From: a virus
Virus record (IMG/VR): IMGVR_UViG_3300043410_000718
Location: 1-34,519 of that record
Length of the DNA stretch: 34,519 nucleotides
Strand: one strand, 5' to 3'
Shown: positions 1 through 34,519 of the stretch, one piece after another
Layout of the letters: each line of letters starts with the position of its first letter
Numbering within the stretch: position 1 is the stretch's first letter
Notes under the pieces: model-generated
Databases searched by the model: none
The model's input: the letters and a program-made list of their open reading frames with translations, nothing else
Told to the model about the DNA's origin: nothing
Translations under genes and position numbers: made by a program

Positions 1-608
1 GTTCTAATAATTCTTTCAGTTCCAGAACCTATATCTTGTTGATTATCAAAATCACTTACTACTACTCTAAATTTGTAATCTCCTTTCTCTCCCCAATATT
101 GCTCATTTGCATATTGAAATTGTTCAATTATTTTATTATTATGTTCCGTAAATCCAGTCCAAAATGTTACTTGATATGTTAGAGTTACATAGTTAGGCAT
201 TCTCACATCATATGCCTCAAATCTTCTTTTGAAATCAGGATTTAATAATGAGAATCTATCGTATGCATGTTTTTGTGAATACTTTTTTACAGTCGGATAT
301 GTTACTCTAAAATCTTTTAAGAATTTCATTGTCTCATTTTGAGCAATGGTATTTCTTCTAAACATTATTATAGGTAATTGAATTTTACCCAACTTATCTT
401 TTAAGTATCCATCTTGTTGTGCAGTTTTCCATCTTTCGGCATTTCCATATACCAAAGGAATGTTTACTTTATTTCCATTTTGTTCTAATTCAGGAATCAA
501 ATGTTTTTCCATATAAGATGCTATGACAGTGTCTACATCTATTATGGATATTTCCAACATTTTGGATTCATCCTGCTTAACTATTTTAGAAAATTCTTTA
601 TCTGCCAT
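1..608 (-). CDS. 15: gp15-like tail sheath stabilizer / tail completion protein (3' end cut by window)
   Basis: An open frame runs from ATG at 608 to the window edge, giving 202 codons with no stop, so the C terminus is missing. The ATG overlaps the TAA of the gene upstream (TAATG). The protein starts MADKEFSKIV. Its pattern resembles T4 gp15: a 'VNIPLVYG' strand near residue 48, 'LPIIMFRR' near 78, then 'PNYVTLTYQVTFWT' followed by a helix like the T4 segment 'IYELSIFTRYEDDMFQIVEQ'. In T4, gp15 caps the tail tube and sheath and joins the tail to the gp13/gp14 neck. Its place directly after gp14-like and gp13-like genes repeats the T4 order 13-14-15. The assignment is from pattern recall and context, not an alignment. 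Confidence 0.62.
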   Translation of the reverse strand, partial: MADKEFSKIVKQDESKMLEISIIDVDTVIASYMEKHLIPELEQNGNKVNIPLVYGNAERWKTAQQDGYLKDKLGKIQLPIIMFRRNTIAQNETMKFLKDFRVTYPTVKKYSQKHAYDRFSLLNPDFKRRFEAYDVRMPNYVTLTYQVTFWTGFTEHNNKIIEQFQYANEQYWGEKGDYKFRVVVSDFDNQQDIGSGTERIIR

Positions 609-1063
609 TATCTAACGATTTGTTCTAAATCAATTGTAGTATTTCTACTTAAGAATCCTTCACATATAACTGAAAACTTACTTTCACTTTGTCCACCTAC
701 CCATTGGTCTTCTCTTACATTTGAAAGTTCATAGTAAGAACCATCTAATAAAACTATATCACCTACTTGAGGATAAAAATCTGCTTCTATTAGAGTATGA
801 CGATTAAATCTAAATGTAGAATTTCTCATCGTATCCGAACCAAATCCTTCATAATTAGTTTCAGTATCTTGTCTATCTATTACACAAAATGTTTCCATTC
901 CTTTGTAATATTTTTTACTCAAAGATTCTCCGTAAAGGTTGTATGCAGTTTCTAACACATTCACCTTAAAAAGGGTTACTAATGTTTCAATTACATCATC
1001 AACCAATTCAGTTGAAATCTGCTGAAAAAATCTAATATCTCTGGGTGAATTAAATCTAGGCAT
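608..1063 (-). CDS. gp14-like neck protein (head completion)
   Basis: This 151-residue protein begins MPRFNSPRDIRFFQ, has an N-terminal helix (ELVDDVIETLVTLFK), and ends in a beta-rich part with 'QVGDIVLLDGSYYELSNV' and 'SKFSVICEGFLSRNTT'. The last part resembles the C-terminal region of gp14-type neck proteins of T4-like phages as I remember them. It is shorter than T4 gp14 (256 residues). gp13 and gp14 together form the neck that seals the DNA-filled head and receives the tail. It is coupled on both sides: its ATG lies at the end of the gp13-like gene and its TAA overlaps the ATG of the gp15-like gene. Order is the main support; another head-tail connector is possible. Confidence 0.5.
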   Translation of the reverse strand: MPRFNSPRDIRFFQQISTELVDDVIETLVTLFKVNVLETAYNLYGESLSKKYYKGMETFCVIDRQDTETNYEGFGSDTMRNSTFRFNRHTLIEADFYPQVGDIVLLDGSYYELSNVREDQWVGGQSESKFSVICEGFLSRNTTIDLEQIVR

Positions 1064-2220
1064 TATCCAACATATATTGCTAAAGGTACTTTTTGTAACA
1101 TTTCTTGTTGTTGTTTGGCTTCATTAGCCTTATTTTCAAATTGAGTTTTTCTACTCACTTCTTCCAAATTCTCTCTCAATTGTGTAATTAGGTTTTCTTT
1201 TTCAGTAGTTGCCTCTGCTCTTAATTGTGCACCATCTAAAGTTGTTTCACCACCAGGAATAGGAATAGTATTATACTTTTCTCTAATTGCTCCTAATAAT
1301 TCTTTAGCCAATGCCAGTGTGTATTTTCTAATCCATTGTTTACCCACATCATTTATCTTTCTATATGGAATAAAATTATATTTGATGTTTGAATAATCCG
1401 ATACTACACCAGGTCTAACTGATGTTGAATTTACTTCCCATTCGTCTCTTACAAAATATTCAAAATAGATAATATGATCCGTAGTTGGCATTGGAAATAT
1501 TTGTAAATTGTTATTTACGATATTAAAAGTATGTGCCGATTTACGAATTTGGTCATTAAATTCAATTGCCTGAATTCTTAACATATCCTCATAGAAAGGT
1601 AATAATACGAATTGAGTTGCAGTAGAAAACGATGTGAATCCAAACTCTTGAGTAATGTTTAGAGTTCCCATACCACTTACCGCATATGGATCAAAGAAAC
1701 GGGCTAATGCCGGAGTTTGTTCAAAAAATACTTTTGTTACTTCAATTCTACTTCCGCTCTCATACTCATCTGCAAATAATGCTTTTAAATCATAATTTTG
1801 CACACCAGCACTCGCACTAACAAATCCTCTTTTGATATCAGTTGCACCACCCACTCCTGCTAAAGTTCCATAAGCATCACTTATTTTTACAATTGTAGGA
1901 ACAAATGAACCCTCTACCAATTGACCTGTAAAGTTGGTTGATGTTGATTGACCAGTTAAAACTGATAAATTGTTTCGTATATTAAATTGATTTACTTGAG
2001 AGGAATATTCAGAAGTTGCTTCTTCTAAACAAGCATAAAACTGCTCATCTATTAATTCCACATCAATAATAGGGTATCCTAATCTTCTTGCACACCACAA
2101 TGATACCTTTGGAGCATCATCTGAAAATAGTGTATCTTCATCATATATTCCAAAAGGGGTTTGACCCGTTGTGAAAGAAGATGAACCTGGATAGTGATTT
2201 ATAGTTAAGCCTACTGACAT
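1063..2220 (-). CDS. gp13-like neck / head-tail connector protein
   Basis: This is a 385-residue protein. After a short N-terminal arm comes an amphipathic segment 'LGYPIIDVELIDEQFYACLE' (about residues 48-67), typical of connector proteins where a helix pair packs against the portal. The middle is beta-rich, and the C-terminal 80 residues are helical and charged (REKYNTIPIPGG...TEKENLITQLRENLEEV), with a likely short coiled coil. T4 gp13 is 309 residues. The gene overlaps the gp14-like gene by one base, and a 47-base gap with a NATAAATA element lies upstream. I assign neck function from the helix motif and from the order 13-14-15; the exact T4 counterpart is uncertain. Confidence 0.48.
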   Translation of the reverse strand: MSVGLTINHYPGSSSFTTGQTPFGIYDEDTLFSDDAPKVSLWCARRLGYPIIDVELIDEQFYACLEEATSEYSSQVNQFNIRNNLSVLTGQSTSTNFTGQLVEGSFVPTIVKISDAYGTLAGVGGATDIKRGFVSASAGVQNYDLKALFADEYESGSRIEVTKVFFEQTPALARFFDPYAVSGMGTLNITQEFGFTSFSTATQFVLLPFYEDMLRIQAIEFNDQIRKSAHTFNIVNNNLQIFPMPTTDHIIYFEYFVRDEWEVNSTSVRPGVVSDYSNIKYNFIPYRKINDVGKQWIRKYTLALAKELLGAIREKYNTIPIPGGETTLDGAQLRAEATTEKENLITQLRENLEEVSRKTQFENKANEAKQQQEMLQKVPLAIYVG

Positions 2221-2237
2221 CTCGTAATTTGTTTATC

Positions 2238-2245
2238 TATAAATA
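2238..2245 (-). promoter_or_regulatory. TATAAATA element upstream of the gp13-like gene (faces the plus strand)
   Basis: The plus strand reads CTATAAATATT here, 18 bases upstream of the gp13-like ATG. On the coding strand it reads AATATTTATAG, the reverse complement of the T4 late promoter core. It is one of eight NATAAATA copies in the 12 gaps of 10 or more bases between genes. A promoter role is inference. Confidence 0.35.
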
Positions 2246-2267
2246 TTAAATTACGAAATAAAGATGG

Positions 2268-2633
2268 TTATGATAACTCTTTAATAAGATAAAGTGTGGA
2301 ATATATTAATTGGTCCACATTATCTATTTGATTTTGGATGTAAGATTCCTTAATTCCCTTTCTTTTAATTTCTATAATTTTAAGTATCTTTTCAAAATAT
2401 CCGAGTACTTGCTCCTTAGATTCAAATTGTTCTAAACCGGTAATGTTCTTATAGTTAATAATTCCATATTTACCCTGCCAGCTCTCTGCTAGTTCATCTA
2501 TGATACCAACTATATCATTGTAATAACCATCCAATGCTTTGTGTATAGCAAATGAACCAACACCTTTAGCACCTAAATGAAAGGTGTGTGCTTGAGTTCT
2601 ACTATGAAATAATACCGATAAAATTTCTTCCAT
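2268..2633 (-). CDS. Ferritin-like (DUF5856-type) small protein
   Basis: This 121-residue, mostly helical protein starts MEEILSVLFHSRTQAHTFHL and continues 'FAIHKALDGYYNDIVGIIDE' and 'SWQGKYGI'. The pattern of a helix with H-x-x-H/HL, then HKAL-x-x-YY, then D-x-x-DE-L-x-E fits the phage family annotated as DUF5856, which resembles Dps/ferritin-like four-helix bundles. Those proteins use His/Glu/Asp pairs to hold iron; whether this one does is unknown. It sits between a methyltransferase and the gp13-like gene, where classical T4 has no such gene. The ATG at 2633 is 11 bases from the methyltransferase stop, with a NATAAATA element filling the gap. The family name is from memory. Confidence 0.5.
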   Translation of the reverse strand: MEEILSVLFHSRTQAHTFHLGAKGVGSFAIHKALDGYYNDIVGIIDELAESWQGKYGIINYKNITGLEQFESKEQVLGYFEKILKIIEIKRKGIKESYIQNQIDNVDQLIYSTLYLIKELS

Positions 2634-2636
2634 ACC

Positions 2637-2644
2637 AATAAATA
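2637..2644 (-). promoter_or_regulatory. AATAAATA element between methyltransferase and ferritin-like genes
   Basis: The plus strand reads CCAATAAATATTA. The element directly abuts the TAA of the methyltransferase gene (2645-2647) and lies 3 bases upstream of the next ATG. The same arrangement, element touching the upstream stop, occurs at 12196-12203 and 19797-19804. Function is inferred only from recurrence. Confidence 0.3.
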
Positions 2645-3292
2645 TTATTTTTCTATTAAAAACGAATTAGGGAATATATGAACTCTTTCTTTTGGAATAC
2701 CTTCTTTTTCAATTAATTCATTCATTGCCTGTAAAACCGATGGATATGCATCTATATCATCTCCTCCCATATATCCTCCTTTTTTAACCCTGCTCCACCA
2801 ATTATCCATATCTAATTTAACAATTTCATAGTTATGATCTCCATCTATATAAACAAATTTAAGAGATTCTTCATCATACCATTTCCACAACCATCTACTA
2901 TCCCCAATCATAAGATTTATATATTCTTCTACACCACATAATCGGTAGTGAGCCTTTATTAATTCATCAATTGGAATATCTTTAAGTTGTTGAGAAAATC
3001 TATATTCATAAAAAGATTTAGGATGGTCTCCTCTTCTCACATCCGCATCAATTTGCCAAAGAGAATCTATTGTATCAAACTTTACCTTTTTACCACTTTC
3101 TTTAATTAGAGAAGCCATAAAAATTGTTGATTGACCAAAGAATGTTCCAATTTCTACAACCGAATCACCATCTTCTAATTTATCAATTATGATTTTGTAA
3201 ATATCTTCTGCACATCCTATCCAACCTGGAACATCTTCATAAGTCTTAATCTTCCCGATTTCATACTTATCCTTTATTGTGTGTAACCTCAT
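2645..3292 (-). CDS. Class I SAM-dependent methyltransferase (Methyltransf_24-like)
   Basis: The frame is open from 3307, but the first codon there is TTG; the first ATG, at 3292 (MRLHTIKDKYEIG), is the better start and gives 215 residues. Motif I is 'VVEIGTFFGQSTIFMA', the glycine-rich SAM-binding loop. 'FVYIDGDHNYEIVKLDMDNW' followed by 'VKKGGYMGGDDID' is the acidic post-motif region of Methyltransf_24 enzymes, often found with sugar or small-molecule modification. The substrate cannot be told. It lies just past the terminator that follows the capsid gene, so it either needs its own promoter or lives on readthrough. It is an accessory gene inserted between gp23 and the neck genes. Confidence 0.78.
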   Translation of the reverse strand: MRLHTIKDKYEIGKIKTYEDVPGWIGCAEDIYKIIIDKLEDGDSVVEIGTFFGQSTIFMASLIKESGKKVKFDTIDSLWQIDADVRRGDHPKSFYEYRFSQQLKDIPIDELIKAHYRLCGVEEYINLMIGDSRWLWKWYDEESLKFVYIDGDHNYEIVKLDMDNWWSRVKKGGYMGGDDIDAYPSVLQAMNELIEKEGIPKERVHIFPNSFLIEK

Positions 3293-3315
3293 ATTATTAT
3301 ATATCAAAAAGACAT

Positions 3316-3345
3316 AAAAAAAGAGGAGTGATTTCTCACCCCTCT
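3316..3345 (-). terminator. Intrinsic terminator after the major capsid gene
   Basis: Read on the minus strand, arm AGAGGGGTGA (3345-3336), loop GAAA (3335-3332) and arm TCACTCCTCT (3331-3322) form a 10-bp stem with one G-U wobble, closed by a GNRA-type tetraloop. Seven T follow directly (positions 3322-3316; the first of them is the last base of the 3' arm). It lies 45 bases past the capsid stop codon. Stem, loop and T-tract are read directly, and this is the only classical rho-independent terminator I find in the window. It would set a high-level transcript ending after gp23. Confidence 0.92.
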
Positions 3346-3389
3346 AATTTATTCTATCATGTTAGAATTTATTTAACTGAATCCGAAGA

Positions 3390-5042
3390 TTACAAGTTAG
3401 CTAAATCTTTAACATAAATCTTACCATAGAATTCTGGTCTTACGATTTTCTTAGCGTATCTTGTCATAACACCTCTTCTTGGAGTGAAGTTATCTGGGTC
3501 ATACACTAATGGAGTCATAATCAATGGTACATACGGAGCATATACCGCACCAGTCTCAAGGAAGTTAGAACCTTTGAATCCTAATAAAATTTGATTAGAA
3601 GTCATATAAGGGTTCTTATATACTGTGTATCTGTTAGAGATAGCTCCAACTACTGATACACCAGCAGCGAATTGTAATGCATCTTTCTCAGCAGAAACAT
3701 GGAATCCTGGAATTGATTCTAAGATTGTACATACATCTGGAGAAGCTACGATGAAGTTTGCTCCACCTCTCATTGTTAATTGATGAATCTTGTTAGATAC
3801 TTTGTTCAATTTAACACCTAAAGTCTGGAACCATGTAGCTTTTTGGTATGCTAAAGATGATGAACCTGCAGTCCAAACACCTGTTGCAGCGTTATACTCT
3901 TCACCAACATTTGTTGACCAGTAATCAACTGTCAATGCGTTTACTTGTAACATATCTAAGATTTCTAAATCGATTTCTAAAGAGATGTATTCAGATAACA
4001 TTGAAGTTAATTCAGCTTCAGCATCAATTGAGTGGTAAGCATTTAAGTCTTGTGCCAACTCTGGAGTCCATACAGCCTTTAATTTTCTAGTCTTAGCAAC
4101 GATTGATTCGCTCTTTAACTCTAAATCAACTTCTGGGATGTTTAAGTTAGTACCGCTCAATTGGTTTGCACCATTTTGAATTGGAGTTTGGTCTTCGAAA
4201 TCACCTCTACTATAAGATAATGGTTGAGTGTGGAATGAAGCAGTTAATTGACCTGCGAAAGTCTTAGAACCAGTTGTGAAAGCAGTTGCAGTAGATGCAG
4301 AGAAGAACAATGTGATAGTTGAACCAGCATAGTTGTGTTGTGCTAATTCTTCAATTTGTCCCGCAGCTGGGATAACTACTGAACCAGTGTTAGATGTTAA
4401 AGAAATCAATTTGATTGATTCTAAATCTAAGTTAGTTAATTGAGAAGCAGTTAAAACTACTTTTCTTAATTGCTTAGCTTCAACTGATGCAGAGTATGCA
4501 GTGTTGAATCCAGTATCAGCGTGAGTTGCATCAGTGATTGTAGCAGAAGTGATGTTTGCACTTGAAGTTGGTGCCATAGTGTAGCCATATTGAGCTTCAC
4601 CATAAAGACCGCCTGTTGCAGCATCTGTTCTACCAAATTTAGCACCAGTACCACCATATAAAGAATCACCAGCAGTTCTACCATCTTTTGTAGAACCATA
4701 TTTGAAGTCCATGAAGAAAATCAAACCTGAAGGTAAGTTCATTGGTTGAACTGAAACGAATTCTTTAGCAGCGATTTCTCCGAAGATTCTTCTAACTAAA
4801 GGTAAAGCAACACCAGACCACTCTTCAGAACCTTGTCCGTTAGCGTTAGTTTGTGATGCTTCTGATAATAATTGTTGAGCTTGGTTCTCTAACAATACTG
4901 CCATTTGATGTTGGTCTCTTTCTTTTAAGCCTTCTAACAAACCAGTCTTAGACCACTTTGTTTTCAAACCTCTTGTTTGCTCCAACATTACAGCTTGAGG
5001 ATTTTTCGCCTCTAATAATGATTTAACATTAAAGTTTGCCAT
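3390..5042 (-). CDS. 23: Major capsid protein, gp23-like
   Basis: This 550-residue protein (T4 gp23 is 521) carries recognisable gp23 stretches: 'FGEIAAKEFVSVQPMNLPSG' (about residues 87-106), 'ANFIVASPDVCTILESIPGF' in the middle, and near the C terminus 'YAPYVPLIMTPLVYDPDNFT' with 'RYAKKIVRPEFYGKIYV'. It forms the hexameric head lattice. The N terminus is a helical, charged propeptide; 'QLLSE' ends at Glu61 and fits the Leu-x-Glu rule for gp21-type protease cleavage, close to the 65 residues removed in T4. Residues about 160-280 are Thr/Ser/Ala-rich and may be an inserted surface domain. The ATG follows an A/T-rich leader with no Shine-Dalgarno motif. A strong terminator follows the gene. 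Confidence 0.95.
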   Translation of the reverse strand: MANFNVKSLLEAKNPQAVMLEQTRGLKTKWSKTGLLEGLKERDQHQMAVLLENQAQQLLSEASQTNANGQGSEEWSGVALPLVRRIFGEIAAKEFVSVQPMNLPSGLIFFMDFKYGSTKDGRTAGDSLYGGTGAKFGRTDAATGGLYGEAQYGYTMAPTSSANITSATITDATHADTGFNTAYSASVEAKQLRKVVLTASQLTNLDLESIKLISLTSNTGSVVIPAAGQIEELAQHNYAGSTITLFFSASTATAFTTGSKTFAGQLTASFHTQPLSYSRGDFEDQTPIQNGANQLSGTNLNIPEVDLELKSESIVAKTRKLKAVWTPELAQDLNAYHSIDAEAELTSMLSEYISLEIDLEILDMLQVNALTVDYWSTNVGEEYNAATGVWTAGSSSLAYQKATWFQTLGVKLNKVSNKIHQLTMRGGANFIVASPDVCTILESIPGFHVSAEKDALQFAAGVSVVGAISNRYTVYKNPYMTSNQILLGFKGSNFLETGAVYAPYVPLIMTPLVYDPDNFTPRRGVMTRYAKKIVRPEFYGKIYVKDLANL

Positions 5043-5074
5043 TTTGTTTATTTGTTTTTAATTTTTTTGTTCAA

Positions 5075-6187
5075 TTACTTGATAATACCAGCTAATTTCT
5101 TAAATCTGTCTGCTGCAGAATTATCTTCAGCGATAATTTGTTTTGCAGGTGCAGTAGATGCTGCTGGTTTTGATGCGTAACTTTCAGTAAGTTTAGTTGC
5201 AGTTTTTCTAGTTGCAGTTGAACCAATTTTAAATGATTCAGCAATTGTAGTGTAAACTAATTTCACTTCTCTTACATTTTTAGTTCTGTCTAAAGTTTCA
5301 ACAACCTTAGTCTTTTGTTCGTTTGTTAAACTGTATGCTCTGAACAATTTGTTTACATACAATAATTTAGCATTTAAAAGATTTACTTCGTTGATAGTGT
5401 TCTTTAAAGATGCGATTACAGCATATGCTTCACCTAATTCAGCTTCTTTAGCTTTCAATTCTGCGTTTGCATCATCTGCATCTGCATCATCTGATTCAGC
5501 TACTGGAGCTTCTTCTTCAGGTTGGTCATCACCATATCCCATTTCTCTTAAGATTTCATCTAAATCGATTTCATCTTCACCTGCGTTATCTGCATCGTGG
5601 TCACTTGCACCACCTGCATTATCAGCATCAGGTTCGCTATGAGAATCTTCACCTTCTACTGTTGCAACCGGTGCTTCTTCAGCATCAGTTTCATCAGATT
5701 GAGCTTCTAATTCTTTAATGATTTCATCGATATCTAAATCGTCTTCATCATTTTCTTCTTCTTCATTCATTGCTGAATCAGGAGTTGCCCCTGTGATGTC
5801 GTCTCCATCTTCATCGTTGTTTTCAGTGATACCTGCTACTTTTTCAGCGTTCTCATCTTCAGAACCAACTTCTGCAGAAATTTTATCAACATCTGCTGCT
5901 GCTAATTCGTCTGATTCTGCTGCTGAATCGTTAGCTTTGGCTGCTGGCATTTTAGTACCATCACCTTTACCGATTTCAGAAGATACATCATTCTCTTGAG
6001 TTAATTCTGGAGCTTCTTCTTCCTTCTTGTCATCATCGTTTTCTAATTCTTCTTGTAATTTTCTAGAAAGCATAGATTGCAATTTCGGAGTGAATGCTTC
6101 TTCAAGAGCGATTTTTGCGTTTGCTAATGCAGTTTCTCTAACGGCTTTAGCGTCTGCAATTGCTTCTTTTAACAATTTGCTATTCAT
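5075..6187 (-). CDS. 22: Prohead core scaffolding protein, gp22-like
   Basis: This is a 370-residue, extremely acidic protein. The N-terminal helix (MNSKLLKEAIADAKAVRE, then 'EEAFTPKLQSMLSRKLQEEL') and the C-terminal tail 'AADRFKKLAGIIK' are typical of gp22 scaffolds in T4-like marine phages. Residues about 50-240 are low-complexity Asp/Glu/Ala with near-repeats: 'DDLDIDEIIKELE' (149-161) and 'DEIDLDEILREMG' (205-217), plus 'DADNAG' twice. A coiled coil covers about 240-275. The scaffold assembles inside the prohead and is then degraded by the gp21 protease. It lies 32 bases upstream of the capsid gene and has the longest leader in the window (146 bases, with two inverted repeats). Serine-rich open frames on the other strand are shadows of its Asp/Glu codons. 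Confidence 0.9.
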   Translation of the reverse strand: MNSKLLKEAIADAKAVRETALANAKIALEEAFTPKLQSMLSRKLQEELENDDDKKEEEAPELTQENDVSSEIGKGDGTKMPAAKANDSAAESDELAAADVDKISAEVGSEDENAEKVAGITENNDEDGDDITGATPDSAMNEEEENDEDDLDIDEIIKELEAQSDETDAEEAPVATVEGEDSHSEPDADNAGGASDHDADNAGEDEIDLDEILREMGYGDDQPEEEAPVAESDDADADDANAELKAKEAELGEAYAVIASLKNTINEVNLLNAKLLYVNKLFRAYSLTNEQKTKVVETLDRTKNVREVKLVYTTIAESFKIGSTATRKTATKLTESYASKPAASTAPAKQIIAEDNSAADRFKKLAGIIK

Positions 6188-6206
6188 CTTATTTTTGTGA
6201 ATTTGC

Positions 6207-6229
6207 TTAGGCTAATGAATTGTGCCTAA
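6207..6229 (-). promoter_or_regulatory. Inverted repeat close to the scaffold start codon
   Basis: TTAGGC (6207-6212) and GCCTAA (6224-6229) form a perfect 6-bp inverted repeat around an 11-base A/T-rich loop, starting 20 bases upstream of the scaffold ATG. In mRNA the hairpin would sit next to the initiation region. There is no T-tract, so it is not a terminator. It may be a translation control element or an operator; this is inference. Confidence 0.4.
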
Positions 6230-6253
6230 ATGAGATTACTTGATTATAGGGTG

Positions 6254-6274
6254 ACCTCATATAAGAGATGAGGT
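6254..6274 (-). promoter_or_regulatory. Perfect 7-bp inverted repeat in the scaffold leader
   Basis: ACCTCAT (6254-6260) and ATGAGGT (6268-6274) are exact inverted repeats with a 7-base loop. No run of T follows on the minus strand, so termination is unlikely. The 5' arm on the transcript contains ACCTCAT, complementary to Shine-Dalgarno-like AGGT, and the 3' arm contains ATGAGGT. It sits between bS21 and the scaffold, which suggests a processing site or a regulatory hairpin separating the expression of the two genes. Confidence 0.42.
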
Positions 6275-6290
6275 ATTTGAATCAATTACA

Positions 6291-6298
6291 AATAAATA
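6291..6298 (-). promoter_or_regulatory. AATAAATA element in the bS21-scaffold gap
   Basis: The plus strand reads CAAATAAATATATAAAAC, 35 bases past the bS21 stop and about 100 bases upstream of the scaffold ATG. On the coding strand it is TATATATTTATTTG. It is one of eight similar elements in the gaps. It could be the start of the scaffold-capsid transcript, followed by the two hairpins. Confidence 0.33.
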
Positions 6299-6333
6299 TA
6301 TAAAACTTTTAGAAAACTAAAGAAAAATAAAAA

Positions 6334-6549
6334 TTATTGTAAAAAATTATTTTTTCTTATAGCTTTTTCTTTTTGTAATCGCTTTTTTACTGAAGGTTTT
6401 GTGAATTCTTTTCTATCTCTTAATTCTTTAACAATACCTATTTTAAACATTTTATTTTTTAAAACCTTTAATGCTTTTTCTAAATTCTTATGAGATTCTT
6501 CTTGGGATGAACCTCTTTCAACTTTAATTTCTATGTTAGTTAATGCCAT
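6334..6549 (-). CDS. rpsU: Ribosomal protein bS21, phage-encoded
   Basis: This 71-residue basic protein has the bS21 pattern throughout: an N-terminal beta part 'NIEIKVERG', the helix 'LEKALKVLKNKMFKIGIVKE', then 'RDRKEFTKPSVKKRLQKEKA' and 'IRKN'. bS21 binds the small subunit near the 3' end of 16S rRNA, where the anti-Shine-Dalgarno lies. Phage bS21 genes are known from some aquatic phages. Here the gene sits inside the head-assembly block, its ATG overlapping the TAA of the prohead protease (TAATG), so it should be made late with structural proteins. Only a weak GAAGAG precedes the ATG. It could replace host bS21 and change which mRNAs are favoured; that effect is inference. Confidence 0.9.
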   Translation of the reverse strand: MALTNIEIKVERGSSQEESHKNLEKALKVLKNKMFKIGIVKELRDRKEFTKPSVKKRLQKEKAIRKNNFLQ

Positions 6550-7148
6550 TACGCTAACTCTTCTATTATTTCTCTAATTAAATTTTGTGATTTACACCAC
6601 TCTCCACACACATCAGTTCCGATTGATTCAGTTAAATTATGTTTTACTGATTCATTTAATGATTCCATAAATGCACCTTGAGTAGATGGATTAGATACAA
6701 AATCCCATCCAATCAATTCAAAATCTTCACCAACTTTAACTTTGTTACCACCCATAGATTCTACTGAACCCATTCCTCTTGATGATATACCTAATCTGAT
6801 TCCCGCTCTTAATAATTCTTTTAGAATGTTTCCAGATGGAGTAGGTAGTATTTCAACCACACCAACTACATCATTACCATTCCAACTACATTCTCTGATA
6901 TTATGAGATACATTCTTTAAACTAACCACTGAAGATTCAGGATGGTCTAATTCACCTAATGCTCTTTTTTCTTTGATTAATTGTTGATATTTCTCAACTT
7001 CTCTTTCTAAGATTTCTTTTGGATACACTCTACCATTTTGATTTTGTGCATCTGCTCTTTGCAATACACCCTTAACCAAAACAACTCCGTTTTCCTCTTC
7101 GTTGATTTTACCCTCAAATAAATGTGTTTCTATTAAAAGTGATTTCAT
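6549..7148 (-). CDS. 21: Prohead protease, gp21-like (phage serine protease)
   Basis: This is a 199-residue protein, similar in size to T4 gp21 (212). It has 'RVYPKEILEREVEKYQ' (40-55), 'ALGELDHPESS' (63-73) with the likely catalytic His69, and 'AGIRLGISSRGMGSV' (115-129) with the likely nucleophile Ser122 or Ser123; both are hallmarks of the gp21/HK97-type prohead protease fold. It cleaves scaffold and capsid precursors after Leu/Ile-x-Glu sites inside the prohead. A segment near the C terminus has 'CGEWCKSQNLIREIIEELA'. The upstream context is A/G-rich without a clear Shine-Dalgarno; downstream, bS21 is coupled by TAATG. Confidence 0.92.
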   Translation of the reverse strand: MKSLLIETHLFEGKINEEENGVVLVKGVLQRADAQNQNGRVYPKEILEREVEKYQQLIKEKRALGELDHPESSVVSLKNVSHNIRECSWNGNDVVGVVEILPTPSGNILKELLRAGIRLGISSRGMGSVESMGGNKVKVGEDFELIGWDFVSNPSTQGAFMESLNESVKHNLTESIGTDVCGEWCKSQNLIREIIEELA

Positions 7149-7165
7149 TCTTTTCTTTTACTTTT

Positions 7166-8035
7166 TTAGTTTAATAATCCAATTGCAATATCCTTAACTT
7201 CTCTTTCAGCACCAGCTGCATATTTCTTATTACAAATTGCAATAGTATTACCAGATACTTTAATCATATACATTGGAATCATTGAAGTTGAAAAATCGTA
7301 TTTAACACCAATTTTCTTTAATTCAGTTCCAACATTCATAAATGAAGATGCATTTTTAACTGCCGCTTCAATTTTATCTAAATCAGCATCGTATCTACCT
7401 TCTTTAATTACTGATTCAAATTTGTTTGAATATTTTTTAGCACCATCCAATGATGGGTGTGAACCAATTGGTTTAACAACTTTACCATGTTTATCAACAA
7501 TCTGCATTAAGAAATCATCTTGTGATCCTCTCATACCAGTTGTATCTCTATCTATTACTTGAAAGATATTACCATCTTTTAGTTTTTTTTCAAAATGAAC
7601 TTTACCATTTTTATTTGATGATTCATTTACTTTTGTGATATTATACATATTACCTTTACCACTCTTAACTAAAGTTTCGTTTTCTTTACTTAAGATTTTA
7701 GTTTGAGGTAATTGTTCTTCTTCACCTTCAGCAGTTTGCCCAGCTCTTACCTTAGCCAAATCATCACCTTCAATCTTACCATCGTTATCAACATCTAATT
7801 TTTGTTGATTAGCGGTTAATTCAGCTTCTTTCCAAGATTTAATTTTTTCAGAAACTTCATTCCAATTAGAATCTACTTTATTAAAAAATGCTTTTTTCTC
7901 ATCATCAGATTTGAATTCATCTGGTGAAGATACACCATGCTTTTTTAACATAGCCTGGAAATATGATTGATAATCTTTTTCTTCTTCAAGAACTTCACCA
8001 ACTATTTTCTTTAATTGTTCTCTAGTAATTTTCAT
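7166..8035 (-). CDS. Uncharacterised head-region protein with an EF-hand-like loop
   Basis: This 289-residue protein starts MKITREQLKKIVGEVLEEEK, an N terminus seen on many marine T4-like phage head-region proteins. Residues 81-92 (DVDNDGKIEGDD) match an EF-hand calcium loop with Asp81, Asp83, Asp85 and Asp92, although position 12 is Asp instead of the usual Glu. Residues about 145-190 form a small domain (VHFEKKLKDGNIFQVIDRD), and the C terminus is 'NTIAICNKKYAAGAEREVKD'. It lies just upstream of the protease, where T4 has the prohead core genes 67 and 68. A core or minor capsid protein is plausible from position only. Confidence 0.6.
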   Translation of the reverse strand: MKITREQLKKIVGEVLEEEKDYQSYFQAMLKKHGVSSPDEFKSDDEKKAFFNKVDSNWNEVSEKIKSWKEAELTANQQKLDVDNDGKIEGDDLAKVRAGQTAEGEEEQLPQTKILSKENETLVKSGKGNMYNITKVNESSNKNGKVHFEKKLKDGNIFQVIDRDTTGMRGSQDDFLMQIVDKHGKVVKPIGSHPSLDGAKKYSNKFESVIKEGRYDADLDKIEAAVKNASSFMNVGTELKKIGVKYDFSTSMIPMYMIKVSGNTIAICNKKYAAGAEREVKDIAIGLLN

Positions 8036-8042
8036 ATGATAA

Positions 8043-8492
8043 TTATTTTCTAAGGGTGGTTACATTTTTACCGATGTTAGATAACCTTTCCTTTATTCTA
8101 TAAATATGATGATTGGTTCTTTTCCAAAAATTTTCACCTTTCATCTTATTCTCGCTTTTAATTTTACCATACCATTCTAAGAATTTTTCAATCTCGTCTA
8201 ATTTTCTACGAGTTTCTCTAATACCCAATCCTATCTTTTGGTTAGGTGTTAAAGTTTGATCCATTCTTAATTTTTGGAATCGGTTTTCATTAACTGAACT
8301 ATAACCAGTCAAAGATGCCATATGATTAACCCAATCTTTTCTATGATTACCATCGTTAGAAAATGCTCTAGGAGTGTCATAACCAGCTACATTACCGGTT
8401 ACGGAAGTTTCAGTTTTTAACTTTTCTTCCTCTTCTATTTCCTTTGCTATTTGTTTAATTTTAGCCTTTAATGCTTCTAGCTGATTTGACAT
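8043..8492 (-). CDS. Uncharacterised protein between portal and protease (possible prohead core protein)
   Basis: This 149-residue, charged, helical protein has an N-terminal coiled-coil segment (LEALKAKIKQIAKEIEEEEK), then 'SVTGNVAGYDTPRAFS', a motif that recurs in proteins of this region in related phages, and a basic helical C terminus. Its ATG overlaps the end of the upstream gene by 32 bases, so translation is probably coupled. By order (20, x, y, z, 21) it occupies the place of T4 prohead core genes 67/68, but I see no sequence match that would prove this. Confidence 0.6.
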   Translation of the reverse strand: MSNQLEALKAKIKQIAKEIEEEEKLKTETSVTGNVAGYDTPRAFSNDGNHRKDWVNHMASLTGYSSVNENRFQKLRMDQTLTPNQKIGLGIRETRRKLDEIEKFLEWYGKIKSENKMKGENFWKRTNHHIYRIKERLSNIGKNVTTLRK

Positions 8493-9339
8493 TTCTAATT
8501 TCCTTTAATAATTCATATGTAAGCATTAAAACTGAAACTTGCTTATCCTGATTCTCTTTTAAGAATTTATTTGATTTGAATAACTTAATCATTTCAGAAA
8601 TCTTAATTTTAGTTACTTTATCAGTAATATCTTTAGATTCGGAAATTAAAGCAGTTAATGCTTTCTTAGTTTCTTCTTCAATAAATTTAGGGAATGTTGA
8701 TGTATTGGATACATTATTGATGAATTCTCTTAATAGATTCTTTTGAGTTTCATCTAAATTAGAATATTTCTTATTAAAATTCTCAATTAATAACTTATAT
8801 GTTAATAATCTTAAATCTTCAGATTGTTTCTTAAACTCTTCATATAATTTATCTTGAGTTTTAGGGGATATCTTAGTATCCGTAATGTGTTCTAAGATAG
8901 TGTTATTAGAGTTAATAAAATCTCTAATTTCTACCTTTCTACCCTGTGTTTTAGATTCAAACACTTTATAGATAGATGCTAACACTTTGTAATTTTGTAA
9001 ATTTGATGATAAAAACTTATCCAAATCATATGATTCTTTGATAGTTTTAATCAAATTATACTTTTCTTTGTTAAGTTTATTCTCGTCAATTTTCTTTCTT
9101 TCTTCTACGATTTCCTCTAAAAATAATTTAGCGTCATCAACGGAAGTATATTTCTCCTTAACGATTTGATTATATAATTTAAGTTCTTTAGCTAATTCTT
9201 TTTTAGAATTAAAAAACTCCTTAATAATTGATTCGGACACATTCTTTTTTGAACTAGCCAATACCTCCTGGGTAATTTGCTTAACCAATAATTCAAATAA
9301 AATAGCCGTATTTTTAAACTTTGAGTGTTTAACTTTCAT
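8461..9339 (-). CDS. Uncharacterised helical protein downstream of the portal gene
   Basis: This is a 292-residue, Lys/Glu-rich, almost wholly alpha-helical protein beginning MKVKHSKFKNTAILFELLVK. There is no signal peptide, membrane segment or catalytic motif. Blocks such as 'FNSKKELAKELKLYNQIVKE' and 'LEEIVEERKKIDENKLNKEK' suggest coiled coils. It starts after a 78-base gap following the portal gene that holds a NATAAATA element and a 12-base palindrome, so it may begin a transcript. Head-assembly function is suggested only by its position between portal and prohead protease. Confidence 0.6.
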   Translation of the reverse strand: MKVKHSKFKNTAILFELLVKQITQEVLASSKKNVSESIIKEFFNSKKELAKELKLYNQIVKEKYTSVDDAKLFLEEIVEERKKIDENKLNKEKYNLIKTIKESYDLDKFLSSNLQNYKVLASIYKVFESKTQGRKVEIRDFINSNNTILEHITDTKISPKTQDKLYEEFKKQSEDLRLLTYKLLIENFNKKYSNLDETQKNLLREFINNVSNTSTFPKFIEEETKKALTALISESKDITDKVTKIKISEMIKLFKSNKFLKENQDKQVSVLMLTYELLKEIRNVKSARSIKG

Positions 9340-9368
9340 TACAAACGTCTGTTTTTTACTTTATATAT

Positions 9369-9380
9369 GTAAATATTTAC
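9369..9380. repeat. 12-base perfect palindrome GTAAATATTTAC
   Basis: GTAAATATTTAC reads the same on both strands and lies 30 bases upstream of the ATG at 9339, next to the NATAAATA element. Such palindromes can be binding sites for dimeric regulators, but in AT-rich DNA one copy may be chance. I found no second copy by eye. Confidence 0.35.
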
Positions 9381-9383
9381 CAC

Positions 9384-9391
9384 TATAAATA
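9384..9391 (-). promoter_or_regulatory. TATAAATA element downstream of the portal gene
   Basis: The plus strand reads CACTATAAATATAATATAAC, inside the 78-base gap 9340-9417. On the coding strand it is TATATTTATAG, 44 bases upstream of the next ATG. Like the copy at 2238 it carries the extra C (CTATAAATA) of the T4-type late promoter but points away from the genes. Confidence 0.35.
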
Positions 9392-9417
9392 TAATATAAC
9401 TTTAGATTACGGAAATT

Positions 9418-11325
9418 TTAGATATCCGTTAGTATGTTTTTATCATCTAATAGTGATCCTGTATCCTCATTTTTAATAGATTCTACATTTTCTTTTAATA
9501 CTTGCTTACCTTTTTTCTTAGCACTTGCTGATTGAATCTTCTTTCTAATAGCATCTCTTAACATTTTTTCAGAATCAGAAATATGTTGTAATTTACCCAT
9601 AATTCTTTCTTTTCTAGTTTCTCTGCCAAAATTTCTACTTACATCTGCTTTACCTAATGGGTCTCTACCAAATGCATTTTCATCAGTTCCATTATCACCT
9701 GTCATTTGAGGTCTTCCACCTTTCTTACCATTTTCAGCACTTGTATCTTCTTTATCTTTAACTACCGGTTCACCATCTGCTTTTGGTTCTTCAGGTTGGT
9801 CCGGTGTTTGTGGTTGTTCTTGACCCATTGCAGGTTGTTCTGGTTTGTTTTCCTCATCATACGGGTCAACACCTTCCATTTCAATCTTAGTTAATCTATT
9901 CAAATCAAATGTATCCAATACTACATCTTCTCTTTGTTTAGATATTTCCTCTTCGGTTAATTTGAAAATGTTATGATAAATCCATTCATTAGATAACATC
10001 TTCAATGATTTCATATCAGTAGCCAGCCTAACTTTTTCAGCCCATAAATTGATTTTCTCTTGCTCATAGATTGTAGATGGGTTTGTTAATTCCAATTTGA
10101 AATCAATTGCATCCATTCCTTCAAATCCGTTAGCCATTAAGTGAGCAATTGCCACCTGTGTTAATTCAGATACTACAACTCTTTGGATTCTTTCAATTGT
10201 TCTTGCAAAACGAATATCTTCTGCTGCTAAAGTTGCTTTACCACTAATATCTTCTTCGAATCCTAAAAACGCTTTAGGAACTTTTAATGCCGCAAATAAT
10301 TTAGCTTTTAAGTAATCGATATCTTCGATTGCAGTATATTGTAATCCGCTTAAGGTATCAATTTGAGTTCCACTATCACCACCTCTAACTGGCATAAAGA
10401 AGTCTTCAGTGATATTCATCATATTGTATTTAAGATTGTAATCCCCAGTCTTTTGATCTTGGAATGGAGTTTTCTTAATCTTATTTATGATTTTTTGCAT
10501 ATAGTTATCCACTTCTTGAGGAGGGATGTTACCTATATCAATTTTGAATATTCTTTTTTCAGGTGCTCTCATAATTCTATGAATCATCATCGCATCTTCC
10601 ATCAAAGTAATTTGTTTCCACAATCTTCTACCATTCTCAATCATCGCCTTACCATAAGGTAGATAGTTGGTATCAGAATATAAACGGAAGTGAGCCATCT
10701 CAAAGTTATCATATTCCTTCTTACCTAAATAATCTGGATCAACAGTAAATTTGATACCGGTCTCATGTCTATTAACCCTTGATGGGTCATGTGGAGATTC
10801 GGTTCTTTGCGTATGATAAACTGATTGAGGGAATACATTTACAACACCCTCACCTTCTACAATTTCCAATACTAAAAATTGGTCACCATATTTAGTTAAG
10901 TTTCTTATCCACGGCCATAGATTGAATTCAACATTCATTATATCGTAGAATAAGTTATGTAATGCTTCTTTTACATCATGATTTGAAGTTTTAATTGTTA
11001 ATACATCTCCAAATTCATTTTTGGTAGTACATTCATCCGCATAGATATCTAATGCCGATGCTATGATTGGGTCTTGATCCATCGCATCATAATCCAAAAA
11101 CAACTCCCTTCTGATTGTTTGATATGAAAGTTGTGTTTGTAATGCGTTATATTGATAACCAGATTGTAATTTGTAAAATCTATCCTTTAATGTTTTAAGG
11201 TTAGATTGCCCCTGGCTTTGTTCAGTATCAACGACCTTCGTTTTTCCATTTTCAGTCTTTACAATCACATTGGTTGCAAAGAGTTTTCTCATTCTTTCGA
11301 AAAACGAATTATTATTTTCTGCCAT
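9418..11325 (-). CDS. 20: Portal vertex protein, gp20-like
   Basis: This is a 635-residue protein; T4 gp20 has 524, and the extra length is a Pro/Glu/Gln-rich, disordered C-terminal tail (about 490-635). Portal hallmarks are 'YDAMDQDPIIASALDIYADE' near residue 75, 'DTLSGLQYTAIEDIDYLKAK' near 325, and 'ALKVPKAFLGFEEDISGKAT' near 346. The dodecameric portal starts head assembly, binds terminase during packaging and later carries the neck. It overlaps the cupin gene by 14 bases, and its leader is A/T-rich without a Shine-Dalgarno. gp18 and gp19 (sheath and tube), which lie between 17 and 20 in T4, are replaced here by two small accessory genes. Confidence 0.94.
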   Translation of the reverse strand: MAENNNSFFERMRKLFATNVIVKTENGKTKVVDTEQSQGQSNLKTLKDRFYKLQSGYQYNALQTQLSYQTIRRELFLDYDAMDQDPIIASALDIYADECTTKNEFGDVLTIKTSNHDVKEALHNLFYDIMNVEFNLWPWIRNLTKYGDQFLVLEIVEGEGVVNVFPQSVYHTQRTESPHDPSRVNRHETGIKFTVDPDYLGKKEYDNFEMAHFRLYSDTNYLPYGKAMIENGRRLWKQITLMEDAMMIHRIMRAPEKRIFKIDIGNIPPQEVDNYMQKIINKIKKTPFQDQKTGDYNLKYNMMNITEDFFMPVRGGDSGTQIDTLSGLQYTAIEDIDYLKAKLFAALKVPKAFLGFEEDISGKATLAAEDIRFARTIERIQRVVVSELTQVAIAHLMANGFEGMDAIDFKLELTNPSTIYEQEKINLWAEKVRLATDMKSLKMLSNEWIYHNIFKLTEEEISKQREDVVLDTFDLNRLTKIEMEGVDPYDEENKPEQPAMGQEQPQTPDQPEEPKADGEPVVKDKEDTSAENGKKGGRPQMTGDNGTDENAFGRDPLGKADVSRNFGRETRKERIMGKLQHISDSEKMLRDAIRKKIQSASAKKKGKQVLKENVESIKNEDTGSLLDDKNILTDI

Positions 11326-11605
11326 TTTTATTTTTATTTATTTCAATAATTCTAATAACTAAATTACCAATTCCTTTTATTACTCTATGGTATTTGTGAT
11401 TTTGTATAGGAATCACTTTTCCCACTTCTAAAACGATTGGTAACTCATCATCAAATTGAATTTTCCAATTTTTTCCATCTATAACTAATATTTCTCTATC
11501 CCACTCATCCTGATGCCACATTAATTCACTCTCATCAACCTCTTCTTTGAATAACCTATACTTTTTGATTTCAGTTAAGGTTACATCATAGTATTTTTGC
11601 TCCAT
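11312..11605 (-). CDS. Small cupin-fold protein
   Basis: This 97-residue protein fits a single cupin barrel: 'WHQDEWDREILVIDG' (about 30-44) as motif 1 and 'VGKVIPIQNHKYHRVIKG' (about 62-79) as motif 2, with His and Glu residues in metal-binding positions. The second half resembles the C-terminal cupin of type II mannose-6-phosphate isomerases. It could be a sugar isomerase-like or sugar-binding protein; a stand-alone cupin in a portal operon is unusual and its substrate is unknown. It starts 41 bases after the DUF5872-type gene, with a NATAAATA element between, and overlaps the portal gene by 14 bases. Confidence 0.62.
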   Translation of the reverse strand: MEQKYYDVTLTEIKKYRLFKEEVDESELMWHQDEWDREILVIDGKNWKIQFDDELPIVLEVGKVIPIQNHKYHRVIKGIGNLVIRIIEINKNKNGRK

Positions 11606-11619
11606 TATACGAAATTAAA

Positions 11620-11627
11620 AATAAATA
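11620..11627 (-). promoter_or_regulatory. AATAAATA element upstream of the cupin gene
   Basis: The plus strand reads AAAAATAAATATTTAAATT, 14 bases upstream of the cupin ATG. On the coding strand it is AAATATTTATTTTTAATTTC. It is one of eight gap elements; role inferred. Confidence 0.3.
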
Positions 11628-11646
11628 TTTAAATTTCCAACTTATT

Positions 11647-12192
11647 TTACCAATATTTGTAAGCCGGTTCAGATAATCCCAATTGTTTTGCATATTTTGG
11701 TAGATTACATCCCCACCAATTAGCAGAAGTTTTATCATGCTCCGTATCACATTTATGTCTAGCTGCAAATGATTTACTCGCTTCTAAACTATTAATCTTA
11801 ACTCTTAATCCCGTAGTATCACCAAAGGTAACTTTTTTAATACTATCACCATCCTTTACATAAACATACCACTTCTTAGGCCCACCTTTCTTTGGTTTGT
11901 TTAATTCCTTCTTTTCTTCCTCTTCCATTAAAGGTTGTGGGAAATCCAACCAAACTTCATTACCTTCAAATATTCCTTTTGAACCAACATCAGTTTTTTC
12001 AATGAACCATTTATCTTGAGCATTTTCTATAACCATCTTTTTTTGGTTATATAATTCTCTAGCTTCTCTAAACATTTCAAAATACTTAGGAGAACCATAT
12101 CTAAAAATTGATTCGTTTAATGGAGTATTAGTGGTTTCGTGATACAATAACCCCTCATTTACATTAGATTTATTTTCCAATAATATTTTCAT
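11647..12192 (-). CDS. DUF5872-domain protein
   Basis: An open frame begins at 12216, but that start overlaps the terminase gene and gives a hydrophobic leader unlike the rest; the ATG at 12192 (MKILLENKSNVNEG) follows the terminase stop and gives 181 residues. The C-terminal 60 residues, with 'KSFAARHKCDTEHDKTSANW' and 'WGCNLPKYAKQLGL', match the pattern of DUF5872, a small domain common in T4-like marine phages (conserved His, two Cys and Trp). The middle has 'PKKGGPKKWYVYVKDGDSIK'. Function is unknown; the domain may be structural. It lies between terminase and portal, where T4 has the tail sheath and tube genes. Confidence 0.6.
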   Translation of the reverse strand: MKILLENKSNVNEGLLYHETTNTPLNESIFRYGSPKYFEMFREARELYNQKKMVIENAQDKWFIEKTDVGSKGIFEGNEVWLDFPQPLMEEEEKKELNKPKKGGPKKWYVYVKDGDSIKKVTFGDTTGLRVKINSLEASKSFAARHKCDTEHDKTSANWWGCNLPKYAKQLGLSEPAYKYW

Positions 12193-12195
12193 ACA

Positions 12196-12203
12196 TATAA
12201 ATA
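12196..12203 (-). promoter_or_regulatory. TATAAATA element between terminase and DUF5872-type genes
   Basis: The plus strand reads CATATAAATATTAG. The element fills almost the whole gap between the terminase stop (12204-12206) and the ATG at 12192. On the coding strand it reads AATATTTATATGTATG. The layout is the same as at 19797-19804. Confidence 0.35.
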
Positions 12204-13787
12204 TTAGATTAACCATCTTATATCTTCATTTCCATCACCAATATTCATTTCATATGGATTTGCTCTCATTCTTTCATTAGAAGAACCCATTGAAAATCCA
12301 GTTGATGATATGGAATTGATTGCCACTTTAGCCATATCCATTCTTTCTTGTCTCAAACGAAGTGCGGTATCTCTTACCCATAACCCAATTGAAAATGACA
12401 TTACTAAGTCATCATTATATCCTCTCATAGCTTCTGCTCTATTTGTAAGCCATATGAAAGTAAACAACTCATCAATTAATCTTAAGGACTGAACCACAAC
12501 CTCTTTACCTCTGAAATATTCATCCAATTTGGATATAATCAAAGGTCGAGTTTTAGCTGAAGTAGTGAAACCAGCAACCTGCCTTCTTTCTTCTGCATTA
12601 AATTTATTTGTATATTGTTTCTCAATATCAATGTATTTGTAATCTTGAGTTTGGTAATAAAGATTTTGATAATTTCTATCAATAACTTGTTGGATTACCG
12701 CCCATCCAATATTCGCATTTTCTATTACTAAAAGTGCGTTATTCCATTCTGTTCCTACTGCAACCAAAAAATTTCCATAATCTTTGGTTTCCATCTTACC
12801 TCTATATTCCGCAACCTGCACATTATTTTCTATATCAAAGACATGGAAAGCCGAATAGTCACCTCCATCTCCCCTCGCCACGTCGGCTGCTACCATATAA
12901 GATTTATTGTAATCGGGGTATTCCCATTTCCAATAGTTTCCATCAAATCCCGTTTTCTCAATTGGCTCTTTAACAAAAGTTTCTTTATACCACATTAATA
13001 ATTCAGGTGGAATGACAGTATCACCGGAAGAAATAAAGTCACAATCACATTCCTGTGCTGCCAACTTCTCTCCTAATACTCTCGTTTGTGCATCTCTCCA
13101 ACTTTGGTCTCTTTCTGGGTGAACTGTCCAGTGAAGATAAATTGGATTGAATTCATTCGTTCCTTCTTCTGCACCTACCCATTGCTGATGAAACCAGTTA
13201 CCCACACCATTAGGTGTAGAAAGTGCAATACAACTACCACCCGTTGATAGGGCAGGTGTTGCAGATGCCCAAATCTCCACAATATCCGGTACGAATGCCG
13301 CCTCATCCACTACTAATAGAGATAGGGCTTCAGAACGACCTGCATCTGGAGAAGATGGAATGGCCTTTACTTGTGAACCATTTACTAATCTTAATGATAA
13401 TTTGTTATCTTCTTGAGTTGCTACCTTTAACCACGCTGGAAGGTTATCATACATAACCCTCACTTTCGTTACTAAGTTCTTAGCAACCTCTTGCTTAATC
13501 GCAATAACCAACACGTTGTAGTCTTGGTTGAATATCATTTTCCATAGGGAGAACCCCGCTGTCAATGTTGATATACCCGTTTGACGGGATTTCAAAACTA
13601 TATTAAATCTATGTTCCTTAAATTGAATTAAAGTTTTTTCCTGATATGGAAATAATTCAAATCTTAATTTTCCCTTTGTAGGGTGTTGTATCTTACAATA
13701 CTTTCTCATGAAATATACCGGATCACTGGCACATTTCTTATATTCTTCTTTGATTACATCTTTTAATGTTAATCCTTTATCTTGCAT
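12204..13787 (-). CDS. 17: Terminase large subunit, gp17-like
   Basis: The frame opens at 13790 with TTG; the adjacent ATG at 13787 (MQDKGLTLKDVIKEE) is the likely start, giving 527 residues (T4 gp17 has 610). ATPase motifs are Walker A 'SRQTGIST' (67-74) and Walker B 'LLVVDEAA' (158-165 region, Asp161-Glu162), with the coupling stretch 'ALSTPNGVGN' (188-197). The nuclease domain starts with 'AADVARGDGGDYSAF' (300-314), where Asp302 is a likely metal ligand, and 'LLVIENANIGW' carries the next acidic residue. It translocates DNA through the portal and cuts concatemers. It overlaps the upstream Cys-motif gene by 11 bases. Confidence 0.95.
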   Translation of the reverse strand: MQDKGLTLKDVIKEEYKKCASDPVYFMRKYCKIQHPTKGKLRFELFPYQEKTLIQFKEHRFNIVLKSRQTGISTLTAGFSLWKMIFNQDYNVLVIAIKQEVAKNLVTKVRVMYDNLPAWLKVATQEDNKLSLRLVNGSQVKAIPSSPDAGRSEALSLLVVDEAAFVPDIVEIWASATPALSTGGSCIALSTPNGVGNWFHQQWVGAEEGTNEFNPIYLHWTVHPERDQSWRDAQTRVLGEKLAAQECDCDFISSGDTVIPPELLMWYKETFVKEPIEKTGFDGNYWKWEYPDYNKSYMVAADVARGDGGDYSAFHVFDIENNVQVAEYRGKMETKDYGNFLVAVGTEWNNALLVIENANIGWAVIQQVIDRNYQNLYYQTQDYKYIDIEKQYTNKFNAEERRQVAGFTTSAKTRPLIISKLDEYFRGKEVVVQSLRLIDELFTFIWLTNRAEAMRGYNDDLVMSFSIGLWVRDTALRLRQERMDMAKVAINSISSTGFSMGSSNERMRANPYEMNIGDGNEDIRWLI

Positions 13788-14454
13788 CAAAAATTCTATT
13801 TATGATAGGGTTGTTAAGTTCTCTCAATTTTGCTTCATACAAAACAATATCTTCTTCTAACTCTAACAAACCATTATCTATATTAGCTATCTCCGCTTCC
13901 ATATCCGCTTTCATTTCATCCATCGGTTTTGGTAAATGCCAGATTTCAATTCTACCATCTTCCAACACTTGCTCATAATGTGGTTTCAATTCTCTGATAC
14001 CATCTTCTATTTGAGCTTTAGCTTCGGTTGCATGAGCAATAGCTCTTCTGAATAACCTAAAATTTTTATATTCTTCAAAGACACCTAATTTAGTAGCTTC
14101 TTTATCCATTTCTATATTACAATCTATACAATATCCAGATTGTTGAATAAGAAGTTTATCATTTGGCCCATATTTTTGCTTTGTGCAATCTAAGTTTGAA
14201 CACCTTTCCTTTTCCCTTAAATATTCTCTGATTGCCTGATAAGCCTCGTGGTTCTTTCCGGTTTTTAATACGAATCCTTCTTTTTGTTCGTATTGATGTG
14301 TTTCATCTTCCCACTTTTCACCTACCTCTCGTTTGATATGTGGATTTGATTTTTCATATCCAAACGCTCTATTTGGGTCTTCTCCCTTAAACACAAAATC
14401 CACCAATTCACGGCGGGTTTTATGCATTAAATTTTTCTTAAATTCTTTTGCCAT
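13777..14454 (-). CDS. Uncharacterised protein with four-Cys zinc-ribbon-like motif; possible terminase partner
   Basis: This is a 225-residue protein. Cys85, Cys90, Cys109 and Cys112 (CSNLDC ... GYCIDC) are spaced like a zinc ribbon. The C-terminal third is helical and acidic ('MKADMEAEIANIDNGLLELE', then 'DIVLYEAKLRELNN'), probably a coiled coil. It is directly upstream of gp17 and overlaps it, where T4 has gp16, the small terminase; gp16 also oligomerises by a coiled coil, but I do not recognise a gp16 sequence or a zinc ribbon in that family. It may be a divergent small terminase or another DNA-binding partner. The start ATG follows a 40-base A/T-rich gap. Confidence 0.55.
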   Translation of the reverse strand: MAKEFKKNLMHKTRRELVDFVFKGEDPNRAFGYEKSNPHIKREVGEKWEDETHQYEQKEGFVLKTGKNHEAYQAIREYLREKERCSNLDCTKQKYGPNDKLLIQQSGYCIDCNIEMDKEATKLGVFEEYKNFRLFRRAIAHATEAKAQIEDGIRELKPHYEQVLEDGRIEIWHLPKPMDEMKADMEAEIANIDNGLLELEEDIVLYEAKLRELNNPIINRIFDAR

Positions 14455-14494
14455 AACCTGTTTTATATATCTATATATATTAATTAAAATGAGA

Positions 14495-15331
14495 TTAAGA
14501 TATTTTTCTCACTCTTATTTGTATTTTTGGGGAATATCCTTCTGGTAATTCATTTCTAACCCCTTCAAACGATTCCACTTTATCAACAAAGTATTCTACT
14601 TCTAATATCTTATCGGTAAGGTTCATAATTGTTTGAGAAGATGTAAACATAGATTTTGCTTGTCTTCTCATATTCAATTGAGATTCTTTTGGAAAAAATT
14701 CTTTTCTCATTGCAGCTCCAATCTCTCTCCAATCTTCAACTTTATCAACTGATTTTTCAGCTGATATTTTTCTTATTTTAGAGGATAGGTATTTTTCACC
14801 ATGAGTATATCCAGCATCAGTAAACATATGCCCATGATTAGTTCTAACCACCGGATGTAATATGTTGTGTAATTTAACATCAGGTTTGTGCATTGATGTT
14901 GCTTCAATACTAATCATATGATGTGGAGAAGATATAAATGTATGCCCTTTTAACGCCAATTTGCTACCTCCTGTATATGTTAAACATGATTTTAAAGCAT
15001 CTTTAAGAGTTTTTTGAGATATAATATGTCTCATTTTATCTCCATCTGGACCGGCTTTACCTTTCTTTTTAACTAATTTCTTTTCAACCTCATCATGACC
15101 AACTAATAATGCCGCATTTACTGCACCAATTCCATACTCATTTAAACCCTCACTCCAATCGGTAATTAAATCATGTAAATAAGCCACTTCTACACCATCA
15201 ATAATAGTATGAACTATTTCTAATTTTGGTTTGTAAGCTCTATCTCTATTCTTAGCAAGGATAAATTTATCGTTTACCTCCTTTGATACGATGATACATT
15301 CTACTAATTGTTCGGTGTCTAAAAAGCTCAT
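14495..15331 (-). CDS. Ntn-hydrolase-like protein (NRDE/TANGO2 or peptidase C45 type)
   Basis: This is a 278-residue protein. Near the N terminus, 'ECIIVSKEVNDKFILAKNRD' (11-30) followed by 'RAYKP' matches the NRDE/TANGO2 layout: Cys, hydrophobic strand, then Ala-x-Asn-Arg-Asp and a Pro. 'GLNEYGIGAVNAALLVG' (62-78) and 'VVRTNHGHMFTDAGY' match further conserved blocks of N-terminal-nucleophile acyltransferases (C45), where TNH is conserved. In those enzymes a precursor is cut before a Cys that becomes the nucleophile; here Cys12 would be the candidate. Substrate unknown: amide, acyl or peptide bonds are possible. A 40-base gap separates it from the Cys-motif gene downstream, and a NATAAATA element lies upstream. 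Confidence 0.55.
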   Translation of the reverse strand: MSFLDTEQLVECIIVSKEVNDKFILAKNRDRAYKPKLEIVHTIIDGVEVAYLHDLITDWSEGLNEYGIGAVNAALLVGHDEVEKKLVKKKGKAGPDGDKMRHIISQKTLKDALKSCLTYTGGSKLALKGHTFISSPHHMISIEATSMHKPDVKLHNILHPVVRTNHGHMFTDAGYTHGEKYLSSKIRKISAEKSVDKVEDWREIGAAMRKEFFPKESQLNMRRQAKSMFTSSQTIMNLTDKILEVEYFVDKVESFEGVRNELPEGYSPKIQIRVRKIS

Positions 15332-15348
15332 TTATATAATATTACTAC

Positions 15349-15356
15349 AATAAATA
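15349..15356 (-). promoter_or_regulatory. AATAAATA element upstream of the Ntn-hydrolase-like gene
   Basis: The plus strand reads ACAATAAATATACAAC, 17 bases upstream of the ATG at 15331, within a 41-base gap. On the coding strand it reads GTATATTTATTGT. It is one of eight gap elements. Confidence 0.32.
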
Positions 15357-15372
15357 TACAACTTAAAAAGTG

Positions 15373-15885
15373 TTATTCAAAAATATGGGTTTTATTGAAA
15401 TTATTTTCCAATATTTTATGAAAGGTTTCTGAATCATATAACACATCGAATAAGAAAGCTACTCTAGTACTATTACCTTTATTTACAATAGTATGTTCAA
15501 TTTGTTGGCTATCAAACCAATGAACCACCCCACTTTGGAGTCTGGTAGAATGTTCAACATCATCTAACTTAAACCAATTTATACATTCTTCATTTGAAAC
15601 AATTGGAAAAATGAATCTCCTATAATGAGAGCCTCCATCTTTATGCCAATATAAACCACCATCGGGTTGTGCAAAGAAAAGGAATATATTATCAAATTTA
15701 CATCCTTCAAATATAGGAAGAACTGCTTCGTTGAAATATTTCATTCTATCAAATTGAGTTCTAGTTGCTTCATAGTTTTCCATTTTCAAATTATCATTGG
15801 AAACTGAACCCGTTTGAAAGTTCTGATTGATTTCCGATATTAATAAATCGGTATCAAATTCTAATTTTGATTTATATAACTTCAT
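15373..15885 (-). CDS. 2OG-Fe(II) oxygenase, aspartyl/asparaginyl beta-hydroxylase-like
   Basis: This 170-residue protein has the iron triad His81-x-Asp83 ('YWHKDGGSHYRRFIFPI') and His131 ('QQIEHTIVNKGNSTRVAFLF'), with Arg141 as the likely 2-oxoglutarate ligand. 'GVVHWFDSQQIEHTIVN' is the typical closing segment of the Asp/Asn beta-hydroxylase fold. Such enzymes hydroxylate side chains of proteins or small molecules with O2 and 2-oxoglutarate; the target here is unknown. The ATG overlaps the TAA of the 1301-residue gene (TAATG), so the two are probably made together. All expected metal ligands are present. Confidence 0.75.
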   Translation of the reverse strand: MKLYKSKLEFDTDLLISEINQNFQTGSVSNDNLKMENYEATRTQFDRMKYFNEAVLPIFEGCKFDNIFLFFAQPDGGLYWHKDGGSHYRRFIFPIVSNEECINWFKLDDVEHSTRLQSGVVHWFDSQQIEHTIVNKGNSTRVAFLFDVLYDSETFHKILENNFNKTHIFE

Positions 15886-18800
15886 TATCTACTGAATGTG
15901 AATATTCCTAAAATTTGGTTTAAAGGTGCAAATGCTCCAGTTAATTTGAAAGTATTTCCTTTGTAGTTAAATACAATACCTTCATTTGGAACTATCTTAT
16001 CAAATCCACCTAATGCTTCTATTCTAGCCAATTCTATGTTCAATTTATCTAAATTCTTAGCATCACCGGTAGCTTTAATAGAATCAATTGCAGTTTGTAA
16101 TCTTCCCACCATTTGTTGTTTAGCCGCTTCTGGATTAACCGTCAATACCGAAGTCATAAATGATAATACTTCAGCACCAACTCCTAAGAATATGGTTTCA
16201 AATTTAAGGAGATTATCTTTTGTAATTTTTTGTTGATCCTGTTTTTCTATTTTTTCAGCCCAATCTCTATTCTTTTGGTCTTTAATATCTTTGATACGGA
16301 ATCCTTTATCTCCAAATGCCCATCTCTTAACTAAACCGATTTTTTGTTGTTCATCCAACCCAGTTGTGTTCTTATTGATAAAGTTTAACCACCACGCTTG
16401 ATGATAATCCGCTACACCATTTTTATCACTCAATCCAAATTCAGATTGTAATGCCTGAATTTTAGAAAGGAATATTGGTTGCTTAGCTTTCAAATCTTTA
16501 TTGTTTGGAAGTTTTTGAACAGGTGGCCCTTGTATAGTAAATTTATCCTGAACATCAGCATTTACCTTTTTAACCATTGCCGCTAATTGTGTACCAGCTT
16601 CTGCATTTTGTCCAATTGCATTTCCAGCTTCATCATATTCCATAGTTCCATGAAATACTAAAAGGGATTGGCCATAAGGAATTACATTTGTATTCGCAGG
16701 ATAAATGATTTCACAATTCATAAAACATTTACCATCTTTGAATATTTTCTTTTTACTAGCTTCCGGTAATCCTTTAATTGCCGATTCCAAATCTTTGATT
16801 GCAAAACTAAATGCATCTGAAACCGAACCTCTACCTGCAAATTTAGCAATTACATCTTGAACACTCATCGCATCTTTTCCTTTACTTTTAAGATGTGATT
16901 TATTTCTAGCCGCAACTAATCTACCATTTACCCAACTAACTGCTAATGCTTGCCCATCAGTCTTCTCTCTTGAGAATTCTAATTTACCACTTAATGCTTT
17001 TTTAACAATATTTTTTAAATCTCCAAATGTAAGATTCATTTCAATATCAAATGGATGGTTCATATGACCATAAGCACCACCTTCGGTTAATAAATTTTCA
17101 TATATATTTAAAACACCAATACTATGTTTTGTTTTTAGATTCAATGTCTTTATCATACTCTCAACTTCATTAGTAGACATTTTTTCTAATTTTTTTCGTA
17201 TCAATCCAGAATGTTGTTGCTTTTCATTCGGTATTAAATAATTGTTTATTCTACTTCTAGCAATTTTATCTTTATACCACAAATTTAATATTTCTTGCCA
17301 AAACAAACCACCTTCTCTTACTTCTTCTAATTCATTTTCTTCTACTGATTCTTTGATATACCCGCCATTCTTTTTAATGAAATTCTGAATATCAGATTCT
17401 TTTGTTGCAACTTCTACATTTTTGTATTTTTGTTTAAGTTGTTTTAATATAGTTTCATTCTCAACTTCATCACCATCCCATACAAAAGGAATTGCCAAAA
17501 TCTTTTCAATTTTAATATCGGTAAGAACTACTTCATTCCAGTCAGAATCATAATATAAAGTATTCGAATTTAAGTATGTATCCTGAAATTGTTTCTTTTT
17601 ACTCAACATATATTTGTATGCCGCATCAATATATTTTTGTATAAATTCATGCTTTTCTGCATTGGTAATTGTACCATCAAAAGAATGTTGTTTCCAATTT
17701 TCTTTATATTTTTTTAATTCTGGTGCAAAAGTGAATACAACATCTTGTTCTCTTCCCAAATCTGCCAATACTGTTCCAGGTTCTACCCATCTTAAACCAC
17801 GAGTATCCGGTTCGGTCCATAAATCCATTATACTTTGTGCTAAGACGGTGCCGGATAATGCTACAATTATTCCACCTTTTGTATGTAATCCTTTACCTTG
17901 TACTAATTTTCCCCATTTAGTAGTTTTATTAAATGTAGAAATTGATTTTTTAGTTCCTTCTAATGCAGCAACTTTTGGTAAATTATCAACATCAGTTGCA
18001 TGCAATGAAATTGTTTTTATTGGGTCTACCAATTGTTTAACAATATTAAGGGTTAATGGTAATTTACCAATCATACATTTTTTATATGTATCTTCTTCCC
18101 ATTTAACAGCTTCGTTTATTGATTCAGTATTATAGATAGGTGTAGATGATTTGAAATCCGCTTTTCTCATAACTGTCTTAGCAATTAATTTATTAGCGGT
18201 GTGTAAGAAAGGAATGTTTATATCACTTCTTTTATCATAAACTACAAACTCTCTATATTGTTTTAAGAATTCTAAAAATTTCTTTTTATTTTGAGATAAT
18301 CTTTTGAAAAATCCAGTTAGTTCAGCGGGGGATATTTCCTTACCATTTCTAGGGTCGTTTAACCTTTGGAAGAAATGGTCAGTTTCTTTACCCAATACAA
18401 CATCTTCTGGAGATAATTGTGAATCAGCATATTTCTCTACCTTATCCATATCAGCTTTTGCCATTTCACCAAATGCAGATGGAGATTTAATCTTTCTCCA
18501 ACCACCTGTAAATCTGAATATTCTTGCTGGAATAGGTAATATAGTTCCTACTGAAAACTTATTATGATACTTTGAATCTATGTGAATTATTTTGGTAATG
18601 AACTGATTTGTTTTATTATCAGCACCCACTAACTCAACTTCAACTGGAACTACAACTCCGTTTATCTTTAGATTACCCGCAAATAATTGACCTTTTGTAT
18701 ATGCTTCTTTTAACTTAAAAAAATCTTCAGGTGAGATATAAGAATGAGTATCTTGATAATATTCTCCGTTTTCATCGGAGTGATTATCAATAGGAAGCGT

Positions 18801-19790
18801 AGTTCCTTTTAACATCTTTTTAAATTTCTTAGATGGTTCATCTTCAAAATAATCCCAACCATCTAAACCATGTAAATAATAAGATTGTTTATCATAATCA
18901 TCCCAATCGGCATTCCATATATACCCAGTTGTTGAATTACCATCATTAGGAAAAGCATCTCCGCCGGTATTTTCTGTCATTTCAATGGTAGCCAATTTCT
19001 CATAATAATGCAAATCTTCCCACAAATGGTCTTTGGCAATTTCAGCAGCAACTCTTAAATCCGAAGTATGCTCCTTTTCTACTTTAATACCTTTCTTAAT
19101 TTCTTCTCTAACCTTATCTAATGATACACCATATTTTTCAGCCACATCATTAAGTGTTTTACCAGCGGATAATCCACCTGGTATAACATCTTCTCTTAAT
19201 TTATTAAGTGTAAGTGTAATAAGTTTGAATATCTTTTCATCAAACTTAGGATAAGCCTTCATAAATCCTGCTTTTCTTTCCTTATCACTTCCTTTCCCCA
19301 ACATATTACGAACATCCGTTCCACTAATCGCTTCTGGTTCAGCGGGTACAATATATACATACCCTTTATCCATATATCCTTCTAAGTTGGTATTATCCTT
19401 ATACTTTTCAAAATATTTACCCCCTAACCTACTTGCATCCTTTTCACCCACCGCAGTTATATAAGCTGTTTTAGTTTCATCATATTTATCCAATACTTCT
19501 ACCGGTGCATAAGGATTTTTAATCTGAACAATCTTATTTGTTGGTATTCCGAACATTTTGTTCATTATCAACTTCTTTTCTATAAACCCAAATGGTGATT
19601 TATCACTATCGGTTTTGTTTGAAGTTGCAATATATACATTATCCTTACCGAATTTACTAACTAAATTTTGATAAGTTGCATAATGACCTTTATGGAATGG
19701 TTGGAATCTACCAGAATAAACTACTACCTTTTTACCAGCAGTTTCTTCCAATAATACGGAATCCACTAAATATTTTACTAAATTATTCAT
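15885..19790 (-). CDS. 1301-residue multidomain protein: NMNAT-like nucleotidyltransferase + DUF5661-like + ligase-like domains
   Basis: Domains in order: residues 20-195, an HxGH-type nucleotidyltransferase ('YSGRFQPFHKGH', 25-36, and 'ISGTDVR', 155-161) of the NMNAT/cytidylyltransferase kind; about 203-270, a DUF5661-like segment ('KVEKEHTSDLRVAAEIAKDH'); about 440-540, a conserved phage domain with 'HFFQRLNDPRNGKEISPAEL'; about 590-770, an uncharacterised domain with His597, Ser618 and Glu753 in an ADP-ribosyltransferase-like arrangement; about 905-1301, a covalent nucleotidyltransferase (RNA/DNA ligase-like) domain with KTDG (943-946), 'CFMNCEIIYP' as motif III and 'EGIVFNYKG' (from 1270) as motif IV. 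Lys943 would carry AMP. It may act in nucleic-acid end repair or NAD-linked chemistry; function is inferred from domains. It starts after a TATAAATA element. Confidence 0.8.
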   Translation of the reverse strand: MNNLVKYLVDSVLLEETAGKKVVVYSGRFQPFHKGHYATYQNLVSKFGKDNVYIATSNKTDSDKSPFGFIEKKLIMNKMFGIPTNKIVQIKNPYAPVEVLDKYDETKTAYITAVGEKDASRLGGKYFEKYKDNTNLEGYMDKGYVYIVPAEPEAISGTDVRNMLGKGSDKERKAGFMKAYPKFDEKIFKLITLTLNKLREDVIPGGLSAGKTLNDVAEKYGVSLDKVREEIKKGIKVEKEHTSDLRVAAEIAKDHLWEDLHYYEKLATIEMTENTGGDAFPNDGNSTTGYIWNADWDDYDKQSYYLHGLDGWDYFEDEPSKKFKKMLKGTTLPIDNHSDENGEYYQDTHSYISPEDFFKLKEAYTKGQLFAGNLKINGVVVPVEVELVGADNKTNQFITKIIHIDSKYHNKFSVGTILPIPARIFRFTGGWRKIKSPSAFGEMAKADMDKVEKYADSQLSPEDVVLGKETDHFFQRLNDPRNGKEISPAELTGFFKRLSQNKKKFLEFLKQYREFVVYDKRSDINIPFLHTANKLIAKTVMRKADFKSSTPIYNTESINEAVKWEEDTYKKCMIGKLPLTLNIVKQLVDPIKTISLHATDVDNLPKVAALEGTKKSISTFNKTTKWGKLVQGKGLHTKGGIIVALSGTVLAQSIMDLWTEPDTRGLRWVEPGTVLADLGREQDVVFTFAPELKKYKENWKQHSFDGTITNAEKHEFIQKYIDAAYKYMLSKKKQFQDTYLNSNTLYYDSDWNEVVLTDIKIEKILAIPFVWDGDEVENETILKQLKQKYKNVEVATKESDIQNFIKKNGGYIKESVEENELEEVREGGLFWQEILNLWYKDKIARSRINNYLIPNEKQQHSGLIRKKLEKMSTNEVESMIKTLNLKTKHSIGVLNIYENLLTEGGAYGHMNHPFDIEMNLTFGDLKNIVKKALSGKLEFSREKTDGQALAVSWVNGRLVAARNKSHLKSKGKDAMSVQDVIAKFAGRGSVSDAFSFAIKDLESAIKGLPEASKKKIFKDGKCFMNCEIIYPANTNVIPYGQSLLVFHGTMEYDEAGNAIGQNAEAGTQLAAMVKKVNADVQDKFTIQGPPVQKLPNNKDLKAKQPIFLSKIQALQSEFGLSDKNGVADYHQAWWLNFINKNTTGLDEQQKIGLVKRWAFGDKGFRIKDIKDQKNRDWAEKIEKQDQQKITKDNLLKFETIFLGVGAEVLSFMTSVLTVNPEAAKQQMVGRLQTAIDSIKATGDAKNLDKLNIELARIEALGGFDKIVPNEGIVFNYKGNTFKLTGAFAPLNQILGIFTFSR

Positions 19791-19796
19791 ATCTCA

Positions 19797-19804
19797 TATA
19801 AATA
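19797..19804 (-). promoter_or_regulatory. TATAAATA element upstream of the 1301-residue gene
   Basis: The plus strand reads CATATAAATATTAAAAC. The element ends exactly where the stop codon of the last gene of the 17-gene operon begins (19805-19807) and is 6 bases upstream of the ATG at 19790. It marks the first gap over 3 bases since position 34517, so it may separate two transcription units. Confidence 0.38.
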
Positions 19805-20629
19805 TTAAAACTTCTCGTAATTTTCATTTATATATGAATATAAATCGTTTGCAAAGTTTTGGTGGCAGAAGTATCCTGGGTGTAAATCCATATATTGCAT
19901 ATCCGTTTCCTCTGCCAAAGTTCCCTTTGTTTGGATAGCATATTCATGAAAATCATTGATTATTTGATTACCAACCTTAATTGATAACATATTTGTTTTT
20001 TTAATATCACTATCAATTGAGCCCCCAAATTCACCATCAAAGAATATGAATTTTATTTTGTGATATCGTAAATAGGTAAATAGAGTGTTTAACTCTCTGC
20101 TTATCTTTTTATATTCATCCTTCTTATCAAAGAAAAACTTATAGTATTGTTTTAACCCAAATGCTAATATTTCATTATCCTTTAAATAAGATTCTTGATA
20201 ATACTTACGAATTCCATACATAAAATTGGTAGAATTATCACTATAATCCTGAGTGTTGAATTGCATATTAAATATGAAATAATCTTGCAATAAATTTGAC
20301 CATAAATCTAATCTACCCAATGAAGGAGCTTCTAATATTAAAAAAAGTTTATCTCTTCTATTCCAATTCTTTTTAACAAAATCATATGCCATTCTAACAA
20401 CTCTTCCACTACCCCCGCCACTATATGCTTCATTTACACACTCTATTCCATACAAATCCGCCAATCTTTTAGAATAAGTTATATCACTTTGATTATCCCA
20501 CCAAACATCATATTTTGATTTATAGAAATCTCTTGCATTTCCACCCTCTTCTTTTATACGATGAGTTTCCATACCTCCTCCTGCTGAATGAGAACATCCA
20601 TTACAATATATCACGTCTATATTCGTCAT
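19805..20629 (-). CDS. SGNH-hydrolase-like protein (third copy in the operon)
   Basis: This is a 274-residue protein. Block I is 'YCNGCSHSAGGGM' (8-20), with Ser13 as the likely nucleophile in a G-C-S version of GDS; block II is 'YSGGGSGRVVR'; and near the C terminus 'MDLHPGYFCHQNFAN' supplies the Asp-x-x-His/DLH catalytic pair. SGNH enzymes remove or move acetyl and other acyl groups on sugars and other molecules. There is no signal peptide, so it would act in the cytoplasm. It overlaps the upstream glycosyltransferase-like gene by 29 bases and is the last gene of the coupled operon. It is the most divergent of three SGNH-like genes here. Confidence 0.65.
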   Translation of the reverse strand: MTNIDVIYCNGCSHSAGGGMETHRIKEEGGNARDFYKSKYDVWWDNQSDITYSKRLADLYGIECVNEAYSGGGSGRVVRMAYDFVKKNWNRRDKLFLILEAPSLGRLDLWSNLLQDYFIFNMQFNTQDYSDNSTNFMYGIRKYYQESYLKDNEILAFGLKQYYKFFFDKKDEYKKISRELNTLFTYLRYHKIKFIFFDGEFGGSIDSDIKKTNMLSIKVGNQIINDFHEYAIQTKGTLAEETDMQYMDLHPGYFCHQNFANDLYSYINENYEKF

Positions 20630-21965
20630 TTGGAATTCCTTCGTTTATTAATCTTTTACAAAAAATAGTTTCGTATTTCTCATAATCAAATGTAAGTAAT
20701 TTTATCTGATTATATATCAATCTATCTTCTATTTCTTTTAATTGCTCTTTTAGTTCTTCAATTGGTATATTACAAATTCTTTTAATTTCATCTATAATCA
20801 TTTCCAATCTCTTCATATCATCAAATTCGGTATCATAACTTTCATCAATGAATCCATCAAATGTTTTAAATCCCATTTCTCTAACTGCTTTTAGATAATT
20901 AGGTGGCCCTGCAATTAAGAAGGGTTGAAAATACATAATAGGTTTGAATATCTTTTCCGAAATAAATCCTTGTTTCTTAAAGAAGATAGTATCACTGATT
21001 AAACTTATTACACTTTTTCTATATGGTTCTAAGTTTTCAAACCCATATCCACTTATTCTCAAATCGGTTTCAAAATCTACTCTTTGTTCTGGTAGAGATA
21101 AGAAATGTGTATAATCATCCCAAAATCCTAAATCTCTTAATTGATTCTCATAATCATATCTTGCTCCTCCTAATGATTCATAAAATTTAGGATTGAATGA
21201 TATTAGAAATTTGGATTCTATTTTGGATTTGTATATTTCGGATATTAACTTTACTCTATGATGATGGATATATTGATTAAACGCTAGAAAGTGAAATTCC
21301 TTTTTAGAATAATCCAATACATCGGATACTTCGTTGTTTTTTAAATTATGTTGAAAATATCTACTACTTCTATTCAAATAAAAATTGAATGGTAGGAATA
21401 ATATATTCTTTGTAGATAGATGTGAAAAATCATTTAGATAATCATTATACATAAAGATTACCTTTTTGTAAATAAGTTTCTTTAAAATTTGCTTTACAAA
21501 GAATTCAGTTAAATGTCCCTCTTGTGAATAGTTTATTATTATAGTAGCATTTATCTTATTTAATTTTGTAAGTGTATCCGGATGAATTCCTTTAAAACTA
21601 TCTGCAAAGAAATTGATGTGCCCAAATGGTTCAATTACAAAAAAGAACTTCTCCGTTTTATATTCATCTATATTTTCAACAACATCATCTAACACAAATG
21701 GTCTAACTCCAACATTGTATCTATTGTTAAAGTTATTAAGTGATAGGGTTTCAAATCCTAATCCATTTCCATAAACGGAAATTTGATTACCAAATGTGCT
21801 AAACAGATGTTTCATCAGATATCCTACATCCGATGAATCATTTTCTATCATCCAATTTTTACTTTCCTCAAATACTTCGGTTGGTTGGCAATTGGGTAGA
21901 AACGCTTTTTTAATTTTATGTTCGTAAACTAAATTAAGATACATAGTATAATTCGGGGTATTCAA
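20601..21965 (-). CDS. Glycosyltransferase-like protein, copy 3
   Basis: This is a 454-residue protein from the ATG at 21965; an internal ATG at 21944 (MYLNLVYEHK) would reduce the overlap with the TPP gene from 32 to 11 bases and is an alternative start. Two landmarks are shared with the genes at 26403 and 28403: 'FLAFNQYIHHHRVKL' (226-240), and 'SDTIFFKKQGFISEKIFKP' (324-342) followed by a 'GFKTFDGFIDESYD' stretch. The Glu-Lys-x-Phe-Lys block resembles the donor-binding motif near the C terminus of GT-B enzymes such as family 10 fucosyltransferases (TEK). The role would be to add a sugar; donor and acceptor are unknown. Confidence 0.58.
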   Translation of the reverse strand: MNTPNYTMYLNLVYEHKIKKAFLPNCQPTEVFEESKNWMIENDSSDVGYLMKHLFSTFGNQISVYGNGLGFETLSLNNFNNRYNVGVRPFVLDDVVENIDEYKTEKFFFVIEPFGHINFFADSFKGIHPDTLTKLNKINATIIINYSQEGHLTEFFVKQILKKLIYKKVIFMYNDYLNDFSHLSTKNILFLPFNFYLNRSSRYFQHNLKNNEVSDVLDYSKKEFHFLAFNQYIHHHRVKLISEIYKSKIESKFLISFNPKFYESLGGARYDYENQLRDLGFWDDYTHFLSLPEQRVDFETDLRISGYGFENLEPYRKSVISLISDTIFFKKQGFISEKIFKPIMYFQPFLIAGPPNYLKAVREMGFKTFDGFIDESYDTEFDDMKRLEMIIDEIKRICNIPIEELKEQLKEIEDRLIYNQIKLLTFDYEKYETIFCKRLINEGIPNDEYRRDIL

Positions 21966-22476
21966 CTAAACAATGAACTCCTTTATTATCCATTGCATAT
22001 TTGTAAGCCAATTCAATATCAGAAGGAGTTTTCAAATCATGAAACTCTATATTCTTACACATAGATTTAAATTCTTCAAAATAGTTTCCTTTGTGTTGGT
22101 GACCAGGATCCAATGGTTTATCAGAACCTTTACCCAATCTAATCAAAACATGAGGTTTAACACCTGTCATTAATTCATACTTATCTAAATGGTTTATCAT
22201 TTGGTTTGCCGCTGATATAATGAAATCCCAACGAGGGTAGAATGTAACAACTAACTTATTCGTCATTGCTAATCCTAAACTCATTCCCATTTGTGTTTCT
22301 TCCATAACTGGAACTTCAATCATTTTATTCACATCAACTTCGTCTAATGTGGTACTCATAGGATTACCTCTATAAACTATTTGTTGCCCAATGAATATAC
22401 TATTATCTTTTCTATTTATTTCTCCCATTGCTTTCGTAAGAGCATCTTTATATGGGGTGTATTCGGGTTGACTCAT
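21934..22476 (-). CDS. TPP-enzyme pyrimidine (PYR) domain, E1-beta/transketolase-like, stand-alone
   Basis: The ATG at 22476 overlaps the TAA of the upstream gene (TAATG), and the protein then starts MSQPEYTPYKDAL; the longer frame begins with TTG and has no family match. The 180 residues match the N-terminal PYR domain of pyruvate-dehydrogenase-type E1 beta: 'MIEVPVMEETQMGMSLGLAM' (52-71) holds Glu59/Glu60, one of which would activate thiamine diphosphate, and 'YPRWDFIISAANQMINHLDK' (80-99) follows. The usual C-terminal beta domain (about 130 residues) is absent. The partner TPP-binding domain is encoded 7 kb upstream in the same operon (29650-30279). Together they could form a minimal thiamine enzyme; the reaction is unknown. 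Confidence 0.72.
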   Translation of the reverse strand: MSQPEYTPYKDALTKAMGEINRKDNSIFIGQQIVYRGNPMSTTLDEVDVNKMIEVPVMEETQMGMSLGLAMTNKLVVTFYPRWDFIISAANQMINHLDKYELMTGVKPHVLIRLGKGSDKPLDPGHQHKGNYFEEFKSMCKNIEFHDLKTPSDIELAYKYAMDNKGVHCLVEYPELYYVS

Positions 22477-23378
22477 TATATAAATTTTACTAATTCTTCG
22501 TTTACAAATTTTTTGTTTATGATTGATGATGGATGACCATACCAATCAAATCTACCATCTAAGTTTTCGCTAAATAAAACCTTCTTCAATCTATCATATC
22601 CTTCAACTTCTTTTTGCTTTCGGATTGCATATTCATATAACCCTCCTTTCTTCAAACCTTCCTCTTCATAAAACCAAAACTTATTAAAAGGTATTTTATC
22701 TAAATAAATTGAAAAGTATTCAGAGTTTTTGAAAAAATAATCCAATGAATCATTCTGATATATTACACCATTATATACATCAGTTGTATGGAATTCGGGT
22801 TCATAGAATATATCTTTAATAGTAAGGTATGTATAATCTATCCCTTCTTTATCTAAATAATTTGAAAGGTCTATTATTGTTTCAACTACTGAATATGAAT
22901 GTTCTTTACTTAATTTTTGATGTAATGTTTTAAGTATAGAATCAATACCAATGAATTTAGAATTATTGGTTTCATAATACCCCCCAGTTAAATACCAAAA
23001 CTCCTTCTTATATTCTGAAGGAGTTGGTAAGTAATTAGTTGTATGAGAACCTATTTCTAAATCACCAATATAATCTTTAATTAAGAACGAATCTCTATAT
23101 GGTTGTGTCCATTGTGCAAATACCTTATGAATAGTTCCACCATTTTTCTTAATGTATTCTACCCAATATGTAATCGTGCGTTTAATGGTGTTATTATCGT
23201 TTGTAGGGTTTCCTAAATTTAAGACGATATATTCATCCCCTAACATAATTTGCAACCATTCTGGCCACTGCAAACCCTCTACATTGTAAAGGTCTTTTTG
23301 CATATGATTTAATGGTCTTAAATTCGTAAAAGAACAGCCACTACAAATGATATATTTTTTATTTGTTGAGATAAACAC
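22476..23378 (-). CDS. SGNH-hydrolase-like protein (copy 2, paired with SDR)
   Basis: This is a 300-residue protein that must start at GTG (23378) because no ATG precedes the first motif. Block I is 'IICSGCSFTNLRP' (10-22) with likely nucleophile Ser16; 'LNLGNPTNDN' is a block II/III equivalent with conserved Gly and Asn; 'WYGHPSSIINKKF' near the C terminus carries the catalytic His. It is clearly related to the gene at 24312-25202 ('IICSGCSFTN', 'NVGSPTND', 'GHPSTKTWKKF'). It overlaps the SDR gene upstream by exactly 20 bases, as its relative does, which points to duplication of a two-gene unit. Esterase or acyltransferase activity on a sugar is likely but unproven. Confidence 0.62.
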   Translation of the reverse strand: MFISTNKKYIICSGCSFTNLRPLNHMQKDLYNVEGLQWPEWLQIMLGDEYIVLNLGNPTNDNNTIKRTITYWVEYIKKNGGTIHKVFAQWTQPYRDSFLIKDYIGDLEIGSHTTNYLPTPSEYKKEFWYLTGGYYETNNSKFIGIDSILKTLHQKLSKEHSYSVVETIIDLSNYLDKEGIDYTYLTIKDIFYEPEFHTTDVYNGVIYQNDSLDYFFKNSEYFSIYLDKIPFNKFWFYEEEGLKKGGLYEYAIRKQKEVEGYDRLKKVLFSENLDGRFDWYGHPSSIINKKFVNEELVKFI

Positions 23379-24315
23379 TCTTATACCAATTTAATGTTTT
23401 TTCTAATCCTTCATAGATTGTAGTCTTAGCAGTCCATCCCAATTTATCATACACTTTGAATGAATCAATCAAACGAGTAGGAATCATTGGTGCTTTATTA
23501 TTTACATATTCAATAGGAGAATCTAATCCTTCAATTTCTTTTAATACATCAATTACATGATTAACTGAATATCCACAATTAGAACCTACATTATAGATTT
23601 CATGATTCTCTTCTTTCTCCATAATAATTTGAAGAGCTTCTACAAAATCTTCAACATATAAAAGGTCTCTGATTTCAGTTCCATCCCCCCAAACCGGAAT
23701 TGGGTTCAAACGAGTTGCAACTTTAATAACCGATGCAGGTGTTACATGACATTTATCTAAATCATATTTATCATGCGGCCCATATAAATTAGCAGGTCTA
23801 ACAATTACCGTCTGCATTGGATTGATTAGGATTTCAGAATACATCTTACAAAGAACTTCCGCATATCTCTTCATCCAACCTACTGGGTAATATGTTTTAT
23901 AGATTGATTCGTAAATGTTATCCGTTTCCAATACTGCTCTTTCACCACTCTCCGGATAAATTGTAGAAGATGATAAGAATATAAATTTCTTAATATTATT
24001 CTTATACGCTTTTTCCAATGTTAAAGCATTGATGATTACATTTGGAGTAACATGAAGAAGGGGAGCATAAATTGTATCAACTGCATTAGAGGTTGAAGCT
24101 GCACAATGGAAAACCACATCAACTCCTTCCATAATAGTATTAACAAAATTCTCATCTCTTAAATCACCCTGAACGGATTCTCCGAATCCTTCTAACTTTC
24201 GGTTAAATCCATGATTACGAAGGTTAGTATATCCTTCTTTATACAATCGTTCCGCTAAATTTCTACCTACAAAACCGGTAGCACCTAATATTAGGATTTT
24301 GCTTTCTTTATTCAT
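23359..24315 (-). CDS. NAD-dependent epimerase/dehydratase (extended SDR), tyrosine-less active site
   Basis: This is a 318-residue extended SDR. The nucleotide-binding motif is 'ILGATGFVGRNL' (9-20), the Ser of the catalytic triad is in 'FIFLSSSTIYPE', and 'VWGDGTEIRDLLYVEDF' is typical of nucleotide-sugar enzymes such as GDP-fucose synthase. Where YxxxK is expected, the sequence is 'YYPVGWMKRYAE' (142-153): Lys149 is present, but residue 145 is Val. The copy at 25183 shows the same change. It overlaps neighbours by 4 and 20 bases. It probably converts a nucleotide-linked sugar (epimerisation, reduction or dehydration), perhaps with Tyr142 or Tyr143 taking part; alternatively catalysis is altered. 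Confidence 0.8.
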   Translation of the reverse strand: MNKESKILILGATGFVGRNLAERLYKEGYTNLRNHGFNRKLEGFGESVQGDLRDENFVNTIMEGVDVVFHCAASTSNAVDTIYAPLLHVTPNVIINALTLEKAYKNNIKKFIFLSSSTIYPESGERAVLETDNIYESIYKTYYPVGWMKRYAEVLCKMYSEILINPMQTVIVRPANLYGPHDKYDLDKCHVTPASVIKVATRLNPIPVWGDGTEIRDLLYVEDFVEALQIIMEKEENHEIYNVGSNCGYSVNHVIDVLKEIEGLDSPIEYVNNKAPMIPTRLIDSFKVYDKLGWTAKTTIYEGLEKTLNWYKSVYLNK

Positions 24316-25202
24316 ATAACTTCTTTAATTAAAATATCATCAACAAATTTTTTCCAAGTTTTAGTAGAAGGATGACCGGCAACCATCATATTACCTTCCA
24401 ACCATCTATCGGTTTCTATGTTATCATATATCCATTCATATACCCCACCATATTCACCATATTCATTTTTATAGAACCAGCAATATTTCTCCCAATCAAT
24501 TCTTTTATAGAAATTACTGATATACTCATTATGATAAAATCTCTTTTTATTACCCCTTTGTATGAATTTTTTATTATTATACAATTCTTGCAATTTAGGT
24601 TCTACTTCATCATATCTAAGAGGTTCTTCTAATACCTCATTATTCTCTATCTGTCCATCAAATATTGTTTCCTCCAAAGATAACATATCCTTTATGAAAA
24701 ATGTTTTTAATTTGATACCTTTACTTTCCGCAAAACAAATTAAATAATAAAACCATTCTAAAAATGAAAGAGTATCCTCCTCATCACTTTTAACCCATTT
24801 TACTTTAGCATTGAAATATTCTTTTTCTTTTTCAAAATCTTCCGATTCTTTCATCCAATCAAAAAAGAAATTACCACTTAGAGCATAAAACCCATTCATA
24901 TATTCGGTATAGGTGTAATCGGTTTTATGGATTACTGAATTTGGAGTTTGAGGAATGTATATGGAATCTCTATTCAAAAATGTCCAACATGCCATTAAAG
25001 TAATATCCGTAATACCATTATCCAATAATTCGTTTGCCTTATATATTAAACTTCTTACAGTCGTTTTAATATCATTTGTAGGAGACCCAACATTATATAC
25101 ATTATGATACTCTCCTAAATGTTCAGGCCAAAACACACTCTTTTTATTTGGAGTGGCATGAAAATTGGTAAATGAACAACCACTACAAATTATGTGCGAC
25201 AT
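24312..25202 (-). CDS. SGNH-hydrolase-like protein (copy 1, paired with SDR)
   Basis: This is a 296-residue protein starting MSHIICSGCSFTN; Ser10 in G-C-S is the likely nucleophile. 'VYNVGSPTNDIK' supplies the Gly and Asn of blocks II/III, and 'MVAGHPSTKTWKKF' near residue 276 supplies the His. The length and the three blocks match the gene at 22476-23378. It overlaps the SDR gene upstream by 20 bases and the next SDR gene downstream by 4 bases. There is no signal peptide. By analogy with SGNH enzymes in polysaccharide clusters it may add or remove acyl groups on the sugar made by the neighbouring SDR; this is inference from context. Confidence 0.62.
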   Translation of the reverse strand: MSHIICSGCSFTNFHATPNKKSVFWPEHLGEYHNVYNVGSPTNDIKTTVRSLIYKANELLDNGITDITLMACWTFLNRDSIYIPQTPNSVIHKTDYTYTEYMNGFYALSGNFFFDWMKESEDFEKEKEYFNAKVKWVKSDEEDTLSFLEWFYYLICFAESKGIKLKTFFIKDMLSLEETIFDGQIENNEVLEEPLRYDEVEPKLQELYNNKKFIQRGNKKRFYHNEYISNFYKRIDWEKYCWFYKNEYGEYGGVYEWIYDNIETDRWLEGNMMVAGHPSTKTWKKFVDDILIKEVI

Positions 25203-26118
25203 AGTATTCGTATGTTTTTTCTAATGCTTTTTCAAATCCCAATTTAGGTAATAACCCTATTTGTTCTTGTTTAGTAGTATCCATTTGTCTTCTCAAATCA
25301 CCATTTGGTTTAGTTGTATTCCATCTGATAGTTAAATCTTTACCACTGATTTTAATAAGAGATTCTATCATTGATTTAATTGTGATTTCTTCTCCGGCTC
25401 CAAAATTAATTGTAGTATGAATGTTTCCTTTGTATAATTGTATTATAGCATCTGCCACATCACCCGCATATACAAAATCTCTAATCGGAGAACCATCACC
25501 CCATGCTTCAATTGAATCACCTTTCTCTTCAACAATTTTTTTAATAGTAGAAGCAATTACTGTCCCTTTTCCACTAAAATCATCATACTCACCGAATATG
25601 TTTGCTGGTCTGATGATAGCCCAATTGTGATAATTATATTGAACTCTATATGCTTCTAATAAGATTTCTCCCATTCTTTTAGACCAAGATGGAAACCAAT
25701 CGGCTTCCGATGGTAATGTTTTCCAAACACTATCCTCTTCAAATTTTTCTGCCGGTGCATATACTCCAACTGAAGATACGAATATCAACCAAATGTTACT
25801 CTTTGCACATTGATTGATAATCTCGGTATTAATTTTAAATGATGGATAAAGGAAATCAACTGGCTTTTCTTTTGCTCTGATAGGAGAACCTTTTATACCA
25901 AAACAATTAAACACCGCATCAAATTTATTTTTATTGAAAAGTGTTTCTACTGCAAATGGTTGTGTTAAATCCTCTTGTATAAATTCCCAACCGGTAGATG
26001 GTAGTTGTTTTCCTTTTTTCAAATCAACACCAACCACTTTATATCCTTCATTTAAGCATTTCTTTAATAGATGCGTTCCCACTAATCCATTAACTCCTGT
26101 AATTAAAACTTTTTTCAT
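25183..26118 (-). CDS. NAD-dependent epimerase/dehydratase (extended SDR), tyrosine-less active site
   Basis: This is a 311-residue extended SDR. The binding loop is 'LITGVNGLVGTHL' (5-17), the Ser region is 'LIFVSSVGVYAP' (111-122), and the nucleotide-sugar motif is 'AWGDGSPIRDFVYAGDV'. The catalytic stretch reads 'WFPSWSKRMGE' (141-151): Lys147 is kept, but residue 143, where Tyr belongs in YxxxK, is Pro. The second copy at 23359 has an equally unusual 'VGWMKR'. The C terminus matches GDP-fucose-synthase-like proteins. It overlaps the exported protein gene upstream by 4 bases and the SGNH gene downstream by 20. It probably works on a nucleotide sugar; the exact step is unknown. Confidence 0.8.
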   Translation of the reverse strand: MKKVLITGVNGLVGTHLLKKCLNEGYKVVGVDLKKGKQLPSTGWEFIQEDLTQPFAVETLFNKNKFDAVFNCFGIKGSPIRAKEKPVDFLYPSFKINTEIINQCAKSNIWLIFVSSVGVYAPAEKFEEDSVWKTLPSEADWFPSWSKRMGEILLEAYRVQYNYHNWAIIRPANIFGEYDDFSGKGTVIASTIKKIVEEKGDSIEAWGDGSPIRDFVYAGDVADAIIQLYKGNIHTTINFGAGEEITIKSMIESLIKISGKDLTIRWNTTKPNGDLRRQMDTTKQEQIGLLPKLGFEKALEKTYEYYVAHNL

Positions 26119-26399
26119 TTTACTTCTATAAATTCTGAATGTTTATATAATTGTTTTGATTCGTAATCATCCTTCCAATTTTGAATAATTTCTTCCGCTG
26201 CTTCCTTTCTTTGAAATGCAAATGCCCCAGAATGCCAAACTTTGAAAGGTAAATAAAAATAGTTTGTTTTAAACCACACACGCTTTTGTGGTAAATAATA
26301 TCTTGTTCCATGTTCTACCCAAGTTTCAATACGATACTTTGGCTTTGCTTCTAATGTTATCGCTCCCAATAACATTAACAATATTAATAGTTTTTTCAT
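26115..26399 (-). CDS. Small exported protein (signal peptide), unknown function
   Basis: This 94-residue protein has an N-terminal signal peptide: two Lys, then a hydrophobic run (LLILLMLLGAITL) and a likely cut after 'LEA' near residue 18. The mature part is about 76 residues, rich in Tyr, Lys and Trp, with 'QRKEAAEEIIQNW'. There is no Cys, so no lipobox. It is the only clearly exported product in the 17-gene operon. It might act on the host envelope, for example in superinfection exclusion or as an accessory of surface modification; nothing in the sequence decides this. It starts 3 bases after the previous gene and overlaps the next by 4. Confidence 0.6.
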   Translation of the reverse strand: MKKLLILLMLLGAITLEAKPKYRIETWVEHGTRYYLPQKRVWFKTNYFYLPFKVWHSGAFAFQRKEAAEEIIQNWKDDYESKQLYKHSEFIEVK

Positions 26400-26402
26400 T
26401 TC

Positions 26403-27596
26403 TTATTTTCTTTGTAAATCTCTAATAGTATCATCAATCATTGTAGAAAAAGAATAGGTGAAAAAATGTTCTCTATTTCTTTCTATTTTATCTATATTAT
26501 TTTTATACCATTCTATTATTCCTTCTTTTCCCATTGAATATATTCTTCTAACTTGCACCAATGCTTCATTTAATCTTTTATGATTATCCTCAATTGAATC
26601 AAATGAATAATCTATAATATCATCATATTGCTCAAACCCCAATCCTTTGATATAAGCATTTGAACGAATATCTCCTATAACTAAAAATGGATGTGAATTA
26701 GCTAATGCTTTAAAACTTTTTTCGGTTAGATTCAAACTATTATTATCAAATGATGTTTCGGTAATAATGTTAAAACAAGTATCAGCATAATGTGATTTAG
26801 TAGTGTATTTCAAATTAGAGAATACATCATTTTTAAAATTAGGATAATCCCAATCTAATACATTAAATCCCATTCTATCAAATCTATTGTAAAATGCAAT
26901 CAAATCATATAATTCCGTTTCAGTTGATTTTAGGTCATGTCTATTAAAGTTCTCATCCTTAATCAATACTGATATATAACTATCATCTATCATTCCGGTT
27001 TTCATTAACCACAATAATAATTGAATTCTAAATATTTTAGTTGTATTCTTATTGTAACTTAAAAAGAATTTCTTCTTTTCTGAATTTAGATATTCAGTTG
27101 GTGTAAGTAAGCCGATTTCAGTTCCATTATGTTCAATACATTCATTTTTCAAATCTCTATAATGATCTACCAAAAATCCAAATAGATATGGTTTATGAAT
27201 AATCTTAATACCATGTCTATCAAATAATTCCGATTGTTTATTATTTGTAACTACAACTATTTGTTTATCAGCTAAGTTATATTGTTGTTTTAACTTACTA
27301 AGTTTTGCAATAAAATGAAATTGGTTTGCTCCTTCGTGAAAATTAGAAAACACTAATTTTACATTAGGTTTATCTTTAACTTTTTCAAAAACACTTTCAA
27401 AGTATTCTTTATTATTATCAATTATCCAATGTTGCATTTCACCTTGTATAGAAAAATTCCACACAATATCATCTTCATTGTTTAATTCAAAAATAGGATG
27501 TTCAAATCCATATGCCCAATCTAAATTAGAAATTCCACAAAACCCATTACCATTTGATATGGTTTCATATTCGGGGTTCTCATAATAAAATTTCAT
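26403..27596 (-). CDS. Glycosyltransferase-like protein, copy 2
   Basis: This is a 397-residue protein of the same type as those at 20601 and 28403. The shared core: 'FFLSYNKNTTKIFRIQLL' (177-194), then 'IITETSFDNNSLNLTEKSF' (277-295) and 'GLGFEQYDDIIDYSFD'. The Thr-Glu-Lys-Ser-Phe-Lys block resembles the sugar-donor site of GT-B enzymes such as family 10. The N-terminal half diverges between copies, as expected if acceptors differ. It overlaps the sulfotransferase-like gene upstream by 17 bases. The three copies suggest that several sugars or linkages are made. Sequence similarity between copies is clear by eye; the enzymatic role is inferred. Confidence 0.58.
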   Translation of the reverse strand: MKFYYENPEYETISNGNGFCGISNLDWAYGFEHPIFELNNEDDIVWNFSIQGEMQHWIIDNNKEYFESVFEKVKDKPNVKLVFSNFHEGANQFHFIAKLSKLKQQYNLADKQIVVVTNNKQSELFDRHGIKIIHKPYLFGFLVDHYRDLKNECIEHNGTEIGLLTPTEYLNSEKKKFFLSYNKNTTKIFRIQLLLWLMKTGMIDDSYISVLIKDENFNRHDLKSTETELYDLIAFYNRFDRMGFNVLDWDYPNFKNDVFSNLKYTTKSHYADTCFNIITETSFDNNSLNLTEKSFKALANSHPFLVIGDIRSNAYIKGLGFEQYDDIIDYSFDSIEDNHKRLNEALVQVRRIYSMGKEGIIEWYKNNIDKIERNREHFFTYSFSTMIDDTIRDLQRK

Positions 27597-28410
27597 ATTC
27601 TTTTCTTATTTTATCGTAATGTTCTAATTCTATATGTAGATACAAATCTAATTCATTATTTTCACTTTTCCAAGCAGAAAGGTTCTTTTTTATTACATCA
27701 TATGGCAATGATTTCTTAGATGAATTCTTTGATATAGAATAATCTTCTGAATTACTATCAATCTGATTATACTTTGATTTCATATAAACATCCAAATCTC
27801 CCAAATCAATCCAATTTATATTAGGATTAACCTCTTTTATTCGTTTAATATAAGGATACAAAAGAGCATGATGGTGTTCAATATGCGCATCTTTGTATAT
27901 GGTTTCCTTTATGATATAATCAAATATTATTTTTTTTAATATATCCGGATTAGAAGTTTCGTAAAATTCACCTATTAATTGTTTCATTATTAATAAATGT
28001 TCCTTAAACTCATTTTCATTTATATCATTAGGAAAACTCGTCTTTAAGAAATCAGTTCCATCTTCTCCATATTCAAAAAATCTTAAATGGTATATATCCA
28101 ATAATGTAGTTAATCCCGAGCAAAACCTATCATATGGATGGCGGATTAAAACTGAAATAGAATTTGTTTTGGAAAATATTTCGTTTTTAACATATTCAAA
28201 ATATCCATCTGGATCAGGTTTCCATTTAGGAGTATCTCCATATTCTAATGCATAAAAAACTGAATTCATTGGATAAGAATAGTTTTCCCAATTAGAAGTT
28301 TTTACTAATTTTTTAAAAAATCTAGTTCCTAACTTAGCAGATGTTAAAAAACAAATGTTATTATTGTAAAAATATTTATAGCTAGTCGTATGTAAGGGTA
28401 TCTTATTCAT
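27580..28410 (-). CDS. Sulfotransferase-like protein (family 2 type)
   Basis: This is a 276-residue protein. Near the N terminus 'ICFLTSAKLGTRFFKKL' (19-35) resembles the 5'-phosphosulfate-binding loop, in which a basic residue (Lys26) and Gly-Thr contact PAPS. 'SVLIRHPYDRFCSGL' (86-100) is very close to the 3'-phosphate-binding motif RxPxxRxxS of carbohydrate sulfotransferases. 'HIEHHHALLYPYIKRI' matches a later block of the family. It would transfer sulfate from PAPS to a sugar hydroxyl, so the host must supply PAPS. The coupling overlaps are 8 and 17 bases. A phage sulfotransferase beside three GT-like genes suggests a sulfated glycan. Confidence 0.62.
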   Translation of the reverse strand: MNKIPLHTTSYKYFYNNNICFLTSAKLGTRFFKKLVKTSNWENYSYPMNSVFYALEYGDTPKWKPDPDGYFEYVKNEIFSKTNSISVLIRHPYDRFCSGLTTLLDIYHLRFFEYGEDGTDFLKTSFPNDINENEFKEHLLIMKQLIGEFYETSNPDILKKIIFDYIIKETIYKDAHIEHHHALLYPYIKRIKEVNPNINWIDLGDLDVYMKSKYNQIDSNSEDYSISKNSSKKSLPYDVIKKNLSAWKSENNELDLYLHIELEHYDKIRKEYEILL

Positions 28411-29665
28411 TTATTAATTTTATGAAGTATTTTTTACAACTTTCCTTTTTCCAAAAATCTAAAACATGTTTTTGATTAAATTCCATTATTTCCCTCGCAC
28501 TATTATATAGATGTTTCAATCTATTAGATTTATTCAATGATTTAACCAATCTCACAACTTCATTCATTCTTTCTTTTGGGTTGATAATATCATCATAACT
28601 CTCATCCCATAAATCATCAAAGGTTTGGAATCCATATCCTTTTAATCTTTCCAAATGTTTATATGGTGCAAGAAATATTGCAAGATGTAAATTAAGAAAT
28701 GGTTTGAAACTCTTTTCAGTTAAATGTTCTTCGTTATTTTCAAATGAAGTTTCAGTAACTAAACTACAATAGGAACTATCATAACTTTTTTTGAAATGTG
28801 TAGATTTAGTATCTCCAAAATACTGAAATATATTTTTTGAAGATGGTTCGTATATTGTTTTCTTTTGTGTATAGAAAAGATATTGTAATTCTTTTTTATA
28901 GCTCTCTAAATTTCTTTCATCAAAATATAAAGAAAAGTGTTGTGTAGAAAAGATATTAACATCTCCATCTTTTTCTTCTCCGTAAAATGGTAAGAACTTG
29001 TGTGGGGAAAATAATAACGACCAATCAGTGTTCTCAATAGTTCCATCTTTTATCATTTTAGCTAAGAATGAAACTCTATGTGCTTTTGGAACTCTATTCA
29101 AACATAGATAATTAAACTTTCTATCTATATTCTCAAATGATGGAACTTCTAATCTATAACCTAATTCAGTTATCTTATTCTCTTCTAATGCTTTGTTAAT
29201 AATCAAAGAAGTATGTTCCAATAACCAATCGGTTATTTCAACATTTAATCCAATATCACCAACCGAATCTTTGTAATGTTGTAATAAATTTTTATTAGCA
29301 AAATATAGATAAAATGATGAATGTTGTAAATTGTTATTTTTAATTAAAATATCCAATTCTCTAAAAAACCATTTATGATCACCACCCCCTTCATGCTCTC
29401 TTAATAATAATACTCTTATTTTTCCTTCATATAATAATCGTAATATATTTTGAGAAAAGAATCCATCTCTGAATATACAACTGAAATCTGAATTTAAATC
29501 TATTGGGAAATACACATTAGAGTAGTTTTCTATTTCTTCAACTCTGATATTATTTACATCTACATATTCCCTACAATAAGGATGCCTACACCCAAATTGA
29601 TTACCATTGGGTATAGGCCCTACATCGTTCCATTCTTCAAATAATAAATTTAAAACGCTATCCAT
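28403..29665 (-). CDS. Glycosyltransferase-like protein, copy 1
   Basis: This is a 420-residue protein and the first of three related genes. Landmarks: 'FNYLCLNRVPKAHRVSFLAK' (184-203), 'SLVTETSFENNEEHLTEKSF' (301-320) and 'GYGFQTFDDLWDESYD'. Asn-x(5)-His-Arg and Thr-Glu-Lys-Ser-Phe-Lys are shared with the copies at 26403 and, more loosely, 20601. The C-terminal pattern resembles the donor-binding half of GT-B fold enzymes. The N terminus has Cys26 and Cys31 near 'HPYCREY'. It overlaps the TPP-binding gene by 16 bases. It could attach the sugar built by the aminotransferase, SDR and TPP genes next to it. Confidence 0.58.
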   Translation of the reverse strand: MDSVLNLLFEEWNDVGPIPNGNQFGCRHPYCREYVDVNNIRVEEIENYSNVYFPIDLNSDFSCIFRDGFFSQNILRLLYEGKIRVLLLREHEGGGDHKWFFRELDILIKNNNLQHSSFYLYFANKNLLQHYKDSVGDIGLNVEITDWLLEHTSLIINKALEENKITELGYRLEVPSFENIDRKFNYLCLNRVPKAHRVSFLAKMIKDGTIENTDWSLLFSPHKFLPFYGEEKDGDVNIFSTQHFSLYFDERNLESYKKELQYLFYTQKKTIYEPSSKNIFQYFGDTKSTHFKKSYDSSYCSLVTETSFENNEEHLTEKSFKPFLNLHLAIFLAPYKHLERLKGYGFQTFDDLWDESYDDIINPKERMNEVVRLVKSLNKSNRLKHLYNSAREIMEFNQKHVLDFWKKESCKKYFIKLINE

Positions 29666-30279
29666 TTTCCACTTCCGTAATGAGGATATTTTGATTTATA
29701 TGTATAATGAATTACATCTTCTGGTACTTCTCTCTTAACTTTCCAAGTTGCTTCGGTTGGAGTATATGTTGAAACTCCATTATCTTCTACAACAAAATAC
29801 AAAGGTAAATCAAAGTTTCTAGCATATTTATGAATCTCATAAAAGATACCACTTTCAAAACTCATATCCCCTAAGAAACACCAAACCTTATCAGTACCAC
29901 CATTTGCTTTAATTCCCATTGCTACTCCTAATGCAATTGAAAGAGTTCCACCTACAATAGCAGAAGCATAGAATTTACAATTATGGTCACACATTGTAAT
30001 TGATTTTCCTAACTTAATCAATTCAGTAGCAGAACTTTCTGATAATCCACTTAGTACCCAATGATAATGAGACCTCCATGTAGAGAACACCCAATCCGTA
30101 CTATTAATTCGTTTAAATACTTCAATTAATTCCGCTTCATTTCCGTTAGATAAATGAACAGGCCCTTTGATTTTACCATCCTCCCATATATCAACTATTC
30201 TTTGTTCAAAATCTATTAAGGTTTCTACCGTCCAATCAATATCTCTAACAATTGGATATTTTTCTATATTCTTTATCAT
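29650..30279 (-). CDS. TPP-binding (PP) domain, E1-alpha-like, stand-alone
   Basis: This 209-residue protein matches the N-terminal and central part of E1-alpha subunits: 'GPVHLSNGNEAELIEVFKRI' (39-58), 'RSHYHWVLSGLS' (69-80), 'ASAIVGGTLSIALGVAMGIK' (105-124), then the thiamine-diphosphate motif beginning GDM (137-139) and closing with 'VVEDNGVST' (163-171), Asp166-Asn167 binding Mg2+ and diphosphate. E1-alpha is normally about 320-400 residues, so about a third is missing at the C terminus. It lacks the PYR domain, which is encoded at 21934-22476. The ATG overlaps the stop of the aminotransferase gene by 4 bases. The substrate might be a 2-oxo acid or ketose; unknown. Confidence 0.78.
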   Translation of the reverse strand: MIKNIEKYPIVRDIDWTVETLIDFEQRIVDIWEDGKIKGPVHLSNGNEAELIEVFKRINSTDWVFSTWRSHYHWVLSGLSESSATELIKLGKSITMCDHNCKFYASAIVGGTLSIALGVAMGIKANGGTDKVWCFLGDMSFESGIFYEIHKYARNFDLPLYFVVEDNGVSTYTPTEATWKVKREVPEDVIHYTYKSKYPHYGSGKWIAF

Positions 30280-31133
30280 ATTAAAAGGTCACTTATACAA
30301 ACTCTATTTTTCTCACTTCCTCTATTAAAGGATTTATATTCATCCCCTCCTATTCCAAACATCACACAATCGGTTTCTTCTAAATTCATTTCTTTACAAA
30401 TTTGAGAATATCTTTCACCGAATGTATCCCAGTTGTAATCAACATCATATTTGTTCATCAATTCATATCCAATTGCAGCACCTAATCTATTTACCATTTG
30501 TTGTTCATTAAATGCACCAACTCCATCATCTACATGTCTGAAATCATTTACCATTCTTATTCCCGCTCTCAAATGCTCCATTCCATAAAATGCTTTTGAA
30601 AGAGAAAAGGTGATAAGTTGAATACATTTATGATTTAAATTTACATTTATATTCTTTGCCATTGGATAATATGCAAAATCTAGCATTACCGGAATACTAT
30701 TATCATCACAATAATTTAAGAATTCTTGTGTTAATAAAGGATGTTGCTTACCATAATCAGAAAAAGGAACACTTAATATTACAGCATCCCCATTTTTTAT
30801 TTCATCATCTTCAATATAAGCCCATTTCCAATCATGTTGAAATGAACATTTGTGGTAGAAGAATTCTCCCTTAAAGAAACGGAATCTTTTCTTTTTTTGA
30901 ATTAAATAAAAATGGTCAAAAGATTGTATAGTTCCATGAACATAACTAATATCTTTGTAACCCTCTAATCCTTCTAATTTATTGTATTTGGAATTTGCAA
31001 TCCAACTTACAAATTTTTGTTTGAATCTATCCAATATCTGGTCATCATAAACTGCACTTAAATTACTAAAATTAGTAATATCTCGTTTGATGTTTGGATT
31101 TGGTATAGGTTTCGCTCCTCTTAAATTCTTCAT
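30276..31133 (-). CDS. PLP-dependent aminotransferase-like protein (fold type I)
   Basis: This 285-residue protein is shorter than the usual 350-400. 'ILSVPFSDYGKQHP' (119-132), 'PVMLDFAYYPMA' (148-159; Asp152 would pair with the PLP ring nitrogen, Tyr155 with its oxygen), 'LITFSLSKAFYGMEHLRAGI' (173-192; Lys180 is the likely Schiff-base lysine) and the following Arg193 match fold type I aminotransferases. It would move an amino group to a keto-sugar or 2-oxo acid, or act in the reverse direction. Its start overlaps the oxygenase-like gene by 62 bases, the largest overlap in the window; its stop overlaps the TPP gene by 4. The small C-terminal domain seems reduced. Confidence 0.72.
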   Translation of the reverse strand: MKNLRGAKPIPNPNIKRDITNFSNLSAVYDDQILDRFKQKFVSWIANSKYNKLEGLEGYKDISYVHGTIQSFDHFYLIQKKKRFRFFKGEFFYHKCSFQHDWKWAYIEDDEIKNGDAVILSVPFSDYGKQHPLLTQEFLNYCDDNSIPVMLDFAYYPMAKNINVNLNHKCIQLITFSLSKAFYGMEHLRAGIRMVNDFRHVDDGVGAFNEQQMVNRLGAAIGYELMNKYDVDYNWDTFGERYSQICKEMNLEETDCVMFGIGGDEYKSFNRGSEKNRVCISDLLI

Positions 31134-31605
31134 ATAAACCTGTTATTTGCATTGTATATTTTGGTAGTAATCCCATATTTCCACTCAAATGGAGTTGTCC
31201 ATATCTAATTACTTTAAAATTCATTTTTCTCCATTTCGTAAATGGTTCTCCTAACAATTCAAAGTAGTGTCCCGTTTTCCATTCTTCTAAAAAGAAATTC
31301 AATCTACATACTTGCTCTTTACTACAATTATTCTTTTGTGAAAACTGATAGAATGTATCAAAATGTTCAGGTATTGTTTGTCCTGGCATTTGTTTAATTA
31401 CACTCAATGAATATTCAGTGAATATTGTTTTAGCAAAATCGTGAAATTCGTTTGGTAAATCAAAACTCTGATAATATTGTGTATTCTTATCAGTGAATCC
31501 CGCATCTATATATTTACGATTTTGGTCATCATATTCACTAGCATTTCCATCCAATGATACATTAGTGGAAAGTTTATCAAATTGTATATTATGTATTGTT
31601 AGCAT
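31072..31605 (-). CDS. 2OG-Fe(II) oxygenase-like protein
   Basis: This is a 177-residue protein. 'VIKQMPGQTIPEHFDTF' (69-85) holds His81-x-Asp83, and 'RYGQLHLSGNMGLL' (134-147) holds His139, which together fit the iron triad of cupin-like 2OG oxygenases. 'CRLNFFLEEWKTGHYFELLG' lies between them and is typical of phage relatives. I do not see an unambiguous Arg/Lys for 2-oxoglutarate after His139, so the cosubstrate is less sure than for the gene at 15373. Its last 62 bases overlap the aminotransferase gene in another frame. It may hydroxylate the product of the pathway. Confidence 0.55.
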   Translation of the reverse strand: MLTIHNIQFDKLSTNVSLDGNASEYDDQNRKYIDAGFTDKNTQYYQSFDLPNEFHDFAKTIFTEYSLSVIKQMPGQTIPEHFDTFYQFSQKNNCSKEQVCRLNFFLEEWKTGHYFELLGEPFTKWRKMNFKVIRYGQLHLSGNMGLLPKYTMQITGLYEEFKRSETYTKSKHQTRYY

Positions 31606-32560
31606 ATCCTAAAGGAAATCCATTTCTGAATTCAGCACCCATTTTTGGAACTATCATTTGATAAGCCATAATAAGTTCTCTAATCCCTTTATCTAAATTC
31701 CAATGTGGTCTCCAACCAGTTTCTTCTATCTTTTCATTTGAAACTATGTAATCCCTTTTATCCGGGTCTTCATAGAAATCATTGTAAGATATTGCAAAAT
31801 CAGGAACATGCTTTTTGATTTTTTCTAACAATTCCTCTTTGTTCAAATTTGCATCACTTAACCCCACATTAAACACCTCACCTTTATACTTATCATATCT
31901 ATCTAACATAAATACAAACGCACTTGCAACATCTCTAATATGTATGAAGTTTCTTTTGAATTTTTTTTCAAAAATAACAATATACTTATCGGTAATCGCT
32001 TTGTAGGTAAAATCATTCACTAATAAATCCGTTCTCATTCTCGGTGATACTCCAAAGACTGTAGCCAATCTGAATATAATAGCATCAGTTGAAGTTCTTA
32101 AGAAATTCTCAGCATCACATTTAGTTTGTCCATATACTGAAATAGGAGTTAAAGGTGATTCTTCCGTGCATTCCGTTTGACCTTCTCCGATTCCATATCC
32201 ACTATTTGTATTAGGATATAAAATCTTTTTACCCTTTCCGTTTGTGTATTTAACTATATTTACGATTTGTTGGAAATTTACTTCCTTTGCTAATTTAGGA
32301 TCATTAGCACAAGCAGGAAATCCTACAATTGCAGCCAATGGAATAATTACATCTGCTTCGTTACATAGTTTTTCCAACAATGCTTCATTACGAACATCCC
32401 CATATACAAATCTAAATTTAGAAGTATAAGCATGAGATAATAAAGATGTTTGATTGAATAATAACTTATCTAATACAATAACTTCATGTCCCTCGTCCAA
32501 CATTCTTGCAGTAATAACTGAACCTAGATACCCTGCACCTCCTGTGATTAAAATTTTCAT
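31589..32560 (-). CDS. NAD-dependent epimerase/dehydratase (canonical extended SDR)
   Basis: This is a 323-residue extended SDR. The Rossmann loop is 'ILITGGAGYLGSVIT' (3-17), the Ser region 'ILYPNTNSGYGIG' (113-125), and the active site 'SVYGQTKCDAE' has Tyr143 and Lys147, a complete YxxxK. 'DPDKRDYIVSNEKIEETGWR' near the C terminus is typical of UDP-glucose epimerase/dehydratase-like nucleotide-sugar enzymes. Unlike the other two SDRs of the operon it keeps the catalytic tyrosine. It overlaps neighbours by 4 and 17 bases. It probably epimerises, dehydrates or reduces a nucleotide sugar feeding the glycosyltransferase-like genes. Confidence 0.84.
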   Translation of the reverse strand: MKILITGGAGYLGSVITARMLDEGHEVIVLDKLLFNQTSLLSHAYTSKFRFVYGDVRNEALLEKLCNEADVIIPLAAIVGFPACANDPKLAKEVNFQQIVNIVKYTNGKGKKILYPNTNSGYGIGEGQTECTEESPLTPISVYGQTKCDAENFLRTSTDAIIFRLATVFGVSPRMRTDLLVNDFTYKAITDKYIVIFEKKFKRNFIHIRDVASAFVFMLDRYDKYKGEVFNVGLSDANLNKEELLEKIKKHVPDFAISYNDFYEDPDKRDYIVSNEKIEETGWRPHWNLDKGIRELIMAYQMIVPKMGAEFRNGFPLGYANNT

Positions 32561-33291
32561 AACCCCTTAATTTTATCTAATATTTTGTTTTGAATATCCT
32601 TTACATTGAAATCTTGATAAACTAATCCATGATTTCCATTACCACTACCATCCCATATTTTGAAACGGGAAAGATTTTCAGTAGTGAATTTATATTTTGC
32701 CAAAGTAAATCTTCTGATTATATCTGGATTGAACAAATCTATTTCTTCTTTATTTAATGATTTTTCCATTAGAATTAAATCATCAATCAATCCTTTATAC
32801 CACCAACTATATTGATATAAATGTGGTTCAATATAATGTGGCGCCGCTGCTCCGATGTGTAAAGGAGTATTATCATAACTAACTATATCATAGATAATAG
32901 GAAGTTCTTTTGATACACCATTACAAGTTACTTTGAACATTTTATTAGCATAATCAATAGAATAGAAAATATCATTCCATTCTCTATCAAAATCATACAT
33001 AAATGTAAGATTCATATTTTCACTATCGGTTATACCTCTTGTCCATAATTGTGCAGTTATTACATATAAATCATCTTCTTTATTGATGAATACACCAGAA
33101 TGAAGACCTGATTTGGCAAATATACCAATTACATCCGAACCCTTTGCCGGGTCTCTTTCAATTTTAAACTTACAATAAATTGTAAAATCTTTATGAAAGA
33201 AAGATTTTAAATTCGGTTTCTTTGAAGTGTTAAAGGTGGATTGATCCCAAACTTTAAAACTTATATCTTTATCAAAATTTATATGTGCCAT
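32557..33291 (-). CDS. LamG-like (concanavalin A-like) lectin domain protein
   Basis: This is a 244-residue, beta-rich protein. 'FHKDFTIYCKFKIERDPA' (32-49), 'LYVITAQLWTRG', 'IFYSIDYANKMFKVTCNGVS' and 'WWYKGLIDDLILMEKSLNKE' form the strand series of a LamG/Laminin_G_3 jelly roll; the last stretch (W-x-G-x-I-D-D-x-x-x-x-x-x-L) is its most conserved block. No signal peptide is present. Phage LamG domains usually decorate capsids or tail fibres and bind glycans. It is coupled by TAATG to the radical SAM gene, so it may bind or present the modified product. It could also be a substrate for the modifying enzymes around it. Confidence 0.68.
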   Translation of the reverse strand: MAHINFDKDISFKVWDQSTFNTSKKPNLKSFFHKDFTIYCKFKIERDPAKGSDVIGIFAKSGLHSGVFINKEDDLYVITAQLWTRGITDSENMNLTFMYDFDREWNDIFYSIDYANKMFKVTCNGVSKELPIIYDIVSYDNTPLHIGAAAPHYIEPHLYQYSWWYKGLIDDLILMEKSLNKEEIDLFNPDIIRRFTLAKYKFTTENLSRFKIWDGSGNGNHGLVYQDFNVKDIQNKILDKIKGL

Positions 33292-34519
33292 TATCTTATA
33301 CTTTTACAAATGTTCCAGAAATCTTCCAATTCAGGGAATGTTTTTAAGAAATCAGTTCCTCTTCTCTTATCATGCTCACTGAAGAATCTATAAAAATCCT
33401 TTCTATCTCTTTTCAATGAATGTTCTTCTTTTGGTGCAGTTACAACATCATAGATTCTTCTTAACTTATGAATCTCTACATCGGTAAATCCAATTGGGTT
33501 TTGTGTTCCTAAACTTTCATAGAAATCCATCAATTGTGCTTGTTCATAAACTTCTTTATGCCAATCATCAGTGATAATATTTGCACCTTGATGATTTGGG
33601 TGTCTTAAATAAGAACTATCTAAACCAATTGGATAGAACCAATATCTATCAGTATTAGTAAATTCACTCTTTAATTTATATACATCTCTAATCAATCCCT
33701 TATATGATGGAATACTTAACACATTGTAAGTTCCCATAATAGAAATTGTAAGTTTTGGAATCTCACTTAATAATTCAGCACATCTATCATACCATTGGTT
33801 GTAATCAAATCCATTACGAATGTAGTTTGCTTGCTCACCCCATCCATCACAAGAAGTAAATAAGATAAATTCTCTAACCAATCCTTCACCACTAATTCTC
33901 TTAATCTTCTCTTTTGCTTGTTGATAAAGTTTTTCAGGTGCTCCCAAATTAGAATTGATTGCCAATTTTAATTGAGGATTTGGATTATCAATTACATAAT
34001 CAAATACTTTGAATGTATCCTTATGTAACAAAGGTTCTCCACCGGTAATTCTGAAGTTTAATAATGATGGATATAAATTAGGCCACCATTTCCAAAACGC
34101 TTCAACATATGGATTATGTTCGTTTTGTTTGTAAGGTTGCTTTCCTTCTCTAATCAAATGGTCTAATCCATTATGACGAGTTGATGTTGGATATGCACCA
34201 AACTGCTCAATCTCATCCCACCATTGTGTAGAGAATTGAGGATAACAATAAGAACATTTAAAGTTACAAGTGTTACTAAATGAAACTTCTACATATGAAG
34301 GATTTACATCTTCCATATAAGAACTATTCTTTATCTCTTCAAAATGTGGCAATGCCCACTCTTCAGCAGATTTAAAAGTTCTATCTGAAAACTCATTTGA
34401 ATTATCTTCAACTTTCCAACAATAATCACATTCCGATGGTCTTAACCCTTGCAACATTTCTCTTCTTAATTCCTTTTTATATTTGGTATTATGAAGCGCA
34501 GATGGGTTTGTATCCAAAT
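33291..34519 (-). CDS. Radical SAM protein with N-terminal twitch domain (5' end cut by window)
   Basis: At least 409 codons are visible. The frame is open to the window edge, and the only start-like codon at the edge is TTG, so the true start lies beyond the window. Numbered from that TTG, Cys84, Cys88 and Cys91 ('NTCNFKCSYCYPQF') form the CxxxCxxC motif that holds the [4Fe-4S] cluster. Before it, 'LRPSECDYCWKVED' (Cys30, Cys33, Trp34) is the CxxCW signature of N-terminal twitch radical SAM proteins, which may bind a second iron-sulfur cluster. 'RITGGEPLLH' supplies the GGE SAM-binding motif. Such enzymes modify peptides, sugars or proteins by radical chemistry; the substrate is unknown. It is the first visible gene of the coupled operon. 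Confidence 0.85.
   Translation of the reverse strand, partial: LDTNPSALHNTKYKKELRREMLQGLRPSECDYCWKVEDNSNEFSDRTFKSAEEWALPHFEEIKNSSYMEDVNPSYVEVSFSNTCNFKCSYCYPQFSTQWWDEIEQFGAYPTSTRHNGLDHLIREGKQPYKQNEHNPYVEAFWKWWPNLYPSLLNFRITGGEPLLHKDTFKVFDYVIDNPNPQLKLAINSNLGAPEKLYQQAKEKIKRISGEGLVREFILFTSCDGWGEQANYIRNGFDYNQWYDRCAELLSEIPKLTISIMGTYNVLSIPSYKGLIRDVYKLKSEFTNTDRYWFYPIGLDSSYLRHPNHQGANIITDDWHKEVYEQAQLMDFYESLGTQNPIGFTDVEIHKLRRIYDVVTAPKEEHSLKRDRKDFYRFFSEHDKRRGTDFLKTFPELEDFWNICKSIR

Follow-up and report, generated by a model that had tools for sequence, protein, structure and literature searches.

The 34.5-kb virus fragment analysed here (IMG/VR record IMGVR_UViG_3300043410_000718, positions 1 to 34,519; this whole 34,519-nt stretch is called the window) carries in its T4-like head operon a ribosomal protein bS21 in which the tyrosine that clamps the 3' tail of 16S rRNA is replaced by arginine, and sister phages with the same substitution appear to use Shine-Dalgarno (SD) motifs on late genes and not on early genes. 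Judged from sequences, the new findings are that a bS21 lineage encoded on the same strand as the head genes has lost the clamp residue and that its Arg54 relatives have late-only SDs; our literature search found no report of clamp-residue loss in such phage bS21, nor of late-only SDs in Arg54 relatives. With slightly less than even confidence, we favor the reading that a clamp-less phage bS21 loosens anti-SD sequestration late in infection, which sister phages would exploit with SDs and the window clade would have without SDs. More tentative is the fuller statement that in some T4-like Bacteroidota phages the clamp-less bS21 turns SD-blind host ribosomes into SD-reading ones late, so that late genes have SDs and early genes do not, the window clade pairing this altered protein with a genome poor in SDs.

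Phage bS21 is a known kind of gene, and its presence in the window is confirmed: the 71-aa product, at 49.3 bits, exceeds the curated PF01165 cut-off of 27 bits (Table 1), in agreement with a sequence-only reading of the window that had described a full bS21 gene between gp21 and gp22, coupled by TAATG. The gene lies on the same strand as the head genes; 146 nt separate its 3' end from a gp22-like ORF, after which comes gp23, so that the T4-like order gp17, gp20, gp21, (gp22), gp23 is present; gp22 is assigned by position and conserved relatives, as its ORF had no Pfam or PHROG match, and the others by Pfam. The best solved relatives of the protein are the bS21 chains of 9i5v and 7jil, the latter from the Flavobacterium johnsoniae ribosome, and window-type bS21 has an insert of 7-8 residues near the N terminus. 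An AF2 model (pLDDT 85) places Arg65 within the last helix (52-70); a Foldseek search with this model returned no bS21 match, which is uninformative for a short protein of few helices. In Flavobacterium phage immuto, the slot held elsewhere by bS21 is occupied by ORF201 (L162, 10331-10558), a 75-aa ORF coupled to the protease, which we considered as a hidden bS21 and rejected for lack of a profile match. Elsewhere in the window, positions 19805-34517 (-) hold a long overlapping run of genes whose translations, on reading, resemble sugar epimerases, a radical SAM protein, and transferases.

Table 1. Features of the window around the bS21 gene
Feature	Positions	Strand	Evidence
gp23 major capsid protein, no SD	3390..5042	-	PF07068, E 2e-79
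gp22-like scaffold candidate, no SD	5075..6187	-	Position between gp21 and gp23; conserved relatives in the same place
Intergenic region between bS21 and gp22 with conserved three-helix RNA, leader of the gp22-like gene	6188..6333	-	Covariation; z -3.5
Late-promoter-like TATATTTAT, upstream of the gp22-like gene	6292..6300	-	Motif scan
Phage bS21 gene, 71 aa	6334..6549	-	PF01165, 49.3 bits, E 4e-13; phrog_21469 ribosomal protein S21
Codon AGA, Arg65, column of F. johnsoniae bS21 Tyr54	6355..6357	-	phmmer to 7jil, multiple alignment, profile column
gp21 prohead protease (Peptidase_S77)	6549..7148	-	PF03420, E 6e-28; stop overlaps bS21 start as TAATG
Late-promoter-like TATATTTAT, upstream of the unit ending with gp21 and bS21	9385..9393	-	Motif scan
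gp20 portal protein	9418..11325	-	PF07230, E 7e-70
Terminase large subunit (TerL, gp17)	12204..13790	-	PF03237 and phrog_2; 56% identical to Flavobacterium phage immuto

A motif scan found the late-promoter-like TATATTTAT at three coding-strand sites in the window (15358-15350, 9393-9385, and 6300-6292), all intergenic, and the late-type motif is enriched on the coding strand in relatives. From these sites, bS21 is probably the last gene of a unit that starts near 9390, with gp22-gp23 started separately, and the latter two sites thus support the earlier placement of bS21 among the late genes of the head operon. The three-helix RNA downstream of bS21 comprises 19 pairs, with 99.7% of cells paired and double changes at 7 pairs, and its covariation exceeds all 500 shuffles and all slid controls; its z is -3.5, and an Rfam search with this leader gave no match. 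We rejected it as a bS21-specific element because a related leader also precedes gp22 in phages without bS21 nearby.

The anti-SD clamp includes bS18 and bS6 as well as bS21, the component covered by our analysis. Tyr54 of bS21 is reported to stack on A1534, redirecting the 3' tail of 16S rRNA; with Y54A, ribosomes stay active on SD-less mRNA and their protein output from SD mRNA is about 3-fold higher, and the Fmax of SD-less initiation is 0.34 for delta-C ribosomes, largely without bS21, versus 0.98, with Y54A nearly normal at 0.95 (McNutt 2023, PMC9976891). The phmmer alignment of the window bS21 to 7jil is ungapped and pairs residues 20-64 with chain residues 9-53, placing Arg65 at Tyr54, and position 54 is Arg, Lys, or His throughout the window clade. 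Among bS21 genes that share the head-gene strand and immediately precede gp22 or follow gp21 (type A; 65 loci, some of them the same contig twice, with 43 distinct proteins), the residue is Arg in 33, Lys in 3, His in 2, and Tyr in 5 (Arg/Lys 36/43), and among those encoded opposite the head genes, as in Chen 2022 (type B; 57 loci, 38 distinct proteins), it is Tyr in 37 and His in one. In cellular Bacteroidota bS21, which were selected by similarity and include many from gut species, Tyr is found in 64/64 distinct sequences; a wider sample from the phylum of G001 includes sequences with Tyr, two with His, and a group of Arg type whose core differs. Close relatives with proteases 79-83% identical (L186-L188, and L243 as well) have a Tyr54 bS21 in the same slot, so clamp-bearing and clamp-less forms alternate at this locus and have been exchanged or have changed among closely related phages. 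In the window clade, a Phe or Tyr lies four positions beyond residue 54; we considered it as a replacement for the clamp but did not adopt the idea, since G209, with Trp there, still has late SDs.

A role for phage bS21 in translation has been proposed for phages generally (Mizuno 2019, PMC6375957) and for Bacteroidetes phages (Chen 2022, PMC9723584) and was discussed by McNutt 2023 (PMC9976891), so the general idea of the sequence-only reading, that a late bS21 biases translation, stands as already published; its mechanism, in which the window protein helps to hide the anti-SD, is disfavored by sequence, the key Tyr54 being Arg here. In that model, shared with Chen 2022, the phage protein keeps the anti-SD hidden and so favors SD-less phage mRNAs over host mRNAs, as would befit the SD-poor genome, the late position, and the finding of Chen 2022 (PMC9723584) that every phage bS21 in their analysis has an aromatic residue at position 54. 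However, the aromatic residue is lost in the window bS21, and Bacteroidia host mRNAs are also SD-less, so hiding the anti-SD would give phage mRNAs no obvious advantage; we consider this model improbable for the window.

The scarcity of SDs itself is borne out. With start codons assigned by rule, an SD core (AGGA/GGAG/GAGG) occurs in 6% of 35 window leaders versus 13% and 15% in two control-position sets, and the mean anti-SD pairing energy is -1.98 versus about -3.1 in controls; for comparison, the SD core is found at 4% in immuto (controls 21-24%) and 61% in T4. The 164-kb contig G204 of the window clade is SD-free throughout (4-5% versus 10-14% in controls), and none of five head genes in the clade has an SD. 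A few weak SD-like leaders exist in the window (starts at 8492, 20629, 29665, and 32560), and we therefore call it SD-poor rather than SD-free without exception. The genome is thus SD-poor, as first read, with no strong SDs elsewhere as far as the window and G204 go; the description of its mRNAs as leaderless-like is unsupported, as they have leaders. The bS21 leader, GAGAAATAATAGAAGAGTTAGCGTA, pairs at -3.2 and is no autoregulatory strong SD (threshold below -13 kcal/mol in McNutt 2023). G204 also encodes a tmRNA and a tRNA-Ser(TGA) (L439, 19188-19556 (-), and L442, 19900-19985 (-)).

The sister phages differ in their SD use. Locally, SD use is 4% in type B loci, 13% in Tyr54 type A loci (6-12% in L186-L188), and 54-100% in most loci of the large Arg54 group, with the window clade near background, and on longer contigs of the large Arg54 group the SDs are regional. 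Without recourse to homology, we then assigned genes to classes by the promoter found within 220 nt, either Bacteroidota-type TTG-N17-22-TANNTTTG (the sigma-ABfr consensus being TAnnTTTG at -7 and TTTG near -33; PMC7366714) or late-type TATAYTTAT. In six Arg54 contigs (G202, G203, G206, G208, G209, and G220; L428-L434, L443-L467, L525-L527, and L565-L570), SDs are carried by 0/49 genes below Bacteroidota-type promoters and 43/91 genes below late-type promoters; in the first four contigs analysed, the counts were 0/47 versus 28/66 (Fisher p 1.6e-8). Genes typed by homology agree (SDs in 1/18 replication versus 24/36 structural genes), with early genes scorable by homology or promoter in few contigs. 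Below late-type promoters, SDs are found at 1/15 in Tyr54 G207, 0/11 in G210 (type B, Tyr54), 0/10 in immuto, 0/7 in G204 of the window clade, and 3/14 in G213, where no bS21 was found in 126 kb. In eight Arg54 phages, bS21 lacks an SD while the adjoining gp22 and gp23 have SDs. In another subclade, at L249, L255, L268, L280, L281, L282, L287, and L296, a conserved GGAGA (mostly AAGGAGA) abuts the bS21 ATG, a spacing too short for an ordinary SD, and self-control is possible. G206 and G209, the largest two of the group's records that lack a head-region bS21, both encode an Arg54 bS21 elsewhere, far away from the head genes; most contigs are fragments, so failing to find bS21 in one is not informative.

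An early/late contrast alone is no proof, and we rejected it as such, because cyanophage S-SM2 shows a milder version of it (SDs on 8/24 late versus 2/20 early genes). Across phages, few independent events underlie the association of Arg54 with SDs: the Arg54 state changes about 5 times on the gp23 tree, and a phylogenetic test of Arg54 against SDs on gp23 found no significant link among 4-5 independent pairs, which are too few. Exceptions are L305 (Arg54 without SDs) and L314 and L247 (Tyr54 with SDs on gp23), and the window clade, with Arg, Lys, or His at position 54 and no SDs, also breaks the association. The contrast between promoter classes within genomes is the stronger evidence.

Mechanistically, we infer that bS21 would be made late, as the last cistron of the head-assembly transcript and by coupling to gp21, and that, in a Bacteroidota-type host, its product would join the host bS21 or take its place on the 30S platform. 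With the bS21 core kept, initiation on SD-less mRNA should still be supported, and with Arg in place of Tyr54 the 16S 3' tail should be held less tightly than by host bS21, so that sequestration would be loosened and not strengthened. Sister clades with the same substitution would exploit the freed anti-SD through SDs on late genes and not on early ones; the window clade has the altered protein and no SDs, and would most likely benefit from having bS21 available for SD-less initiation as host synthesis fails. Because Arg, too, can stack on adenine, the weakening of the clamp may be slight. A simpler explanation, which we find possible though rather unlikely, is that the phage merely tops up a loosely bound bS21 for late SD-less initiation, with residue 54 unimportant and Arg a product of drift or a neutral variant. 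It fits the poor start on SD-less mRNA of ribosomes largely without bS21 and the nearly normal start of Y54A ribosomes (PMC9976891), and also the window clade, where SDs are unused, but drift predicts otherwise than Arg/Lys at one column in 36 distinct sequences with an aromatic residue kept in cellular Bacteroidales and Chen-type phages, and the late-only SDs of the Arg54 sister phages argue against it as well.

The window bS21 falls in a supported phage clade, and its core has a mean identity of 53% to Bacteroidales, 39% to Pelagibacter phage HTVC008M, and 35% to the Arg54-type group from the phylum of G001; in the comparison suggested by the sequence-only reading, it is thus nearer Bacteroidales than Pelagibacter phage. 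Bacteroidota-type promoters number 6 in G204 versus 0.5 expected (1/100 shuffles reached 5), and they exceed shuffles in G203 (5 versus 0.2), G206 (23 versus 0.6), G209 (12 versus 1.2), and type B G210 (4 versus 0.4), with no excess in T4 or S-SM2. G202 has only 1-2, and G208 and immuto have none; as immuto is a true Flavobacterium phage, absence of these promoters is not informative. The G204 promoters and the core identity make a Bacteroidota-type host probable for the window phage. Alternatively, the host could belong to an SD-poor lineage with an Arg54 bS21 of its own, so that nothing is reprogrammed: Arg54-type bS21 are common in the sample from the phylum of G001, and Chlorobia lack Tyr54 and are mostly SD-less (McNutt 2023, PMC9976891). 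We give this little credence, as the window core is nearer Bacteroidales than the Arg54 types, seven Arg54-type cellular genomes (40 kb each) have no excess of the Bacteroidota-type promoters that G204 has, and TerL comparison gives a Flavobacterium phage (immuto) as the nearest isolate.

Compared with known systems, the Chen 2022 phages (PMC9723584) share with the window a bS21 inside the conserved terminase-portal-protease-capsid region and are likewise SD-poor, T4-like, and of probable Bacteroidota hosts, but their bS21 is on the opposite strand, has an aromatic residue at position 54, and was measured to be expressed late, whereas that of the window shares the head-gene strand, is coupled to gp21, has Arg54 and the N-terminal insert, and is late by inference. 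The F. johnsoniae bS21 (7jil; PMC9976891), of the same family and among the best-matching solved structures, has Tyr in the same helix and column where the window has Arg, and a strong SD precedes rpsU in many Flavobacteriales, unlike the window gene. The bS21 of HTVC008M, also phage-encoded, enters E. coli ribosomes (Mizuno 2019, PMC6375957); it is 39% identical to that of the window, lies outside the head operon, and belongs to another host group. Microcystis phage Mel-JY01 has an RpsU (WWT39311.1) on the same strand between the prohead protease and scaffold/capsid, also non-aromatic at position 54, but its sequence is divergent, one extra gene separates protease and bS21, and SDs occur on all gene classes. 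Its genome (PP395634.1, L480-L489) has 21 Bacteroidota-type promoter motifs versus 0.8 expected, with SDs below them, and its recorded Microcystis host may be worth re-examining.

These results bear on the question of why bS21 is so common in phages. In this phage lineage, the residue altered is one whose mutation is already known to turn F. johnsoniae ribosomes towards SD mRNAs, and with the clamp tyrosine lost, as the alignments indicate, infected ribosomes may follow different start rules. If true, this would be a specialized ribosome made by a virus, with a rule for start sites that can be read from sequence.
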